From assembly GCF_018413645.1 (NCBI RefSeq), contig NZ_JAHCDA010000002.1, positions 1,116,001 through 1,180,000 on the forward strand: a DNA stretch of 64,000 nucleotides. Reading direction: 5' to 3'. A model generated the notes under the pieces. It searched no databases. It was not told the DNA's origin and worked only from the letters and a program-made list of their open reading frames with translations. A program made the translations under genes and the position numbers. This document shows positions 1-64,000 of this stretch, piece by piece. Source of the DNA: Roseococcus pinisoli. Lineage in GTDB: Bacteria; Pseudomonadota; Alphaproteobacteria; Acetobacterales; Acetobacteraceae. How positions within the stretch are numbered: the stretch's first letter is position 1; every line of letters starts with the position of its first letter.

Positions 1-212
1 CAACGGCCTTCGCCTATCTCCAATATGGCGAGTTCACCAACGGCATTCTCGGCAAGGGCGACTTGGTGACCGCCAGCCTCACCTTCACGCACCAGCTGCA
101 GCCGCGGCTCACGGGCACGCTGCAATTCGCCACCAGCAGCCGCAGCGACGAACGCAGTACCGGCCGCGCGACGCAGAACCTCGTTCTCGTCGGCCTCCGG
201 CAGAGCTTCTAG
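1..212 (+). CDS. C-terminal end of a PEP-CTERM-system outer-membrane beta-barrel protein (partial)
   Basis: Only the last 69 codons are in the window; the frame runs from base 3 to the TAG at 210-212. The peptide alternates polar and hydrophobic residues in strand-sized blocks (for example LVTASLTFTHQL and LVLVGLRQSF) and ends in phenylalanine, the usual terminal residue of outer-membrane barrels. The gene is followed after 10 bases by the XrtA-associated ATPase. In XrtA loci that neighbour is often the TIGR03016-type barrel, thought to export the polysaccharide. The family assignment therefore rests on the C-terminal strands and on position; the N-terminus cannot be seen. Confidence 0.7.
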   Translation, partial: TAFAYLQYGEFTNGILGKGDLVTASLTFTHQLQPRLTGTLQFATSSRSDERSTGRATQNLVLVGLRQSF

Positions 213-222
213 GGGAATCGTC

Positions 223-1194
223 ATGATGCTCACGGATTTCTACGGGCTGCGGGAGCATCCATTCCAGATGACGCCCGACGCGCGCCTGTTCTATCCGAGC
301 ACCGTGCATTCCCGCGCCTATGCGCATCTCACCTACGGCATCGCGCAGCGCGAGGGCTTCGTGGTCGTCACGGGCGAGGTCGGCGCGGGGAAGACCACCC
401 TCGTCGACCGTCTTTGCTCCGAGCTCGATCCCGTGGGCTTCGCCGTCGCGCGGATCAGCACCACCCAGGTGGCCGGCGACGACCTGCTCCGCCTCGCCGC
501 CGCCGCCTTCGGCACCGAGGCGGATGGCAACAAGGCGGCCGTGCTGCGGGGCATCTCCGCCGCGCTGCGCGCGGGCGACCGGCGCTTCCTCCTCATCGTC
601 GACGAGGCGCAGGGCCTGAAGATCGACGCGCTGGAGGAGCTGCGCATGCTCTCCAACGTGACCGAGGGCGGGCAGGCGCCGATGCAGACCATCCTGCTCG
701 GCCAGCCACAGCTCCGGGCCATGCTCGCCAGCCCCGACCTCGAGCAGCTGCGGCAGCGCGTGCTGGCCAGCTACCACCTCGGCGCGCTCTCGCGCGAGGA
801 GACGCACGCCTATGTGAAGCACCGCATGCGGGCCGTGGGCTGGCAGGAGAACCCGCGCTGGGAGGACCGCGCGCTCGACCTCATCCACCGCCACACGGAT
901 GGCCTGCCGCGCCGGATCAACCGCCTCTGCTCGCGCGTGCTGCTGAGCGGCATGCTGGAGAAGTCCGACGTGCTGAGCGCTTCCATGGTCGAGGCGACGG
1001 CGCTCGAACTCGAGGAGGATCTGGGCCCGACCATGCTGCGGACGGCCCGCGGCGGAGCTTCCGCCGATTACGACGCCGCCCTGCGCGACGTCCAGCAGCG
1101 CCTCGCGACGCTCGAGCGGAATGCCGGGCAAAGGGAACGCCTTTTCAATCGCCTCGCGGAGATATTCTTCGACGGCGTGAGGGACCGACCATGA
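223..1194 (+). CDS. XrtA/PEP-CTERM system-associated AAA ATPase
   Basis: This 323-residue ATPase resembles the TIGR03015 family and the ExeA/GspA-type AAA_22 group, which accompany exosortase-A exopolysaccharide loci. It begins with the family-typical segment MLTDFYGLREHPFQ. Walker A (GEVGAGKTT) is at residues 51-59 and Walker B (FLLIVDEAQ) at 122-130, followed by a sensor region and an arginine-rich lid (GLPRRINRLCSR). It is probably cytoplasmic and may regulate or energise polysaccharide assembly; that role is inferred from context. Two Met codons begin the frame (223 and 226), and GGGGA lies just upstream. Its stop overlaps the start of the deacetylase gene (ATGA), indicating translational coupling. 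Confidence 0.93.
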   Translation: MMLTDFYGLREHPFQMTPDARLFYPSTVHSRAYAHLTYGIAQREGFVVVTGEVGAGKTTLVDRLCSELDPVGFAVARISTTQVAGDDLLRLAAAAFGTEADGNKAAVLRGISAALRAGDRRFLLIVDEAQGLKIDALEELRMLSNVTEGGQAPMQTILLGQPQLRAMLASPDLEQLRQRVLASYHLGALSREETHAYVKHRMRAVGWQENPRWEDRALDLIHRHTDGLPRRINRLCSRVLLSGMLEKSDVLSASMVEATALELEEDLGPTMLRTARGGASADYDAALRDVQQRLATLERNAGQRERLFNRLAEIFFDGVRDRP

Positions 1195-2111
1195 AATCCA
1201 TCGCGATCGCCCCCGAGGTCGCACAGCACCGCACCCGCTCCCGCAACGCCATGTCCGTGGATGTGGAGGACTGGTTCCAGGTGCAGGGCTTCGCCGACGT
1301 CATTCCGCGCGAGGAGTGGGATTTCCTCGACTGTCGCGTGGAAGCCAATACGGATGCGGTGCTGCACCACTTCGAGGAAGCCGGCATCCGCGCCACCTTC
1401 TTCACCCTCGGCTGGGTCGCCGAGCGCTATCCGCGCCTGATCCGCCGCATCGTCGAGGCCGGCCATGAGCTCGCCAGCCACGGCTACGGGCACCAGCGGG
1501 TGGACCAGATCGGCCCCACGGCCTTCCGCGAGGATATCCGCCGCGCGCGCACGATCCTGGAGGATGCCGGCGGGGTGCGGGTCTCGGGCTATCGCGCGCC
1601 GACCTTCTCGATCGGCCCCGCGACGCCCTGGGCGCATGGCATCCTGGCCGAGGAGGGCTACCGCTATTCCTCCTCCGTCTTCCCGGTGCGGCACGATCTC
1701 TACGGCTCGCCCGACACGCCGCGGGTCGCGCACCGGCCGAGGCCGGAGGGCGTGGTCGAGCTGCCGATGACCACCTGCCGCGCCTTCGGCCGCAACCTGC
1801 CCTGCTCGGGCGGGGGATGGTTCCGGCTTGCGCCCTACCGGCTCTTCCGCGCGGGGCTGCGCCACGTGAACGACATCGAGGGCCGGGCCGGCATCTTCTA
1901 CTTTCACCCCTGGGAGATCGACGCGGCCCAACCGCGCGTCTGGCACGCCAACCGCCTTTCGCGCTTCCGGCACTACACCGGTGTCGCCAGCATGCCGCCG
2001 CGGCTGGCCCGCCTGCTGAGCGACTTCTCCTGGGGTGCCATGGAGGATGTCTTCGCCGACGAGATCAGCCAGGCGCCCGCCCCCGCCGGCCACCGCGCCA
2101 TGGTGAACTGA
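1191..2111 (+). CDS. XrtA system polysaccharide deacetylase
   Basis: A 306-residue NodB-fold deacetylase of the TIGR03006/DUF3473 type, predicted to remove N- or O-acetyl groups from the exopolysaccharide made by this locus. Metal-binding motifs are visible: SVDVEDWF near residues 22-29 (motif 1), ELASHGYGH near residue 90 (motif 2, with the two histidines) and GYRAPTFSI near residue 130 (motif 3). The C-terminal part with FYFHPWEID and the H-T-G-V segment is characteristic of the DUF3473 extension. I chose the ATG at 1191 because it overlaps the preceding stop by four bases and sits directly before the conserved domain. The open frame continues upstream only as an overlap with the ATPase. 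Confidence 0.94.
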   Translation: MKSIAIAPEVAQHRTRSRNAMSVDVEDWFQVQGFADVIPREEWDFLDCRVEANTDAVLHHFEEAGIRATFFTLGWVAERYPRLIRRIVEAGHELASHGYGHQRVDQIGPTAFREDIRRARTILEDAGGVRVSGYRAPTFSIGPATPWAHGILAEEGYRYSSSVFPVRHDLYGSPDTPRVAHRPRPEGVVELPMTTCRAFGRNLPCSGGGWFRLAPYRLFRAGLRHVNDIEGRAGIFYFHPWEIDAAQPRVWHANRLSRFRHYTGVASMPPRLARLLSDFSWGAMEDVFADEISQAPAPAGHRAMVN

Positions 2112-2113
2112 GC

Positions 2114-3208
2114 ATGGGCGCCGAGGCGAAGATCCAGCCGGCCCTTCCGACGCGGGCGAGCCGGCCCGTGCGCGTCCTGCCCCTCGACGACCACAGCGTC
2201 GCCGGCACGGAGGACGCCTGGGAGAGCTTCGTGCGGGCGACGCCGGAAGCGACCTTCTTCCATCGCCCGGCCTGGCGCCGCGTCATCGAGCAGGCTTTCG
2301 GCCATGCGACGCATTATGCCTTCGCCGAGCAGGACGGCGCGATCACCGGCATCCTGCCGCTGGCGCGGATGCGCACGCGCCTCTTCGGCGATGCGCTGAT
2401 CTCCACGCCCTTCTGCGTCTATGGCGGGCCGGTGGCGACGACGCCCGAGGCGGCGCAGGCGCTCGAGGATCACGCCCGCGCGCTGATGCGCGAGACGGGC
2501 GTGCCGCTCCTGGAATTCCGCCGCCGGGACCAGGCGGATGTGGGCTGGCCTGAGCGCCCGCCGCTCCACTACACCTTCCGCCGCGCCATCACCGGCGAGG
2601 CCGAGGCCGACATGAAGGCCATCCCGCGGAAGCAGCGGGCGATGGTGCGCAAGGGCATCCAGAACGGCCTGACCAGCGTCTCGAACAGCGACACCGACGT
2701 GCTGCATCAGGTCTATGCCGAGATGGTGCATGCGCTGGGCACGCCCGTCTTCCCGCGCCGCTATTTCCGCCTGTTGGCCGAGGCCTTCCCCGAGGCGCAC
2801 GACGTCACGACCGTGCTGCATGAGGGGCGCCCGGTCGCCTCCGTGCTCAACTTCCATTTCCGCGACGAGGTGCTGCCCTATTACGGCGGCGGCGGTCGGG
2901 CGGCGCGCGGACTCGCGGCCAACGACTTCCTCTACTGGGAGGTGATGCGCCGCGCGGGCGCCGAGCGCGGCGCGCGGCTCTTCGATTTCGGCCGCAGCAA
3001 GAGCGGAACCGGCGCCTTCGACTTCAAGCGCAACTGGGGCTTCACGCCCGAGCCGCTGCATTACTGCTACCAGCTCCGCGAAGGCGCGAAGCTGACGGAG
3101 AACAATCCCTCCAACCCCAAGTACAAGATGATGATCGCGGCCTGGCGACGGCTGCCCATCCGCCTCGCCAACGCGTTGGGCCCCTTCATCGTCCGGGGGC
3201 TCGGCTGA
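2114..3208 (+). CDS. FemAB-like protein, XrtA/PEP-CTERM system-associated
   Basis: A 364-residue protein of the FemAB/GNAT-like fold (TIGR03019 family) found in XrtA polysaccharide loci. The characteristic stretch with KAIPRKQRAMVRKGIQNGL lies around residues 166-185. The C-terminal GNAT-like half includes YYGGGGRAARGLAANDFLY and LFDFGRSKSGTGAFDFKRNW, both typical of the family. FemAB relatives transfer aminoacyl groups; for this branch the substrate is unknown, and acylation or peptidyl modification of a glycan is only a guess. The start ATG at 2114 follows the deacetylase stop by two bases. Its own stop overlaps the next start by one base (TGATG), so the genes form one translational unit. 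Confidence 0.92.
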   Translation: MGAEAKIQPALPTRASRPVRVLPLDDHSVAGTEDAWESFVRATPEATFFHRPAWRRVIEQAFGHATHYAFAEQDGAITGILPLARMRTRLFGDALISTPFCVYGGPVATTPEAAQALEDHARALMRETGVPLLEFRRRDQADVGWPERPPLHYTFRRAITGEAEADMKAIPRKQRAMVRKGIQNGLTSVSNSDTDVLHQVYAEMVHALGTPVFPRRYFRLLAEAFPEAHDVTTVLHEGRPVASVLNFHFRDEVLPYYGGGGRAARGLAANDFLYWEVMRRAGAERGARLFDFGRSKSGTGAFDFKRNWGFTPEPLHYCYQLREGAKLTENNPSNPKYKMMIAAWRRLPIRLANALGPFIVRGLG

Positions 3209-4425
3209 TGGGCGGGCGGCTGCTCTTCCTGTGCCATCGCATCCCCTTCCCGCCCGATAAGGGCGACAAGATCCGCGCCTGGCACATGCTCGAGCATCTC
3301 GCGCAAAGCTGGGAGGTCGATCTCGGCTGCCTCGTCGACGACCGGGCCGATTTCGACCATGTGCCGGCGCTGAAGCGCAGCTGTGCCACCGTCGAGGCGC
3401 GCTGGACCGGCTCGCGCGCCGGGGCGGCGATACGCGCCGTGCGGCAACTCCGGCCCGGCCGCCCCCTCAGCCTCGGCTGGTTCCACGAGCCGGGGCTCCG
3501 CGCCTGGACGGAAGACCAGCTCGCCCGCGGGCGCCACGACGCGGTCTTCGTCTATTCCTCCTCCATGGCGCCCTATCTCATGGGCGCCGGCCGCCCCGGC
3601 CTGCGCCGCATCCTCGACATGGTGGATGTGGATTCCGAAAAGTGGCGCGCCTATGCCGATGCCGGGCGCGCGCCGATGCGGCAGGTCTGGGCGCGGGAGG
3701 CACGCACGCTGCTGGCCTTCGAGCGCGCGGCCGCCGCCGACTTCGATTGCAGCCTCTTCGTCTCGGAAGCCGAGGCCGCGCATTTCGCCGCCCTCGCCCC
3801 CGAATGCGCGGGGCGGGTGGACCATGTCGACAACGGCGTCGCGCTCGGCCGCTTCGATCCGGCACGGCGCACGGACCGGCCCTTCTCCGGCCGCGCGCCC
3901 ACCATCGTCTTCACCGGGACGATGGACTACCGCCCGAACATCGAGGCCGTCTCCTGGTTCGCCCGCGAGGTGATGCCGATGCTGTCCGAGGCGGAGTTCC
4001 ACATCGTCGGCGCCAATCCGACGGCCGCCGTGCGGGCGCTGGCGCAGCAGCGCGGCGTCCACGTCACGGGGACGGTGCCCGACGTGCGGCCCTATCTGGC
4101 CCATGCCGCGGTGGTGGTCGCGCCGCTGCGCATCGCCCGCGGCATCCAGAACAAGGTGCTGGAGGCCATGGCCATGGCCCGCCCCGTCGTCGCCTCGCCC
4201 GAGGCCTTCGAGGGCGTGCGCGCCCGCGCGGGTCGGGACATCCTGGTGGCCGAAGGCGCCCTCGAGACCGCCCGTCGCATCCGCGAGGTGCTGGACGGGG
4301 AGCATCCCGACCTCGGCGCCGCGGGACGTGCCGCCGTCATGGCCGGGCACGACTGGCGGGCGACGCTGCAACGGCTGGACCACGTCCTGGAATCCGCCGA
4401 GGCGCGTGATCGCATGCCGGCGTGA
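3208..4425 (+). CDS. XrtA-associated glycosyltransferase (TIGR03087 type, GT4 fold)
   Basis: A 405-residue cytoplasmic glycosyltransferase. The N-terminal acceptor domain starts with LCHRIPFPPDKGDKIRAWHM, a hallmark of the TIGR03087 sugar transferases of XrtA loci. The C-terminal donor domain carries the GT-B features VFTGTMDYRPNIEAVSWF, a glycine-rich turn, and the EAMAMARPVVASPEAFEG nucleotide-sugar binding segment. It should add a sugar to the lipid-linked exopolysaccharide repeat; donor and linkage cannot be read from sequence. It overlaps the gene before it by one base and the exosortase gene by four (GTGA), so all five genes are probably co-translated. Confidence 0.93.
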   Translation: MGGRLLFLCHRIPFPPDKGDKIRAWHMLEHLAQSWEVDLGCLVDDRADFDHVPALKRSCATVEARWTGSRAGAAIRAVRQLRPGRPLSLGWFHEPGLRAWTEDQLARGRHDAVFVYSSSMAPYLMGAGRPGLRRILDMVDVDSEKWRAYADAGRAPMRQVWAREARTLLAFERAAAADFDCSLFVSEAEAAHFAALAPECAGRVDHVDNGVALGRFDPARRTDRPFSGRAPTIVFTGTMDYRPNIEAVSWFAREVMPMLSEAEFHIVGANPTAAVRALAQQRGVHVTGTVPDVRPYLAHAAVVVAPLRIARGIQNKVLEAMAMARPVVASPEAFEGVRARAGRDILVAEGALETARRIREVLDGEHPDLGAAGRAAVMAGHDWRATLQRLDHVLESAEARDRMPA

Positions 4426-5885
4426 GCACCGCCCGCCCGACCGCCACCCTCGTCCCGGACTTCTCCGGATGGGAGACGGCGCTCGCCGCCATGGCGATCG
4501 GGCTGGGCGCGCTGGGCGTGCTGTTCTGGCCCGAGGTCGCGGCCGCGGTCTCCACCTGGGACCGCTCCAGCGCCTATGGGCATTGCTGGCTGATCCTGCC
4601 CATCGCCGCCTGGCTGGCCTGGAGCCGGCGCCACCGGCTGGCAGGGCTGTCGCCGGAACCCCTGCCCCTCGCCGGCCTCCTGGCGATCGGCGGCGCGGCG
4701 GCCTGGTTCGTGGCCGAGCGTCTGGGCATCATGGAGGGGCGGCAATTCGCGGCACTCGGCCTCGTCTGGGTGCTGGTGCTCGCCACCCTCGGCTGGCGGG
4801 TGAGCTGGGCGATGGCCGCACCGCTGGGCTACCTCGTCTTCCTGGTCCCCTTCGGCGAATTCGCGACCCCCTGGCTGCAGGACATCACGCTCGACATGAT
4901 CCTGTTCGGGCTCCGGATCTTCGGCATCCCGCATCATGCCGACGGGCTCACCATCGACATCCCGGCCGGCACCTTCCTGGTGGCCGAGGCCTGCGCGGGG
5001 CTGCGCTTCCTCATCGCGGCGATGGCTTTCGGCACGCTCTATGCCCTGTGCATGTTCCGCAGCCCCTGGCGGCGGCTCATGGTGATGCTGCTGGCGGTCG
5101 TCGTGCCGGTGATCGCCAACGGGATCCGCGCGCTCGCGATCGTGCTGATGGGCCACTACATGGGCAGCGCCGAGGCGGCCGCGGCCGACCACGTGATCTA
5201 CGGCTGGGGCTTCTTCTCCCTCGTCATGGTCCTCCTCATCGTCGCGGGCCTGCCCTTCCGGCAGGATGCCGAGCCCGCCGTGCCGGCCTCCGTTCAGCCG
5301 ATCCGGCCCGCCGCGCCGCCCCGCCTCGCCGCGGCGCTGGTGATCGCGGTCGGCCTTGCCGCCCTCGGGCCGGTCGCCGCCCGGGCGCTCGACGCCTCCG
5401 TCCCGCCGCCGGTGGCCGAGACGATCCGCCTCGCCGCGCCGGCGGGCTGCGAGGCCGGCGGCGAGGCGCTGCTTTGCCCAGGTGCGAGCTTATCGGCGTC
5501 GGTGATCGCCTTTGCCCCGGGCACGAACTGGTCGGCCGTCGCCAATGCGCGTCGTCAGGCCGCGGGCGCGGATGACGAGGCGCTGATCTTCGACGTCGTC
5601 ACGCCGGCGGCACGCTGGCAGGTCCGGCAGGGTCAGCTCGTGCCGGGGGCGGTGGCCATGGCCGCCTGGCTCGACGGCGCGCCGGCCGGCAACGGCGTGA
5701 GCACCCGGGCCCGGCAGGCCTGGAATTCCCTGCGCGGCCACGGCGGCAAGCCGGTGCTGGCGATCGTGAGCCTCGTGCCGAACGGCCCGCTGGATCCCGC
5801 CCGCATGCGCCTGCTGATGCAGGCGGTTCTGGGCGCGCAGCACGACGGCCTGGTGCAGCGCGCGGCCCACCTGTCGGCTTTTTGA
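4422..5885 (+). CDS. xrtA: Exosortase A fused to an EpsI-like domain
   Basis: A 487-residue integral membrane cysteine protease/transpeptidase that recognises PEP-CTERM sorting signals. About eight hydrophobic segments fill residues 17-290. The exosortase catalytic residues are all present: Cys191 in EACAGLRFL, Arg236 in ANGIRALAIV and His257 in ADHVIYGWGFF. After the last membrane helix (about residue 285) the protein continues for about 200 residues as a periplasmic domain resembling EpsI (DUF3485), the fused form common in XrtA. The start is GTG at 4422, overlapping the glycosyltransferase stop. A PEP-CTERM substrate gene lies immediately downstream. Confidence 0.95.
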   Translation: MSTARPTATLVPDFSGWETALAAMAIGLGALGVLFWPEVAAAVSTWDRSSAYGHCWLILPIAAWLAWSRRHRLAGLSPEPLPLAGLLAIGGAAAWFVAERLGIMEGRQFAALGLVWVLVLATLGWRVSWAMAAPLGYLVFLVPFGEFATPWLQDITLDMILFGLRIFGIPHHADGLTIDIPAGTFLVAEACAGLRFLIAAMAFGTLYALCMFRSPWRRLMVMLLAVVVPVIANGIRALAIVLMGHYMGSAEAAAADHVIYGWGFFSLVMVLLIVAGLPFRQDAEPAVPASVQPIRPAAPPRLAAALVIAVGLAALGPVAARALDASVPPPVAETIRLAAPAGCEAGGEALLCPGASLSASVIAFAPGTNWSAVANARRQAAGADDEALIFDVVTPAARWQVRQGQLVPGAVAMAAWLDGAPAGNGVSTRARQAWNSLRGHGGKPVLAIVSLVPNGPLDPARMRLLMQAVLGAQHDGLVQRAAHLSAF

Positions 5886-5969
5886 ACCTCGGCTGTCGGC
5901 CGAGTTTACACCGCGCATCCAGGCCCTTCGCCAACCCTCACAAACCATTGTTTTCGGCCAATAAATTTA

Positions 5970-5986
5970 TTGGCATGGCGATTGCT
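5970..5986 (+). promoter_or_regulatory. Sigma-54 (-24/-12) promoter of the PEP-CTERM gene
   Basis: The sequence TTGGCATGGCGATTGCT has the invariant GG at 5972-5973 and GC at 5984-5985, separated by exactly ten bases, matching the RpoN consensus TGGCAC-N5-TTGCW closely. Transcription would start near 5997, leaving a leader of about 50 bases before the ATG at 6047. XrtA/PEP-CTERM systems are known to be tied to the PrsK/PrsR two-component pair, in which PrsR is a sigma-54 activator. No activator gene or obvious enhancer site is seen in the window. The element is read directly from sequence; its use is inferred. Confidence 0.8.
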
Positions 5987-6046
5987 GAACAAAGGGGCAG
6001 CCGCGCTCGTCGTGGTCTGGGCATCCATTGATGGAGTAAAAACGAG

Positions 6047-6736
6047 ATGAAGAAGTTCCTGTTCGCAGCACTGATGAGCCTCGGCATTGCCGGCGCGGCT
6101 CAGGCGGCGCCGACGCTGCAGTTCCGGGTCTATGAGGACAACGCCCTTGTCGGCGGACTTTCCACCTCCTCCTCGAGCGGCCTGCTGGCGGCCTCCGGCT
6201 CGACGACCTATTTCAACGTGTCGGCCAATGCCTATGGCGCGCCGATCGTCGAATCGCCGTCGCTGCTCGCGCAGACGACCAGCGTCTCGGCCATCTCGGG
6301 CTATTCGGGCACGCACACGATCCGTCTGGAATTCACGCAGACCGGCCTCACCTCCGCCTCGGCCGGCGGCCTGCTGGCGTCGCTGGCGAGCAGCTTCACG
6401 ACCAACTTCCTGCTGAACGGCGCTGACGTGCAGAGCGTGACGCTCACGACTTACGTCGACAACAACAACACCGCCTTCGGCCGCGGCACGCAGATCGCGT
6501 CGCAGACCTATACCTCGGGCCCCACCAATGCCTCGGGTCAGCTGCCGGCCAACATCGCCCTGACGAACGAGTTTTTCTCGGAGACGCTGGTGATCACGGC
6601 GACCTTCACGGGCCCCTCCGCAGGCCTGCAGGCCGACGCCCAGATCGTGCGCGTGCCCGAGCCGGCCTCCTTCGCCCTGCTCGGCTCCGCCCTGCTCGGC
6701 CTGGGCTTCGCTCGCCGCTCGCGCCGCAAGGGCTGA
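6047..6736 (+). CDS. PEP-CTERM sorting-domain protein (exosortase substrate)
   Basis: A 229-residue secreted protein. Residues 1-21 form a Sec signal peptide (KKFLFAALMSLGIAGAAQA, cut before AP). The middle is Ser/Thr/Ala/Asn-rich, low in cysteine and predicted to be beta-rich, typical of extracellular adhesive or matrix proteins. Residues 203-229 form the sorting signal: V-PEP, a hydrophobic stretch (SFALLGSALLGLGFA) and a basic tail RRSRRKG. XrtA, encoded just upstream, should cleave near PEP. The body has no family I recognise. It has its own sigma-54 promoter and a leader ending GGAGTAAAAACGAG before ATG, so it is regulated separately from the biosynthetic operon. Confidence 0.93.
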   Translation: MKKFLFAALMSLGIAGAAQAAPTLQFRVYEDNALVGGLSTSSSSGLLAASGSTTYFNVSANAYGAPIVESPSLLAQTTSVSAISGYSGTHTIRLEFTQTGLTSASAGGLLASLASSFTTNFLLNGADVQSVTLTTYVDNNNTAFGRGTQIASQTYTSGPTNASGQLPANIALTNEFFSETLVITATFTGPSAGLQADAQIVRVPEPASFALLGSALLGLGFARRSRRKG

Positions 6737-6750
6737 GCGTCACGGCCGGT

Positions 6751-6780
6751 CGCGGCGGGGAAAGCTGACACCCCTTCGCG
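6751..6780 (+). terminator. Possible terminator hairpin after the PEP-CTERM gene
   Basis: CGCGGCGGGG (6751-6760) pairs imperfectly with CCCCTTCGCG (6771-6780) across a 10-base loop: eight Watson-Crick pairs plus a G-T pair. It lies 15 bases after the stop. No T-tract follows, so it could be a stabilising 3-prime hairpin instead. Confidence 0.35.
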
Positions 6781-7043
6781 ACCCGCCGCTTCCGGCCAGG
6801 CACCGACCGAACAGCGCCTGCCGGCACCATCAAGAGGGCGGCTTCCGCCCGGGCCATGTCCCGCCTTCTACGACCTGCTCCCTCCTGCCTCTGGCAGACA
6901 AGCGCGCCACTGCGCGGGAGGGACGCCGTCGGGCGGAGCGAGATCCCCACTTATCGATCGGACCGCAGGACGCGCCGTTACGCGGGCTCCGCCGCGACAT
7001 CGCTGCCGGGCCGCATCCTGCAGCTCGCTGCCCCATATAACGG

Positions 7044-7061
7044 ATAAATTTGGTAATTTAT
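7044..7061 (+). promoter_or_regulatory. Inverted repeat, possible LysR-type regulator site
   Basis: ATAAATT-TGGT-AATTTAT is a perfect 7-bp inverted repeat with a 4-base spacer in an AT-rich patch. It contains the T-N11-A and ATA/TAT arrangement common to LysR-family operators, and CysB/Cbl (LysR family) control sulfonate genes in enterobacteria. It lies 30 bases upstream of a TTGACA hexamer. Its link to a LysR regulator is inference; no such gene is in the window. Confidence 0.35.
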
Positions 7062-7090
7062 AAAATCACTATTTTGCACGACAATTCTAA

Positions 7091-7121
7091 TTGACAAATC
7101 ACCGATGAAAATGCGTTCTAT
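7091..7121 (+). promoter_or_regulatory. Candidate sigma-70 promoter for the sulfonate operon
   Basis: A consensus TTGACA is at 7091-7096. The best -10 partner is TTCTAT at 7116-7121, with a 19-base spacer, longer than ideal. It faces the operon but would leave a leader of over 300 bases before the ATG at 7460. A weak call. Confidence 0.3.
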
Positions 7122-7459
7122 CTGAACGGCGCCTAACCGGGCCGCCGGACCGGATAGGACCAGGATATGCCTCGGCTCGGCCACGCCACCGCCCGACCCG
7201 CCCCGATGAAGCCTTTCGCGCCCCGGCCTTTCGCGAAGCGCTGTCGCCGGCCCTAAGCCGCCCCTTCCCCATCTCCCAATGCTTCCGGACGCCGCCTCGT
7301 CGCGGTGGAGGATCCATGCGCCTGCCCGACATGAAACCCCGCGCCATTCCTGAATCCCCGCCGGGCACGGCGCCGGCCGTCTGTCGCGCGCCTCTCTAGC
7401 CTCGACCATCCAGCCTGCGGCGAACGCCGCCCTTTCCTGATGTCTTCGGAGTCCTGCCC

Positions 7460-8290
7460 ATGTCAGGCCAAGCCATTGCCGCCCCCGTCGCTATTCGGCC
7501 GGCGCGCCCGTCTCCCCGCTTCACCTGGAAGCTGAGCCGCCTCCGGCGCCTCGTCGTCCCCATCCTGCTCGTGGCGCTCTGGCAGATCGCGGCGAATACC
7601 GGCCTCATCTCCACGCGGCTGCTCGCGCCCCCCAACGCCATCGCGGCCGCCGCCTGGGAGCTGATCGTCTCCGGCGAGCTGCCCTATCACCTGCTGATCT
7701 CGCTGCAGCGGGTCGCGATCGGCCTGGCCATCGCGCTTTCCGCCGGGGTCTCGCTGGGCCTCATCGCCGGCCTGTCCCGCCTCGGCGAGGATGCGGTGGA
7801 CGCCACGCTGCAGATGCTGCGCGCGCTGCCGTTCCTGGCGCTGGTGCCGCTCTTCATCCTGTGGCTCGGCATCGGCGAGGCGACCAAGATCGCCCTCGTC
7901 GCCCTCGGCGCCACCTTCCCCATCTATCTGACGCTCTTCGGCGGCATCCGCGGCGTGGACCCGAAGCTGATCGAGGCGGGGCGCATCTTCGGCCTCGATC
8001 GATGGGGCCTCATCCGCCACGTCGTGCTGCCCGGGGCGCTGCCCCAGGCCCTGGTCGGCCTGCGCTACGCGCTGGGCACGGCCTGGCTGAGCCTCGTGGT
8101 GGGCGAGCAGATCAACGCCACGGCAGGCATCGGCTTCCTGGTGATGGATGCCCGCGAATTCCTGCGCACCGACATCATCCTGGTCGGCCTGCTGGTCTAC
8201 GCCCTGCTCGGCCTCGGCGCCGACCAGCTGGTCCGCGTGCTGGAGCGGCGGGCCCTCGCCTGGCGTCCCTCGCTGATCCGGGAGGCCTGA
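7460..8290 (+). CDS. ssuC: Sulfonate/taurine-type ABC transporter permease
   Basis: A 276-residue inner-membrane permease of the SsuC/TauC/NrtB family. A cytoplasmic basic N-terminus is followed by about six hydrophobic helices. The EAA loop that contacts the ATPase is visible at EAGRIFGLDRWGLIRHVVLP, about residue 172 onward. GGAG lies eight bases before the ATG. The next gene is its ATPase, one base downstream. Substrate class is inferred from the neighbouring SsuD-like monooxygenase and SsuA-like binding proteins; ssuC is the best fit but taurine or other sulfonates are equally possible. Confidence 0.88.
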   Translation: MSGQAIAAPVAIRPARPSPRFTWKLSRLRRLVVPILLVALWQIAANTGLISTRLLAPPNAIAAAAWELIVSGELPYHLLISLQRVAIGLAIALSAGVSLGLIAGLSRLGEDAVDATLQMLRALPFLALVPLFILWLGIGEATKIALVALGATFPIYLTLFGGIRGVDPKLIEAGRIFGLDRWGLIRHVVLPGALPQALVGLRYALGTAWLSLVVGEQINATAGIGFLVMDAREFLRTDIILVGLLVYALLGLGADQLVRVLERRALAWRPSLIREA

Positions 8291-8291
8291 G

Positions 8292-9035
8292 ATGAGCCAG
8301 CCCATCGTCTCCCTCCGCGCGCTCTCCCGCCGGTTCCACGGCCCGGACTCGCCCCCCGTGCTGGACCGCATCAACCTCGACATCCAGGCCGGTGAGTTCG
8401 TCGCGCTGCTGGGCCGCAGCGGCTCGGGCAAGACCACGCTGCTGCGCACCCTGGCCGGCCTCGATCCTGTCACGGAGGGCGAGGCCGCCCTGCCCCAGCG
8501 CCGGGCCGTGGTCTTCCAGGAGCCCCGGCTGCTGCCCTGGAAGCCGGTCTGGCAGAATGTCGCGCTCGGACTTGCCGGCAACGCCACGACCACGCGGCAA
8601 CGCGCGCTGAACGCGCTGCGCGAGGTGGAGCTGGCGCATCGCGCCGAGGCCTGGCCGCTCACCCTCTCGGGCGGCGAGGCGCAACGCACCGGCCTGGCCC
8701 GCGCCCTCGTGCGCGAGCCGGAGCTGCTGCTGCTGGACGAGCCCTTCGCCTCGCTCGACGCGCTGACCCGCCTGCGCATGCAGTCGCTGGTCGGCGAGCT
8801 GTGGGAGGCCCATCGCCCCGCCGTCCTGCTGGTGACGCATGACGTGGAGGAGGCGCTTTTGCTGGCCTCCCGCGTGCTGGTGCTGGCGAATGGCCGCTTC
8901 ATCGACGATGTCGCGGTGCCCGTCCCGCGCCCGCGCCGCCGCTCCGCCCCGGGTTTCGACGCCCTGCGCCTCCGGCTCCTCGCCGCCCTCGGGGTGGATG
9001 AGGACGGCCATGACGCCGCGGCGAAGGCGGCCTGA
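8292..9035 (+). CDS. ssuB: Sulfonate-type ABC transporter ATP-binding protein
   Basis: A 247-residue ABC ATPase. Walker A (GRSGSGKTT) is near residue 41, the Q-loop is FQEPRLLPW, the signature is LSGGEAQRTGLARAL, and Walker B is LLLLDEPFASLDAL, followed by the switch histidine in LLVTHDVEEALLL. The Q-loop sequence QEPRLLPW is typical of the SsuB/TauB/NrtD group. Length is normal. GGGAGG precedes the ATG and the gene is separated from the permease stop by one base, so they are co-translated. Confidence 0.9.
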   Translation: MSQPIVSLRALSRRFHGPDSPPVLDRINLDIQAGEFVALLGRSGSGKTTLLRTLAGLDPVTEGEAALPQRRAVVFQEPRLLPWKPVWQNVALGLAGNATTTRQRALNALREVELAHRAEAWPLTLSGGEAQRTGLARALVREPELLLLDEPFASLDALTRLRMQSLVGELWEAHRPAVLLVTHDVEEALLLASRVLVLANGRFIDDVAVPVPRPRRRSAPGFDALRLRLLAALGVDEDGHDAAAKAA

Positions 9036-9118
9036 GATGGCGGCCCGGACGATCCCGGAGAGGCGATGTCGGCACCGGTCCTGAACTCCCGTCGCAACGC
9101 TTTCCACAGGAGCTCGCC

Positions 9119-10225
9119 ATGAGCCTTCACATCACCGGCATGATCTGGGCCCGCCCCACCTCCGACCTCGAGGTCCAGGAGGGGGCGGCCTTCCAGCCCG
9201 ACTTCATCAATCACATCACCCGCCTGCACGAGGAAGGCGATTTCGACCGCGTCCTCGCCGGCTACTGGACCAATGCGGCGGACGGCTTCCTCGTCCTCGC
9301 CCAGGCCGCCACCGCCGTGAAGCGGCTCAACTTCCTGCTCGCGCACCGGCCCGGCTTCGTCTCGCCCACCCTCGCCGCGCGCAAGCTCGCCACGCTGGAC
9401 CAGCTGACCGGCGGGCGCCTCGCACTCCACGTCATCTCCGGCGGCGAGGATATCGACCAGCGCAAGGACGGCGACCACGCCGATCACGGTGCGCGCTACC
9501 GCCGGACCGACGAGTTCCTGGACATCCTCCGCCGCATCTGGACGGCCGAGGGGCCGATCGACCATGCGGGCGAATTCTATCGCTTCGAGCAGGCCTGGTC
9601 GGATATCCGACCGGTCCAGAAGCCCTATCTGCCGATCTTCTTCGGCGGCGCCTCGGACATCGCGCTGCGCGTGGCCGCGCGCCATGCCGACGTCTATGCG
9701 CTCTTCGGCGAGCCCCTGGCCGAGACGAGCGCCATGCTCGACCGCGTCCGCGCCGCTTCCTCCGGCGACCATGTCCCCGCCTTCTCCTGGTCCAACCGTC
9801 CGATCATCGGCGCGACGGAGAAGCAGGCCTGGGAGAAGGCGCATGACTACCGCCGCCGCGCCATCGCCAAGCTGGAATCGAACGGCACGCAGGGGCTGAT
9901 CCCGGCCGGCCAGGCGGTGAACTCCCAGCGGCTGGTGAGCCTCGCCCAGCGCGGCGAGGTGCTGGACGAGCGGCTCTGGACCGCCATGGCCGGCGTGCTC
10001 GGCGGGCGCGGCAACAGCACCGCGCTGGTCGGCACGGCCGAGCAGGTCGCGCGCTCGCTGCTGCGCTATCGCGGCCTCGGCGTCTCGCACTTCATCCTGC
10101 GCGGCTGGGATCCGCTGCCGGACGTGGCCCAGTATGGCTCGGAGCTGATCCCGCTGGTGCGCGAGCTGGCCAAGGCCGAGGATGTCGGCCGGGTCTCGGT
10201 CTCGCTCCACGCCGCCGCCGAGTGA
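9119..10225 (+). CDS. ssuD: FMNH2-dependent alkanesulfonate monooxygenase-like (LLM class)
   Basis: A 368-residue flavin-dependent monooxygenase of the bacterial-luciferase-like (LLM) family. SsuD cleaves the C-S bond of alkanesulfonates to release sulfite and an aldehyde, using FMNH2 from a separate reductase. The barrel features LNFLLAHRPGFVSPTLAARK, the FMN-binding segment HVISGGEDIDQRKDGDHADH and YLPIFFGGASDIALRVAARH match the family. Length is close to E. coli SsuD. AGGAG lies before the ATG. It sits between the importer ATPase and its binding proteins. No ssuE-type reductase gene is in the window, so FMNH2 must come from elsewhere. Confidence 0.88.
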   Translation: MSLHITGMIWARPTSDLEVQEGAAFQPDFINHITRLHEEGDFDRVLAGYWTNAADGFLVLAQAATAVKRLNFLLAHRPGFVSPTLAARKLATLDQLTGGRLALHVISGGEDIDQRKDGDHADHGARYRRTDEFLDILRRIWTAEGPIDHAGEFYRFEQAWSDIRPVQKPYLPIFFGGASDIALRVAARHADVYALFGEPLAETSAMLDRVRAASSGDHVPAFSWSNRPIIGATEKQAWEKAHDYRRRAIAKLESNGTQGLIPAGQAVNSQRLVSLAQRGEVLDERLWTAMAGVLGGRGNSTALVGTAEQVARSLLRYRGLGVSHFILRGWDPLPDVAQYGSELIPLVRELAKAEDVGRVSVSLHAAAE

Positions 10226-10232
10226 CGCCGCC

Positions 10233-11183
10233 ATGAGCTTCAACATCGACCGCCGCGCGCTGATCGGCGCGACGGCCCTGGCCGCCGCCCCCGCCATCGC
10301 GCGGGCCCAGGCCCCGCGCACGCTGCGCGTCGGCAACCAGCGCGGCGGGCTCCGCTCGCTGCTGGAGGTCTCCCGCGTGGCAGGGGACCTGCCCTACCGC
10401 ATCGAATGGAGCGAGTTTCCGGCCGCCCAGCCGCTGCTGGAGGCCCTGAACGCCAATGCCATCGACCTCGGCAGCATGGGCGACCTCAACTTCTTCAGCG
10501 TCTATTCTTCCGGCGCGCCCATCAAGGCGATCGCCGCCACCCGTTCGGACGGCGCCTCGCAGAATATCGTGGTGCGCGGCGACAGCCCGATCCGCACCGT
10601 GGCGGATCTGCGCGGCAAGCGCATCGCCGCCGCGCGGGGCGGCTGGACGCACTACTCGCTGCTCGCGATCCTCCAGCGGGAGGGCATCCCCTTCTCCGAC
10701 GTGCGCTTCGCCTGGCTGCTGCCGGCCGAGGCGGCGCTCGCCTTCCGCACTGGCGAAGTGGACGCCTGGTCGGTCTGGGAACCCTATACCTCGCTCGAGG
10801 TCCTGAACTTCGGCTCCCGGGTGCTGACGGATGCGCGGGGGCTGGTGCCCTCGGCCAGCCTGCTCGCCGTCCATAACGACGCGCTGACGCAGCGGCGCGA
10901 GCAGCTGCAGGACTTCGTGCGGCGCAATGCCCGCGCCTGGGCCTGGGCGCAGGACAACCGGCAGGAATATGCGCGCTTCACGGCCTCCATCATCCGCCAG
11001 CCCGTGCCGGTGATCGAGCGCGCCTATGGCGTGAACCAGACGCGCGCGGTGCCCATCGATGACGCGCTGGTGCGGGAGTTCCAGGTCGCGGTCGACCAGG
11101 CGCAGGCCTGGGGCGTCGTGCCCCAGCGCGTGAACGTGGCCGAGGCGGTGGACCAGTCCTTCACCCGCGGCCTGGGGAGCTGA
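10233..11183 (+). CDS. ssuA: Sulfonate-type ABC substrate-binding protein, first copy
   Basis: A 316-residue periplasmic binding protein of the SsuA/TauA/NMT1 family. The N-terminus has an RRALIG motif and an alanine-rich hydrophobic core ending ARAQAP, a possible twin-arginine signal peptide. The mature part has TLRVGNQRGGLRSLLEVS, DLPYRIEWSEFPAAQPLLEAL and VDAWSVWEPYTS, all family features. The ATG at 10233 lies seven bases after the monooxygenase stop. It is a paralogue of the next gene (same order of motifs, similar length), so the pair arose by tandem duplication and probably binds related but different ligands. Confidence 0.88.
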   Translation: MSFNIDRRALIGATALAAAPAIARAQAPRTLRVGNQRGGLRSLLEVSRVAGDLPYRIEWSEFPAAQPLLEALNANAIDLGSMGDLNFFSVYSSGAPIKAIAATRSDGASQNIVVRGDSPIRTVADLRGKRIAAARGGWTHYSLLAILQREGIPFSDVRFAWLLPAEAALAFRTGEVDAWSVWEPYTSLEVLNFGSRVLTDARGLVPSASLLAVHNDALTQRREQLQDFVRRNARAWAWAQDNRQEYARFTASIIRQPVPVIERAYGVNQTRAVPIDDALVREFQVAVDQAQAWGVVPQRVNVAEAVDQSFTRGLGS

Positions 11184-11187
11184 GGCG

Positions 11188-12132
11188 ATGACCATGAAGT
11201 TCACACGCCGCGCCCTGGCAGGCGGCGCCACCGCCCTGCTGGCGGCGCCGGCCCTCGCGCAGTCCACGCCGATCCTGCGCATCGGCAACCAGAAGGGCGG
11301 GCTGCGTTCGCTCATCGACGTCTCGGGCCAGGGGCGCGACCTGCCCTACCGCATCGAGTGGAGCGAATTCCCGGCGGCCGCTCCCCTGCTGGAGGCGCTG
11401 AACGCCAATGCCATCGACCTCGGCACGCAGGGGGACCTCGCCTTCCTCAGCGTCTTCGCCAATGGCGCGCCCATTAAGGCGATCGGCGCCACGCGGCACG
11501 ACCAGGCCTCCCAGGCCATCCTCGTGCGCGGGGACGGCCCGATCCGGACCATCGAGGACCTGCGCGGGAAGAAGGTGGCCGGCAATCGCGGGGGATGGGG
11601 CCAGTTCCTCGTCCGCGCCGCGCTGAAGCGGGCGAATATCGATCCGGCGGAGGTCACCATCGTGCCGCTGGGCCCGACCGACGCCTCGCTCGCCTTCCGT
11701 TCGGGCGCGGTGGATGGCTGGGCAATCTGGGAGCCGTACAACTCCATCGAGATCCTGGGCTTCGGCGCGCGCGTGCTGGTGGATGGCACGGGCCTCACCC
11801 CCACCGCCAACTTCCTCTCGGTGCATGACAACACCCTGCGCGACAAGCGCCCGCTGCTGCAGGACTTCCTGCAGCGCAACCGGCGCGGCTGGGCCTGGGC
11901 GCTGAACAACATCCCGGCCTTCGCGCAGAACACCTCGGAGCTCACGCGCATTCCCGTGCGCTTCCTGCAGCGCGCCTATGAGGTGCAGCGCTCCCGCGCC
12001 GTGCCGATCGACGCGCCCCTGATCGCCGAGCTGCAGGCGGCCAGCGACGCCGCGGTGGAGTTCGGCGTCTTCTCACGCCCCATCCGCGTCGCCGATGCCT
12101 TCGACACGGGCTTCACCCTGACGGACAGCTGA
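11188..12132 (+). CDS. Sulfonate-type ABC substrate-binding protein, second copy
   Basis: A 314-residue paralogue of the preceding protein, sharing the blocks RIGNQKGGLRSLIDVSGQ, DLPYRIEWSEFP, LEALNANAIDLG and AIWEPYNSIEILGFG. The signal peptide begins MKFTRRALAGGATALLAAPA with twin arginines; the real start may be Met3 (11194). It follows its twin by four bases. The two differ throughout, so the duplication is old, unlike the recent FkbM duplication elsewhere in the window. A strong hairpin directly after the stop suggests the first transcription unit ends here. Confidence 0.88.
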   Translation: MTMKFTRRALAGGATALLAAPALAQSTPILRIGNQKGGLRSLIDVSGQGRDLPYRIEWSEFPAAAPLLEALNANAIDLGTQGDLAFLSVFANGAPIKAIGATRHDQASQAILVRGDGPIRTIEDLRGKKVAGNRGGWGQFLVRAALKRANIDPAEVTIVPLGPTDASLAFRSGAVDGWAIWEPYNSIEILGFGARVLVDGTGLTPTANFLSVHDNTLRDKRPLLQDFLQRNRRGWAWALNNIPAFAQNTSELTRIPVRFLQRAYEVQRSRAVPIDAPLIAELQAASDAAVEFGVFSRPIRVADAFDTGFTLTDS

Positions 12133-12140
12133 CCGTCGCC

Positions 12141-12171
12141 CGCCACGCCGGCCCGCGGGACCGGCGTGGCG
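12141..12171 (+). terminator. Terminator-like hairpin after the second SsuA-type gene
   Basis: CGCCACGCCGG (12141-12151) and CCGGCGTGGCG (12161-12171) form a perfect 11-bp stem with a 9-base loop, eight bases past the stop. There is no T-run, as is common for GC-rich genomes. Confidence 0.6.
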
Positions 12172-12262
12172 AAGCGGCCCCCCGAGCGCCGGGGCATGCC
12201 CGCCCTTTGTCCCGCCCCCGTCTCCGTCCCTTCACAATAAGCAGGGGATAAGCCCCGGTTTC

Positions 12263-12283
12263 ACGGATCGGACATCGATCCGT
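12263..12283 (+). promoter_or_regulatory. Inverted repeat upstream of the phosphonate monoester hydrolase gene
   Basis: ACGGATCG-GACAT-CGATCCGT is a perfect 8-bp inverted repeat with a 5-base spacer, ending 56 bases before the ATG at 12340. Its size and spacing suit a dimeric repressor or activator. No regulator gene is adjacent, so the cognate protein is unknown. Confidence 0.35.
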
Positions 12284-12339
12284 CATCGGTTCATCTCGTC
12301 CCGTCGCTAACCCCCGCGGCGACAGACGGACGAGGCGAA

Positions 12340-13908
12340 ATGACCAACAGGCGGAATGTGCTGCTGATCGTCGTGGATCAGTGGCGCGCGGATTTCATCC
12401 CCCATCTCGGCGCGGAATTCCTGCGGACGCCGAACCTCGACCGGCTCTGCCGCGAGGGCGTGACCTTCCGCAACCACGTCACCACCACGGTGCCCTGCGG
12501 CCCGGCGCGCGCCAGCCTGCTGACCGGCCTCTACCTGATGAACCACCGCGCCGTGCAGAACACGGTGCCGCTGGATGCGCGCCACACCAACCTCGCCAAG
12601 CAGCTCCGCCGCATCGGCTACGACCCGGCGCTGATCGGCTACACGACCACCACGCCCGACCCGCGCGAGACCGGCCCGCGCGACCCGCGCTTCACCTATC
12701 TCGGCGACGTGATGGACGGGTTCCGCAGCGTCGGCGCCTTCGAGCCGACGATGGACGGCTATTTCGGCTGGCTCGCCCAGAAGGGCTACGAGCTGCCGGA
12801 GAAGCGCGAGAACATCTGGCTGCCGGAAGGCGAGGACAGCGAGCCCGGCGTCACCACCCGGCCCAGCCGCATCCCGGCCGAGCTGTCGGACACCGCCTAC
12901 TTCACCGAGCGCGCGCTGACCTACCTGAAGGGCGTAGGCCAGAAGCCCTGGTTCCTCCACCTCGGCTACTACCGGCCGCACCCGCCCTTCATCGCCTCCG
13001 CGCCCTATCACGCGATGTACCGGGCCGAGGACATGCCCGCCCCCGTGCGCGCCGCGGACTGGGCGCAGGAAGCGGCGCAGCACCCGCTGCTCGACTTCTA
13101 TCTGCGCGGCATCAGCCAGGGCAGCTTCTTCCATGGCGCCGGCGGCGCCGCGACGGAGCTCGACGAGGCGGCCATCCGCCAGATGCGCGCGACCTATGCC
13201 GGCATGATGACCGAGATCGACGACAATCTCGGCCAGGTCTTCGACTACCTGGACCAGACGGGCCAATGGGAAGAGACGACCATCATCTTCACCTCCGACC
13301 ATGGCGAGCAGCTCGGCGACCACTACCTGCTCGGCAAGATCGGCTACTTCGACGAGAGCTTCCGCATCCCGCTGGTGGTGAAGGAAGCCGGCACGCCGCG
13401 GCGCCCGGGCGCGATCGAGGACGCCTTCACCGAGAGCGTGGACGTGATGCCGACCATCCTCGAGCATCTCGGCGGCCAGATCCCGCATGCCTGCGACGGG
13501 CGCTCGCTGCTGCCGCTGCTGGGCGGCCCCGCGCCCGCTGGCTGGCGCGACCTGCTGCACTACGAATACGACTTCCGCGACGTCTTCTACTCGCGACCCG
13601 AGAGCGCGCTCGGCCTCTCCATGGACGAGAGCAGCCTCTGCGTCGTGCAGGACGGCCGCTACAAATACGTCCATTTCGCCGCACTGCCGCCGCTCTTCTT
13701 CGACCTGCGGGCCGACCCGCACCAGTTCCGCAACCTGGCGGAAGACCCGGCCCATGCGTCGCTCGTGAAGGACTACGCCCAGAAGGCGCTGTCCTGGCGG
13801 CTGACCCATGCCGAACGCACGCTGACCCATTTCCGCGCGACGCCGCAGGGCCTGGAGGAGCGGCATCCGGCGCCGCCCGCCGAAGCCCTCCGTGACGCCG
13901 CCGAGTGA
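12340..13908 (+). CDS. Sulfatase-superfamily phosphonate monoester hydrolase (PMH-like)
   Basis: A 522-residue alkaline-phosphatase-superfamily hydrolase. From memory it closely follows Rhizobium/Burkholderia phosphonate monoester hydrolases along its whole length (for example NVLLIVVDQWRADFIPHL, TTTTPDPRETGPRDPRFTYL and LHLGYYRPHPPF). Known PMHs cleave phosphonate monoesters, phosphodiesters, sulfate esters and sulfonate monoesters promiscuously. The formylglycine motif C-G-P-A-R places the modifiable cysteine at residue 53. Metal ligands include Asp13 and the Asp320-His321 pair in TSDHGEQLGDH. There is no signal peptide, so it is cytoplasmic and acts on imported substrate. Maturation needs a formylglycine-generating enzyme or an anaerobic sulfatase-maturing enzyme, not in the window. 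GAGG precedes the ATG. Confidence 0.9.
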   Translation: MTNRRNVLLIVVDQWRADFIPHLGAEFLRTPNLDRLCREGVTFRNHVTTTVPCGPARASLLTGLYLMNHRAVQNTVPLDARHTNLAKQLRRIGYDPALIGYTTTTPDPRETGPRDPRFTYLGDVMDGFRSVGAFEPTMDGYFGWLAQKGYELPEKRENIWLPEGEDSEPGVTTRPSRIPAELSDTAYFTERALTYLKGVGQKPWFLHLGYYRPHPPFIASAPYHAMYRAEDMPAPVRAADWAQEAAQHPLLDFYLRGISQGSFFHGAGGAATELDEAAIRQMRATYAGMMTEIDDNLGQVFDYLDQTGQWEETTIIFTSDHGEQLGDHYLLGKIGYFDESFRIPLVVKEAGTPRRPGAIEDAFTESVDVMPTILEHLGGQIPHACDGRSLLPLLGGPAPAGWRDLLHYEYDFRDVFYSRPESALGLSMDESSLCVVQDGRYKYVHFAALPPLFFDLRADPHQFRNLAEDPAHASLVKDYAQKALSWRLTHAERTLTHFRATPQGLEERHPAPPAEALRDAAE

Positions 13909-13925
13909 CGAACGAGGAACCCCAG

Positions 13926-15542
13926 ATGATCTCCCGCCGTCCCCTTCTCGCCCTGCCCACGCTGCTGGCCGCGCCCGCCCTCGCGCAGTCCGATACCCGG
14001 CCTTCGATCACCATCGCGGTCCAGAAGATCAGCAACACCAACACGCTCGAGCCGCTGCGCGAGCAGTCGAATGTCGGCGAGCGCGTCTTCTACTCCTCCC
14101 TCTGGGAAGGGCTGATCGGCCGTGACTGGCTGGGCGACCTCAGCGCGCGCCCGGGCCTCGCCACCGAATGGCGCCGGATCTCGGACAGCGTGCTCGAGCT
14201 GAAGCTGCGCCCCGGCGTGCGCTTCCACAACGGCGACGAGATGACGGCCGAGGACGTGGCCTTCTCCTTCGGCCGGGTGCGGATGTTCGGCAACACGCCG
14301 GCCACCGCGCAGGGCCGCACCATCCCCGTGGGCGAGGGCATCCCGACGCCGCGCCCCGGTAAGGAGCTGCCGCCGGAGGTCCCCGCCATCGCCCGCCGGG
14401 CCTTCCCGGCGCTGGAGCGCGTCGAGGTCGTGGACCGCCTGACGGTGCGCTTCCACAACGCGACGCCCGACGTGACGCTGGAGGGCCGCCTCTCGCGCTA
14501 TGGCGCCGACGTGGTGAGCCGCCGCGGCTACGAGGAGGCCGCGACCTGGCTCGACTGGGCCCGCAAGCCCATCACCACCGGCCCCTACAAGGTCGTGGAC
14601 TATCGCGCCGACGCCGTGCTCACGCTCGTCGCGCATGACGACTACTGGGGCGGCCGCCCGCCGGTCCGCCAGATCCGCTTCGTCGAGGTGCCCGAGGTCG
14701 CGAGCCGCATCAACGGCCTGCTCAGCGGCGACTACACCTTCGCTTGCGACATCCCACCCGATCAGATCGCCTCCATCGAGCGCAACCGTGCCTTCGAGGT
14801 CCAGGGCGGCACCATCCTGAACCACCGCCTGACCGTGTTCGACAAGAACCACGCCGTGCTGCGCGACCCGCGCGTGCGCCGCGCCTTCACCCATGCGATC
14901 GACCGCCAGGCCATCGTGGACGCGCTCTGGGCCGGCCGGACCGAGGTGCCGAAGGGGCTGCAATGGCCCTTCTACGGCGACATGCTGATCCAGGACTGGA
15001 CGGTGCCGCGCTTCGATCTCGCCGAGGCCCGCCGCCTGCTGCGCGAGGCCAATTACCGCGGCGAGCCGATCCCCTACCGCCTGCTCAACAACTACTACAC
15101 GAACCAGACCGCGACGGCGCAGGTGCTGACCGAGATGTGGCGCGCCGCCGGCCTCAACGTGCAGATCGAGATGAAGGAGAACTGGGCGCAGGTCCTGGAG
15201 CGCACGCCCTCGCGCGCCGTCCGCGACTGGTCCAACAGCGCCGCCTTCAACGATCCGGTGTCCTCGCTGGTGAACCAGCACGGGCCTAACGGCCAGCAGC
15301 AGCAGGTCGGCGAATGGACCAACGAGGAAATGAACCGCCTCTCCGTCGAGCTCGAGACCAGCACGGACCGTGAGCGCCGCAAGGCGGTCTTCCGCCGCCT
15401 GCTGGAGATCTGCGAGCGCGAGGACCCGGCCTATACCGTGCTGCACCAGAACGCGACCTTCACGGCCAAGCGCCGCGACACGCGCTGGAAGGCGAGCCCG
15501 GCCTTCGCCATGGACTTCCGCCCCGGCAATTTCGGGAGCTGA
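13926..15542 (+). CDS. ABC transporter substrate-binding protein, peptide family 5, first copy
   Basis: A 538-residue periplasmic binding protein of the DppA/OppA family (SBP_bac_5). I start it at the ATG at 13926 (ISRRPLLALPTLLAAPALAQ, a signal peptide with RR), preceded by GAGGAA; an upstream in-frame GTG at 13905 overlaps the hydrolase stop and would disrupt the signal. Family blocks include LRPGVRFHNGDEMTAEDVAF, KPITTGPYKV and DPRVRRAFTHAIDRQAIVD. With the genes after it, it forms a complete importer. The position directly behind the hydrolase suggests that the ligands are ester-type phosphonates or sulfonates, not peptides (inference). Confidence 0.88.
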   Translation: MISRRPLLALPTLLAAPALAQSDTRPSITIAVQKISNTNTLEPLREQSNVGERVFYSSLWEGLIGRDWLGDLSARPGLATEWRRISDSVLELKLRPGVRFHNGDEMTAEDVAFSFGRVRMFGNTPATAQGRTIPVGEGIPTPRPGKELPPEVPAIARRAFPALERVEVVDRLTVRFHNATPDVTLEGRLSRYGADVVSRRGYEEAATWLDWARKPITTGPYKVVDYRADAVLTLVAHDDYWGGRPPVRQIRFVEVPEVASRINGLLSGDYTFACDIPPDQIASIERNRAFEVQGGTILNHRLTVFDKNHAVLRDPRVRRAFTHAIDRQAIVDALWAGRTEVPKGLQWPFYGDMLIQDWTVPRFDLAEARRLLREANYRGEPIPYRLLNNYYTNQTATAQVLTEMWRAAGLNVQIEMKENWAQVLERTPSRAVRDWSNSAAFNDPVSSLVNQHGPNGQQQQVGEWTNEEMNRLSVELETSTDRERRKAVFRRLLEICEREDPAYTVLHQNATFTAKRRDTRWKASPAFAMDFRPGNFGS

Positions 15543-15547
15543 GGGCC

Positions 15548-17116
15548 ATGCATCGCCGTAACCTCTTCGCCGCGCCGCTCCTCGCGCCCCTCGCCGCCCC
15601 CGCCCTCGGGCGGGCGCAGGCCGACAACCGGCCCAGCATCACCGTCGCGGTCCAGAAGGTCGCGAACAGCAACACGCTCGACATCGCGCGCGAGAACAGC
15701 AACGTCGGGACGCGGCACTTCTCCTGCTACACCGAGCCGCTGGTCGACACCGATTGGCTGGAGACGCTGCAGCCGCGCCCCGGCCTCGCGCTCAGCTGGC
15801 AGCGGCGGGACGCGCGCAGCGTCGACGTCACGCTGCGACCCGGCGTGCGCTTCCACAACGGCGACGAGATGACGGCCGAGGACGTCGCGGCCTCCTTCGG
15901 CGCCGAGCGGCTGATGGGCGGGCCCTCGGGCGTCGCCGCGCGGGTGCCGAACGAGGTCCGCACCGCCGGCCGCGCCGTCTTCCCGGGCCTCACCACCGAG
16001 GTCACCGGGCGGCACAGCCTGCGCTTCATCACCGAGCGGCCCGACCCCGCGCTGGACAAGCGCCTGGGCCACCGCATCGGCATCGTCGTCTCCCGCCGCG
16101 CGATCGATGAGGCGCCGAACTGGCTCAGCTGGGCGCGCAAGCCCATCGGCACCGGCCCCTACCGCGTGGCCGAGTTCCGGCCGGACAACATGCTGGTGCT
16201 GGAGGCCTTCGACGACTACTGGGGCGGCCGGCCGCCGCTCAGGCGCATCCGCTTCGTGGAGGTGCCGGAAGTCTCCTCGCGCATCGCGGGCTTGCTCTCG
16301 GGCGAGTACGAATTCGCCTGCGACATCCCGCCCGACCAGATCTCCGAGATCGAGCGCAACCGCGCCTTCGAGGTGCAGGGCGGGCTCATCGCCAACCACC
16401 GCTTCATCACCTTCGACCAGAACCACCCGCAGCTGCGCGACCCGCGGGTGCGGCGCGCCGTCTCGCTCGCCGTGGACCGGGATGCAATCATCGCGGGGCT
16501 CTGGGCCGGCCGCACCGAGGTGCCGCGCGGGATGCAGTTCCCCTTCTACGGCAGCATGTACCTCGCCGACTGGCCGAAGCCCCGCTTCGACCTCGCCGAG
16601 GCAAGGCGCCTCGTGCGCGAGTCGGGCTATCGGGGCGAGCCCATCCCCTATCGCCTGCTCAACAACTACTACACGGCGCAGACGCCCACCGCGCAGGTGC
16701 TGGTGGAGATGTGGCGCGCCGCCGGCCTCAACGTGCAGATCCAGATGCGTGAGAACTGGGCGCAGATCCAGGCCCCCGGCCCGGACCGCGCGCTGCGCGA
16801 CTGGTCCAGCACGGTCTTCATCGCCGACCCCGTCTCCAACATGCCCAGCACCTGGGGCCGCCACGGCACCTATCCGGCCGGCGGCGAGTGGCGCAACGAG
16901 GAGGCCTTCGCGGCCGCCGACGCGCTCGAGACCGAGATGGACGAGGACCGCCGGCGCGCGGCGATGCGCCGGCTGCTCACCGTGCTGGAGCACGACGACC
17001 CGGCCTATGCCATCCTGCACCAGGCGGCGAACTTCACGGGCAAGCGGCGCGACATCAGGTGGCGCGCGGCGCAGTCCTTCCTGATGGATTTCCGGCCGGG
17101 GAACTGGGGTGTCTGA
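15548..17116 (+). CDS. ABC transporter substrate-binding protein, peptide family 5, second copy
   Basis: A 522-residue paralogue of the preceding binding protein. It shares NRPSITVAVQKVANSNTLD, VRFHNGDEMTAEDV, FACDIPPDQIS, AGRTEVPRGMQFPFYGSMY and YRGEPIPYRLLNNYYTAQT. Residues 1-23 are a signal peptide. GAGGG lies before the ATG, five bases after its twin. Both are conserved in length and all blocks, so both look functional. Its stop overlaps the GTG start of the first ATPase by eight bases. Two binding proteins for one membrane complex suggests a widened ligand range. Confidence 0.88.
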   Translation: MHRRNLFAAPLLAPLAAPALGRAQADNRPSITVAVQKVANSNTLDIARENSNVGTRHFSCYTEPLVDTDWLETLQPRPGLALSWQRRDARSVDVTLRPGVRFHNGDEMTAEDVAASFGAERLMGGPSGVAARVPNEVRTAGRAVFPGLTTEVTGRHSLRFITERPDPALDKRLGHRIGIVVSRRAIDEAPNWLSWARKPIGTGPYRVAEFRPDNMLVLEAFDDYWGGRPPLRRIRFVEVPEVSSRIAGLLSGEYEFACDIPPDQISEIERNRAFEVQGGLIANHRFITFDQNHPQLRDPRVRRAVSLAVDRDAIIAGLWAGRTEVPRGMQFPFYGSMYLADWPKPRFDLAEARRLVRESGYRGEPIPYRLLNNYYTAQTPTAQVLVEMWRAAGLNVQIQMRENWAQIQAPGPDRALRDWSSTVFIADPVSNMPSTWGRHGTYPAGGEWRNEEAFAAADALETEMDEDRRRAAMRRLLTVLEHDDPAYAILHQAANFTGKRRDIRWRAAQSFLMDFRPGNWGV

Positions 17117-18080
17117 CGCGCCCCTCCTCTCCATCCGCGACCTGACGGTCGAGTTCGGCGGCGCGCCCGCGCTGCGCGGCATCAGCCTCGACGTCCATCC
17201 CGGCGAGGCGGTGGGCATGGTGGGCGAGAGCGGCTGCGGCAAGTCCGTCACCTGGCTGGCCGCGCTCGGGCTGCTGCCCAGGACGGCGCGGACCCGCGGC
17301 AGCGTGACGCTGCAGGGCGAGGAGATGCTGGGCGCGCGGCCCTCGCGCCTCGACCACCTGCGCGGCGGCCGGGTCGCCATGATCTTCCAGGACCCCGCGA
17401 GCAGCCTCAACCCGGTGCAGCGCATCGGCCGCCAGATCGCCGAGGCGCTGACGCTGCACCAGGGAATGACCGGCGCCACGGCACGGGCCGAGGCGAAGCG
17501 CCTGCTGGACCAGGTCGGCATGCCGGACGCCCAGCGGCGGCTCGACGCCTATCCGCACGAGCTCTCGGGCGGGCAGAACCAGCGCGTCATGATCGCCATG
17601 GCGCTGGCCGGCCGGCCGGAGCTCCTGGTCGCGGACGAGCCGACGACGGCGCTGGACGTCACCATCCAGGCGCAGATCCTCGACCTGCTGCAGGCGCTGC
17701 GGCGCGAGCGGAACATGGCGCTGGTCCTCATCACCCACGACCTCGGCGTCGTCGCGGAGAATTGCGAGCGGGTGGCCGTGATGTATGCCGGCCGCATCGT
17801 GGAGGAGGCGCCGGTCGCGCAGCTCTTCGACGCTCCCGCGCACCCCTATACGCAGGGGCTGCTCGACGCCCTGCCCCCGCTTTACGGCGAGCGCGGGCCG
17901 CTGGCCGCCATTCCGGGCGGCGTGCCGGAGCCCTGGGCCATGCCGCCCGGCTGCGCCTTCGCGCCCCGCTGTGCCCGGGCGCGGCCCACCTGCACCTTCC
18001 AGGTCCCGGCGCTCACGCGGTTGCGCGGCCCGCACCGCGCCGCCTGCCTTCTCGCGCAGCCCGTGCTGGAGCTGGCATGA
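17109..18080 (+). CDS. Dpp/Opp-type ABC transporter ATP-binding protein (DppD-like)
   Basis: A 323-residue ABC ATPase. Walker A GESGCGKS is near residue 39, the Q-loop is [12 protein letters not shown], the signature is [15 protein letters not shown] and Walker B is [13 protein letters not shown]; the C-terminal oligopeptide/dipeptide extension has a cysteine-containing segment ([14 protein letters not shown]) typical of the family. The start is GTG at 17109, within the end of the binding-protein gene. Its stop overlaps the start of the second ATPase (ATGA). It should pair with the next ATPase to drive the two permeases. Confidence 0.92.
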
Positions 18081-19060
18081 GCGCCCTGCTGGAGGCCCGC
18101 GACCTCGTCCGCCGCTACTGGATGCGGCGCGGCGCCTTCGGCCGCGCCACCGAGGTCCGCGCACTGGACGGCGTGAGCCTCACCCTCGAGCGCGGCCGGA
18201 CCCTCGGCCTGGTGGGCGAGAGCGGTTGCGGCAAGTCCACGACGGGGCGCCTCGTCCTCGGCCTCGAGACACCGGATGGCGGGCAGGTCGCCTTCGAGGG
18301 CACGCCCATGCCCCCGCCCGGCAGCCGGGCCTGGCGCGCCCAGCGCGCCCGCCTGCAGATGGTCTTCCAGGACCCGCTCGGCGCGCTCGACCGCCGCCTG
18401 ACGATCGGCAGCCAGGTGGCCGAGCCGCTCCTCATCCATGGCCGGCCGGCGGGTGCCGCCGAGGTCGCGGCCCTGCTGACCGAGGTGGGCCTGCGCGAGG
18501 ATCACGGCCAGCGCTATCCGCACCAGCTCTCCGGCGGCCAGCGGCAGCGCGCGGTGCTGGCCCGCGCCCTGGCCACCTCGCCCGACCTGCTGGTCTGCGA
18601 CGAGCCGATCTCGGCGCTGGACGTCTCCATCCAGGCGCAGGTGATGAACCTGCTGATGGAGCTGCAGGCGCGGCGCGGCATGGCCATGCTCTTCATCAGC
18701 CACGACCTGCGTGCCGTGCGCCAGGTGAGCGACCGCGTGGCGGTCATGTATCTCGGCCGCATCGTCGAGGAGGGCGCGCCGGACGACGTCCTGCGGGAGC
18801 CGGCCCATCCCTATGCCCGTGCGCTGGTCTCGGCCCTGCCGCATCCCGGCCGGCGCGGGCAGCGCATCCTGCTGAGCGGCGATCCGCCCAACCCGGCCGA
18901 CCGCCCCACCGGCTGCGCCTTCCACCCCCGCTGCGCCGATGCCGTGGCCCGCTGCCGCCTTGAGGCGCCGGCCCTGCGGCCGCACGCCGATGGCCGCCTC
19001 GTCGCCTGCCACCTGGCGCATGCGCCTGCCCCTCAATTCGTCGAAATGGGAGCCGCCTGA
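18077..19060 (+). CDS. Dpp/Opp-type ABC transporter ATP-binding protein (DppF-like)
   Basis: A 327-residue ABC ATPase, partner of the preceding one. Walker [11 protein letters not shown]-loop FQDPLGALDRRL, signature LSGGQRQRAVLARAL, Walker B LLVCDEPISALDV and the H-loop LFISHDLRAVRQV are visible, with the C-terminal Cys-containing extension (CAFHPRCADAVARC). The frame is open far upstream, but the ATG at 18077 overlaps the previous stop by four bases and starts in register with relatives. Confidence 0.92.
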   Translation: MSALLEARDLVRRYWMRRGAFGRATEVRALDGVSLTLERGRTLGLVGESGCGKSTTGRLVLGLETPDGGQVAFEGTPMPPPGSRAWRAQRARLQMVFQDPLGALDRRLTIGSQVAEPLLIHGRPAGAAEVAALLTEVGLREDHGQRYPHQLSGGQRQRAVLARALATSPDLLVCDEPISALDVSIQAQVMNLLMELQARRGMAMLFISHDLRAVRQVSDRVAVMYLGRIVEEGAPDDVLREPAHPYARALVSALPHPGRRGQRILLSGDPPNPADRPTGCAFHPRCADAVARCRLEAPALRPHADGRLVACHLAHAPAPQFVEMGAA

Positions 19061-19061
19061 C

Positions 19062-19994
19062 ATGCTCCGCTTCCTCGCCTCGCGCCTCTTCCGCGCCGCG
19101 CTGACCATCGCCATGGTCGTGACCTTCGCCTTCATCGTGCTGCGCCTCTCGGGCGATCCCGCGCAGATCATCATGGGCGCAGACGCGCCGCCCGAGGCGG
19201 TGGTGGCCTTCCGCGCCGCCTGGGGCCTCGATGACCCGCTCTGGCAGCAATACTTCCGCTACTTCGCGGCGATCCTGAACGGCGACCTCGGCCGCTCCAT
19301 GCGCGACGGCCGCGACGCCATTGACCTGGTGGCCGAGCGCATCCCCGCCACCCTGGCGCTGACCATCCCCGCCCTCTTCATCAAGCTCGCCCTCGGTATT
19401 CCCGCCGGCGTCGTGGCGGCGCTGCACCGCAATTCCTTCATAGACCGGGCGGTGATGGCCCTGGCCGTGGCCGGCTTCACCGTTCCCTCCTTCGTGCTGG
19501 GGCTGCTGCTGGTGCTGGTCTTCGCCGTGCAGCTCGGCTGGCTGCCCTCGGGCGGGCAGGAGAGCTGGCGCCATGCCATCCTGCCGGTGATCACGCTGGG
19601 CGTCGGCGGCGCCGCGGTGCTGGCGCGCTTCACGCGCTCCGCCATGCTGGAGGTGCTGGGCCAGTCCTATATCCGAACGGCCAGCGCCAAGGGCGTGCCC
19701 TGGGGCGCCGTGGTCAGGAACCACGCCCTGCCCAATGCCGCGATCCCGACCGTGACCATCGTGGGCTTCATGGTGGGCAGCCTCATCGCCGGTGCCGTGG
19801 TGGTGGAGAGCGTCTTCTCCTGGCCCGGTGTGGGCCGGCTGCTGGTGGTGGCGGTGGCCAATCGCGACCTCGCCGTCGTGCAATGCATCCTGCTGCTGGT
19901 GGCGGCGACCATGGTCGTCTCGAACCTGGTGGTGGACCTGCTCTACGGCGTGCTCGATCCGCGGCTGCGCGCCGCGCCGCAGGGAGCCCATTGA
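19062..19994 (+). CDS. Dpp/Opp-type ABC transporter permease (DppB-like)
   Basis: A 310-residue inner-membrane permease. The N-terminus LRFLASRLFRAALTIAMVV and the motif RLSGDPAQ are typical of DppB/GsiC proteins, followed by five more helices. The EAA region is SYIRTASAKGVPWGAVVRNH. The ATG at 19062 is one base after the ATPase stop; an in-frame extension upstream overlaps that ATPase and is not used. Its stop overlaps the next start by one base. Confidence 0.92.
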   Translation: MLRFLASRLFRAALTIAMVVTFAFIVLRLSGDPAQIIMGADAPPEAVVAFRAAWGLDDPLWQQYFRYFAAILNGDLGRSMRDGRDAIDLVAERIPATLALTIPALFIKLALGIPAGVVAALHRNSFIDRAVMALAVAGFTVPSFVLGLLLVLVFAVQLGWLPSGGQESWRHAILPVITLGVGGAAVLARFTRSAMLEVLGQSYIRTASAKGVPWGAVVRNHALPNAAIPTVTIVGFMVGSLIAGAVVVESVFSWPGVGRLLVVAVANRDLAVVQCILLLVAATMVVSNLVVDLLYGVLDPRLRAAPQGAH

Positions 19995-20872
19995 TGCCCG
20001 AGGCCCCCCTCCTGGCGCCGCCGGTCGTGCTGGCGCCGAAGCGCACGCGCCGGCGCCTGCCGCTGCTGGCGATCTTCGCGCTGTCCTGGCTCGCGCTCAT
20101 GCTGGCCACGGCCCTGCTGGCCGACGTCATCGCGCCCTATGCCTATACCGCGCTCGACCTGCGCGCGCGGCTCGCGCCGCCGATCGGCTTCGGCGGCGAC
20201 CTGCGCCACCTGCTGGGCACCGACGAGCTGGGCCGCGACGTGCTGGCGCGGCTCATCTATTCCATCCGCACCAGCCTTCTCATCGCCTTCGGCGCCACGC
20301 TGATCGGCGCGGCCATCGGCACCTCGCTCGGCCTCCTCGCCGCGCATTTCCGCGGCCTGGTGGAGCAGGCGGTGCTGGCGCTGGTTGATTTCTCGGCCAG
20401 CCTTCCCTTCCTCATCCTGGCCCTCTCCGTGCTGGCCTTCTTCGGCAATTCGCTGGGCCTCTTCGTCGCGCTGCTGGGCCTGCATGCCTGGGAGCGCTAT
20501 GCGCGCATCGCGCGTGGCCTGGCCATCGGCGCCAATGCCCAGGGCTATGCGGCGGCGGTGCGGCAGCTGGGCGCCACGCCCTGGCGGATCTACGGGCAGC
20601 ACATCCTACCGAACATCGCCTCGACGCTGATCGTCTCCATGACGCTGGCCTTCCCGGAGATCATCCTGCTCGAGAGTGGATTGTCCTTCCTCGGCCTCGG
20701 CGTGCAGCCGCCGGAGACGTCGCTCGGCTCCATGGTGGGCTATGGGCGGGAATACCTGACGCGCGCGCCCTGGATCCTGCTGGCGCCGGCCAGCGTGATC
20801 GTGATCACCACCTTCTGCGTCTCGGCGCTGGGCGATTGGCTGCGCGACCGGCTGGACCCGACGCTGAACTAG
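19994..20872 (+). CDS. Dpp/Opp-type ABC transporter permease (DppC-like)
   Basis: A 292-residue inner-membrane permease of the DppC/GsiD family. After a short basic N-terminus (KRTRRRLPLLA) come six hydrophobic helices. HLLGTDELGRDVLARLIYSI and the EAA-loop region GYAAAVRQLGATPWRIYGQH are diagnostic. The start overlaps the DppB-like stop (TGATG). It is the last gene of the operon, and a strong hairpin follows 17 bases after its stop. Confidence 0.92.
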   Translation: MPEAPLLAPPVVLAPKRTRRRLPLLAIFALSWLALMLATALLADVIAPYAYTALDLRARLAPPIGFGGDLRHLLGTDELGRDVLARLIYSIRTSLLIAFGATLIGAAIGTSLGLLAAHFRGLVEQAVLALVDFSASLPFLILALSVLAFFGNSLGLFVALLGLHAWERYARIARGLAIGANAQGYAAAVRQLGATPWRIYGQHILPNIASTLIVSMTLAFPEIILLESGLSFLGLGVQPPETSLGSMVGYGREYLTRAPWILLAPASVIVITTFCVSALGDWLRDRLDPTLN

Positions 20873-21524
20873 AATGGATAAGGTTATGAGCGGTGCGACG
20901 TTGATCTGCGTCGCACCGCCATTTGGATAGCGTGAGCGGAGCGTATGGGCGGAGCGATGAGGCCTGGGCTGTGATCGAACCGTAGCTGCCTCAGAACCGT
21001 CAGGCGTGCGTCGTGACGACGACCGGCGAGATCTCGCACATCCTGTGCGCAAGCATCGTTGAGACGATAGCTCATCGTGGCACCACGCCGGCTACCAGGA
21101 TCTACATCGCTGGATGGTCAACGAGGCAGTCGGCGGATCTTTGAGCGCCTCTGGGGCGTCAGAAACACATTGCCGTCAACAGCACGATGTCCAAGTCGGC
21201 CCCTCCGCTGGCATTGCCCAAAGGGAAGAAACCGGGCGATCAGCAGCTCGCTTGGCGAGGGATGTTCCATGTCACCGCGTGAGCCCTCTACTTCGCAGGA
21301 TCATTCGCAGTTAAATCTCGAACCGATGGAAATTAACAGATTTTCATAAACACCCTTCTTCTTAAACCTTCCGTTGACTCGACAAGCGATGACACTAAAC
21401 GTCACGTGGCAACTTATAATCCCGCAGTCATGCTACTCTTTTGATGAATTTATAATTTATCAAATAATCATGGCATAAATCTATTAATAATCATTTTTTC
21501 CAGTAGATGAGGATCAGGAATACC
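20873..21524. other. Non-coding gap before the glycan island, with an AT-rich promoter zone
   Basis: About 650 bases with no intact gene. After the hairpin at 20890-20919, bases 20930-21340 have ordinary GC content but no frame with codon bias. Fragments vaguely recall transposase remnants, but I cannot assign them. From about 21345 the sequence turns strongly AT-rich up to the acyltransferase gene. It contains a perfect TATAAT at 21415-21420 (its -35 position reads ACACTA, poor) and several TTTATAA runs. This is probably the promoter region of the MBOAT gene and marks an abrupt change of composition at the edge of the island. Confidence 0.55.
20890..20919 (+). terminator. Terminator hairpin of the Dpp/Opp-type operon
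   Basis: GCGGTGCGACG (20890-20900) pairs perfectly with CGTCGCACCGC (20909-20919) across an 8-base loop, giving an 11-bp stem soon after the last permease gene. It is followed by CATTTGG, only a weak T-tract. Confidence 0.65.
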
Positions 21525-22946
21525 GTGGTTTTCTCGTCGGCTCCGTTTCTATTTTTCTTTCTTCCAATATTTTTCTGCGTATATTTTTCAGTTAATTCCA
21601 TAAAAATAAAAAACTACGCCGTCCTTTTTTTCTCTCTGGTTTTTTACGGCTGGGGAGAACCGTGGTTTGTGCTGGTTTTGGCTGCCTCCATGATCATCAA
21701 CTGGAGCGCGGCCATCTACATAGACCGGGAGGAAGGGCGAGGCCGATCGATAGCCCTTGCCGTTACCATCACGTTGAATCTGCTTTTGCTGGCAGCTTTC
21801 AAGTACGGCGACTTCATCGTCCACAACGTCAATGCCATCCTGTCACCAATGCTTGGCCTGACTCTGCCGCAGCCGTCCCTGCCCTTGCCCTTGGGTATTT
21901 CCTTCTTCACCTTCCATTGCCTCTCCTACGTCATCGACGTTTATCGGCGCCGATTTCACGCCAATCGACGACCTAGCGAGATTGCGCTCTATATCGTCCT
22001 GTTCCCACAACTCGTGGCGGGACCGATCGTGCGATACAAGACCATCGCGCGGCAGTTGCGTTTACGCCGGCATACGATGGCCCGTGCCTCGATCGGCGCG
22101 CGGATCTTCATCATCGGCCTCGCCCAGAAGATTCTTATTGCAGATCAGGTGGCTAGCCTCGTCGAAACCGTTTTTGATCACAGCCCCAATCCGTCGATGC
22201 TGGAGGCCTGGACTGGAATTCTTGCCTATACGGTCCAAATTTACTTCGACTTCTGCGGCTACTCCAACATGGCGGTGGGCCTCGGCTTCATTCTCGGCTT
22301 CAGCCTCCCGAGGAATTTCCGGCTTCCCTATACCGCCCTCTCCATCACCGATTTCTGGCGGCGCTGGCATATCTCCTTGTCGAGCTGGCTGAGGGATTAC
22401 CTTTACATTCCGCTCGGCGGCAGCCGGGGCAGCTCCATTCAGCTCTACCGTAATCTGATCCTCGTTTTCCTGCTCTGCGGCCTGTGGCACGGCTCGAGCT
22501 GGACCTTCGTCCTCTGGGGCGCCTGGCATGGCGCCTTTCTGGTGATCGAGCGGGTCGGCCTGAACCGCCTGTTGTCGCAACTGCCCGTTGCACTGCGCTG
22601 GGTCTATACAATCCTCGTCGTGATGGGGGGCTGGGTCCTCTTCCGCGCGCATGACCTCTCGGCGGCCGGGACGATGTATGCCGGGCTGCTGGGCTCGAAC
22701 GGAATCGATGCCATGCGCTTCCAGGTCCATCTTGCGCTCGAGCCCAATGTCATCCTTGCGCTTGCTGCAGGATGGGTCCTGGCGACCCTGCCGGCCTGGG
22801 GTCCTGCCCTGCGTCGGTCGGCCGTCCCGGGGCTCCGGAAGCTCCGCGCCACAGCCGACACGGCCTGGACCTTTGGTCTGCTGATCCTCTCCCTGCTCTA
22901 CGCCGCGGCCGGGACCTACAGCCCGTTCCTCTACTTCAGGTTCTGA
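21525..22946 (+). CDS. MBOAT-family O-acyltransferase, AlgI-like
   Basis: A 473-residue polytopic membrane protein of the MBOAT family, which moves acyl (usually acetyl) groups across the inner membrane onto exopolysaccharides. Hydrophobic segments cover nearly the whole length. Hallmarks are YFDFCGYSNMAVGLG, LPRNFRLPYTALSITDFWRR and GLWHGSSWTFVLWGAWHG with the catalytic histidine of the MBOAT motif. I prefer the GTG at 21525 (relatives begin MVFSS...), with AGGA seven to nine bases upstream; an in-frame ATG lies at 21507 but has no ribosome site. Base composition is less GC-rich than in the genes to the left. The stop overlaps the next start. Confidence 0.9.
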   Translation: MVFSSAPFLFFFLPIFFCVYFSVNSIKIKNYAVLFFSLVFYGWGEPWFVLVLAASMIINWSAAIYIDREEGRGRSIALAVTITLNLLLLAAFKYGDFIVHNVNAILSPMLGLTLPQPSLPLPLGISFFTFHCLSYVIDVYRRRFHANRRPSEIALYIVLFPQLVAGPIVRYKTIARQLRLRRHTMARASIGARIFIIGLAQKILIADQVASLVETVFDHSPNPSMLEAWTGILAYTVQIYFDFCGYSNMAVGLGFILGFSLPRNFRLPYTALSITDFWRRWHISLSSWLRDYLYIPLGGSRGSSIQLYRNLILVFLLCGLWHGSSWTFVLWGAWHGAFLVIERVGLNRLLSQLPVALRWVYTILVVMGGWVLFRAHDLSAAGTMYAGLLGSNGIDAMRFQVHLALEPNVILALAAGWVLATLPAWGPALRRSAVPGLRKLRATADTAWTFGLLILSLLYAAAGTYSPFLYFRF

Positions 22947-24085
22947 TGATGCCCCTGTTCTTCCGGTATCGCCGCGGATGGATCCTCTGCCTGGTGGCCG
23001 TGCTCTCCGCGCCGCTGATCGTCGGGCTCCTCTTCCCCGGCACCAAGCGGTCCCCCGACGAATTTCGCCCGTCCGCCGCGGCACCCCCGATGCCGCAGGG
23101 ATGGCGCGAATGGCTCTCGTTTCCGGCACGGATCGATCCGTGGCTGCGCGACAATTTCGGGCTGCGCCGCCAGATGATCCATGCCCAGGCCCTGGTAGCG
23201 CACCGGCTGCTGGGCAGCGGCAATGACTCCGTGCTGATCGGCAAGCGTTGGCAGCTTTTCTACCGCACCGAAGGGACAGTCGAGCAGAGCGCCGGCCTCC
23301 TGATCCGCGAGAACCAGGTCCGGCAGACGGCGGACCTCATCCAGCAGGTCGATGCGATACTCGCCGCTCGCGGGATCGCGTTCATCTTCGGCGTCCCTCC
23401 GAACGGCAGCACGATCTACCATGACCTGCTACCGCGCTGGGCCCGACGGGGCGACCGCGCGACCGAATACGACCTGCTGATCACGGCATTGCACGAGCGC
23501 GGCGTCAGGATGCTGGACATGCGTCCCAGCCTTCGTGCGGCGCGGGGGGCCGGACGCGTCTATTTTCGCTATGATACGCACTGGAACCCGGCGGGAGCGC
23601 TGGCCGGCTACAACGCCGTGGTTTCGGCCATGGGTCACGAAGCATGGCGGGCCGATCACGCGGGAATTTTCGGCCCCATCACCCAGCGCAGCGGAAGCGA
23701 CCTCGCCCGGATGCTCGGCCTGAGCGCAGACCTTTCCGAACCTGTCCGCTATCTCACGGTGCCGGTGCCCCAGGGCGAGACCTTACAGGGTACTCCTCCC
23801 TTCCCGCCCCCCTTCGTCACCACATCCGAGCGATCGGAAGGGCCGACGATCCTCATCCTCGGCGATTCCTTCTCCAATGCCGAGGTATTGAGGCTTACGG
23901 CGCAACACGCCCGGCGCGCCGTTTGGCTGCATCACGAGGCTTGCCACTTCGACTGGAAATTGATCGACCAATTCCAGCCCGACGAGGTGTGGTGGCTGCC
24001 GGTCGAGCGCGCCATGCTCTGCTGGCCCGACCGGCGCCCCAGGAACATGCCCGAGGCACCGGCTGCGCCACATTCACCTCGGTAG
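22946..24085 (+). CDS. AlgJ/AlgX-like SGNH-fold acetylation partner, membrane-anchored
   Basis: A 379-residue protein with one N-terminal membrane anchor (residues 12-30, ILCLVAVLSAPLIVGLLF) and a periplasmic SGNH-hydrolase-like domain. The AlgJ/AlgX signature YFRYDTHWNPAGA lies near residue 210 (Asp and His of the catalytic set) and ILGDSFSN near residue 310 (nucleophilic Ser region). Such proteins accept acetyl groups from an MBOAT partner and transfer them to the polysaccharide in the periplasm. The ATG pair at 22946/22949 overlaps the acyltransferase stop, so the two are co-translated. A hairpin follows the gene. Confidence 0.85.
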   Translation: MMPLFFRYRRGWILCLVAVLSAPLIVGLLFPGTKRSPDEFRPSAAAPPMPQGWREWLSFPARIDPWLRDNFGLRRQMIHAQALVAHRLLGSGNDSVLIGKRWQLFYRTEGTVEQSAGLLIRENQVRQTADLIQQVDAILAARGIAFIFGVPPNGSTIYHDLLPRWARRGDRATEYDLLITALHERGVRMLDMRPSLRAARGAGRVYFRYDTHWNPAGALAGYNAVVSAMGHEAWRADHAGIFGPITQRSGSDLARMLGLSADLSEPVRYLTVPVPQGETLQGTPPFPPPFVTTSERSEGPTILILGDSFSNAEVLRLTAQHARRAVWLHHEACHFDWKLIDQFQPDEVWWLPVERAMLCWPDRRPRNMPEAPAAPHSPR

Positions 24086-24086
24086 G

Positions 24087-24108
24087 GAGGCTCGCCTCGG
24101 CGAGCCTC
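24087..24108. terminator. Bidirectional terminator hairpin between convergent genes
   Basis: GAGGCTCGC (24087-24095) and GCGAGCCTC (24100-24108) make a perfect 9-bp stem with a CTCG loop, between the stop of the AlgJ-like gene and the leftward glycosyltransferase-methyltransferase gene. Its position suits termination from both sides. Confidence 0.65.
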
Positions 24109-24118
24109 GCCACCAGGT

Positions 24119-26071
24119 CTAGGCCGGCTTCCTCGCGACGAAGACGCTGTTGGTCGCACCGAGATACATGAATTGCTCCGACCAGTAGAAAAGCCCCTCA
24201 GCGTCGCGGAAGCCGACGGCCGATAGGTCTTCGATGAGCTGCCACCCAAAATACCGGAAGCAGAGACTGCCGCCTTCCGGATCAACCGGATTGCCGTGGA
24301 ACTCGGGCTCCATCAGATGGTCGATGGATCCGTCTGGATGGAGCACGGCGCGCACCAGATTGTGGTGGAGATCTTCCCGGAAGGGCGCCGTGAACAGCAG
24401 CGATCCTCCCGGCTTTAGGCAGCGCCAGAGTTCGGCGAGTGAGCGCTGCGCGTCCGGAACGTGCTCGAGCACGTCGAAGCTCAGGATCAGGTCCAGGCTC
24501 TCATCCGGAAAGCTCAGCCGCTGCATATCCTCGTGACGCAGGCCGTTCACGATCTCGCCCGGCGCATGGTCCGGCCCCAGATACTCGCTGCCGACCAGGA
24601 AAGGGAAACGCTGACGCAGCCAATCATGGAGGGGCGTCACCTGTTCCGTGATGTAGATGCGGTCATTCTGCTGAGGCCGCAGCTCTTGCCAAAGGAGATG
24701 AAGGGAAGCCCGCAGCCTGTTGCCCATGCCGCAACTCGGGCAGGCCAGATGCTCCCGCCAGTTCGGCAGGAGGCGCCCGTCCGGCAGCGAGTTCGTCGCG
24801 TAGGTGAAGTCGACGTGGAACGGCTGCAGGCTGCCGCAGACGACGCACTGCCCCTTTACGTCGAATGCCGCCTGCTCCTGATCCTGCGCCGGGACCAGGC
24901 TTGCCTCGAAAGCCCGCCGCCGCGCCAGTTTCGAAGAGATGCCTGCCGTCAGGGCCGTCATCTCATCAAGCGATCGCGCGCGAAGCATCGGCAGATACGG
25001 TACCCTGCTCCCCACGGTCAGCGGCTCCGCCGATGCTGCAGCACCCCGAGAGAGGGCGAAGTCCTGCAGCGCAATCGGGCTATGCTCATTGAGCTTGCCA
25101 CCGCCATTCCATCGGAAAGCGTAGGGGATGCGCCGATAATCCTCCCGGCCGAACCGCTTCACCTCGCCGAGGTACAGCGCGAATAGCTTGCCGACGTCGC
25201 GCAGCACTTCGTTGCGGAACTGCTGGCTGTGGCGGCTGAAGGTGGGGTTCTCGTCCACCGCGGATCCACTGAAGTGGAAAAAGCGCAGCGGCTGGCCGTT
25301 CACATGCCAGCATGTGGCCGCATCGCTCCCCGACACATTCCGGACGCTGCGCTGAGCGAGATTCCAATAGGCGACGTTGTAGCCCGGATGACGCAGGATT
25401 GCGGTGCGCTCGATGAGGGCCGGCAGCAGATCCGCCCATTTCTGATCGACGAAAAGCCCCTTGGGGAGATCGATGACGCAATGCGTCTCGAGGCGCCGTC
25501 CCCACCAGGCCGCGATGCGACGTACCTGTGGGGTGTCGCGCATCGCGCAAAATCCAAGGTTGTAGATGCCGAACTGCAGCATCTTGGCCTCATCCATGTC
25601 GGCGAACTCCGCCGGTTCGCACAGATGCGGCGTCAGCACACAGTCCGCCCCTCCCTCCGCGAGCAGCCCCTGCAGTTCATCGAGCGGTGAGATGACCCAG
25701 ATATCCGGGTCGAAATAGGCGATGGATGCTCCCGGATGCCGGTCGAAGAGCTTCAGGAAAACAAAGGGTTTGATCGCCGTATTGAGCTCAGTAATATTAT
25801 AACGATCCGTCATCTCCGCCAGCAGCGGGATGCCGAGGGCGTCCATGTGCAGGAACTCGAACGGAAGGCTGTCGAAGTCGACACCGCTCGGTTCGTCGCA
25901 CAGGGCAACGTAGAACGTGATCCCCGGATGGTGCCGCCGCAGGCTATCATGCAGGACCTGCGCCTGAGCGAGGAAGTTCCTCGAGCAAATCGTGAAGGCC
26001 ACGAAATTGGGCGCCGCGAGTGGCTCGATTTCGCGATTGTCCATGCGGGGCCCCGATACCTTTATCGTCAT
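24119..26071 (-). CDS. Glycosyltransferase-methyltransferase fusion with CxxC pairs
   Basis: A 650-residue cytoplasmic fusion. The N-terminal half (about residues 20-330) resembles a GT-A glycosyltransferase: FTICSRNFLAQAQVLHDSLR at the start and a D-x-D-like YFDPDIWV. A middle region carries two cysteine pairs, Cys409/Cys412 (CVVCG) and Cys444/Cys447 (CPSCG), a zinc-ribbon-like arrangement. The C-terminus (about 460-650) is a class I SAM methyltransferase (LSFDVLEHVPD and LKPGGSLLFTAPF). The product probably adds a sugar and methylates it or its neighbour; substrates are unknown. The start at 26071 overlaps the stop of the upstream gene (ATGA), so it is translated together with the FkbM-glycosyltransferase proteins; Met10 (26044) is an alternative. 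Confidence 0.8.
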   Translation of the reverse strand: MTIKVSGPRMDNREIEPLAAPNFVAFTICSRNFLAQAQVLHDSLRRHHPGITFYVALCDEPSGVDFDSLPFEFLHMDALGIPLLAEMTDRYNITELNTAIKPFVFLKLFDRHPGASIAYFDPDIWVISPLDELQGLLAEGGADCVLTPHLCEPAEFADMDEAKMLQFGIYNLGFCAMRDTPQVRRIAAWWGRRLETHCVIDLPKGLFVDQKWADLLPALIERTAILRHPGYNVAYWNLAQRSVRNVSGSDAATCWHVNGQPLRFFHFSGSAVDENPTFSRHSQQFRNEVLRDVGKLFALYLGEVKRFGREDYRRIPYAFRWNGGGKLNEHSPIALQDFALSRGAAASAEPLTVGSRVPYLPMLRARSLDEMTALTAGISSKLARRRAFEASLVPAQDQEQAAFDVKGQCVVCGSLQPFHVDFTYATNSLPDGRLLPNWREHLACPSCGMGNRLRASLHLLWQELRPQQNDRIYITEQVTPLHDWLRQRFPFLVGSEYLGPDHAPGEIVNGLRHEDMQRLSFPDESLDLILSFDVLEHVPDAQRSLAELWRCLKPGGSLLFTAPFREDLHHNLVRAVLHPDGSIDHLMEPEFHGNPVDPEGGSLCFRYFGWQLIEDLSAVGFRDAEGLFYWSEQFMYLGATNSVFVARKPA

Positions 26072-29010
26072 GCAGGAGTTCCATCCGCGGGCGCAGTGGC
26101 CGGCAGGTCAAGCGTATGCAGCATATCGGCCAAACGGCGTGTTCCTGCCCCGACGGAAAACTCCGCCTGTGCCCGAGCATGGCCGCCGGCGGAAAGCTTG
26201 GCCCAGAGCGCCGGATCCTCGTGCAACTCGCAGATGCGCGCGGCGAAAGCCTCCGGCGTGTCGCAGATGGCGACATCCTGGCCATCCCGTAGCCGCATCC
26301 CCTCGGCGGCAATCGGCGTCGCCACGCACGGGACGCCGGCGGCAAGGCTCGAGGCCACCTTTCCCTTCGCGCCCGCGCCGTAGCGCAGCGGCGCGACCGT
26401 CATGCGCAAGCCGTCGAACCAGGGATCGAGATCAGGTAGCGGGCCCAGATACCGCACCCCCGCCGGCATCTGGGAGCGCAGATCCTGCGGCAGATCCGCA
26501 CCCACGATCTCCAAGGTCGCGTCCGGCAGGCGTTGCAGGACATGTGGCCAGATCTCGTTGAACAGATAGCGCACCGCATCGACATTGGGCACATGCTCGA
26601 AGCCACCGACGAAACCGATCCCCTTGCGCTTTGCGAAACCGGGAATCGTATCTGCGCGACGGACAGGGCGTGCCAGCGGCATCTCGAACACCGCCGCGCC
26701 CGGGACATCACGCAGCAGCGCCGCGCGTTCGACCGAAGAAACGACGATGGTCGCATCGGCTTGGCGCGCCAGATAGTATTCACGCTCGCGTGTCATCTCG
26801 GCGAGGCGTACGCCTTCCAGATTGCCAGCCAGCCGCGCTTCCCGGTCCTCGCGCAAATGATGCAGATCGACCGTGTTGAAGACGATCTTCGCGCGCGGCG
26901 CGTGCTGTCGGACAGCCTCGAGAAACCGCCCGCCATGATAGACGCGGGACAGAATGCATAGTCTCAGCGAACTGCCGTCACTGCCAAGAAATGACTGAAT
27001 CGAAGGTGTAAGCTCCGGCGTCAGGCAAATTACGCCTTCCGCCGCCAGGCGGTCGCGATAGGGCGACACCTCGCGAAAGGATTCATCCCCGACGAAGAGT
27101 ACCTCATAGCCGAAGTCGCGAAGCGTTCGCGCCTGGAGCACGGCGTCGACGGATCCGGAATCGCGATCCGGCCGAGGCCAGCGGCTGTCGATGATGAGGG
27201 CACGCGGCTTGGTGGGCAGCGGTAGGCAGGCAGGTACCTTCTCCGCGATCGTGACCGGCTCAACGAAGCTCGGTCGCCAATCCGAAGGTTTGCCGGGCTG
27301 TTGCGGCCCTTCGGGGTTCGCGATCACGGTCGTGTCACTGCCGTTGGTGTGTGCTTTGGCATTGCGGTATTGCCGCAGGCGGTCCGGCAGTTGGAGGGAG
27401 ACGCTCCACCAGGCGAGCTTCACGCCGCGGCTCAGGGCGCGACGCAGGCCGGAGGGCACGTAATGCCCGGCCCGGCGAATGGGATTGGCCGCCCGCCACA
27501 GCGTGCTGGCCTCGATCGCCTGCAGGCGTTCCAGGCTGGACTGCAACTCCTGTTGCGCACCGTGGTCAGCCGCAGCCCTGGCATCGGCGATCGCCGCGCT
27601 GGTTTCCGCGCGCAGCGCCGCCAGGCGCGTCATGACCTCGGCCTCGGCCCGCGCGCGCGCCTGCGCGATGGTCGCCGCGCATTCCGCCCGCTGCGCTTCC
27701 AATCGCGCCGCGACCCCGGCCTCGGCCTGCGCGCGCGCCTGCGCGATGGACGCCGCGTATTCCGCCCGCTGCGCTTCAAGCCGCGCCGTGGCCGAGGCCT
27801 CGGCCTGCGCGCGAGCCTGCGCGATGGACGCCGCGTATTCCGCCCGCTGCGCTTCAAGCCGTGCCGTGGCCGTGGCCTCAACCGTAGCGATTGCCGCATC
27901 GGCTTCCGCGCGCAATGCGCTCAACAGTATCGCGGCTTCGGCCTGAGCCGCGGCAAAGATCTCGCCCTCGCGCCGCAGGCGCTCCTCCAGCCCGCTCACC
28001 CGATGATCGAGACGCAACGAGAGGTAGCGACGGCAATCCGTCTCGCTCAGCGCAATCACCTGATAATAGGCAGGCCCGCCGGGTTGACTGCCGTCATCGC
28101 CGCCATGCAACTCGCGCCCGATCCCGCTCTCGCCCAGGCAGAACAGGCGATAGCCACAACCGCGCAATTGCGTCAGCAGCGCATCCGCCGTGGTGCCGCT
28201 GACGCGGCGCAGCCACTCGGGGAAAATCTCGAACAACAGGATCGGCCGATCCCGGGCGATCAGCGACTGCGCGCCCCGCAGCACCAGCAGCTCGGCCCCT
28301 TCCACGTCGATCTTGATCAGCCGCACCGGCCCCTCGATCCCGAGCGCATCGAGCGGGCGGACCGGCACCCGCCCCAGCGACGCCGCGCCCTCGGGCAGGG
28401 CGCCGGGCACGAGAAAGCTGTGGCCGGGATTGCGCTCATCGGGCACCCAGGCCAGCTCGATCGATCCTTCCTCCGCGCCAAGCGCGATCGTCTCGATACG
28501 GCAGCGCTCGTCAAAGCCATTATCGGCGATGGACTGCCGCAGCCGGCGGGACAGGTCCTCGCGGGGCTCGAAGGAATAAACCCGCCCCCCAGGGCCCACG
28601 GCCTGGGCTGCCAGAACCGAGAACCATCCGATATTCGCGCCGACATCGACGAAGCAGTCGCCCGCCTCGAGCACGGCGAGGACAAAATCCGTCTCCGCCG
28701 GCTCCCATCCCCCGCGCAGACAGCCGAGCGAGACGCCGTGATCGGCAAGGTCGAGCCACAGCTTCAGCCCATCACGGATCTCCGCGCAGACCCATTTGCT
28801 GCGGGCAAACACGTCGACCGCCATCCGCGCACGGAATTCCTCGCCTTCCAGCAGCCGTTGCCCCAGCGCCGTCAGCGAAGCCGCCTCCTGCCCCGCCGCA
28901 ATCGCCGCCTCGCTCTCCGGCACCCGACCAAGTATCGACATATAAGCCGAAATAACATCCTCACGAGTGATCATCTCGGAGCCCCGATCTGCCTGTTTCT
29001 CATAATCCAT
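26068..29010 (-). CDS. FkbM methyltransferase - coiled coil - glycosyltransferase (GT4) fusion
   Basis: A 980-residue modular protein. Order: a short DUF4214-like segment (ITREDVISAYMSILGRVPE, residues 13-32); an FkbM-family SAM methyltransferase with CFVDVGANIGWFSVLAAQA near residue 125 and IKIDVEGAELLVLRG; a long alanine/glutamate-rich coiled coil with four tandem 26-residue repeats (about residues 380-485); a basic linker; and a GT-B glycosyltransferase from about residue 600 (RALIIDSRWPRPDRDSGS, then KGIGFVGGFEHVPNVDAVRY and GAGAKGKVASSLAAGVPCVA). Residues 13 to about 560 are almost identical to the neighbouring 1,229-residue protein, but the glycosyltransferase differs. Comparison with that twin suggests Met13 (28974) as the true start. 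Probably modifies a surface glycan. Confidence 0.85.
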   Translation of the reverse strand: MDYEKQADRGSEMITREDVISAYMSILGRVPESEAAIAAGQEAASLTALGQRLLEGEEFRARMAVDVFARSKWVCAEIRDGLKLWLDLADHGVSLGCLRGGWEPAETDFVLAVLEAGDCFVDVGANIGWFSVLAAQAVGPGGRVYSFEPREDLSRRLRQSIADNGFDERCRIETIALGAEEGSIELAWVPDERNPGHSFLVPGALPEGAASLGRVPVRPLDALGIEGPVRLIKIDVEGAELLVLRGAQSLIARDRPILLFEIFPEWLRRVSGTTADALLTQLRGCGYRLFCLGESGIGRELHGGDDGSQPGGPAYYQVIALSETDCRRYLSLRLDHRVSGLEERLRREGEIFAAAQAEAAILLSALRAEADAAIATVEATATARLEAQRAEYAASIAQARAQAEASATARLEAQRAEYAASIAQARAQAEAGVAARLEAQRAECAATIAQARARAEAEVMTRLAALRAETSAAIADARAAADHGAQQELQSSLERLQAIEASTLWRAANPIRRAGHYVPSGLRRALSRGVKLAWWSVSLQLPDRLRQYRNAKAHTNGSDTTVIANPEGPQQPGKPSDWRPSFVEPVTIAEKVPACLPLPTKPRALIIDSRWPRPDRDSGSVDAVLQARTLRDFGYEVLFVGDESFREVSPYRDRLAAEGVICLTPELTPSIQSFLGSDGSSLRLCILSRVYHGGRFLEAVRQHAPRAKIVFNTVDLHHLREDREARLAGNLEGVRLAEMTREREYYLARQADATIVVSSVERAALLRDVPGAAVFEMPLARPVRRADTIPGFAKRKGIGFVGGFEHVPNVDAVRYLFNEIWPHVLQRLPDATLEIVGADLPQDLRSQMPAGVRYLGPLPDLDPWFDGLRMTVAPLRYGAGAKGKVASSLAAGVPCVATPIAAEGMRLRDGQDVAICDTPEAFAARICELHEDPALWAKLSAGGHARAQAEFSVGAGTRRLADMLHTLDLPATAPADGTPA
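27325..28967. repeat. 1,643-bp direct repeat, copy 1 (FkbM plus coiled-coil module)
   Basis: Bases 27325-28967 match 31097-32739 with, by my count, six substitutions and no gaps. Four of the six lie within the first 70 bases. It covers most of the shared N-terminal module of two glycosyltransferase genes in the same orientation, 3,772 bases apart. Confidence 0.95.
27559..27870 (-). repeat. Four tandem 78-bp repeats in copy 1
   Basis: Four in-frame 78-bp units encode 26-residue blocks of the form xxxRLEAQRAEYAASIAQAR plus AQAEAx, progressively diverged toward the C-terminus (Tyr to Cys, then LAALRAETSAAIADARAAAD). They form a rod-like helical coiled coil between the methyltransferase and glycosyltransferase domains. 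Confidence 0.9.
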
Positions 29011-29056
29011 CTTAAATGATTTCGACTTCTAATTTTATCGAACGTATCAAGCAATA

Positions 29057-32000
29057 TTAAGCACCCTCGCTCTCCACTGCCCTTGCGAGCTCGATGCAGC
29101 GCTCGGCCTCCGCCCTGCTCAGCCCAAAGACGCCAGCCGCGTACTCGATGAACGCCCGTGCAGCCTGGCGACGCCCGGCATCCGGCCGCGCAATCTTCAT
29201 TGCCAGTCCCTGTACCTGCGCGATCTCTTCAAGGTGGCGCCCGTGCGCCGAGCTGATCGTCAGACCCCCCACATGCCGGCGATGACGGTTCAGCGCCGCC
29301 GCCTTGAAAGCGATGTCACCGCGTTCGAGCATACGGATATAGAACAGCCAATCCGCCGCGTTACGCAGCCCGACCATCGCCTCGATCGCTTCCGACAGGA
29401 CCGGCAACGCGGCGTCGCGCCGCATCACCACGGCGCTCACATTCAGAATGGTGTTCTTCACGCAAAGGCAGCGCCGGATCTCCTCGCGCCCGGAATGGTG
29501 ATAGTCGGTCTTCCAGAGTTCGGCATCGACATCGCTCGTATAGGCCAGGTAGTCCGGCGCGATGATCGCTCCATGCGCGTCGATCTGTTTGGATTGCGTA
29601 TAGGCCATGACGATGGCCGGATTGGCGAATTCGGGAATCAGGGCGTCCAGGAAATCGACCTCCGACAGGTCGTCCGCCTCGGCAATCCAGACGAGCGGGC
29701 AGCTGGCCAGTTCGAGCCCCCGCGCCCATTGCCTGGAGACGCTGCCGGAATTCTGCGCATTCGGCACGATGCGCATCGGAATCGGCGAGATGGCGCGTAG
29801 GCTCTCGAGCACCGCCAGGCTGTCATCCGTGGAGGCGTCGTCGAGCACGATGAGCTCGGACACCCGATGACTCTGCGCCCAGATGGAGCGCAGCCGTTCC
29901 GGCAAATACCTCGCATAGTTGTAGTTCGGCACCACGGCCGTCACCCGGTCGGGTGGCATGGCGAGGGTGGTCAGATCCCGCACATAGGCCGGGAAGCTCA
30001 GCCGTTCGGCCACGATGCGTTCGCCGGCCTGGCCGGCGCGCCTCCGCAATGCCGGGTCGCGGATCAGCGTGCCAATCGCCGCGCCCATCGCCCTCGTATC
30101 CTCGATCGGCGTGGGCAGAAGACCTGTCTCGCGGGCGAGCGCAGGCATCCCGCCGCTCCGGTCGAAGCAGACGACGGGCACCCCGTGCGCGGCGGCTTCG
30201 AGAGCCGCGCTCGGAAAGGGATCCTCCCGCGAGGAGAGCAGGAAGATGTCAGCCGCCGAGAGGAAATCCTGGGGCTTATCCGTCCGCCCAGGCAGCAGGA
30301 TGACATCCCCCAGGTTTTGCGCGTCCATGGCAGCACGCAACCCGGCTTCCAGCGCCGGCTCGATGGCGCCGACCCAAGCGAAGCGCGCCGCTTCCCCCTC
30401 GGCCTTCAGGGCCGACGCGATGGCCGGCCACAGATCAAGGCCCTTGCGGTGATCACCGAAGCCCAGGCCGAGGATCAGGATCTCGTCCTCGCCTATGCCG
30501 AGCGCGCTGCGTACCCGACTGCGCGCCGCCAAGCGGTGATCCGCTGGCAGGGGGAGGCTGTACAGTCCCTGCGGGCGGATCAGCCATCGATGCGCAGTAT
30601 CCCCGAAGGTGCCGATGAAGGCGGACCGCACCGCCTCATTCGGAAAGACCACGACATCGGCCTCCGAGGCGACGGTTTTCGCCACCGCCTCCAGCCCATA
30701 TTCACGGAGGATGCCGGGCATCTCATGGATCAGGCAGATGCTCCGCAGCCCCGCAGCGGCAAGGGCGGGGATGATCTGGCCGGAGACGGTGGTGTTGCAG
30801 ATGACCGTCGAGACGCCGCTCTCCGCAAGCTCCCGTGCCGCGGCTTTCCAGGCCGCCCGGTCAGCAAAGGGAATGTGCCGCGTGTCCGCGACCGCAGCCA
30901 TCGCAGGCTGGAGTTCGCCGCCATCGCCAAGAAGCAACTTGATGCCGCGCTGGCCCTGCCGGGTCATTTCCTCGGCAATGTGCAGCACCAGCAAGGGAGC
31001 GCCATGGAAGCGGGCGTCGTGGGAGACAATGGCGAGGCGCTGCCCCGCATCGGGGCCACGCCGGGGCGCAACCCGGCGCTTCAGCGGGACTTCAACCACG
31101 GTCGTGTCACTGCCGTTGGTCTGTGCTTTAGCATCGCGGTATTGCCGCAGGCGGTCCGGCAGCTGGAGGGAGACGCTCCACCAGGCGAGCTTCACGCCGC
31201 GGCTCAGGGCGCGACGCAGGCCGGAGGGCACGTAATGCCCGGCCCGGCGAATGGGATTGGCCGCCCGCCACAGCGTGCTGGCCTCGATCGCCTGCAGGCG
31301 TTCCAGGCTGGACTGCAACTCCTGTTGCGCACCGTGGTCAGCCGCAGCCCTGGCATCGGCGATCGCCGCGCTGGTTTCCGCGCGCAGCGCCGCCAGGCGC
31401 GTCATGACCTCGGCCTCGGCCCGCGCGCGCGCCTGCGCGATGGTCGCCGCGCATTCCGCCCGCTGCGCTTCCAATCGCGCCGCGACCCCGGCCTCGGCCT
31501 GCGCGCGCGCCTGCGCGATGGACGCCGCGTATTCCGCCCGCTGCGCTTCAAGCCGCGCCGTGGCCGAGGCCTCGGCCTGCGCGCGAGCCTGCGCGATGGA
31601 CGCCGCGTATTCCGCCCGCTGCGCTTCAAGCCGTGCCGTGGCCGTGGCCTCAACCGTAGCGATTGCCGCATCGGCTTCCGCGCGCAATGCGCTCAACCGT
31701 ATCGCGGCTTCGGCCTGAGCCGCGGCAAAGATCTCGCCCTCGCGCCGCAGGCGCTCCTCCAGCCCGCTCACCCGATGATCGAGACGCAACGAGAGGTAGC
31801 GACGGCAATCCGTCTCGCTCAGCGCAATCACCTGATAATAGGCAGGCCCGCCGGGTTGACTGCCGTCATCGCCGCCATGCAACTCGCGCCCGATCCCGCT
31901 CTCGCCCAGGCAGAACAGGCGATAGCCACAACCGCGCAATTGCGTCAGCAGCGCATCCGCCGTGGTGCCGCTGACGCGGCGCAGCCACTCGGGGAAAATC

Positions 32001-32746
32001 TCGAACAACAGGATCGGCCGATCCCGGGCGATCAGCGACTGCGCGCCCCGCAGCACCAGCAGCTCGGCCCCTTCCACGTCGATCTTGATCAGCCGCACCG
32101 GCCCCTCGATCCCGAGCGCATCGAGCGGGCGGACCGGCACCCGCCCCAGCGACGCCGCGCCCTCGGGCAGGGCGCCGGGCACGAGAAAGCTGTGGCCGGG
32201 ATTGCGCTCATCGGGCACCCAGGCCAGCTCGATCGATCCTTCCTCCGCGCCAAGCGCGATCGTCTCGATACGGCAGCGCTCGTCAAAGCCATTATCGGCG
32301 ATGGACTGCCGCAGCCGGCGGGACAGGTCCTCGCGGGGCTCGAAGGAATAAACCCGCCCCCCAGGGCCCACGGCCTGGGCTGCCAGAACCGAGAACCATC
32401 CGATATTCGCGCCGACATCGACGAAGCAGTCGCCCGCCTCGAGCACGGCGAGGACAAAATCCGTCTCCGCCGGCTCCCATCCCCCGCGCAGACAGCCGAG
32501 CGAGACGCCGTGATCGGCAAGGTCGAGCCACAGCTTCAGCCCATCACGGATCTCCGCGCAGACCCATTTGCTGCGGGCAAACACGTCGACCGCCATCCGC
32601 GCACGGAATTCCTCGCCTTCCAGCAGCCGTTGCCCCAGCGCCGTCAGCGAAGCCGCCTCCTGCCCCGCCGCAATCACCGCCTCGCTCTCCGGCACCCGAC
32701 CAAGTATCGACATATAAGCCGAAATAACATCCTCACGAGAAACCAT
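29057..32746 (-). CDS. FkbM methyltransferase - coiled coil - GT4 - GT2 fusion
   Basis: A 1,229-residue protein with four modules. Residues 1 to about 550 (DUF4214-like start, FkbM methyltransferase with VDVGANIGWFS near residue 113, four-repeat coiled coil, basic linker) are nearly identical to the downstream 980-residue protein. Then come a GT4-type glycosyltransferase (about 565-920: RLAIVSHDARFHGAPLLVL, LGLGFGDHRKGLDLW, SSREDPFPSAALEAAAHGVP) and a GT2 glycosyltransferase (about 930-1160: VTAVVPNYNYARYLPERL, LIVLDDASTDDSL, and EADD as the metal motif). The ATG at 32746 has GAGGAAGAG upstream. It is the first gene of a three-gene leftward unit for a surface polysaccharide, with 46 bases between its stop and the next start. 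Confidence 0.87.
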   Translation of the reverse strand: MVSREDVISAYMSILGRVPESEAVIAAGQEAASLTALGQRLLEGEEFRARMAVDVFARSKWVCAEIRDGLKLWLDLADHGVSLGCLRGGWEPAETDFVLAVLEAGDCFVDVGANIGWFSVLAAQAVGPGGRVYSFEPREDLSRRLRQSIADNGFDERCRIETIALGAEEGSIELAWVPDERNPGHSFLVPGALPEGAASLGRVPVRPLDALGIEGPVRLIKIDVEGAELLVLRGAQSLIARDRPILLFEIFPEWLRRVSGTTADALLTQLRGCGYRLFCLGESGIGRELHGGDDGSQPGGPAYYQVIALSETDCRRYLSLRLDHRVSGLEERLRREGEIFAAAQAEAAIRLSALRAEADAAIATVEATATARLEAQRAEYAASIAQARAQAEASATARLEAQRAEYAASIAQARAQAEAGVAARLEAQRAECAATIAQARARAEAEVMTRLAALRAETSAAIADARAAADHGAQQELQSSLERLQAIEASTLWRAANPIRRAGHYVPSGLRRALSRGVKLAWWSVSLQLPDRLRQYRDAKAQTNGSDTTVVEVPLKRRVAPRRGPDAGQRLAIVSHDARFHGAPLLVLHIAEEMTRQGQRGIKLLLGDGGELQPAMAAVADTRHIPFADRAAWKAAARELAESGVSTVICNTTVSGQIIPALAAAGLRSICLIHEMPGILREYGLEAVAKTVASEADVVVFPNEAVRSAFIGTFGDTAHRWLIRPQGLYSLPLPADHRLAARSRVRSALGIGEDEILILGLGFGDHRKGLDLWPAIASALKAEGEAARFAWVGAIEPALEAGLRAAMDAQNLGDVILLPGRTDKPQDFLSAADIFLLSSREDPFPSAALEAAAHGVPVVCFDRSGGMPALARETGLLPTPIEDTRAMGAAIGTLIRDPALRRRAGQAGERIVAERLSFPAYVRDLTTLAMPPDRVTAVVPNYNYARYLPERLRSIWAQSHRVSELIVLDDASTDDSLAVLESLRAISPIPMRIVPNAQNSGSVSRQWARGLELASCPLVWIAEADDLSEVDFLDALIPEFANPAIVMAYTQSKQIDAHGAIIAPDYLAYTSDVDAELWKTDYHHSGREEIRRCLCVKNTILNVSAVVMRRDAALPVLSEAIEAMVGLRNAADWLFYIRMLERGDIAFKAAALNRHRRHVGGLTISSAHGRHLEEIAQVQGLAMKIARPDAGRRQAARAFIEYAAGVFGLSRAEAERCIELARAVESEGA
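31097..32739. repeat. 1,643-bp direct repeat, copy 2 (FkbM plus coiled-coil module)
   Basis: Second copy of the repeat at 27325-28967, same orientation. The match ends seven bases inside the start codon of this gene at one side and in the linker before the glycosyltransferase at the other. Confidence 0.95.
31331..31642 (-). repeat. Four tandem 78-bp repeats in copy 2
   Basis: Same four 78-bp coiled-coil units as at 27559-27870, shifted by 3,772 bases and identical in sequence as far as I can see. Confidence 0.9.
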
Positions 32747-33397
32747 ATAAATTCTCTTCCTCAGCGAAGATTATTCAAATTTCGACCACGCCCTACGTAC
32801 ACCCGCGCCCCTTTCCTGACACCCCAGGTTGCTCAACACGGCATGCCCAGTCGCAACACCGAGCGATCCGGCATGCATACCATGGCTAGAATGGGGATGC
32901 TGCGCGAGTGGTCCATCTCGGTGCCGTTTGAGATAGCCGTCTCCGGATATCGATCAGGGCCTGGCGTGTCGCGAGCGAACTCTCCAAACAGCTCCCGGTC
33001 TCCGGCGTCAGCCCACCTCGCTTGAAGGCGAGCACGGCGGCGATTTAGTGGCCGGCGCGCTACCTCGCAACGCCATTACACCATTCCGGCATGAAAAGCT
33101 GGACCTCTCGCCATTTTCAGCGCCTCGGCGCCGACGCCTAATGCTTCTCGTTGGCGATAGCCATGTGCCCTTCGGAAGGGCAACCTCCGCAAATTAAACA
33201 GAGTCCGGAACGCGATGATCGAGACTTGCGTTGCCGGCTACCCCCGCGCCTACCCAGAAGGTTTGGCTCACGTTCCGAGCTCTGCTGCGAATCGTCGAGG
33301 CATGCGGCTGGTTATGACCACGCCACCAAACGGGAAAGATGCAGCGACCACGAATGTAACAGTTGCTGCATTTCGTATTCCTTACTACCTTCCGGCT
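32747..33397. other. Non-coding gap upstream of the FkbM genes
   Basis: About 650 bases. The first 40 (32750-32790) are AT-rich and hold the ribosome site and probably the promoter of the leftward glycosyltransferase unit. The remainder has intermediate composition, no codon-biased frame and no family I recognise; several short frames on both strands look accidental. Bases 33340-33400 are again less GC-rich and may hold the promoter of the rightward recombinase-like gene. It looks like decayed sequence at the edge of the glycan island. Confidence 0.5.
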
Positions 33398-34162
33398 ATG
33401 GAACCTTTGGCCCGGTCTCCGCAGAGCACCGTCACGCCCTTTCCAGGGCGAAGGCCGCCCCGGACGCCGCCCCTGCCCTCGCCTGGTTCCGATCATCAGC
33501 TGCCCGCCGGTCACCCCCTCGACCTCCTGCTCTGGAGCATCGAGCTCATGGTGGGGGCGGCGGCGATCCACGCCCCGAAGCGTCGGCAGGTCCAGATGCG
33601 CGATGGGCTGCTCGTCGCCGGCGAGGTGCTGCGCGGCGCGCGGCTGACGAACTTCCTCAACCTCAGGCTCGGCGACGACCTGGCATGGGGCCCGAGGACG
33701 AAGTGGCGGATCAGGACCGCCGGCAACCCGCAGGAGGCGCATGTGGCGTCGAATCTCTGCCACCTCCTTCATCCTTGGATCGACCGCTACATGCATCACG
33801 AGCGGGCGGAACTGCTCGGCACCCGGCGCTGCAACGCCATCTGGGTGACCTGGAGCGGCGATCCGATCGGCGAGATCGGCTTCGACCGTCGCCTGCGCTG
33901 GTGGAGCGGCCATGCCTCCGATGGCCGCCGGAGCTTCGGCGCGGTGGATCTGCGCGCCAGCGTACTGGCCCATGCGCCCCTGCTCGATCCCCGGCATCCG
34001 CAGCTGCTTCCGCTGCTCTCGCGCCTGTGCGAGGGCGCGGCCGGGAATGCCGGCGTGAACGAGGAAGATGTCGCCCTGTTCCGTCAGCAGCACGCCGCCG
34101 CCGAGATGTCCCATGTGGCCCTCGAACCGGCCCTCCAGGGTTCCGACGCCGCTTCCGACTAG
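33398..34162 (+). CDS. Probable decayed tyrosine-recombinase (integrase-like) protein
   Basis: A 254-residue frame with clear GC-rich third positions. The central part resembles, from memory, the catalytic core of alphaproteobacterial phage-type integrases: RDGLLVAGEVLRGARLTNFL (region of the first catalytic Arg), HPWIDRYMHHERAELLGTR, AIWVTWSGDPIGEIGFDRR and a terminal FGAVDLRASVLAHAPLLDP. In active relatives that last block is HRFRH-like; here the histidines are missing, and no tyrosine follows near the C-terminus (ALFRQQHAAAE). It is therefore probably inactive, or repurposed. I chose the ATG at 33398; the frame stays open further upstream in sequence of poorer coding character. It could also be an unrelated hypothetical protein. 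Confidence 0.45.
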   Translation: MEPLARSPQSTVTPFPGRRPPRTPPLPSPGSDHQLPAGHPLDLLLWSIELMVGAAAIHAPKRRQVQMRDGLLVAGEVLRGARLTNFLNLRLGDDLAWGPRTKWRIRTAGNPQEAHVASNLCHLLHPWIDRYMHHERAELLGTRRCNAIWVTWSGDPIGEIGFDRRLRWWSGHASDGRRSFGAVDLRASVLAHAPLLDPRHPQLLPLLSRLCEGAAGNAGVNEEDVALFRQQHAAAEMSHVALEPALQGSDAASD

Positions 34163-34192
34163 CGACGACGGCCACTCCATTCCCGCGCCGCG

Positions 34193-34209
34193 ATAACGTA
34201 GTGTTCACT
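34193..34209 (+). promoter_or_regulatory. Shared 17-base motif upstream of the COG4280-like gene
   Basis: ATAACGTAGTGTTCACT matches ATTACGTAGTGTTAACT at 40679-40695 at 15 of 17 positions. It lies about 100 bases upstream of the GTG at 34310, in an AT-rich promoter-like patch. Confidence 0.3.
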
Positions 34210-34309
34210 TCATATTCACGCATAATATGTAGTAAACAATACAAGCGCGACGCGTGATCGGCCAGCTCGTTGGTCACACAGCCGCCCGCCACAGGACGGA
34301 GACCCGAGC

Positions 34310-35062
34310 GTGACCCTGATGCACATCGTCCCTACCGCGGGGGCGGCCTTCCTGGCCTCCCTGGTGGAATGCGTCGAGGCGGCGACGATCGTTCTCGCCG
34401 TCGGCACCGTGCGGGGCTGGAAGTCCGCCTTTGTCGGGACGGGGCTGGGCCTAATCGCGCTCGCCGCCATCGTCCTCGCCCTGGGCCCCGCTTTGGCGCA
34501 GCTGCCTGAGCAGATCCTGCAGCTCATGGTCGGCCTGCTGCTCCTGCTCTTCGGCATGCGCTGGCTGCGCAAGGCGGTCCTCCGCTCGGCCGGGCGCATC
34601 CCGCTGCACGACGAGGACGCCGTCTTCCGCAGCGAGAGCGCGAACCTCGCCTTGGCCGGCGTCTCGGCGCGGCACGGCGTCGACCCGATCGCGACGGCCA
34701 CCGCCTTCAAGGCCGTGCTGCTGGAGGGGATCGAGGTCGCCTTCATCGTGCTGGCTGTCTCGGCCGGCGGGCCCGGCCTGCTGCCGGCCGCCGCCGGCGG
34801 GGCGCTGCTGGCGGCCGTCGCCGTCACCATCGTGGCCTTCGCCGTCCACCGGCCGCTCGCCCGCGTGCCCGAGAACACGCTCAAATTCGCCGTCGGCATC
34901 GTGATCTCCGCCTTCGGAATCTACTGGACCGGCGAGGGCATGGGCGTGCACTGGCCGGGCCAGGACCTCGCCCTTCTGGCGATCATGGGCGGGCTGGCCG
35001 CCATCTCCATGCTGGGCGTGCGGCTGGCCGCCGCCACCCCCAACCGGGAGGCTCTGCGATGA
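34310..35062 (+). CDS. COG4280-like integral membrane protein, putative ion transporter
   Basis: A 250-residue protein with about seven hydrophobic helices. Two similar acidic membrane motifs, LVECVEAATIVLAVGT (about residue 18) and LLEGIEVAFIVLAVSA (about residue 143), show an internal duplication like that of cation/proton exchanger families with paired E-x-x-E motifs. I recognise it as COG4280-type; function is not established, and a metal-ion role is inference. The start is GTG at 34310 (the ATG at 34319 is possible). Its stop overlaps the start of the PAP2 gene (ATGA), so the two act as an operon. The upstream promoter region shares a 17-base motif with the siderophore-receptor promoter. 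Confidence 0.75.
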   Translation: MTLMHIVPTAGAAFLASLVECVEAATIVLAVGTVRGWKSAFVGTGLGLIALAAIVLALGPALAQLPEQILQLMVGLLLLLFGMRWLRKAVLRSAGRIPLHDEDAVFRSESANLALAGVSARHGVDPIATATAFKAVLLEGIEVAFIVLAVSAGGPGLLPAAAGGALLAAVAVTIVAFAVHRPLARVPENTLKFAVGIVISAFGIYWTGEGMGVHWPGQDLALLAIMGGLAAISMLGVRLAAATPNREALR

Positions 35063-35976
35063 GAACGCTCCGCGCGATCGCGGCCGAGATCGTCCATCTC
35101 TTCGTCGATGGCGGCTCGCTGGCCCTGGCCCTGCTGCTCTGGTGCGCCGCCATCGGCATCACGACCTTCCTTGTCCCGGCCTTCGCCGAGGTGGCCGGGC
35201 TCGGCCTCTTCGCAGGATGCGCCACGATCCTCTTCGCCAATGTGGTGCTGACCGGGCGCTCGGCCTCGTTCCTGCGGCTGCGCCTCGCGCGCCGCCTGCT
35301 GGGCGGCGAGGTGGCGCTGGTCGCGGCCTTGCTCGCCTTCGGCGTGCTCTTCCTGGCCTTCGTCGGCCTGGCGGACGAGGTGATCGAGGGCGACATGGCC
35401 GATTTCGACCAGGCGGTCGTGATGGTCTTCCGCCACGGCATGGACCTCGCGCAGCCGATCGGCCCGGCCTGGCTGCCGGAGGCCGTGCGCGACGTGACCG
35501 CGCTGGGCAGCTTCGCCGTGCTGGGCTTCGTCCTCGCCGTCTCGCTCGGCTACCTGCTGATGCTCGGCCAGCGCGGAGCGGCGCTCTTCATGACGGCCTC
35601 CGTCCTGGGCGGCGCGCTGGTCAGCACCGGGCTCAAGCAGGGCTTCGGCCGGCCGCGCCCGGATTATCCGCAGCTCGCCCAGGTCTTCACCGCGAGCTTC
35701 CCGAGCGGCCATGCACTGCTCTCGGCGGTGACCTACCTGACCATCGGCCTCCTCCTGGCGCGCGTGACGGCGGAGCGGCACCTGCGATTCTACTTCGTGT
35801 CGGTAGCCGTGGCGCTGACGCTGGTGATCGGGATCAGCCGCGTCTATCTCGGCCTCCATTATGCCAGCGACGTGCTGGCGGGATGGAGCATCGGCGCCGC
35901 CTGGGCCCTGCTGTGCTGGGCGATCCTGCTCTGGTTCGAGCAGCACGGCCGCGTGACGGCGAGGCGGCCCGCCTGA
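35059..35976 (+). CDS. PAP2-family membrane phosphatase
   Basis: A 305-residue integral membrane phosphatase. The three PAP2 signature motifs are present: KQGFGRPRP (K-x6-RP, about residue 193), PSGH (about 215) and SRVYLGLHYASD (SR-x5-H-x3-D, about 260). Two or three extra helices precede the PAP2 core. Such enzymes dephosphorylate lipid phosphates, for example undecaprenyl pyrophosphate or phosphatidic acid, on the periplasmic face. It overlaps the COG4280-like gene by four bases. The substrate cannot be told from sequence. Confidence 0.9.
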   Translation: MRTLRAIAAEIVHLFVDGGSLALALLLWCAAIGITTFLVPAFAEVAGLGLFAGCATILFANVVLTGRSASFLRLRLARRLLGGEVALVAALLAFGVLFLAFVGLADEVIEGDMADFDQAVVMVFRHGMDLAQPIGPAWLPEAVRDVTALGSFAVLGFVLAVSLGYLLMLGQRGAALFMTASVLGGALVSTGLKQGFGRPRPDYPQLAQVFTASFPSGHALLSAVTYLTIGLLLARVTAERHLRFYFVSVAVALTLVIGISRVYLGLHYASDVLAGWSIGAAWALLCWAILLWFEQHGRVTARRPA

Positions 35977-35991
35977 CGCCGCTCAGCGGCG
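35977..35991. terminator. Short hairpin between convergent PAP2 and MFS genes
   Basis: CGCCGC-TCA-GCGGCG gives a 6-bp stem at the junction of two convergent genes, overlapping the end of the MFS gene. Small but well placed for termination. Confidence 0.35.
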
Positions 35992-37182
35992 CTTCGCGAA
36001 CAGGCAGACCAACCCGAAGCAGGCGAGTTGTGCGGCCATGACATGGAAGGCGACCTCGTAGCCACCGCCCCAGCTCACCAGCATCATGAAGAAGAGCGGT
36101 CCGCAGACCGAACCCACGAAGCCGAAGAGGCTGGAGGCCGAGGTGACGCTGCTGACCAGCGGCAGCGGCGCGACCCGCGCCAGCTCGGCGATATGCACGC
36201 CGTTCCAGCCGATGGCGGTGAAGCCGACGAGCGCCGCGCTGCCATACATCAGCCAGGGGTCGTGCCCCCCCACCATCGCCATCAGGCTGACCGCGACCGC
36301 GGAGATGATGGCCTGCAGACCGAGGTGCCGCAGCGCATTGCCCATCCGGTCGGCGAGCCAGCCCAGGATGATGCGGCCGAACATGCTGGCGCCCTGCATC
36401 AGCGCGACGACCTGGCCCGCCTCCGCCAGCGAGGCGCCGTGATGGGCATAGACGAAGGTCGCGGTGAAGGCCGTCAGGCAGGCCTGCATCAGCGAGAAGG
36501 ACGTGCCCACGGCGGTGAGCATGGGCAGCGAGGGATGGGCGCGCAGCGCGCTCACGCAGCGCATCATGGCCGCCGGCTCGATGAGGGCGCGCGCCCAGCG
36601 GGGCTCGCCCGGCCCCTTCTCCCCGTTCAGCGTCTTGCGGAAGCCCTCGACGACGACGCAGCAGACCAGCAGCACCGCGATGATCATGGCCAGCGTGGCG
36701 GAAAGGCCATGCGCCAGCACGAAGGGCGCGACGATCAGCCCGGCCAGCGCGCCGCCCAGCGGCACCCCCGCCTGCTTGATCGAGAAGATGAGCGTCCGGT
36801 GCGCCGGTGGGGCCGAGCGGATGAGGATCTGGCTGCCGGCCGGCGTGTTCGGCCCGTTCCCGAAGCCGATCGCCAGCGCGCCCAGAAGCCCCAGCAAACC
36901 CAGCGGCTGCGACAGCACGAGCACGCCGAGCGCCATGCAGGCCATGCCCATCTGCAGCGTGCGGATCGGCCCGTGATGGTTGAGCATCGCGCCGCCGCAG
37001 GCGAGGAACCAGCAGATCCCGGCCGAGGAGATGGCGGAGACCAGGCCGATGCTTTCCGGCGCCAGGCCCGCGCGGGCCATCAGCGGCGGGCCGAGCAGCG
37101 GAACGGAGATGCTGGCGAAGGAGCAGACCGTCTGGACGAGCAGGGTTCCGGCGAGGGCACTGGCCCAGATGGGCACCTTCAA
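35983..37182 (-). CDS. MFS transporter
   Basis: A 399-residue major facilitator with about 12 hydrophobic helices, beginning KVPIWASALAGTLLVQTVCS. The loop 2-3 region has MARAGLAPESIGLVSAIS, and loop 8-9 has GWLADRMGNALRHLG, a degenerate MFS signature. There is no ATG near the natural start. A TTG at 37182 with GGAAA eight to nine bases upstream is the best choice, with a GTG at 37176 as alternative; the long open extension further upstream is not coding. It is transcribed divergently from the RpiR regulator, which probably controls it. The substrate is unknown. Confidence 0.82.
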   Translation of the reverse strand: MKVPIWASALAGTLLVQTVCSFASISVPLLGPPLMARAGLAPESIGLVSAISSAGICWFLACGGAMLNHHGPIRTLQMGMACMALGVLVLSQPLGLLGLLGALAIGFGNGPNTPAGSQILIRSAPPAHRTLIFSIKQAGVPLGGALAGLIVAPFVLAHGLSATLAMIIAVLLVCCVVVEGFRKTLNGEKGPGEPRWARALIEPAAMMRCVSALRAHPSLPMLTAVGTSFSLMQACLTAFTATFVYAHHGASLAEAGQVVALMQGASMFGRIILGWLADRMGNALRHLGLQAIISAVAVSLMAMVGGHDPWLMYGSAALVGFTAIGWNGVHIAELARVAPLPLVSSVTSASSLFGFVGSVCGPLFFMMLVSWGGGYEVAFHVMAAQLACFGLVCLFAKRR

Positions 37183-37503
37183 TGTCGTTTCCGCCCTTGT
37201 TCGGCCCGGGGATCCGGCCCCGGACTTCCTGGTTCCCGCAACGGGCGGCCCTTGGCGGCAAGCCGGCCGGCGCGCCGCCGTGGAAACTCCCTGATCCTTT
37301 ATGGGCCGGACCGGCGGAAGGGGCCAGAAGCCGGCCGCGTGTTTGTGCTTTGCGCCATGGCCTGGCCGCCTCCCCCCGCCCGGCGGCGCGTGACGATTTC
37401 CGCCGCAATTGCCTTCCATCCGGGGTTGCTGTCGCGATGGACAGGCGCGCCCGCCCCGGTCCATATCCGCGGCGCATGCGCAGTTGCGCTGGAGTGGAGT
37501 TGA
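37183..37503. other. Divergent control region between the MFS and RpiR genes
   Basis: A 321-base shared promoter region. It holds a 10-bp perfect palindrome, GCGCATGCGC, at 37472-37481, 23 bases before the regulator start, and an ATGGAC/GTCCAT inverted repeat around it at 37437-37466. Either could be an operator for the RpiR-type protein. No clear -35/-10 pair is evident. Confidence 0.4.
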
Positions 37504-38385
37504 ATGACGAAGCCCCGAGTAGCGAAGGAACTGCTGGAGGGGCTCCGCTCCGAGGCCGTGGAGGAATTGCCGCCGGCCGCGCGGCTGCTCGCCTCCTTCG
37601 TGCTGGCCAACCGCCTCACCATCCTCACCAGCTCCGCCGCGGAGCTCGCCAGCCGGGTCGGGGTGTCGGATGCCACGATCATCCGCTCGGTCCAGGCGCT
37701 GGGCTTCACCGGCCTGCCGCATCTGAAGCAGGTCCTGGCCGCGACGATGGGCGCCGAGGCCGCAGGCCCGGCGACCGATCTCGACCACACCCTCGCCGAG
37801 GCCGGCGAGGGCGCGCGCAACGCGCTCGACCTCGCGCTCGACCTTCAGCGCGAGGCCATGGCCTCGCTCGACGAGCCCGAGGTGCGCCAGGCCATGCTCG
37901 ACGCCATCTCGCTGATGCATCCGGCGCGGCGCATCGTGATCTATGGCATCGGCCCGACGGCGCATATGGCGCGCTACATGGCCACGATCCTGCAGCGCTC
38001 GGGCCGCATCGCCCTCACGCTCGACGCCGCCGGCATCGCCCTAGCCGACCAGCTCCTCGCGCTCAGGGAGGGCGATGTGGTCCTGGCCCTGACCTATGGC
38101 CGCGCCTATCGCGAGATCATGGCCACCATCCAGGAGGCGCGGCGCCTCGGCCTGCCGGTCGCGATGATCTCGGATTCCGCCGATGCCATGATCGTCGCCC
38201 AGGCAAAGGTGCTGATCCGCGCGCGCCGCGGCCGCACCGGCCATGTGGCGCTGCATGCCACCACTATGGCCGCGCTGGAGGCGATGTCGCTCGGCCTCGC
38301 GGGCTGCGACGGCTCCTCCGCCGTGGGGTCGCTCGTGCGGCTCAACCAGCTGCGCCGCTCGGTGATGGGACCGGACGCGTCCTAG
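37504..38385 (+). CDS. MurR/RpiR-family transcriptional regulator
   Basis: A 293-residue regulator with an N-terminal RpiR helix-turn-helix (residues 20-90: SAAELASRVGVSDATIIRSV and LGFTGLPHLKQ) and a C-terminal SIS phosphosugar-binding domain (about 120-260: RRIVIYGIGPTAHMARYMA, and VLALTYGRAYREIMATIQEA). Such regulators sense phosphorylated sugars. GGAG precedes the ATG. It probably controls the divergent MFS gene and itself. No sugar kinase or catabolic gene is adjacent, so the effector is unknown. Confidence 0.9.
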   Translation: MTKPRVAKELLEGLRSEAVEELPPAARLLASFVLANRLTILTSSAAELASRVGVSDATIIRSVQALGFTGLPHLKQVLAATMGAEAAGPATDLDHTLAEAGEGARNALDLALDLQREAMASLDEPEVRQAMLDAISLMHPARRIVIYGIGPTAHMARYMATILQRSGRIALTLDAAGIALADQLLALREGDVVLALTYGRAYREIMATIQEARRLGLPVAMISDSADAMIVAQAKVLIRARRGRTGHVALHATTMAALEAMSLGLAGCDGSSAVGSLVRLNQLRRSVMGPDAS

Positions 38386-38403
38386 CCTCCGGCCCCGTGC
38401 CGC

Positions 38404-40584
38404 TCAGAACCGCGCGGCCACCGTGAAGCGCAGCGAGAAGGGCGCGCCCGGCGTGATGTTGTTGTTGCTGTTCGCCACCGGATAATACTTGGCGCCGAAC
38501 AGGTTCTCCGCATTCACCTGCAGCTGATAGCGATCGGTGACGTCCCAGAAGAGCGCGGCATCGACCCGCGTGAAGCCCGGGATGCGGACCTGATTGTCGG
38601 TCGAGGCGTAGTAGCCCGACTGGTTGATCACGCCGACCGCGGCGCCGATGCGCGGCGTGTAGCTGCCGAAGGTCGGGCGGAAGTCGTAGCGGTTCCACAG
38701 CGAGAAGACGTTGTTGGAGAGGAAGGGCACGTTGTTGCCCCGCCGGATGGACGCGCTCTGGTCGCTCGAGATCTCGCCGTTCTGGTTGGCATAGCCGCCG
38801 AAGACGCTCCAGTTCTCGGTGATCCGGCCCTGCAGGCCGATCTCGAGGCCACGGGTGCGCGTGCCGTTCACCAGCGTCAGCCGCGTGCTGTCGGTCGGAT
38901 CGGTGACCGCCACATTGGTGCGCTCGAGCTGATAGATCGCGGCCGTCGCGGTCAGGCGCGGGTTGATCTCCCAGCGCGCGCCGATCTCGTAGTTGGTGAA
39001 GGATTCCGGCTTCAGCGCCTGGTTGGTCAGGTTGAGCGAGGCCAGCTGCTCGCCGGCGCGCGGCATGTAGCTGACGCTGTAGCTCGCATAGAGCGAGACC
39101 GGGTCGATGGGCCGGTAGACGATGCCCACGCGCGGCGAGAAGCTGTTATCCGTTGCGCTGAAGCGGTCGCCGTTGCGGCGGTTGGTGACCGAGGCCTCGT
39201 TGTAGTCGTAGCGCAGCCCCGCGATGAGCTGGAGCTGCGGCAGCAGCTCGATCTGATCCTGCAGATAGAGGCTGACGACGTTCGTCGTGCCGTTGTTGCT
39301 CGCATCGGTGGCCGACTGGCGCCACCGGATCGACGGCGCGATGCGCGTGGCGCCGAGGGAGGTGTTGATGCTCGTCGCCGTGAAGGCGCCGTTCGCCGCC
39401 TGGAAGTAGCCGGTCTGGCGCAGGTTCGTCGTTTCCTGCCGGCCAAGCTCCATGCCCGCCAACAGCGTGTGCCGCACCGGGCCGGTCGAGAAGCGCGCGA
39501 TCATGTCCGTCTGGTTGAACAGGTTGTCGCGCTGCGTGGCGTTGTTATAGGCCGAGATGGCGACCTGGCGGCCATTGGCTGCGACCGCGCCCGGGAAGAC
39601 GTTCTGGTAGAACTTGTCGTAGCTCGCGTAGCGGAAGCGGTTCCGCAACGTGATCCCGTTCTCGAAGTTGTGCTCGGCGAAGAGGTTCACCGCATTGACG
39701 TTGGTGTGCGTCGGGCTCTGGTTCGGGTCGCCGAAGAAGTTGCGGATGCCGGTGCTGAGCGGCCGGCCGTTGAACGACGGGATGCCGCGATCGGCCACGC
39801 GCTCGTCGCGGAAGTTCTCGTAGCTGAGGCGAATCGTCGTCGCGTCGCCGATGCGATAGGCGATCTGCGGGTTGATGCCGTAGCGCCGGTAGTTCACGCC
39901 GTCGCGATAGCTGTCCGACTGGTGGTACATGCCGGTGAGGCGAAGGGCGAGGCTGTCGTTGATGGCGTAGTTCGTGTCGGCCACGCCGCGCACCAGGCCG
40001 AAGGAGCCGCCGGTGAACCGCAGCTCGCTCTGGTTGGCGCGCCACTCCGGCACGAGCGTCACGCGGTTGATGACGCCGCCGCCGCCCCCACGGCCGAAGA
40101 TCATGGCGTTGGAGCCCTTCAGCACCTCCACGCGATCCACGTTGTAGAGGTCGCGGTAGTACTGCGTGTCGTCGCGCACGCCGTCGGTGAACATGTCGGC
40201 CGTGGTGGACTGGCCGCGCAGCACGGGCGTGTCGCGATTGCCCTCGCCCTGCGCAAAGCCGGCGCCGGGGACGTAGCGCAGCGCCTGCTCGAGGTTCACG
40301 GCGGCCTGGTCGGAAAGCACCTCGCGCGGGACGACGGAGATGCTCTGCGGCGTGTCGCGGAGCGGCGTGTCGGTGCGCATGGCCGTGCCGGAGCGGATGG
40401 CCTGGTAGCCGTCGGTGGCGCCCCTCTGCCCTTCCACCGCGAGCGTCGGCAGCGTGACGGTGCCGGCGGCGGGCGCTTCCTGCGCCTGGGCCCCGACCGC
40501 CATGCCGCTGAGCCAGGCCAGGGAGGTGGTGGCGAGAAGCCAGGAGGATCGCGGCGCGGCGCGATGGGATCGGGTTGGGAGCAT
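38404..40584 (-). CDS. TonB-dependent siderophore receptor
   Basis: A 726-residue outer-membrane receptor. It has a signal peptide (to about residue 34, AQA-QEAP), a plug domain (TDTPLRDTPQSISVVPREVL, TPVLRGQSTTADMFTDGVRD, VDRVEVLKGSNAMIFGRGGG) and a 22-strand barrel ending RFTVAARF with the terminal Phe. The plug motifs match the catecholate/hydroxamate siderophore receptor group (TIGR01783). An in-frame ATG at 40608 directly abuts a perfect palindrome and has no ribosome site, so I start at 40584. No siderophore ABC importer or TonB gene is in the window. Probably iron-regulated, but no classical Fur box is recognised. Confidence 0.92.
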   Translation of the reverse strand: MLPTRSHRAAPRSSWLLATTSLAWLSGMAVGAQAQEAPAAGTVTLPTLAVEGQRGATDGYQAIRSGTAMRTDTPLRDTPQSISVVPREVLSDQAAVNLEQALRYVPGAGFAQGEGNRDTPVLRGQSTTADMFTDGVRDDTQYYRDLYNVDRVEVLKGSNAMIFGRGGGGGVINRVTLVPEWRANQSELRFTGGSFGLVRGVADTNYAINDSLALRLTGMYHQSDSYRDGVNYRRYGINPQIAYRIGDATTIRLSYENFRDERVADRGIPSFNGRPLSTGIRNFFGDPNQSPTHTNVNAVNLFAEHNFENGITLRNRFRYASYDKFYQNVFPGAVAANGRQVAISAYNNATQRDNLFNQTDMIARFSTGPVRHTLLAGMELGRQETTNLRQTGYFQAANGAFTATSINTSLGATRIAPSIRWRQSATDASNNGTTNVVSLYLQDQIELLPQLQLIAGLRYDYNEASVTNRRNGDRFSATDNSFSPRVGIVYRPIDPVSLYASYSVSYMPRAGEQLASLNLTNQALKPESFTNYEIGARWEINPRLTATAAIYQLERTNVAVTDPTDSTRLTLVNGTRTRGLEIGLQGRITENWSVFGGYANQNGEISSDQSASIRRGNNVPFLSNNVFSLWNRYDFRPTFGSYTPRIGAAVGVINQSGYYASTDNQVRIPGFTRVDAALFWDVTDRYQLQVNAENLFGAKYYPVANSNNNITPGAPFSLRFTVAARF

Positions 40585-40609
40585 GGAGGTCTCGGCCCTG
40601 CAGTTCATT

Positions 40610-40628
40610 GCGAGTGACTGTCACTCGC
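40610..40628. promoter_or_regulatory. 19-bp perfect palindrome upstream of the siderophore receptor gene
   Basis: GCGAGTGAC-T-GTCACTCGC is a perfect 9-1-9 inverted repeat, centred about 35 bases upstream of the preferred start codon. The geometry (short, one-base centre) resembles Fur-type boxes but the sequence is GC-rich and does not match the Fur consensus. It could be an operator or an mRNA hairpin. Confidence 0.5.
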
Positions 40629-40678
40629 GATTTCCCTGCTAAGGGCCGTTGAGAATGCCAACAAGTAGCAAACTCTAC

Positions 40679-40695
40679 ATTACGTAGTGTTAACT
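40679..40695 (-). promoter_or_regulatory. Shared 17-base motif upstream of the siderophore receptor gene
   Basis: ATTACGTAGTGTTAACT (plus-strand reading) includes GTAGT-GTTA-ACTAC, a 5-bp inverted repeat. It lies between pbpC and the receptor gene, about 95 bases upstream of the receptor start. See the similar element at 34193-34209. Confidence 0.3.
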
Positions 40696-40735
40696 ACTAT
40701 GTGTTGCCATGCCGCAACATTCGACCTCACGCCGC

Positions 40736-42943
40736 TCATTCCACGACGATCCGCGTCGGCCGCGACAGCTCCGGCGCGAAAGGCAGGCGCAGCTGGAAGC
40801 GATGCGGCCCGGGCGTCATCGGCCAATAGACGGTCTCGCCCGGCGCCGCGACGGCGAAGGGCTCGCCGTCGACATACCAGACCAGCTGCTCCACGCCGGC
40901 CGAGGCGGCGGCGCGCAGCGGCATCCGGTTGAGCGCGGCCGGCAGCTCGGGATTGCGCCAGAACCGCGCATTGTTCTCCGGTGAGAGGATGGACAGGCGC
41001 GGCGTCGGCCCTTCTGGCGGCGCGGCCCGGATGGCGACGACCTCATCCTCTGGCGGCAGCGTGCCGGGGCGCACCCATTCCGTCAGGGTCCGGCTGCAGC
41101 GGCCGCGATCGGGCCGGCCGTCCTGCGCGCAGAGCGTCACGGGCTCCATGCCCGCGGGCGCCGGGAAGCCGCCATCGACGAGCAGGCCCGGCGTGCTGCC
41201 GTGCAGGCGCTGGAGCAGCGCATTGGCCAGCGGCCCGGCCGCGTTGCCGCCGGTCAGCCCGTCCATCGGCGCATTGTCGGCCCGGCCGATCCAGACGCCG
41301 ACGATCCAGTCGCGCGAGAAGGCGATCATCCAGGCATCGCGATAGCCCTGCGAGGTCCCGGTCTTCAGCGCCACGGGGAAGGGAAACTCGGTGGGGCCGT
41401 AGCGCGGGAAGCTCGGCAGCCGCGCCTGGGGGTCGGCCAGGAAGAGCGTCACCAGCCGCGCCGCCTCGGCCGTGAGGACCTGCCGGCGCGGCGACAGGCT
41501 CTGCCCCTCGTACCAGTCGAGATCCGCGAGCCAGCCATCGTCGCCCAGCGCCCCATAGGCGCGCATCAGCCGCTCCAGGCTCGTCGGCAGGCCGCCGATG
41601 GCCATGGAGAGGCCGAAGCGCTCCGGCTGCCCCGCCCCGTCATGCAGACCGAGGCGCTGCAGCATGCCGAAGCCGGCATCGAGGCCCATCCGCCGCAGCA
41701 GGTTGGTGGCCGGCACGTTGCGGGAATTCGCCAGCGCCTGGCGCGGCAGGATGGGGCCGAGCCAGCCGCCATCCGCATTGGCGATGCCCGAGGCGCCGTC
41801 CGGCAGGTCGCCCATGATTTCCGCGGGCGCGAGGTCGCCGCGCTGCAGGGCCAGCGCATAGAGGAAGGGCTTGAGCGTGCTGCCCGGCGAGCGGCTGGCA
41901 AGGGTGTAGTCGAAGGCGCCGCCCGGCGTCGTGGCGAAGCCGGCCGAGCCCATCGCCGCGATCACCTGCCGGTCGGCGCGGCGGACCACCATCGCGGCCA
42001 CCTGCTGCGCGCCGCACGGCCGCAGCGCCTCCAGCTGCGCCTGCGCCAGCTCCTCGACCATGCCCTGCACGCCGAGGTCGAGGCGCGTGCGCAGCCGGGG
42101 ATCGGCGGGGTCGAGGGCGGCCGCGCCGTCGCGGGCCAGCGTCGCCCGCAACCGCGCGACCAGGTGCAGCGCGGCCGGGCGGCGCGGCGGCTGCGGCAGG
42201 GCGAGCGCCGCGAGCTGTGCGCGCGCCGTGTCGAGCTCGTCGGCCGGAATGGTGCCCTGTGCCGCAAGCGCGTTCAGCGCCCGCTGGCCGCGCGCGACGG
42301 CGCGGCGCAGCCCGTCGGGCCGCAGGGGATTGTGCAGCGCCGGCGCCTGCGGAATGGCCGAGAGGAAGGCGATCTCCGCCCAGCTCAGATCCGCAACCGG
42401 CTTGTCGAGATAGAAGCGCGCCGCATGCGCGATGCCGTGGCTGCCATTGCCGTAGGGCACGAGCCGCAGATACTGCTCGAGCACCGCCTCCCGCCCGTAG
42501 CGCCACGTCAGCGCGACCGCCGTTCCCGCCTCCAGCGCCTTGGACCAGAGATGCCGCGCGGCCGGGGCCTGCATGCGGGCCACCTGCATGGCGATGGTCG
42601 AGGCGCCGGAACGCACCTCCAGCCCCGTCAGGTTCTGCCAGGCGGCGCGGGCGACCGAGAGCGGATCGATGCCCGGATGGGACCAGAAGCGCCGATCCTC
42701 CAGCGCCAGGGTCGCACGGACCACGCGGTCGGGCAGCGGCGTGGCCACCCAGAAGCCGTATTCCGTGTGGCGCGCGCCCTCCACCTCGCGCTCATGGCCG
42801 AGCTGGGCGAGGAACAACCCGTGCCGGTCAGTCAGGATGGGCGTCGGCGCGGGCGCCTGCAGCGAGGCACGCTGCGCGACCAGGGCGCCATAGGCCCCGA
42901 CCACGGCCAGTGCGCCCAGGCCCAGCATCGCCCGCCAGCGCAT
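40736..42943 (-). CDS. pbpC: Penicillin-binding protein 1C
   Basis: A 735-residue bifunctional peptidoglycan synthase. It has an N-terminal membrane anchor (residues 7-24), a glycosyltransferase-51 domain (ALEDRRFWSHPGIDPLSVAR, then GASTIAMQVARM), a transpeptidase domain with the S-x-x-K motif at Ser355-Lys358 (SPGSTLKPF) and KTGTSQGYRD, and a C-terminal BiPBP_C domain (about 645-735), diagnostic of PBP1C. I start at the ATG at 42943, which overlaps the YcxB-like stop by one base; a GTG lies one codon earlier. In E. coli pbpC is paired with the alpha-2-macroglobulin gene yfhM, as here. It is the last gene of the long leftward operon. Confidence 0.95.
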   Translation of the reverse strand: MRWRAMLGLGALAVVGAYGALVAQRASLQAPAPTPILTDRHGLFLAQLGHEREVEGARHTEYGFWVATPLPDRVVRATLALEDRRFWSHPGIDPLSVARAAWQNLTGLEVRSGASTIAMQVARMQAPAARHLWSKALEAGTAVALTWRYGREAVLEQYLRLVPYGNGSHGIAHAARFYLDKPVADLSWAEIAFLSAIPQAPALHNPLRPDGLRRAVARGQRALNALAAQGTIPADELDTARAQLAALALPQPPRRPAALHLVARLRATLARDGAAALDPADPRLRTRLDLGVQGMVEELAQAQLEALRPCGAQQVAAMVVRRADRQVIAAMGSAGFATTPGGAFDYTLASRSPGSTLKPFLYALALQRGDLAPAEIMGDLPDGASGIANADGGWLGPILPRQALANSRNVPATNLLRRMGLDAGFGMLQRLGLHDGAGQPERFGLSMAIGGLPTSLERLMRAYGALGDDGWLADLDWYEGQSLSPRRQVLTAEAARLVTLFLADPQARLPSFPRYGPTEFPFPVALKTGTSQGYRDAWMIAFSRDWIVGVWIGRADNAPMDGLTGGNAAGPLANALLQRLHGSTPGLLVDGGFPAPAGMEPVTLCAQDGRPDRGRCSRTLTEWVRPGTLPPEDEVVAIRAAPPEGPTPRLSILSPENNARFWRNPELPAALNRMPLRAAASAGVEQLVWYVDGEPFAVAAPGETVYWPMTPGPHRFQLRLPFAPELSRPTRIVVE

Positions 42944-43572
42944 CACGGCTTTTCACGGATATGACGCTGCAGATAGTCCATGACGCCCTGTCGCTCCCGC
43001 AGGCCGGCCAGCAGGCTCTCCGGCAGCCAGAAGGCGCTCGGCCCTTCCGTCATCAGGAAGACGGTGCCGGGCGTCGTCACGATGGCGTCCATCTGGGACC
43101 AAGGCACGAAGACCACCCGCGTCCGGTTGCGCCAGACGAGGCCCTTCTCCCCCAGCAGCAGCTCATGCGCGCCCAGCACCTCGCCGCTCGCCCGATGATA
43201 GGCGCGCAGCATCCGGCGCATGGCCATGACCTGCAGGAAGACCAGCGCGAGCGCCGTCAGCATCACCAGCGCAACGCCGAGGAAGAAGACCTCGCTCCCC
43301 ATGAGGATCCAGCCCTTGGCCTCATGGAGGTCGCTGGAGATCCAGAGCCTGGCCCGGAGATTCCAGTGAGCGGCCGCATAACCCAGGGGACCGCCGATCA
43401 GCACGCAGAGGAGCAGGCCGGTCAGCAGCCGCCGCCAGCCGCTGCCGGCACCCCTCACCTTCGCGCCGGCCACCCGCTGCAGGGCCATGTAGCCCGGCAG
43501 CTCCAGCGCCGGCACTTGCAGGCGGTAGCGGACGCCCCCCGCCTGGGGATCGGGTGCCAGGGCCCAGCTCAA
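42943..43572 (-). CDS. YcxB-like small membrane protein between macroglobulin and pbpC
   Basis: A 209-residue protein with two hydrophobic helices (about residues 50-70 and 95-120) and a C-terminal soluble domain with LLLGEKGLVWRNRTRVVFVP, WSQMDAIVTTPGTVFLMTE and AFWLPESLLAGL. This pattern (an amphipathic beta domain ending in a proline-leucine motif) matches YcxB-like proteins, whose function is not known. No ATG is available. A TTG at 43572 overlaps the macroglobulin stop (TTGA) and gives the natural N-terminus; the larger open frame upstream is a shadow of the macroglobulin gene. Tight overlaps on both sides tie it to the operon. Confidence 0.72.
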   Translation of the reverse strand: MSWALAPDPQAGGVRYRLQVPALELPGYMALQRVAGAKVRGAGSGWRRLLTGLLLCVLIGGPLGYAAAHWNLRARLWISSDLHEAKGWILMGSEVFFLGVALVMLTALALVFLQVMAMRRMLRAYHRASGEVLGAHELLLGEKGLVWRNRTRVVFVPWSQMDAIVTTPGTVFLMTEGPSAFWLPESLLAGLRERQGVMDYLQRHIREKP

Positions 43573-46500
43573 GGCTCCACCACCAGGCGCAGCCCGGCGC
43601 TGCCCCCCTCCACGCCGGGCCGGTACAGCATCACCGCCTCGCCCGGCGGCTGGGTGAACTGGCCGACGACCTGTGCCCGCAGCCGGAAGGCCAGGCGATG
43701 GTTGCCGCGCGGCAGCGTCGTATAGACGGCCGTCACCGCCTCGTCGGCATAGCGGGCCCAGTCGGGGGCGGGGCTCGGCGCCGTGGAGGGCGTGGCCTCG
43801 GCCGGCGCGGTGGCCAGCGCGGGGTTCATCGGCTCCAGCCCTGCCGCGATCGGCAGGGTCAGCGCGACATGCACGCGGTCCTCCGGATTCACCAGCTCCG
43901 CCACCTGCTCGATGACGTCCCCGGCGGCGACGTGGATCGCGCCGTCGGGCCCGGGCGCGAGACGCTCCGGCGGGGCGCCGGCGCGGATGCGGAACAGCGT
44001 CGTGGAGAGCACGAAGCCTTCCTGGCGGGCGGGCGCCTCCGCCCCCGGCTGCACCGGCACGTAGCGCAGCTGGGACAGGGCCAGCACGGGCGCGGGGCCG
44101 GCATTGGCCACCGCCGCCGCGCCCGGCCGGGCGCCGGTCCAGCGCCGCACCGGGTTCGCCGCGTCGAGCGTGCCTTCCTGCGCCGCCTCCCCGGGCAGCG
44201 TGATGCGCAGCGCGGCCGTGGCGCCCGGCGGCACCCAGCTGGCCGCCAGCGCGCGCAGCGCCGCACTCGTGGCATTGGTCGAGCCGAAGCCCTCGGGCCC
44301 GCCGAGGCGCATCAACCCTTCCCGCAGCATCGGCAGCCGCGCTTCCTCGGGCGTGGCGCGCGCCACGGCGAGCACGACCTCGGAGAGGCTCCGCGTCTCG
44401 GAGGGCAGGATCAGCGGGTTGCCGCCCGTCTCCGAGAGCCCGGCATAGGCGGGCCGCCCCTCGCGCTGCTCGACGCGCACGCGGCCCCACAGCACCTCCA
44501 GCAGGCCGGGCAGCATGGCGCGGCTGTCCTCCGGCAGCAGGGCGATGGCGGCCGTGGCCTGGGCCAGGGTCTCCGTCGGCATCAGCGCGGCGCGGCGGGC
44601 GAGCTCGGCCGCATAGGCCGGCTCCAGCCGCCCGGCCTCCGCCAGGGCGACCAGCGCCGCCACGCGCTCACGCAGTTCCTCGCCGCGCAGCAGCAGCGGG
44701 AAATCCGAGCGCAGCGCGCGCGTCAGCACCTCGGCCAGCCGGTCGGTCGCGGCCGCATCCACCGCCTGCCCCGCCCGCGCCGCAGCCGTCAGGAAGCGAT
44801 AGGCGGAGGCGGTGAGGAAGACCGAGCCGCGCGTGCCGGGCCAGAAGGCGACCAGCCCGTCGGCATCCGTCGCCTGCTGGATGGCGCGCAGCGTGGCCCG
44901 CACATCCGCCTCCAGCCGCCGCTCCAGCCCGGCCGCCGCCATCAGCGGCGCGAAGGGCGAGAGCGCGACCTCCGCCGCCGCCAGGGCGATGCGTTGCTCC
45001 ACGCCACCGGCCGAAGCGGCCAGCAGCCCGTCCATACCGGCGAGCATCCGCACCAGCGCGGGATCGGTCGCCACCGCGACCTCCCCGGCGAAGGTCCCGG
45101 GGCGCGGATCCTGCGCCGGGCCCGGCAGGTCCATCGCAATTCCGGCGTCGAGGGCGGCGATGGCGCGCTCGCGCCGCACCGGCCGGTCCGGATGGATCGG
45201 CAGCGCGAGCTCCAGCGCGTCGCCCGCGCCATCCGCGCCGCGGCGAAGCGCGAAGCGAAGCCGGGCCTGGCCGGACGCGCCCTCGGGCACGGTGACCGGG
45301 AAGCCGAGGCGCGCCGGGCGGTTCGGCGCCCAGGCGAAGTCCTGCGTCGTCGTGCCCGTGGTCAGGCCCGGTGCCGCGAAGCTCGCGGTTCCCGCCCCGC
45401 CCGCCCCCTCGACCACGCGGCCGATGACGGTGGCGTCGAAGCGGTCGCCGGGCCGCAGGAAGCGCGGCAGCGCCGGCTGCGCGACGATCGCCTGCCGGAC
45501 GCGGACCTCGCCCGTGCCGAAGCCGAAGCGCGACGGGCCGCTGATCGCCTTGGCGCGCATCCGGAAGACGGTGAGCGTGTCGGGCAGCGTCACGCGGAAC
45601 CGCGCGATGCCATCGGGCCCCACGCGGACGCTCGGCAGATAGACCGGCACCGGCGTGAAGTTGCGGCGCACGGAGACGTTCTCCTGCCCCCATTGCTCCT
45701 CCGCCGCCTCGTCGCCGCCGGGATTTTCCTGCAGCGGGATGAGGCCGAAGGCGAGCGCGCGCGTGTCGCGCGCCGAGACGCGGAGGGGCCGGTCGACGAC
45801 GAAGCTGGGCAGCGGGTCGAGCGGCTGCTCGCGCGCCAGCGTCAGCACCGCCTGGTCCACCATCCAGAAGGCGGCCTCGCCCGCTATGGGGCGGCCGGCC
45901 TCGTCGGTCAGCCGCATCTCGACCTCGATCGCCTCGCCCGGCCGCGCCGTGGCCGGCGCCGCCAGCGCCACGTTCACGCGATGCTGCGCGGGCGTCACGG
46001 TCAGCCAGCGCGTGGCGGCCAGGGTGACGGGGCGCCCCTGGTCGAAGGGCGCGGTCGTCGTCGGGCCGGGGCCCGGCAGGCGGCCGCGCATCAGCAGGAC
46101 ATGCACGGCGACGCGCGGCATCTGCTCGCGCCGGATCGGCACCGAGACGCGGCCGAAGCCATTGGCGATCTCCGTCCAGTCGTAGCGGAAGCGGCCCTCC
46201 GGCTCCTCGGTCACGACCAAAGCGCGCGCGGTCTGGAAGGGGCTCTGGATCAGCAGGGTTGCCGTCTCGCCCGGCGCATAGGCGTCCTTGTCGGAGGAGA
46301 GGCTCACCGTCTCGGCCGGCGGGCGGGACCAGGTGACGGGCGTGCCGCCGGCCATGAAGAGGTCGACGCGCACGGCCTGTCGCCGGCCCAGCCGGTCCTC
46401 GGCGGCGAGCTCGACGAGATAGACCCCCGCCTCGGCGGCGGAGAAGTTCAGCGCGGCGACCTCGGCGGCGCTGGTCAGCCGACGCTGCTCCACCACCTCG

Positions 46501-49301
46501 TCCACCACCTGCGTCGTGTAGCGCGCGGCGCCCTGGCTGAAGTCGCTGGCCTGCAGCACCGAGTTCCAGTGCCGGCGGATCAGCGTGGCGGTATAGGCGA
46601 TGCCGGCCACGGGCCGCCCCTGGGCATCGGCCACCAGCGCCTCGCCCTCGATGGCGCCAGGCGAGGCGATGTAGCGCGGCAGCTTCAGGCCGAGCACGAA
46701 GGGCGGCAGCGCCACCACGTTCTGCACGCTGCGGACCTGGATGTCGTCATCGCCCGTCACCGTGGCCTCGACCACGTAGCGGCGCGGCTGCGCGGTGGGC
46801 TCGATGCTCGAATCGAGGTCCAGCCGGGCGGCGCCGCCATCGTCGGTCCGCGCCTCGCGGTTCAGCACGGGCGAGGAGCGGAACTCGCTCTGGCCGGAAT
46901 AACGGCTGTCGGTCGAGAAGCGGAAGCCCTCACGCCCGGGCGGCGACCAGGGCTCGGGGAATTGCCGCACGCGCCAGGTGACCGGGCGGCCGGCCGCGAG
47001 CCCACCGGCGAAGTAGCGCGCCAGCAGGTCGACGGAGAAGGGCGCGTCCAGGGCCACGCGGGACTGCGCCGATTGCGGCGTGCTCAGCAACACCTCGAAG
47101 GTGGGCAGGCGATAGGCTTCCTTGCGGAAGCGCATCTCGCCGCAGCTTTCCTCGCCCGAGGTGAAGCGCAGGGTGTATTCGCCGCTGGCATCCGTCGCCT
47201 CGTTCCAGAGGTGGTGGAAGCCGCCGGCGGCATCGGGCGTGACGTCCACTTCCCAGCGCTGGTCGCCCGGCCCGTCGATGGAGATCCGCCCCGGCTCGCG
47301 CGCGGAGGTCAGGCCGCCGCCCGCGTAGCGGCGCACGAAGCCCTGGATGTGGACGGGGTCCTCCGGCCGGTAGATCGGCCGCTCGGTGAAGACATGGCAC
47401 AGCAGCTGCGGCGCCTCCCGCCGGTCGGTGATGTCCGCCTGCTGCGTCCAGCCGAGCCAGGGCTCGCCGTCCCGCGCCCAGCCGCGCGGGCCGTAGGAGC
47501 GTGGGTTGCGGTCGGGATCGAGCACCAGCGTGTCGTTGCCCTTCACCACGACGATGCGCCGCAGCTCCCGCCGCAGGCGCTGCGGCGTGGTGCCGGCCGG
47601 CGCCGTCCAGTCGAAGCTGCCATCGGCGCGGGTGACGCCGCGCAGCAGCGTGGTGAAGTTCTCGCCGGAAAGGCCCTCGAGCCGGATCTCCGCGCCCTCC
47701 ACAGGCCGCGCGGTGGAGAGCGAGGTGACGGCGAAGCGAACGCGCTCCGGCTCCTCCACCGTGGTCAGCACCAGGTCGGTCACCTGCACGCGCATCCAGC
47801 GTCGCGCGCCGCCATCGACCGGCCGCAGGCCGAGCAGGTAGGTGCCGGGCTGGCGCGGCCCGGCGACGCGGGCCAGCAGCGGCGCGACGTCCAGCCCGAA
47901 GCGCGCCTCCGCACCCTCGCGCCGCAGCGGCAGCGTCACGAGCTCCGAGACAGCGGGCGAGCCCAAAGCGCGCAGGCGGGCGGCCATGGCGTTGCGGCGC
48001 AGATTCTCGGCGCCCGCCCAGGGGCTGGGCGCATTGCCGGAAAGCGGCGGCGCGGTATCGTCGTCGGTCTGCAGGCTCGAGCCCGGGAAGGGCCAGAAAT
48101 CGCGGGCCAGCGGGTCGATGGCATGGATGCGCAGGTCGGCGCGATCGTAGCCATGGCCGCGCAGTGGCACCATCTGCGGCCCCTCGCGCTCCACCAGGCC
48201 CTGCGCCGCATCCCAGCGCAAGGCGGGCCGGTCGGCTTCGAAGGCGAAGCGGGCCGGCGCCGGGGCGCCTTCCAGCGCACGGCCGCGCAGGTCCTTCACG
48301 GCCCCCGGCTGGAGGGCGAGTGTATAGGCCGTGTCGGCGAGGAAGCGTGCGGTCACGCGCCAGCGGCGGCCCTCGGCCGTCACCTGCAGATCGTCGACGG
48401 GGGGCGTGATGCGCAGCGCCTGCCGCGCCGCCAGGATGTCGGGCGCGGGCACCTCGGCCGAGAAGCGCAGCGCCAGCCCACGCCGGGCGCCCTCCTCCTC
48501 CGGCACGCAGCGCATCAGCCCGCTCGTCGCCTCGCGCGAAAGGCCACGGCCGCAGGCGAGGTCGGTCAGCGTAAAGGGTTCCGCGGTGCGCAGGCGGAGC
48601 TCGAAGCTCTGGTCGTCGAGGCCTGGCTCATCGGCCAGCGCGAGGCGCAGCAGCGCGACGCGGCCATCGGGGATCGGCCGGTTGAGCACCACGCGATAGC
48701 TCGCCGGCGCATCGCGCGCCGCGCGCTCCACCGGGCGGATGCGGAAGTCGCCGGCGGCGAGGCGCTCGGCGCCCGGCGTGGCGGTGCCGGGCAGGGGGCG
48801 CAGCTCGATCGTGAGCAGGCGCGCCAGTGCGGCGGGATCCACGGGGTCGGGGAAGGTCAGGACGATGGTGTCGAGACCGGCGATCCCCTCTTCGTCGGCG
48901 CCGGGCTGGGTCTGGAGGGGCGCGGGCAGCAGCGGCACCAGCCGCGTGGCCCGTCCTTCGACCGTGAGCGCCACGCGGCGCAGCGGCTGCCAGGGCTCGG
49001 CGGGGCGGAACTGCAGCGTGCGCGGACCGAGCCACTGCCATTCGCCGGGGATCGGCGGGTCCATGGCGACGAGCCGCTCCGGCGCATCCTCCGGGCCACC
49101 GGCCGCGGGGCCGCGATCGCGGTCGAAGAGGACCGTCACCGGGTCCCAGCGGCGCAGGAAGCGGTCGGGGATCACCGTGGCGCCGTCGGCGCGCAGGGCG
49201 CGGTCCAGCACCGGCGGCGCGGCCGGGGCCGCGGGCGCCTGGGCCTGGGCGGCGGGAACGGCGAGCAGCAGCGCCAGGAGGCCGAGGATCGGACGGGACA
49301 T
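43569..49301 (-). CDS. Bacterial alpha-2-macroglobulin family protein, thioester-less
   Basis: A 1,910-residue secreted protein. A Sec signal peptide (residues 1-20, ALLLAVPAAQAQA) lacks a lipobox cysteine, unlike the E. coli lipoprotein YfhM. MG-type beta domains follow (MG1 motif around WLGPRTLQFRPAEPW; FTERPIYRPEDPVHIQGFVR near residue 640; DAYAPGETATLLIQSPF near 1005), then a bait-like region and the conserved NVSVRRNFTPVPVYLPSV. The thioester site CxEQ is replaced by Gly1433-Val-Glu-Gln, so covalent capture is not possible. Presumed role: periplasmic protease trap or scaffold guarding PBP1C activity. It follows the LprI-domain gene by 11 bases and overlaps the YcxB-like gene. Confidence 0.92.
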   Translation of the reverse strand: MSRPILGLLALLLAVPAAQAQAPAAPAAPPVLDRALRADGATVIPDRFLRRWDPVTVLFDRDRGPAAGGPEDAPERLVAMDPPIPGEWQWLGPRTLQFRPAEPWQPLRRVALTVEGRATRLVPLLPAPLQTQPGADEEGIAGLDTIVLTFPDPVDPAALARLLTIELRPLPGTATPGAERLAAGDFRIRPVERAARDAPASYRVVLNRPIPDGRVALLRLALADEPGLDDQSFELRLRTAEPFTLTDLACGRGLSREATSGLMRCVPEEEGARRGLALRFSAEVPAPDILAARQALRITPPVDDLQVTAEGRRWRVTARFLADTAYTLALQPGAVKDLRGRALEGAPAPARFAFEADRPALRWDAAQGLVEREGPQMVPLRGHGYDRADLRIHAIDPLARDFWPFPGSSLQTDDDTAPPLSGNAPSPWAGAENLRRNAMAARLRALGSPAVSELVTLPLRREGAEARFGLDVAPLLARVAGPRQPGTYLLGLRPVDGGARRWMRVQVTDLVLTTVEEPERVRFAVTSLSTARPVEGAEIRLEGLSGENFTTLLRGVTRADGSFDWTAPAGTTPQRLRRELRRIVVVKGNDTLVLDPDRNPRSYGPRGWARDGEPWLGWTQQADITDRREAPQLLCHVFTERPIYRPEDPVHIQGFVRRYAGGGLTSAREPGRISIDGPGDQRWEVDVTPDAAGGFHHLWNEATDASGEYTLRFTSGEESCGEMRFRKEAYRLPTFEVLLSTPQSAQSRVALDAPFSVDLLARYFAGGLAAGRPVTWRVRQFPEPWSPPGREGFRFSTDSRYSGQSEFRSSPVLNREARTDDGGAARLDLDSSIEPTAQPRRYVVEATVTGDDDIQVRSVQNVVALPPFVLGLKLPRYIASPGAIEGEALVADAQGRPVAGIAYTATLIRRHWNSVLQASDFSQGAARYTTQVVDEVVEQRRLTSAAEVAALNFSAAEAGVYLVELAAEDRLGRRQAVRVDLFMAGGTPVTWSRPPAETVSLSSDKDAYAPGETATLLIQSPFQTARALVVTEEPEGRFRYDWTEIANGFGRVSVPIRREQMPRVAVHVLLMRGRLPGPGPTTTAPFDQGRPVTLAATRWLTVTPAQHRVNVALAAPATARPGEAIEVEMRLTDEAGRPIAGEAAFWMVDQAVLTLAREQPLDPLPSFVVDRPLRVSARDTRALAFGLIPLQENPGGDEAAEEQWGQENVSVRRNFTPVPVYLPSVRVGPDGIARFRVTLPDTLTVFRMRAKAISGPSRFGFGTGEVRVRQAIVAQPALPRFLRPGDRFDATVIGRVVEGAGGAGTASFAAPGLTTGTTTQDFAWAPNRPARLGFPVTVPEGASGQARLRFALRRGADGAGDALELALPIHPDRPVRRERAIAALDAGIAMDLPGPAQDPRPGTFAGEVAVATDPALVRMLAGMDGLLAASAGGVEQRIALAAAEVALSPFAPLMAAAGLERRLEADVRATLRAIQQATDADGLVAFWPGTRGSVFLTASAYRFLTAAARAGQAVDAAATDRLAEVLTRALRSDFPLLLRGEELRERVAALVALAEAGRLEPAYAAELARRAALMPTETLAQATAAIALLPEDSRAMLPGLLEVLWGRVRVEQREGRPAYAGLSETGGNPLILPSETRSLSEVVLAVARATPEEARLPMLREGLMRLGGPEGFGSTNATSAALRALAASWVPPGATAALRITLPGEAAQEGTLDAANPVRRWTGARPGAAAVANAGPAPVLALSQLRYVPVQPGAEAPARQEGFVLSTTLFRIRAGAPPERLAPGPDGAIHVAAGDVIEQVAELVNPEDRVHVALTLPIAAGLEPMNPALATAPAEATPSTAPSPAPDWARYADEAVTAVYTTLPRGNHRLAFRLRAQVVGQFTQPPGEAVMLYRPGVEGGSAGLRLVVEP

Positions 49302-49312
49302 AGAAACGCTCC

Positions 49313-52300
49313 TCAGCGCGGCGCGGCGGCGGGCGCGATGCCGGCCGCGGCCTGATAGTCGCGGATGATCTCGGGCGGCGGGCCATTGGGGCGCGGCTCG
49401 ATGCCGAGAAGGGCGGGACGAAGGGCGGTGGCGACGGAATCCGGGGGAACCCGGGCCTCGAGCAGATAGGTCCCGGGCGCGAGGTCGCGCAGCTGCGCCA
49501 CCCCCTCGCCCAGCGGCCGGCCGGCGGCGTCCAGAAGACGGACGGCCACACGGTCGGGTGTAGCGCGCAGTCCCAGGCCGATCCTGGCCTGGCGCGCCAG
49601 GGTGAAGCCGAAGAGCGCCGTGCCGCCGGGCGACACGATCACCGCCTCGCCCAGGCCTTCGTCCGCGGGCAGGACGGGCGTCGTGGAGAGGCTGAGCGTG
49701 CCGGTCAGCGGCCCTTCCTGCGGCGACAGCAGGCGCAGCGTGGCGGCGCCGGGCAAGTAGCGATGCAGCTCCGCCCCTGCCGCAAAGAGCTCCGGCGGTG
49801 CATCGCCGAGCGCCAGCACCACGGGCGCGGTCGTGCGGGCATGCAGCAGCACGGGGCCGCTGGGATCGAGGGCCAGGGCCATCGCCTCCCCGCCCAGCGC
49901 GGTGCGCGACGGCAGGGCGGCGGGCTGCGCCGGAGCCGCCGGGAAGGGCGAACTCCCCTCGCCTTCCAGCCAGGCCAGCAGGGGGCCGGCCGCATGGGTA
50001 AGGACGAGCCGGCCGGGGCCGGTCACCTGGACACCCGGCTGCAGGGAGATCACTCCCTCCGCGCCCACGAACCGGCCGGAGAGCGCGCCCGCCCAGAACA
50101 AGCGCTGGCCCGGCCGGGCCTCCACCGGAAGGGACAGGGAGCCGGCGGCGCCGGGGAAGCGGCGCAGCGCCTGGCCGGGTCGCAGGCCCAGGGGGCCGGC
50201 ATCGGCCGAAAGACCGAGCCTCACCGGCGCCGGGGCCGTGCCCGTATTCACGAGAAGCACCTCGCCGCTCTCGCTAGCGACCAGCCGGCTCACGGCCTCC
50301 TCGCCAGTCCAGACGGTGACAGGGTTGGGCCCGCGCCAATCCAGGATGGCGGCGGTGCCGGGCGCCAGATCCAGCCGCGCCTGATGGGGCCCGGCCGGCA
50401 GGGCGATGGGCAGCGCGGCGCCGGGCACCAGGGTCGCGCTCAGCCCCGTGCCTTCCAGGAGGTGGGCCGGCAGCAGGGTCGGATCCACCGCCCGCAGGCT
50501 GAGGCGCGACGGGGCGTCCGCCTCGCCCCGCAGGCGCAGCGGCTGGCCGCCCGCCAGCGCAAGGCTCGAGCCTGCGCCGACATCCATGCCGCGCCCGGCC
50601 TCCATCCAGGCGGGCGCACCGCCGGTCGAGGCGATCCAGAGCCGGGGTGCCGGCGCGGCGGGCAGCATCGCGACCTCGCCCGCCGGGATGGTCAGCACCA
50701 GCGCCGCCTCGGACGTGGCCGCGACGGGCGAGAGGGCGACGGGGCGCGCGGCGCCGGCGAGCAGCCACAGCCGCCGAGATTGCGGCAGCACCGTCCCGGA
50801 CCCCGCCAGGGGTTGGCCGGGCGCCGTGGCCGAGAGGATGCCGGCCTCGGTCGTCAGGGCCGTCTCGGCCTCCAGCGCCGCGAGGGCGACGTAGGTGTCC
50901 GGAAAGCCTTCGACGGACGCGGGCGTCACCAGGCTGGCCGTCTGCGCGGTCGCGCTCACGGCGCGCGCCGTGACGCGGATCGGGGTCGCCTCGCCCTCCT
51001 CGGCCCAGGCGGAGAGGCGCCAGCTCGCGCCCGCCTCGGCGGCAACCGCGAGCTGCGGCGCCTGCCCGCGCCCGGTGGCAACAACGCGCCATGCCCCCTC
51101 GCCCAGGCGCTTCTCGAGGCTCAGCACCACGGCACGCCCGGCGCTGGCCCGCGCCAGCAGCAGCGTCTCAGGGGCGATCTGCGGCAGGGTCAGGCGATGG
51201 ACGCCGTCCTCCGCCAGCAGGGTCTCGCCGGTCAGCGCGACGGCACGATCCGGCAGGGCCTGCGGCAAGGCGAGACGCAGCTCGACGCTGCCCTCGGCCG
51301 ACACCTCGCCATCGGCGCTGCGATCGAGCTCCGGGCTGTCCTCCATCGGCTCGCTGTCCTCGCCTTCCTCCCCGGTGACCGGACGGGCATCGGCCGGCGC
51401 GACGGGATCGAGGCCGCGCAGCGACAGGCTGTAGCGACCGGCCGGCAGCGGCCGGGAGAGCGAAAGGTTCCAGTCCGTCGTGCCGCCCTCGTCGCGCGCG
51501 ATCTCGCGCCCTTCGGAATCGCTGAGCACGGCCCGCAGCTCCGCACCACCGAAGGTCGAGAGGCTGACGACCCGGTCCTCGGCGATGACGAAGGGAATGG
51601 TGGCCGGCAGCGTCACCTGGCGCGGCGCGTCCGGCTGCAGCTCGTCGCTTTCCAGCGCGAGCGTGTAGGTCAGCCGGTCGTCGCGGCCGAGGGCGCGGGC
51701 CTCGACCTCATAGGTCCCGGCCTCGAGCGTCCCCTCATAGGGCGCGCCACCGGCGAAGCCCGCGATACGGGCGCCGCCCATGCGGCTGAGCGTGGCGCCC
51801 ATGCCGTCGCCGAGGATGAGCCGCACCTTCGCCGCGCCCTCCAGGCGGAACCGCCAGCGATCGGGCACGCGTTCCGCGCCGGGCGGGGATTCGCGCCATT
51901 CCAGGGCGGCGGTCTGGCCGAAGCGAAGCTCATGCGGCCCATGGCCGGCCAGGGCTTCCGGAGCGGCCAGATCGGTCAGCCGGGCGATCACGCGGGACGG
52001 CACGTCGACAGGCTCGACCACCAGGCGGTAGCGGCCCGCGCTCAGCTCCTGATCGAGCACCCCGATCTCGCCGGCCGGCAGCAGCGGCCAGCCCTCGGCA
52101 TCCTCCAGGCGACCCTGGATGGTCCGGCCGAGGCTGCGAAGGTCCAGGCGGTAGCGCCCCGCCGTAGCGATCACGAGGGGCAGCGCCAGGCCCTGGCCAG
52201 CCGGCAGCTCCGCCCGCGCGGTGCCGCCCGGAGCCAGCGGGGGGGCCTCGACCAGCGGCGCCGGCCGCGCGACGACGCCGAGCCGCCCCGAAGAGCGCTG

Positions 52301-54610
52301 GGCCGTGACCGCCAGGCGATACTCGCCCGCCCTCAGGTAGCGCTGGATCAGCATGTTCTGGCCGACGCCGTTTCCTTCCGCGGCCTCGAGCTCGGGCAGG
52401 AAGCTGGTGCCCAGCCGGCCCGCCGTCCTCAGGCGCCCCGTCGTCTCCAGCCGGTAGAGCCCGCCCTCCGCCACATGGAGGGCGAGGCTGCGCTCCTGGT
52501 CACGGGCGAGGTCGAAGCGCTGCGGCGCGCCGGCTTCCAGGCGCGGCAGGGCTTCGGCCGTCGCCGGCCGGGGCAAGGGCGCCGGCCGATCGGGCGCGCG
52601 CCAGGAGATCACGAGGGTGCGCGCGACCGGCGCGGGCGCGATGCGCAACTGGCGCGGCGGCCCGGCCAGGAGGCTGGCGTTGACGGCGCTGCCGTCGAGC
52701 GCGACGGCGCGCAGAGCTCCCTCGCGCGGCGTGACCACGGGCAGGTCCAGGCCCTGGCCGGGCCGCAGCGTCATGGTCAGGGGCGCGGCACCGAGGTCCA
52801 GCGGCAGCGGGCGGGCGGCCAGCGCCATGCCGTTGCCCACCAGCTGGAAGCGCTGGTCCGTGGCCAGCGGCCATTGGCCCAGCAGCAGCACCGGATCGGC
52901 CGGCAGCGCGGCGGAAGGCTCGGCCGGCACGAGGCCGGGCGGGCCGAGGACGATATCCAGCACGCCGGAGGCATTGGCGGGCGGCACCAGATCCAGCAGG
53001 TGCCAGCCCGGCTGGAGATCCCAGGTGGTGACGGACTGGCCGTCGGCCCGCGGCGTGGGGCGCTCGCCGGCGACCGGCACCAGGCTGGGCGTGACGGCCA
53101 CGCCGCTGGTGGTGAGCGAGATCGGCCCCGGCGCGGTGACCTGCAGGGCCATCCGCAACCGGCGTGAGAGGTTGAAGCGCGCGCGCCAGGCCTGGCCCGG
53201 CCCGATGCGGGGGCCGGCGCCGTCCAGCAGGTTCAGCTTCCCGTCGCGATCGCGCAGCACCAGCAGGCCGCTGGCGGGCGCCTCATCGCCGCCGCTGCCC
53301 GGCGCCTCGCCGAGGATCAGGTAGCTGCCGGGCTGGTCCGGCACCGCCCTTCCCTCGCCGAAGGCGCGCAGGTCGAAGGCCTGGCCCTCCTGCCCGGTGA
53401 CGGTGATCGTCCGCTCCGCCTCGCCGCGCGGGCCGGGGCGCAGCCAGGCATTGGGCTGGCGACTATTGGCGGCGATCTCTGCGCTCGCTGTCCGGTTGGC
53501 GGTGGTGACGGTCAGCCGTGCCGGCGCGGGCTGCGGAAGACCGAGGCGGAACTGGCTGGTCTGACCGGGGACGGCCAGCACCTCGCTGCCGAAGGGGCCG
53601 ATCCGGCCGGCCAGCCAGCCCTCGGCGAAGCCCTGGCCGGCGTCGAGGCGAAGGTGGAAGGGCTGCGCCGTCTCGCCATCCGCCCAGGCGCGGGCCGGCC
53701 CGCCATAGGCGGTGACGAGATAACTGCCCGGCTCCAGCTCCGGGGTGGCCAGCAGGTTCGTGAGCGAGTGGCCCGGCACGGGCTGGATGCTGGTGGTGCG
53801 CGTGGGCAGCGGCACGAGGTCCCGCCCGTCGCGCCACAGGCGCAGATCGGCCAGGGCACGACCCGCCGCCTCGATCCGCACGGGGCGCCGCGCCTCGACG
53901 ACGATCCAGAAGCCGCGCTGCTCGCCATCGGCGAGCGTGGCGCTGACCGTGCCGCCGGGGATCAGGACGGCGGGCGGGGCGGCGTCGCGGAAGGGGGTGA
54001 CGCTGAGAGCCGTCTCGCCGGCCGCGCCCTCGGCGCCGCGGGCACGCAGCTTGTAGGTTCCGACGTCGAGCAGGGCATCGAGGCGGCCATCGGCCGCGCC
54101 GGGCTCGCCCACCCAATCCATGGGCCCGGCAAGCATGTCCACGAGCTGCAGGGCGGTGCCGCTGGGGCTCGCGGCCCGGATGGTGAAGCGGCCAGGCCGC
54201 GTGACCGTCAGCATCACCTCCGCCGCGCCGGCGCTGGGGATGGTGGCGCGCGAGAGGCTGGCGGCCGGGAGGGTCGCCGTGCCGGGGGCCGGGGCCAGGG
54301 CGGCGATCCGTTCCGTGAGGCTGCGATCCAGGCAGGCGGTCAGGCGCGGGGCCGGCAGGGTCCCGCATTGCCGGTCACGCGCGCGCAGCCAGTCGCGCTG
54401 GGCCTGCTCCAGCCTTGTCCGGGCCGAGGGGTCGCGGGCTGTGGCCGCCTGCAAGGCGCCGGTCAGCGCCGCATTCTTCGCCAGAAGCGCGGGCGAGGCG
54501 CAGATCGCCGCGTCGATCGGCCCCACAGGGCGGCCGCATTCGACGGCTTCGGCCGCCATGGGGGCAAGGAGGGCCGGCAGGCCCACGAAAATCAGGCGGA
54601 CGGTCTTCAA
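49313..54610 (-). CDS. Giant secreted protein with N-terminal LprI-like domain and repeated beta-sandwich domains
   Basis: A 1,765-residue protein. Residues 1-22 are a signal peptide (cut near AEA-VECG). Residues 25-100 match the LprI/DUF1311 fold: cysteines at 25, 37, 82 and 93, with PIDAAICASPALLAKNAALT and LEQAQRDWLRARDRQCG. LprI of Mycobacterium inhibits lysozyme. The remaining ~1,650 residues are Ala/Gly/Leu/Pro-rich, almost free of lysine, and look like serial PPC-like beta-sandwiches; the turn motif L-x-x-G-x-Y recurs (for example LDVGTYKL, LEPGSYLV, LRAGEYRL, LSAGRYRL, LEAGTYEV, LPAGRYSL, LAPGTYLL). There is no catalytic motif. It is the first gene of the macroglobulin-PBP1C operon. 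The whole architecture is not one I know. Confidence 0.8.
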   Translation of the reverse strand: MKTVRLIFVGLPALLAPMAAEAVECGRPVGPIDAAICASPALLAKNAALTGALQAATARDPSARTRLEQAQRDWLRARDRQCGTLPAPRLTACLDRSLTERIAALAPAPGTATLPAASLSRATIPSAGAAEVMLTVTRPGRFTIRAASPSGTALQLVDMLAGPMDWVGEPGAADGRLDALLDVGTYKLRARGAEGAAGETALSVTPFRDAAPPAVLIPGGTVSATLADGEQRGFWIVVEARRPVRIEAAGRALADLRLWRDGRDLVPLPTRTTSIQPVPGHSLTNLLATPELEPGSYLVTAYGGPARAWADGETAQPFHLRLDAGQGFAEGWLAGRIGPFGSEVLAVPGQTSQFRLGLPQPAPARLTVTTANRTASAEIAANSRQPNAWLRPGPRGEAERTITVTGQEGQAFDLRAFGEGRAVPDQPGSYLILGEAPGSGGDEAPASGLLVLRDRDGKLNLLDGAGPRIGPGQAWRARFNLSRRLRMALQVTAPGPISLTTSGVAVTPSLVPVAGERPTPRADGQSVTTWDLQPGWHLLDLVPPANASGVLDIVLGPPGLVPAEPSAALPADPVLLLGQWPLATDQRFQLVGNGMALAARPLPLDLGAAPLTMTLRPGQGLDLPVVTPREGALRAVALDGSAVNASLLAGPPRQLRIAPAPVARTLVISWRAPDRPAPLPRPATAEALPRLEAGAPQRFDLARDQERSLALHVAEGGLYRLETTGRLRTAGRLGTSFLPELEAAEGNGVGQNMLIQRYLRAGEYRLAVTAQRSSGRLGVVARPAPLVEAPPLAPGGTARAELPAGQGLALPLVIATAGRYRLDLRSLGRTIQGRLEDAEGWPLLPAGEIGVLDQELSAGRYRLVVEPVDVPSRVIARLTDLAAPEALAGHGPHELRFGQTAALEWRESPPGAERVPDRWRFRLEGAAKVRLILGDGMGATLSRMGGARIAGFAGGAPYEGTLEAGTYEVEARALGRDDRLTYTLALESDELQPDAPRQVTLPATIPFVIAEDRVVSLSTFGGAELRAVLSDSEGREIARDEGGTTDWNLSLSRPLPAGRYSLSLRGLDPVAPADARPVTGEEGEDSEPMEDSPELDRSADGEVSAEGSVELRLALPQALPDRAVALTGETLLAEDGVHRLTLPQIAPETLLLARASAGRAVVLSLEKRLGEGAWRVVATGRGQAPQLAVAAEAGASWRLSAWAEEGEATPIRVTARAVSATAQTASLVTPASVEGFPDTYVALAALEAETALTTEAGILSATAPGQPLAGSGTVLPQSRRLWLLAGAARPVALSPVAATSEAALVLTIPAGEVAMLPAAPAPRLWIASTGGAPAWMEAGRGMDVGAGSSLALAGGQPLRLRGEADAPSRLSLRAVDPTLLPAHLLEGTGLSATLVPGAALPIALPAGPHQARLDLAPGTAAILDWRGPNPVTVWTGEEAVSRLVASESGEVLLVNTGTAPAPVRLGLSADAGPLGLRPGQALRRFPGAAGSLSLPVEARPGQRLFWAGALSGRFVGAEGVISLQPGVQVTGPGRLVLTHAAGPLLAWLEGEGSSPFPAAPAQPAALPSRTALGGEAMALALDPSGPVLLHARTTAPVVLALGDAPPELFAAGAELHRYLPGAATLRLLSPQEGPLTGTLSLSTTPVLPADEGLGEAVIVSPGGTALFGFTLARQARIGLGLRATPDRVAVRLLDAAGRPLGEGVAQLRDLAPGTYLLEARVPPDSVATALRPALLGIEPRPNGPPPEIIRDYQAAAGIAPAAAPR

Positions 54611-54894
54611 GATTTCCTACCTTGTCCCCAACCCGGCACAAGCTTGCCGACGCCGATGGCTGCTGCTGCCCGCCACCGACCGCACCCCCCGCCGGGATAT
54701 CTTTCCGGGGGCATCCTACATGCTAAAACATGAACTTACACGGGGAGCCCGGCCAAAAGGATCACGGGCGAACCGTTACCGAAAGCGTTCACAGGCAAAC
54801 AGGCCGGTGGCCGCGGCTTGGACTTTGCCGCCCGCGGGCCGAAGCTGGCCCGCGCGAGCAGATGAGGACCCAGCATGCGATCCGGGAAAGACCG

Positions 54895-55524
54895 ATGACC
54901 GCCGATACCAGGGACCTGGCCGGCTATGCGGCGCTGCTGGAAGCCCTGCCCGCACCGGCGGCGCATCGCACGCGCGCCGCCATGGCCAGGGAAGGCACGC
55001 CCTATCACGGCCCCGAGCATCTGGGCCGGATGTGGCGGCTCCATCGCGAGGTGCATGGGGAGGCGGGCCGGCCATTGGTGCCCCTGCTGATCGCCTATCA
55101 CGACATCGTCTATGAGCCCGCGGCGCCGGCCGGGCGGAACGAGGCGGCGTCGGTCGAGGCCTTTCTGCGCGACCGGGAGGCCTGCGGCCTGGACGAAGGG
55201 CAGGTCCGCCAGATCACGGAGGCCATCCTCGCCTCCGCCGACCATCTCGGCGAGGGGATCAGGCTCCGCCCGGAAGACAACGAATGGGGCGCCTGGTTCC
55301 TGGATCTGGACCTGGAGCCTTTGGCCAGCGCGCATTTCGACCGGAACACGGAGCGGCTTCGCGTGGAATACGCGCATGTGCCGCCGGCGCTGTTCGACCA
55401 GGGCCGGCGCGCTTTCCTCGAACGCCTCGGGACCGCGCCCTACCTCTTCCGCACCCAGGCGGCCCGCGATCTCGGCTGGGAGGAAAAGGCGCGCAACAAT
55501 CTGGCGCGCGTGCTGGGGCGCTAA
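54895..55524 (+). CDS. HD-superfamily metal-dependent hydrolase (COG4339-like)
   Basis: A 209-residue cytoplasmic protein resembling predicted HD phosphohydrolases of COG4339. Motifs: TPYHGPEHLGRMWRLH (His region), LLIAYHDIVYEP (the H-D pair, about residue 67) and RNEAASVEAFLRD, with a further conserved segment SADHLGEG. The substrate is not known. I use the ATG at 54895, with GGGAAAG seven to ten bases upstream; the frame is open back to 54730, but that part lies in the divergent promoter region. It is divergent from the LprI-domain operon and convergent with the small secreted-protein gene. Confidence 0.8.
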   Translation: MTADTRDLAGYAALLEALPAPAAHRTRAAMAREGTPYHGPEHLGRMWRLHREVHGEAGRPLVPLLIAYHDIVYEPAAPAGRNEAASVEAFLRDREACGLDEGQVRQITEAILASADHLGEGIRLRPEDNEWGAWFLDLDLEPLASAHFDRNTERLRVEYAHVPPALFDQGRRAFLERLGTAPYLFRTQAARDLGWEEKARNNLARVLGR

Positions 55525-55545
55525 GGCCGCCGCCCCGCCAGCTTC

Positions 55546-55794
55546 TCACCGGCTGCGGATGTAGCGCTTTCCGCCGCTGCGGCCGGTGTAATAGGCGCCG
55601 GCTGAATCATGGCAGGGGATAGCGCGGGTGCATTCCCTGAGGGCGGCCGCGGGCGGCACGGGCACGGGCGCGCGCTCCGGGGGCCGGCCGAGGCATTCCA
55701 GCCGTGCCTCCCGATCCGGAATCGCCGAGCAGAGGCCGCTTTGCGCCAGCGCCGGGCTCGATGCGAAGACCAGAAGCAGGGGGATCATCCACAT
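55546..55794 (-). CDS. Small secreted hypothetical protein
   Basis: An 82-residue protein with a signal peptide (WMIPLLLVFASSPALAQ) and a short mature part with four cysteines (GLCSAIPD, ARLECLG, RECTRAIPCH) followed by a Tyr/Gly/Arg-rich tail. I start at the ATG at 55794, which has GGAGG seven bases upstream. An in-frame ATG at 55845 would bury the signal peptide. It ends 21 bases from the convergent HD-hydrolase gene. No family recognised; possibly disulphide-bonded in the periplasm. Confidence 0.6.
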   Translation of the reverse strand: MWMIPLLLVFASSPALAQSGLCSAIPDREARLECLGRPPERAPVPVPPAAALRECTRAIPCHDSAGAYYTGRSGGKRYIRSR

Positions 55795-56298
55795 AACCAA
55801 GCCTCCATCTCCATCAGCATCGCCCGAGGGGGTGGAGAGCGGCAAGGCCGGCAGAAGGCGGCGTCATTTCAGCGCCTTCGACCGGTCGAAGAAAGAGACC
55901 GGTTTGGCCGAAGGCGGGGAAGCGATCAGCAGGGAACGCCGCTTTGGATTTTCGGGATCCGCCGGTGCGCCGCCGCCCGAATTTATGCGAACAAAATAAA
56001 CTTTATGAAAGTTCTTTGGCATATCATCTCAAACCATGGGATTTTCATTTGAAATGTTTAGAAATTTTTTAATATTATTAAATAAATATATAAACTTGCA
56101 AAATAATTTCTCGCTTTAATTGCGATTTCTTTGAAGTTACTTTGTCAATTATCGAAAAAACCCCCAAAATTCCTTCCACGAATTTTCCGGAAGATTCGCC
56201 ACCGGAATTTCAATACCCCGCGGTCGACGACGCCTTATTCTCACCGTAACTCGGACAGGGTTCCTCCGTTTCATGCAGGACCATCAGGAGGGTCCTGC
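55795..56298. other. Non-coding gap with AT-rich island before the DUF6311-like gene
   Basis: About 500 bases. Bases 55985-56165 are extremely AT-rich against the GC-rich background (runs such as TTTTTTAATATTATT and AATAAATATATAAACTTG), with many possible -10 elements, and are probably the promoter region of the DUF6311-like gene or a footprint of imported DNA. The last 26 bases form the start-codon hairpin described separately. No coding frame is convincing. Confidence 0.55.
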
Positions 56299-56300
56299 AT
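56273..56300 (+). promoter_or_regulatory. Hairpin enclosing ribosome site and start codon of the DUF6311-like gene
   Basis: ATGCAGGACC (56273-56282) and GGTCCTGCAT (56291-56300) are perfect inverted repeats: a 10-bp stem with an 8-base loop ATCAGGAG. The Shine-Dalgarno AGGAGG occupies the loop and first stem base, and the A and T of the start codon (56299-56300) close the stem. It would hide the start codon in mRNA. Confidence 0.7.
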
Positions 56301-58011
56301 GCGGCTACCGCCCGCCCCGTCATCCATCGTTGGTGCGCTCTGCGCGGCCTTCCTGGGCGGAGCCGTCATCCTGGCCATCTTCGGGACCCATATCCTGCCG
56401 CCCTCCCATACGGGCTGGATGCTCTCGGGCCAGGTCGGCCCCGATCCGGTGCAGTATTGGCTGGGCTGGACCTATTTCCGCCTGTCGCCCTGGATGTGGC
56501 CGCCCGGCCTCAACCCGATGTTCGGCATGGAGATCTCCTCCTCCATCTTCTACGCAGACTCCATTCCCCTCCTCGCCTTCGTCTTCAAGGCGCTGCGCGG
56601 CGTGGTGGTCGTGGAGCAGTATTGGGGCATGTGGATCGCCGCCTGCGGCGCCCTGCAGGGCTGGCTGGCCTGGCGGCTGATCGGCCGCGTGACCGAGGCG
56701 CCGCTCTTCCGGCTGGCCGGCGCCATGATCTTCGTCCTCCAGCCCATGCTGCTGAACCGGATGGGCGGGCATTTCGCCCTCTCGGCGCAATGGCTGGTGC
56801 TCTGGGGCCTGCTGCTCGCGCTCAGCCCCGCCGGGCGTTGGCGGCCAGCGGGCTGGGCGGCGCTGGTGGTCGCGGCGGCACTCATCCACTCCTACATCCT
56901 GCCCATGGTCCTGGCGCTCTGGGCGGCGGACTGGTGGTCGCGCAAGGGCGTGGCGGAGGCGCTGGCGGTTCCCGCGGCGGGCTTGGCCGGCCTTTGGGCC
57001 GCGGGCTTCTTCGTGCTGGGCGCGGGCCACGGCAACGACCAGTACGGCACCATGCAGTTCGACCTGCTGGCGCCCTTCGATCCCTCCTTCTGGGGCGGCA
57101 TCCTCCCCGACCTGCCGGACCCCGACCACCCGGAGACCGGCAGCTCCTATCTCGGCCTCGGCGCGCTGCTGCTGCTGCCCTTCCTGGCCCTTGTCCCGCC
57201 ACGGCGGCGGCTGGTCCCGCTGATGGTGGTGCTGCTGGCCATGCTGGCCTTCGCGATCAGCCACCGCGTGACCTTCGGCGGCACAGAGCTCTTCACCCTT
57301 CCTCTACCTGACCGCGTCGTCGAGCTGCTGGGCATGCTCCGCGCCTCCGAACGCTACTTCTGGCCACTCGCCTATGCGCTGATCCTGGCCGGCATGGCCG
57401 GGCTGCTGCGCGCCTTCGGGCCGCGCTGGGGCGGCGTGGTCCTGCTGGCGTTGCTGCTGGTCCAGGCTGCCGACCTGCGCCCGGGCTATGCGCGCGTCGC
57501 GCACTACTTCCCGCCGACGCCGGCCCAGCTGCCGCTGCGGCTCGCCGATCCCTTCTGGGCCGAGGCCGCCCAGCGCTACCGCGCCGTCCGCCTGGTTCCG
57601 GCCGGCAACCAGGGCCGCGCCTGGGAGGAAGTCGCCGTCTTCGCCGCGAGCCACGGCCTGGCGACGGATGCGGTCTACCTCGCCCGCGCCGATGCCACCG
57701 CCATCGACCGCCTGCGCGCCGATGTCGCCGCCCGGCTCTCCGAAGGGCGGCACGAGCCCGGCGTGCTCTACGTGCTGCGCGACGCCGAGGCCGTGGCCCA
57801 GGCCCGCGCCGGCATGGAGGAGGGCCGCGACCGGCTGCTCCAGGCCGATGGCCTCGACGTGCTGGCGCCAGGCTGGGACGTTACCTCTCCCGTCGCCTCG
57901 ACGAAGGGGACTTCGATCGCCTCAGACGCGGGCCCAAGACCGGATCTCCCGGTCGGCCTTCCCGCCGGGCCGGAGAATGCCGATGCTCGTCCGCAGCCGC
58001 CGCGGCTATGA
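56299..58011 (+). CDS. DUF6311-like polytopic membrane protein
   Basis: A 570-residue membrane protein with about 11 hydrophobic helices and a soluble C-terminus (from about residue 400). The segment GPDPVQYWLGWTYFRLSPWM, followed by GLNPMFGMEISSSIFYADSIP, is typical of DUF6311 proteins, related in layout to GT-C glycosyltransferases. A role in surface-sugar transfer is inference. The start ATG at 56299 has AGGAGG eight bases upstream and sits in a perfect hairpin. It overlaps the MsrP-like gene by 29 bases at its 3-prime end. No Asp-Asp or D-x-D catalytic loop is certain, though a GPDP motif is near residue 47. Confidence 0.82.
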   Translation: MRLPPAPSSIVGALCAAFLGGAVILAIFGTHILPPSHTGWMLSGQVGPDPVQYWLGWTYFRLSPWMWPPGLNPMFGMEISSSIFYADSIPLLAFVFKALRGVVVVEQYWGMWIAACGALQGWLAWRLIGRVTEAPLFRLAGAMIFVLQPMLLNRMGGHFALSAQWLVLWGLLLALSPAGRWRPAGWAALVVAAALIHSYILPMVLALWAADWWSRKGVAEALAVPAAGLAGLWAAGFFVLGAGHGNDQYGTMQFDLLAPFDPSFWGGILPDLPDPDHPETGSSYLGLGALLLLPFLALVPPRRRLVPLMVVLLAMLAFAISHRVTFGGTELFTLPLPDRVVELLGMLRASERYFWPLAYALILAGMAGLLRAFGPRWGGVVLLALLLVQAADLRPGYARVAHYFPPTPAQLPLRLADPFWAEAAQRYRAVRLVPAGNQGRAWEEVAVFAASHGLATDAVYLARADATAIDRLRADVAARLSEGRHEPGVLYVLRDAEAVAQARAGMEEGRDRLLQADGLDVLAPGWDVTSPVASTKGTSIASDAGPRPDLPVGLPAGPENADARPQPPRL

Positions 58012-58936
58012 AATCGCCGACCACCAGGTGACGCCGGAGGCGCTGGTGCTGGGCCGGCGCGCCCTGCTGGGCGCCGGCGCCGCCCTGCTTCCCGCCGCGC
58101 TCGCGGCTCCGGCCATGGCGCAAGGCGCGACGGCGTCGCCGCCCCTGCCCGCCGCCCAGGCCAATGCCCGTTACGTCCCCGGCCGCGACCTGACGTCCGA
58201 GCGCGAGGCCACGACCTACAACAACTTCTACGAATTCGGCTCGACCAAGAGCATCGCGCGCGAGGCGGCCCGCATGCCGCTCCGCCCCTGGACCATCAAG
58301 GTCGAGGGCATGGTCGGCAAGCCGCGCGAATTCGACCTCGACGAGCTGATCCGCCTCATGCCGATCGAGGAGCGCACCTACCGGCTGCGCTGCGTCGAGG
58401 GCTGGTCCATGGTCATTCCCTGGACCGGCTTTCCCTTGGCAGAGCTCGTGAAGCTCGTGGAGCCGACCGCCAGCGCGCGCTTCATCGCCTTCCAGACGGC
58501 GGCGATCCCCTCGGTCATGCCGGGCCTGCGCCAGAGCTGGTATCCCTGGCCGCATACCGAGGGCTGCACCGTTGCCGAGGCGATGAACGAGGTGGCCTTC
58601 CTGGCCGTGGGCAATTACGGCAAGCCGCTGCAGGGCGCGAACGGCGCGCCGATCCGGGTGCTCTTCCCGTGGAAGTACGGCTTCAAGTCCGGCAAGTCGA
58701 TCGTGCGGATGACCTTCACGGACCGCCAGCCCGCGACCTTCTGGAACACCATCCAGCCCGCGGAATACGGCTTCTGGGCGAATGTGAATCCGCAGGTCGC
58801 GCATCCGCGCTGGAGCCAGGCGACCGAGCGCGTGATCGGCACGGGAGACCGCGTGCCGACGCAGCTCTTCAACGGCTATGGCGAGTTCGTGTCGGGCCTC
58901 TACACGAACCTGCAGCGGGAGCGGCTCTGGGCCTGA
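57983..58936 (+). CDS. msrP: Protein-methionine-sulfoxide reductase catalytic subunit MsrP-like
   Basis: A 317-residue periplasmic molybdoenzyme of the sulfite-oxidase fold (YedY/MsrP). The N-terminus has a twin-arginine signal (LGRRALLGAGAALLPAAL, ending AMAQ). YNNFYEFGSTKS, the molybdenum-ligand cysteine in TYRLRCVEGWSMVIPW, and FPWKYGFKSGKSIVRM match MsrP closely. It reduces methionine sulfoxide in envelope proteins. The ATG at 57983 has GGAG seven bases upstream; ATG 57977 is possible. The gene begins inside the end of the DUF6311-like gene. The usual membrane partner MsrQ is not encoded next to it. Confidence 0.92.
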   Translation: MLVRSRRGYEIADHQVTPEALVLGRRALLGAGAALLPAALAAPAMAQGATASPPLPAAQANARYVPGRDLTSEREATTYNNFYEFGSTKSIAREAARMPLRPWTIKVEGMVGKPREFDLDELIRLMPIEERTYRLRCVEGWSMVIPWTGFPLAELVKLVEPTASARFIAFQTAAIPSVMPGLRQSWYPWPHTEGCTVAEAMNEVAFLAVGNYGKPLQGANGAPIRVLFPWKYGFKSGKSIVRMTFTDRQPATFWNTIQPAEYGFWANVNPQVAHPRWSQATERVIGTGDRVPTQLFNGYGEFVSGLYTNLQRERLWA

Positions 58937-58945
58937 GGCTCAGGC
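58931..58945. terminator. Small hairpin between convergent genes
   Basis: GCCTGA-GGC-TCAGGC (6-bp stem) overlaps the msrP stop codon region and faces a convergent gene. Weak but well placed. Confidence 0.35.
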
Positions 58946-58961
58946 GCCTCCCCCTGTCCTT

Positions 58962-59780
58962 TCAGGCGGCCGAACCCTGGGCCGAGCGCTGGATTTCCGC
59001 CCGCGCCGCCCAGATCGCCGCGCGCTCCTCGTCCGAGAGGTCGAGCCAGCTCAGCTTCTCGTCGAGCGGGAAGAGCGGCCCGCCCGCCGCGCCGGTGACG
59101 GCCAGCGCGATGCCGCTGCGGTGATCCACCACGAAGGGCTCCGCCTTCGCGCCGAGGCGCCAGGTGTCGGATCGTCCGTCCGAGGTCGCGGTCGCCTTCC
59201 ATCCGGCCTGCGAGCGCTCCAGCACCACGGGCACCGGGTTCAGCACCTGGCCCGAAAGGATGGCGGCCGTCCGGCGCTGGCGGTGCGCGATCAGCGGTAT
59301 CCGCAGCGAGCCGAGGCAGAGCAGCAGCAGGAACCCCATCAGCACGGCGAAGGTGACGACGCGGTTGATGAAGTGATCGAGCCCGAGATCCGTGGTGATG
59401 AGCTCCGGCCGCGCGGGATCGCCCATGGCGATGACCTGCCGGCTGCCCGCGCTCGGCTCGAAGAAGGTGTAGTTCACCTCGCGTCGGAAGGCCGGTCCGC
59501 GGTCCTGCGGAACTACCAGCGTCGCGTCGCAGTCGTTGAGCAGGAAGAAGCGCACGCGGCAGACGCCGCGCTCCACGCGCGTCTTGGGCAGAACGACAGC
59601 GGTATTGCGGACCTGGTAGTCGGTGAGGAGCACCGGCAGCGTCTTGTAGGAAACGGCCACCATGCCGCCGCCGAACAGCACCACGCACATGAGGGCCAGG
59701 AGCCAGGCGCGCCAGGGATGCAGCGGAGCCTTGATCCGCAGGGGTCGCACGGGAAAAGCCCGGGCGATCGGGTCCGACAT
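58962..59780 (-). CDS. Hypothetical membrane protein with two transmembrane segments
   Basis: A 272-residue protein. A first hydrophobic helix (about residues 25-45, WLLALMCVVLFGGGMVAVSY) and a second (about 140-160, VTFAVLMGFLLLLCLGSL) enclose a periplasmic segment of about 95 residues with two cysteines (RGVCRVRFFLLNDCDATLVV) that could form a disulphide. The C-terminal 100 residues are cytoplasmic. I start at the ATG at 59780, with GGAGG upstream; the in-frame ATG at 59798 lacks one. No family recognised. It is the first coding region leftward after a gap of about 200 bases from the small lipoprotein gene. Confidence 0.65.
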   Translation of the reverse strand: MSDPIARAFPVRPLRIKAPLHPWRAWLLALMCVVLFGGGMVAVSYKTLPVLLTDYQVRNTAVVLPKTRVERGVCRVRFFLLNDCDATLVVPQDRGPAFRREVNYTFFEPSAGSRQVIAMGDPARPELITTDLGLDHFINRVVTFAVLMGFLLLLCLGSLRIPLIAHRQRRTAAILSGQVLNPVPVVLERSQAGWKATATSDGRSDTWRLGAKAEPFVVDHRSGIALAVTGAAGGPLFPLDEKLSWLDLSDEERAAIWAARAEIQRSAQGSAA

Positions 59781-59961
59781 ACCAGCCTCCAAAGTCATGA
59801 TCGGCCGGTGCGGACGCCCCGGCGTGGTGGAGCGCCCCTCCTCACAGGGAGGCTGCTGTACCCGCCGCGCCGGAGGCGATCAGGGCGCGGCCATCGCTGG
59901 TGAAGCGGTTCGCGTCCTTCACCCTGACCATGCCAGCGCATGCACGACAAGAGGGGTTTCG

Positions 59962-59997
59962 GTCGCGTCAGTAACGATAGTCGCGTCAGTAACGATA
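59962..59997. repeat. Exact 18-bp tandem duplication at the lipoprotein stop codon
   Basis: GTCGCGTCAGTAACGATA occurs twice head to tail (59962-59979, 59980-59997). On the minus strand each copy encodes Tyr-Arg-Tyr-stop-Arg-Asp, so the duplication carries a second copy of the last three codons and the stop. Confidence 0.9.
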
Positions 59998-60150
59998 ATA
60001 GCCTCCGCCCCCGCGATAGTAGGGCCGGCCGTAATACCCGTAGGGGGCGGGTCGCGCGTAATAGCCAGGCCCGTAGGCCGGATAGGCGACGCATCCCGGC
60101 AGGGAAGCGAGGGCGAGCAGCGCGAGGCAGGCTAGAAGCGTCCGGTACAT
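59986..60150 (-). CDS. Small Tyr/Gly-rich lipoprotein
   Basis: A 54-residue frame. A signal peptide (YRTLLACLALLALASLPGC) has a lipobox, L-P-G-C, with the lipidated cysteine at residue 20. The mature 35 residues are dominated by Tyr, Gly, Pro and Arg (YGPGYYARPAPYGYYGRPYY, ending GGGGYYRY). GGGAGG lies seven bases before the ATG at 60150. Such short Tyr/Gly-rich lipoproteins are common in proteobacteria and have no known function. The stop lies in one copy of an 18-bp tandem duplication. Confidence 0.75.
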   Translation of the reverse strand: MYRTLLACLALLALASLPGCVAYPAYGPGYYARPAPYGYYGRPYYRGGGGYYRY

Positions 60151-60278
60151 CACGACCTCCCGGCGGCGATGTTCTGCGCCGCCCGACAGGAAGGAAACGC
60201 GCCAGCCGTGGCGGGAGTTGGCTCATGTCGTGACCGAATCGAGACGATATCGCCGTGCGAAATCGCCCGGCCGCGCCC

Positions 60279-62876
60279 TCATCCCGACGGCTCGCGCTCC
60301 GGCGACAAGGGCAGCTTCGCGATCATGACGTCGGCATCCTCGTCGCTCCGGCTGAGGGTGAATCCGAGCCGCCGGACGAAGGCCAGCATCGGCTGGTTGT
60401 CCGCCAGGATCTGGCCGATGAGCTCCCTGATCCCCTCGCCCCGCGCCCATGCGATCGCGCGCGTCATGAGATGCTGGCCGAGGCCGGTGCCCTTGGCCGT
60501 GGGGCTCAGCGCCACCGCGAATTCCGCCGCCGTTCCGCCGCCCTCGCGGATGACGCGCGCCGTGCCGAGGATCTTTCCGCCCTGGAGGGCGACAAAGGCC
60601 ATCTCCCGCCCGTAGTCGATCTGGGTGAGGCGCGCGAGCATCGCCGGCGGCAGCTCGCGCAGCGCCGAGAAGAAGCGGAAGCGGACGTCTTCCGGCGGCA
60701 GGCTGCGGAAATGCTCACCATGCGCGGCCGCATCCTCCGGCCGGATCGGGCGGATCTCGAAGACGCGGCCGTCGGGCGCGGTGAACTCCGCGGAGAGATG
60801 GGCGGGATAGGGCAGGATGGCGAAGACGGGCGTCTCGCCCTCCGGCCGGAGCGTGAGCGCGGCATCGGCCGCCAGCACGCCGCGCGCATCGGCGAAGAGC
60901 GGGTTCACGCTCAGCGACGCGACCTCGGGGAAGTCGATGAGCAGCTGGCTCACGCGCACCAGCGCATCGGCGATGGCGGGCTCGTTCACCGGCGCGCGGT
61001 CGCGGAAACCCGGAAGCAGGCGGGACAGCCTTGTCCGCGCGATGAGCCCATGGGCCAGCGGCAGGTTAAGGGGCGGCAGGTCGAAGGCTTCGTCCTGCGC
61101 GAAATCGGCCGCGGTGCCGCCCTGGCCGAAGCCGATCCAGGGCCCGAACATCGCATCGTCGCCGACGCGCAGGCGCAGCTCCATCATCCCGCGCGGCGCC
61201 TGGCGCTGGACCAGGAAGCCCTGCAGGGCAACGCCCGGCGCGCGGCGCGGCACCTCCTCGGCCATGGCCGCCGCCGCGGCAGCGACCGAGGCGCCGTCGC
61301 GCAGGTTGAGCAGCACGCCGCCCACCTCGCTCTTGTGGCGGAGCAGCGCATGCGCCTTCAGCGCGACCGGAAAGCCGACGGCCACCGCCGCGCCGGCGGC
61401 CCGCGCGGGCGTGGCGGCGCGCCAAACCGGCAGCGTGGCGATGCCATAGGCGCCCAGCACCGCCAGCGCCTCGTCCTCCAGCAGGCTCAACCGTCCTTCC
61501 GCGCGTGCCGCGGCGAAGAGGGCGCGCACGGCCGCACGATCGGGCTCGACCTTGAGCACATCGGAATCCGGCAGCTCGGCCGCCGTCGCGCGGTTGCGGC
61601 GCTCGGCCGCGAGATGGGCGGCGCCCCGCGCCACGGCCTCGGGCGTGTCGAAGACCGGAAGCCCGGCCTCGCTGAGGGCCGCGCGCTCGTCATGCGCGCT
61701 GGCCTCGCCGATCCAGCCCAGCAGGATGGGCGCGCCGCGCCCGCGCATGCCGGTGGTGGCGAAGGATGCGGCGGGCGTCCGCTCCGGCTCCGGCGCATGC
61801 ACCGCCATCACCACGTCGACCTCGCGCGCCGCGGCCAGCACCTTGGCGGCCTCGGCGAGCCGGCCGCCGGCCGAGGCGCCGAGGGCGAGCGGATTTCGCG
61901 CCGCCCGCCCATCGAGCAGCGCGCCCAGGCCGGCCTTGGTCGCTTCCGTGAGCTCGGCCAGCTGCAGCCCCTGGGCCACCGCCGCATCCGCCGCGAGCCG
62001 CGCCATGCCGAGGCCATTGGCCACGATCGCGACGCGATCCCCCGCGCCCGTCCCGGCGCGCGGCCGCGTGCGGGCCAGCGTCTCGGCGGCGGCGAGCCAG
62101 TCCTCGAAGCCGGCGGCGCGCAGGATGCCCGCGCGGCGCAGCACCGCGTCCATCACCGCCTCGCCGACGCCGGATGGATCATCGGAGCGCCCGCCGGGGC
62201 GCAGCGCCAGGACGGGCCGCGTGCGCGCCGTCGCCCGCGCGGCCGAGACGAACAACCGGCGCTGCTTGATGCGCCGCAGGTCGAGCAGGACGCAGGCCGT
62301 GCCGCTGTCGCGCGCCAGCCAGTCGAGGCCGAGGGCAAAGCCCAGATCCTCGTTGGAGCCGATGCCGATGATATGGCTGAAGCCCAGCCCCTCGGCCGCG
62401 GCCCAGTCGATCACCGCGCGCGCGATGGCGGAGGATTGCGCCATCAGCGCCAACCGGCCCTTGGGCACGTGCAGGTGGGACAGGGTGGCGTTCAGGCCGA
62501 TGCCCGGCAGCGCCAAGCCGAAGCTGCGCTCGCCCAGCGCCCGGATGCCGGCGCTGCCCGCGATCTCCGCCAGGTCCGGCGCCGCGGTCGGCACCACCAC
62601 GGCGTGGCAGCCCATCGCCGCGATCTCCTGCATCGCCTGGGCCTGGGCATCGGGCGCGACGCAGAGGATGGCGAGGTCGGGCGCACCCTCGGGGGGCTCG
62701 AAGCCCTCCAGGCCTTCCGCCATCAGCCTTCCCTGGAAGCGACCCTCGCGCAGGTTCCGCGTCAGGATGGACGATTCGGGCAGTGCGGGATCGGCGTGCA
62801 GCAGCACGGAGCGCGGGCGGAACAGCGCCGTGTCGCGGAAGCCCGCCCCGGGGCGACCTGTCAGAATCATGGGCAT
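60279..62876 (-). CDS. Pat-like acyl-CoA ligase domain / GNAT acetyltransferase fusion
   Basis: An 865-residue protein in the order: CoA-binding Rossmann domain (about 15-125, ILCVAPDAQAQAMQEIAAMG), succinyl-CoA-ligase-like domains (about 135-450), ATP-grasp domain (about 470-690, FPVALKAHALLRHKSEVGGV), and C-terminal GNAT (about 705-855, LSPTAKGTGLGQHLMTRAIA as the acetyl-CoA loop). It matches protein lysine acetyltransferases of the Pat/PatZ type, which sense metabolites and acetylate metabolic enzymes. The expected phosphohistidine loop (S-H-T-G) after the glycine-rich segment near residue 250 is missing (GGRSDDPSGVGEAVMDAVLR), so the ligase half is probably regulatory. Cytoplasmic. Confidence 0.88.
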   Translation of the reverse strand: MPMILTGRPGAGFRDTALFRPRSVLLHADPALPESSILTRNLREGRFQGRLMAEGLEGFEPPEGAPDLAILCVAPDAQAQAMQEIAAMGCHAVVVPTAAPDLAEIAGSAGIRALGERSFGLALPGIGLNATLSHLHVPKGRLALMAQSSAIARAVIDWAAAEGLGFSHIIGIGSNEDLGFALGLDWLARDSGTACVLLDLRRIKQRRLFVSAARATARTRPVLALRPGGRSDDPSGVGEAVMDAVLRRAGILRAAGFEDWLAAAETLARTRPRAGTGAGDRVAIVANGLGMARLAADAAVAQGLQLAELTEATKAGLGALLDGRAARNPLALGASAGGRLAEAAKVLAAAREVDVVMAVHAPEPERTPAASFATTGMRGRGAPILLGWIGEASAHDERAALSEAGLPVFDTPEAVARGAAHLAAERRNRATAAELPDSDVLKVEPDRAAVRALFAAARAEGRLSLLEDEALAVLGAYGIATLPVWRAATPARAAGAAVAVGFPVALKAHALLRHKSEVGGVLLNLRDGASVAAAAAAMAEEVPRRAPGVALQGFLVQRQAPRGMMELRLRVGDDAMFGPWIGFGQGGTAADFAQDEAFDLPPLNLPLAHGLIARTRLSRLLPGFRDRAPVNEPAIADALVRVSQLLIDFPEVASLSVNPLFADARGVLAADAALTLRPEGETPVFAILPYPAHLSAEFTAPDGRVFEIRPIRPEDAAAHGEHFRSLPPEDVRFRFFSALRELPPAMLARLTQIDYGREMAFVALQGGKILGTARVIREGGGTAAEFAVALSPTAKGTGLGQHLMTRAIAWARGEGIRELIGQILADNQPMLAFVRRLGFTLSRSDEDADVMIAKLPLSPEREPSG

Positions 62877-62992
62877 GCAGGCTTATAGCCCCGGCAATCG
62901 TGTCAGGCCCAAGGCGATGGCCCACCCCTGCCATCTTGCGCAACCCGCGCCGACGCGCTGCCCTGTCCTTCTCAGCAGGACGGGGAATGGTG

Positions 62993-63961
62993 ATGGGCGA
63001 TCGGCGAATTGATCCGGAGATGGCGGCGTTCAGCGCCATGGTGGCCGGACGCGCGGCGGGGCAGCCGCCCATCGTCTTCCCGACCCCCCCCCGCAGCGCG
63101 CCCTTCGACGAGCAGCGCCGCCTGAACGACGAGCCGCAGCTGCCCCAGGCCGAGGGCGGCGACGTGATGGCCGAAAGCCGCGACCTGCTGCTGCCGATCC
63201 GCGGCCGCCGCATGCAGCTGCGTTTCCATCGCCCGACCAACGATCCGAACCTGCCGGTCCTGATCTACTTCCATGGCGGCGGTTGGGTCTGGGGCAGCGT
63301 GGACACGCATGACCGGCTGATGCGCGCCTATGCCGCCGCCTCGGGCTGCGCCGTGCTCGGCCCCGACTATGCGCTGAGCCCGGAGGCGGTCTTCCCGCAG
63401 GCGCTGGAGGAATGCGCGGCGGTGCTGCGCCACATCGCGACGCGGGGCGCGGAGCTGGGGCTCGATCCCACGCGCATCGTCCTCGGCGGCGACAGCGCGG
63501 GCGCCAACCTCGCGGCCGGGCTGGCGCTGCTCAACGCGGAGCAGCCCTCGCCCATCCCGCTCAAGGGCCTGCTGCTGAACTACGGCGTCTTCGACCATAA
63601 CCTCGATACGCCAAGCTACCGCGAATTCCCCGAGGGCTACGGCCTCACCCTCGCGAAGATGCGCTTCTACTGGGATGCCTATTGCCCGGACGCGGTGGCG
63701 CGCCTCTCGCCCTTCGCCTCTCCCATCCGGGGCGAGCTCTCCACCCTGCCGCCCTCGCTGCTGCACATCGCGGAGCTGGACGTGCTGGCGTCCGAGAACC
63801 TGGCCTTCGCCGAGAAGCTGCGGAATGCGGGCGTGAACCTCGAGATGCGGACCTTCCCCGGCACGGTGCACGGCTTCGCCCGGGCGCTGGGCCATGTCGG
63901 CGCGGCGGACCGCGCGGCGGCGGAGGCCGGCGCCTGGCTGAAGGCGCGCGTCGCGGCCTGA
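62993..63961 (+). CDS. HSL-family alpha/beta-hydrolase (esterase/lipase)
   Basis: A 322-residue cytoplasmic esterase of the hormone-sensitive-lipase group. The oxyanion-hole motif HGGG is in LIYFHGGGWVWG (about residue 90), the nucleophile serine in LGGDSAGAN (about 167), the catalytic Asp in HIAELDVLASEN and the catalytic His in FPGTVHGFARAL. The start ATG at 62993 has GGGGA six bases upstream; the in-frame ATG at 62987 is too close to it. Divergent from the Pat-like gene. The natural substrate is unknown. Confidence 0.9.
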   Translation: MGDRRIDPEMAAFSAMVAGRAAGQPPIVFPTPPRSAPFDEQRRLNDEPQLPQAEGGDVMAESRDLLLPIRGRRMQLRFHRPTNDPNLPVLIYFHGGGWVWGSVDTHDRLMRAYAAASGCAVLGPDYALSPEAVFPQALEECAAVLRHIATRGAELGLDPTRIVLGGDSAGANLAAGLALLNAEQPSPIPLKGLLLNYGVFDHNLDTPSYREFPEGYGLTLAKMRFYWDAYCPDAVARLSPFASPIRGELSTLPPSLLHIAELDVLASENLAFAEKLRNAGVNLEMRTFPGTVHGFARALGHVGAADRAAAEAGAWLKARVAA

Positions 63962-64000
63962 GCGGCCGCCGGTCGCGGATCCATTTCGCGATTGAATATG

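Follow-up and report, generated by a model that had tools for sequence, protein, structure and literature searches.

As described in PMC11231755, Klebsiella pneumoniae O7 ORF6 unites in one protein a methyltransferase-kinase with a coiled coil and a pair of glycosyltransferase (GT) modules; WbbB of Klebsiella O12 has the same layout, with a terminating Kdo transferase in place of the methyltransferase-kinase. The stalk of these O7 and O12 systems is described there as a length ruler, and a domain of the exporter as recognizing the capped end. The E. coli O9a protein WbdD (PMC3482155, PMC11231755) has an N-terminal methyltransferase, an extended stalk and a C-terminal membrane segment.

Two adjacent minus-strand genes of Roseococcus pinisoli encode proteins with a comparable order of parts; they lie in the window, i.e. 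the 64-kb stretch of DNA that was analyzed, whose positions are used throughout. The upstream gene, gene 2 (29057..32746; P0002, 1,229 aa), encodes an FkbM methyltransferase, a predicted helical stalk, a linker, a GT4 and a GT2, and is separated by a gap of 46 bp from gene 1 (26068..29010; P0001, 980 aa), which encodes FkbM, stalk, linker and a GT4. Pfam accordingly reports FkbM followed by a group-1 (GT4-type) transferase for gene 1, and FkbM with group-1 and family-2 transferases for gene 2. Profile matches place the FkbM domain at residues 110–277 of the gene 2 product (31916..32419, minus strand) and at the same stretch of gene 1, offset by 3772 (28144..28647, minus strand), with scores over the curated cut-offs (PF05050, 75 bits against 22.7; TIGR01444, 93 bits against 37.7). 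When a predicted model of the region shared by the two proteins, hereafter the module, was searched with Foldseek, the best match was the FkbM structure 2py6 (E 6e-9), yet with a target TM-score of 0.36 and an rmsd of 12, and methyltransferases other than 2py6 scored TM 0.65–0.71; phmmer also retrieves 2py6 (E 2.3e-6). No kinase domain was matched by Pfam in the module proteins, and a suspected resemblance of residues 1–60 to DUF4214 found no Pfam match.

The C-terminal transferase parts, here called heads, comprise a GT4 (residues 745–909) and a GT2 (residues 937–1060) in gene 2 (29057..31096, minus strand) and a GT4 in gene 1 (26068..27324, minus strand), the latter identified through Pfam and NCBIfam, although its match to NCBIfam TIGR03087 (87 bits) stays under the cut-off of 316. 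A third minus-strand gene (24119..26071; P0003, 650 aa) shares 4 bp with gene 1 and, judging from this overlap, is likely to belong to the same operon. It encodes a C-terminal methyltransferase behind an unclassified N-terminal part, for which neither a Pfam family at E 5 nor a solved structure at E 1 was found.

The two large genes have in common a 1,643-bp direct repeat with an offset of 3,772, located by computed comparison at 27325..28967 (gene 1 copy) and 31097..32739 (gene 2 copy), both on the minus strand. The initial annotation had described a nearly identical module with six differences upstream of unrelated glycosyltransferase parts, and direct comparison of the copies confirms both statements, the heads being a GT4 alone and a GT4 plus GT2. 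The copies mismatch at exactly six positions (27349, 27358, 27363, 27391, 27926 and 28904 in first-copy coordinates), which read A/V, L/R, Q/Q, N/D, A/A and H/Q at the protein level, so that four of the six alter the protein. Identity begins no more than three codons from the start codons of genes 1 and 2 when these are aligned—an in-frame ATG of gene 1 at 28974 corresponds to the start of gene 2—and stops at the same codon boundary in both genes, just before the heads; beyond either end it drops at once to background level. Chance is excluded as the source of a repeat of this length. No third copy of the module was found in the genome at E 0.001, the sole further match covering 52 bases at 79%. 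A separate protein search of genome contigs returned one distant locus.

Within the module, the stalk occupies residues 311–496 of the gene 2 product in the AlphaFold model (31259..31816, minus strand) and, at an offset of 3772 from that model, 27487..28044 (minus strand) in gene 1. Its roughly 186 residues include many Ala, Arg and Glu but no proline, and it would measure about 27.6 nm if it formed a single helix. AlphaFold predicts helices at 311–390, 399–468 and 471–496 of gene 2 (block pLDDT 48–83). Of the earlier designation 'coiled-coil', the helical part thus stands at modest confidence, and the heptad part is unsupported: the hydrophobic periodicity was equalled in 325 of 500 shuffles, a comparison with low power at the heptad period of 3.5. 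Both stalks contain a 78-nt (26-residue) tandem unit on the minus strand in the same number of copies, 3.1 each (31412..31651 in gene 2, 27640..27879 in gene 1). The linker that follows (residues 497–550 of gene 2; 31097..31258, minus strand) is basic, with a net charge of +7 and two Trp, and may possibly contact the membrane.

The two heads have different relatives. The GT4-GT2 head of gene 2 was matched over most of its length in long open frames of at least eight other genomes (60 searched, own included), and these relatives, at 34–56% identity, have a WbsX domain in front rather than FkbM and stalk. Pfam WbsX (PF14307) precedes the head in all six relatives scanned (G008, G024, G002, G021, G026 and G028), and for G032 and G030 the alignment takes in the end of WbsX. 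Plasmid records point the same way, with 268 matching head 2 and 18 of the 20 listed bearing the name GH99-like, which we take to go with WbsX-type proteins. The WbsX-GT4-GT2 proteins thus share the GT4-GT2 head of gene 2 and differ from it in their N-terminal part. WbsX itself gave zero matches in the R. pinisoli genome and was present in 5 of the 21 genus genomes. For head 1, the closest relatives among 100 genomes searched (G025 and G023, 50–51% identity) have about 90–115 residues before the aligned part, and a relative in Roseomonas gilardii (50%) adjoins dTDP-rhamnose genes. In the more distant head 1 relatives that were scanned, the part in front matched GT2 (three), Hint (one), Methyltransf_24 (one) or no Pfam family (two). 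A protein of G008, encoded near an ABC transporter subunit with Wzt_C, has a weak methyltransferase match (20 bits, cut-off 27) and a similar linker (39% over 64 residues), together with a GT2 and a GT4. The variety of N-terminal partners in relatives indicates that heads of these kinds change partners.

Taken together, the repeat, its sharp edges, the WbsX domain before head 2 in eight relatives and the lack of a WbsX match here make a copy from one gene to the other the simplest account. We therefore consider it probable that the FkbM-stalk-linker module was copied within the genome onto a second head, and that gene 2 most likely lost WbsX and gained the module. Copying inside the genome would have made the module common to two adjacent glycosyltransferase genes, the recipient presumably being gene 2 with its GT4-GT2 head, after loss of the WbsX N-terminal domain; the module would have entered by recombination near the start codon on one side and where linker and head meet on the other. 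The near-identity of the copies would then reflect recent copying or continued sequence exchange. None of the genomes searched carries the module on one head alone, and the direction of copying is thus one that we infer. As the WbsX relatives are just 34–56% identical, the loss of WbsX may predate the gain of the module. Against the account of a lost WbsX stand head-2-like stretches that do without it, namely a partial GT4 part behind a methyltransferase in G007 (33% identity) and a protein of the Ruegeria plasmid pSD20 that has no WbsX match. We also count against the preferred explanation that Wzt_C gave no match in the genome, that Pfam reports no kinase and that the periodicity of the stalk does not rise above that of shuffled sequences.

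The initial annotation had gone further and proposed the methyltransferase and stalk as a general, reusable carrier for different heads, a proposal that a search of relatives (one genome per species) leaves unsupported. Among the matches listed, the two own copies were the only full-length ones, be it as DNA in 21 genus genomes or as protein in 299 family genomes (own included in both; four candidates scored per genome in the protein search). The other protein matches listed end by about residue 300, with two exceptions that reach 444 and 463 and contain internal stops. What was seen is the converse, i.e. heads of relatives behind varied N-terminal parts (WbsX, short stretches, Methyltransf_24, GT2 and Hint). 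Self-comparison of 106 loci (695,635 bases; minimum hit 150 bp and 75%) likewise disclosed no other recent copy like the present repeat, a weak test given that most loci are short: 84 of the 106 measure at most 5.2 kb, 10 come from the genome itself and only 17 from other genomes have a length of 10 kb or more. Those other genomes yielded nothing but overlapping, tandem-like repeats, at the loci L022 (164 bp) and L045 (344 and 237 bp).

The distribution of the six mismatches allows for a second history, in which the duplication is old, its middle is homogenized by ongoing gene conversion and its edges drift beside unrelated sequence. Four of the six lie within 43 bp near one edge (P 0.00086 under random placement), and five are no more than 127 bp from an end (P 0.00046). 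Six events are few, however, the cluster was spotted before the probabilities were calculated, and a short-read assembly that collapsed internal differences would yield the same pattern. End-clustered mismatches are therefore compatible with gene conversion and with assembly merging alike, and we give ongoing conversion of an old duplication a credible, if less than even, chance.

The assembly deserves attention for this reason. The window sits in contig C5 of a genome of 12 contigs, and comparison of contig starts, ends and short contigs gave nine overlaps, three of them exact at 127 bases. The start of C1 overlaps the end of C6, and the ends of C5 and C7 overlap each other, in both cases right up to the contig ends; the start of C10 overlaps C7 at a distance of four bases from the end of C7. 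A 16S rRNA search gave no match in this genome, and also missed 5 of 14 control genomes. The remaining six contig overlaps range from 123 to 933 bases at 98.7–100%. We read the exact 127-base overlaps as the signature of de Bruijn assembly at k=127, which suggests a short-read assembly of that type. The identical runs of the repeat (534 and 977 bp) exceed this k and would hence form a single path in such a graph, the copies sharing 1259 of 1517 127-mers. The near-identity of the interior could thus in part be an assembly effect, with merged copies and one consensus written twice, and the presence of a single difference deep inside the module fits this idea. Yet that one internal difference survived, merging itself requires shared 127-mers and hence low true divergence, and six of the nine overlaps have other lengths, and we regard even a partial assembly effect as unlikely. 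Moreover, the unique middle piece forces the arrangement flank–module–head 2–module–head 1, and the junctions are local, each edge bearing differences of its own no more than 127 bases away from unique sequence, which means that two modules exist. Regarding the earlier caution that the identity might be an assembly artefact, the two modules and their edges are secure, whereas the number of internal differences is insecure given the 127-base overlaps, as the assembler may have merged some.

Base composition sets the genes apart from their surroundings. Between about 20900 and 34200 (edges approximate), G+C is about 53–71% in 1.5-kb windows, compared with about 68–75% in the flanks, and GC3 in the measured parts is 0.73–0.83, compared with about 0.86–0.94 for genes picked at 34–49 kb. 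Glycan islands are often lower in G+C and GC3 than their surroundings, and the 20.9–34.2 kb segment is probably an acquired island of this kind. The low GC3, the four protein-altering differences and the lack of a Wzt_C match in the genome would also suit recent drift or gene decay, in which the duplication plays no role of its own and one gene is being lost; but both reading frames, of 980 and 1,229 codons, are uninterrupted and gene 1 shares bases with the third gene, making decay an improbable reading.

It had further been suggested that recombination between the repeats provides a ready switch for a surface glycan. The geometry behind this idea is correct: the repeats are direct, and a computed deletion between them removes 3,772 bp, including the GT4-GT2 head, and leaves a single in-frame ORF of 968 aa. 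This product, however, matches gene 1 at 966 of 969 letters, counted from the second Met of the latter and including the stop, which means that one enzyme would be removed and the other almost unchanged. The deletion would be a loss of head 2, after which gene 1 would follow the sequence upstream of gene 2, with no new enzyme, and its reversal would require an outside copy, rendering it a one-way loss rather than an exchange. Unequal exchange could also amplify gene 2. A k=127 graph would be unable to separate the present order from a deleted chromosome plus circle, since a crossover within a collapsed repeat generates no novel k-mer, and an assembly without a deletion junction is therefore uninformative. 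Repeats this long suffice for homologous recombination, and in pathogens such as Helicobacter and Neisseria, recombination between duplicated surface-glycan genes has documented variants. Those cases resemble the present locus in having repeated coding sequence within glycosyltransferase genes and differ in that variants are documented, while here there is one genome and an expected product that is a loss only. A selected switch of the GT4-GT2 head between on and off states within a population is thus very improbable despite repeats of adequate length and an in-frame product of 968 aa, seeing that this product is nearly gene 1, i.e. a one-way loss, and that the full-length module was in no other genome searched among the matches listed.

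Returning to the preferred account of a module copied from one gene to the other, the polymerase-terminator enzymes offer an analogy for what it may do. The methyltransferase would probably methylate the growing glycan end, the stalk might keep it away from membrane-side heads, and each head may add its own sugar or sugars. While we hold copying to be likely, a ruler function is a possibility only: in its most speculative form, which we hold to be improbable, one chain-end cap and one length-setting stalk would have been copied onto two polymerase heads of one operon, such that two glycans, or two blocks of a single glycan, share a terminal methyl mark and a length limit, with the 26-residue repeats being adjustable and synchronized by conversion. 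Known terminated systems use an exporter, Wzt, with a C-terminal carbohydrate-binding domain, whereas Wzt_C (PF14524) gave zero matches in the R. pinisoli genome; 12 of the 21 genus genomes have one. ABC2_membrane has six matches elsewhere in the genome, one of 255 aa. As for Wzt_C in the two genus members that encode a WbsX-GT4-GT2 protein, it is present in G008 but gave no match in G002.

Modularity is a known trait of the enzymes by which surface polysaccharides are built, capped and measured, and in our judgement an exchange of their parts is rarely caught so recently after the event. Here, names can be given to the likely old partner (WbsX, as in relatives), to the new one (FkbM-stalk) and to the probable source, which is the neighboring gene. 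In the literature searched, which covers a minority of subscription journals, we found no paper joining FkbM, glycosyltransferase and coiled coil and no report of a cap-stalk copied onto a second head; with the modular build already known, such a copy with an identifiable lost partner looks new. The locus is a tidy example of surface-sugar enzymes assembled from exchangeable parts, so far with no sign of a switch.

Compared with the O7 ORF6 and WbbB systems, the likeness is one of order only, i.e. an N-terminal modifying enzyme, a stalk and transferases. O7 ORF6 has a kinase, while the module here is of the FkbM type without a kinase match. WbdD likewise carries a kinase, and its polymerase is a separate protein that it recruits, whereas the transferases are fused here. 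Finally, unlike in the single proteins O7 ORF6 and WbbB, the cap-stalk is doubled in adjacent genes whose heads are unrelated; should the stalk set chain length, this gene pair would be a natural test with one ruler and two heads.

The contig ends of the source genome, G000, share exact 127-base overlaps (n = 3), which help to weigh every repeat finding made in this assembly. Elsewhere in the window, 10305-16383 contains two repeated stretches, both of them diverged: one pair lies at 10305/11257 (76% identity) and the other at 14510/16084 (75% identity). Located near ABC-transporter and luciferase-like genes, these pairs are apparently old tandem duplicates.

In P0003, the gene overlapping the first glycosyltransferase gene, the N-terminal 350 residues (25022-26071, minus strand) matched no Pfam family, even at an E-value of 5; we take this part to resemble a nucleotide-sugar transferase, an impression only. 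Among the loci compared from outside the window, a Methylocystis iwaonis plasmid (L147:3097-7116) encodes a 1,339-aa methyltransferase-GT4 protein with near-repeated 72-residue segments in its middle, the first and second of which are identical at 68 of 72 positions. At another such locus (L072:1408-3921), a glycosyltransferase resembling the GT4 head of the first gene carries a Hint domain N-terminal to it.

Finally, a row of genes for an AAA ATPase, a GNAT protein, a GT4 glycosyltransferase, an exosortase and a PEP-CTERM protein occupies 223-6736, ~15 kb from the probable acquired glycan island, and resembles an XrtA-type exopolysaccharide locus.
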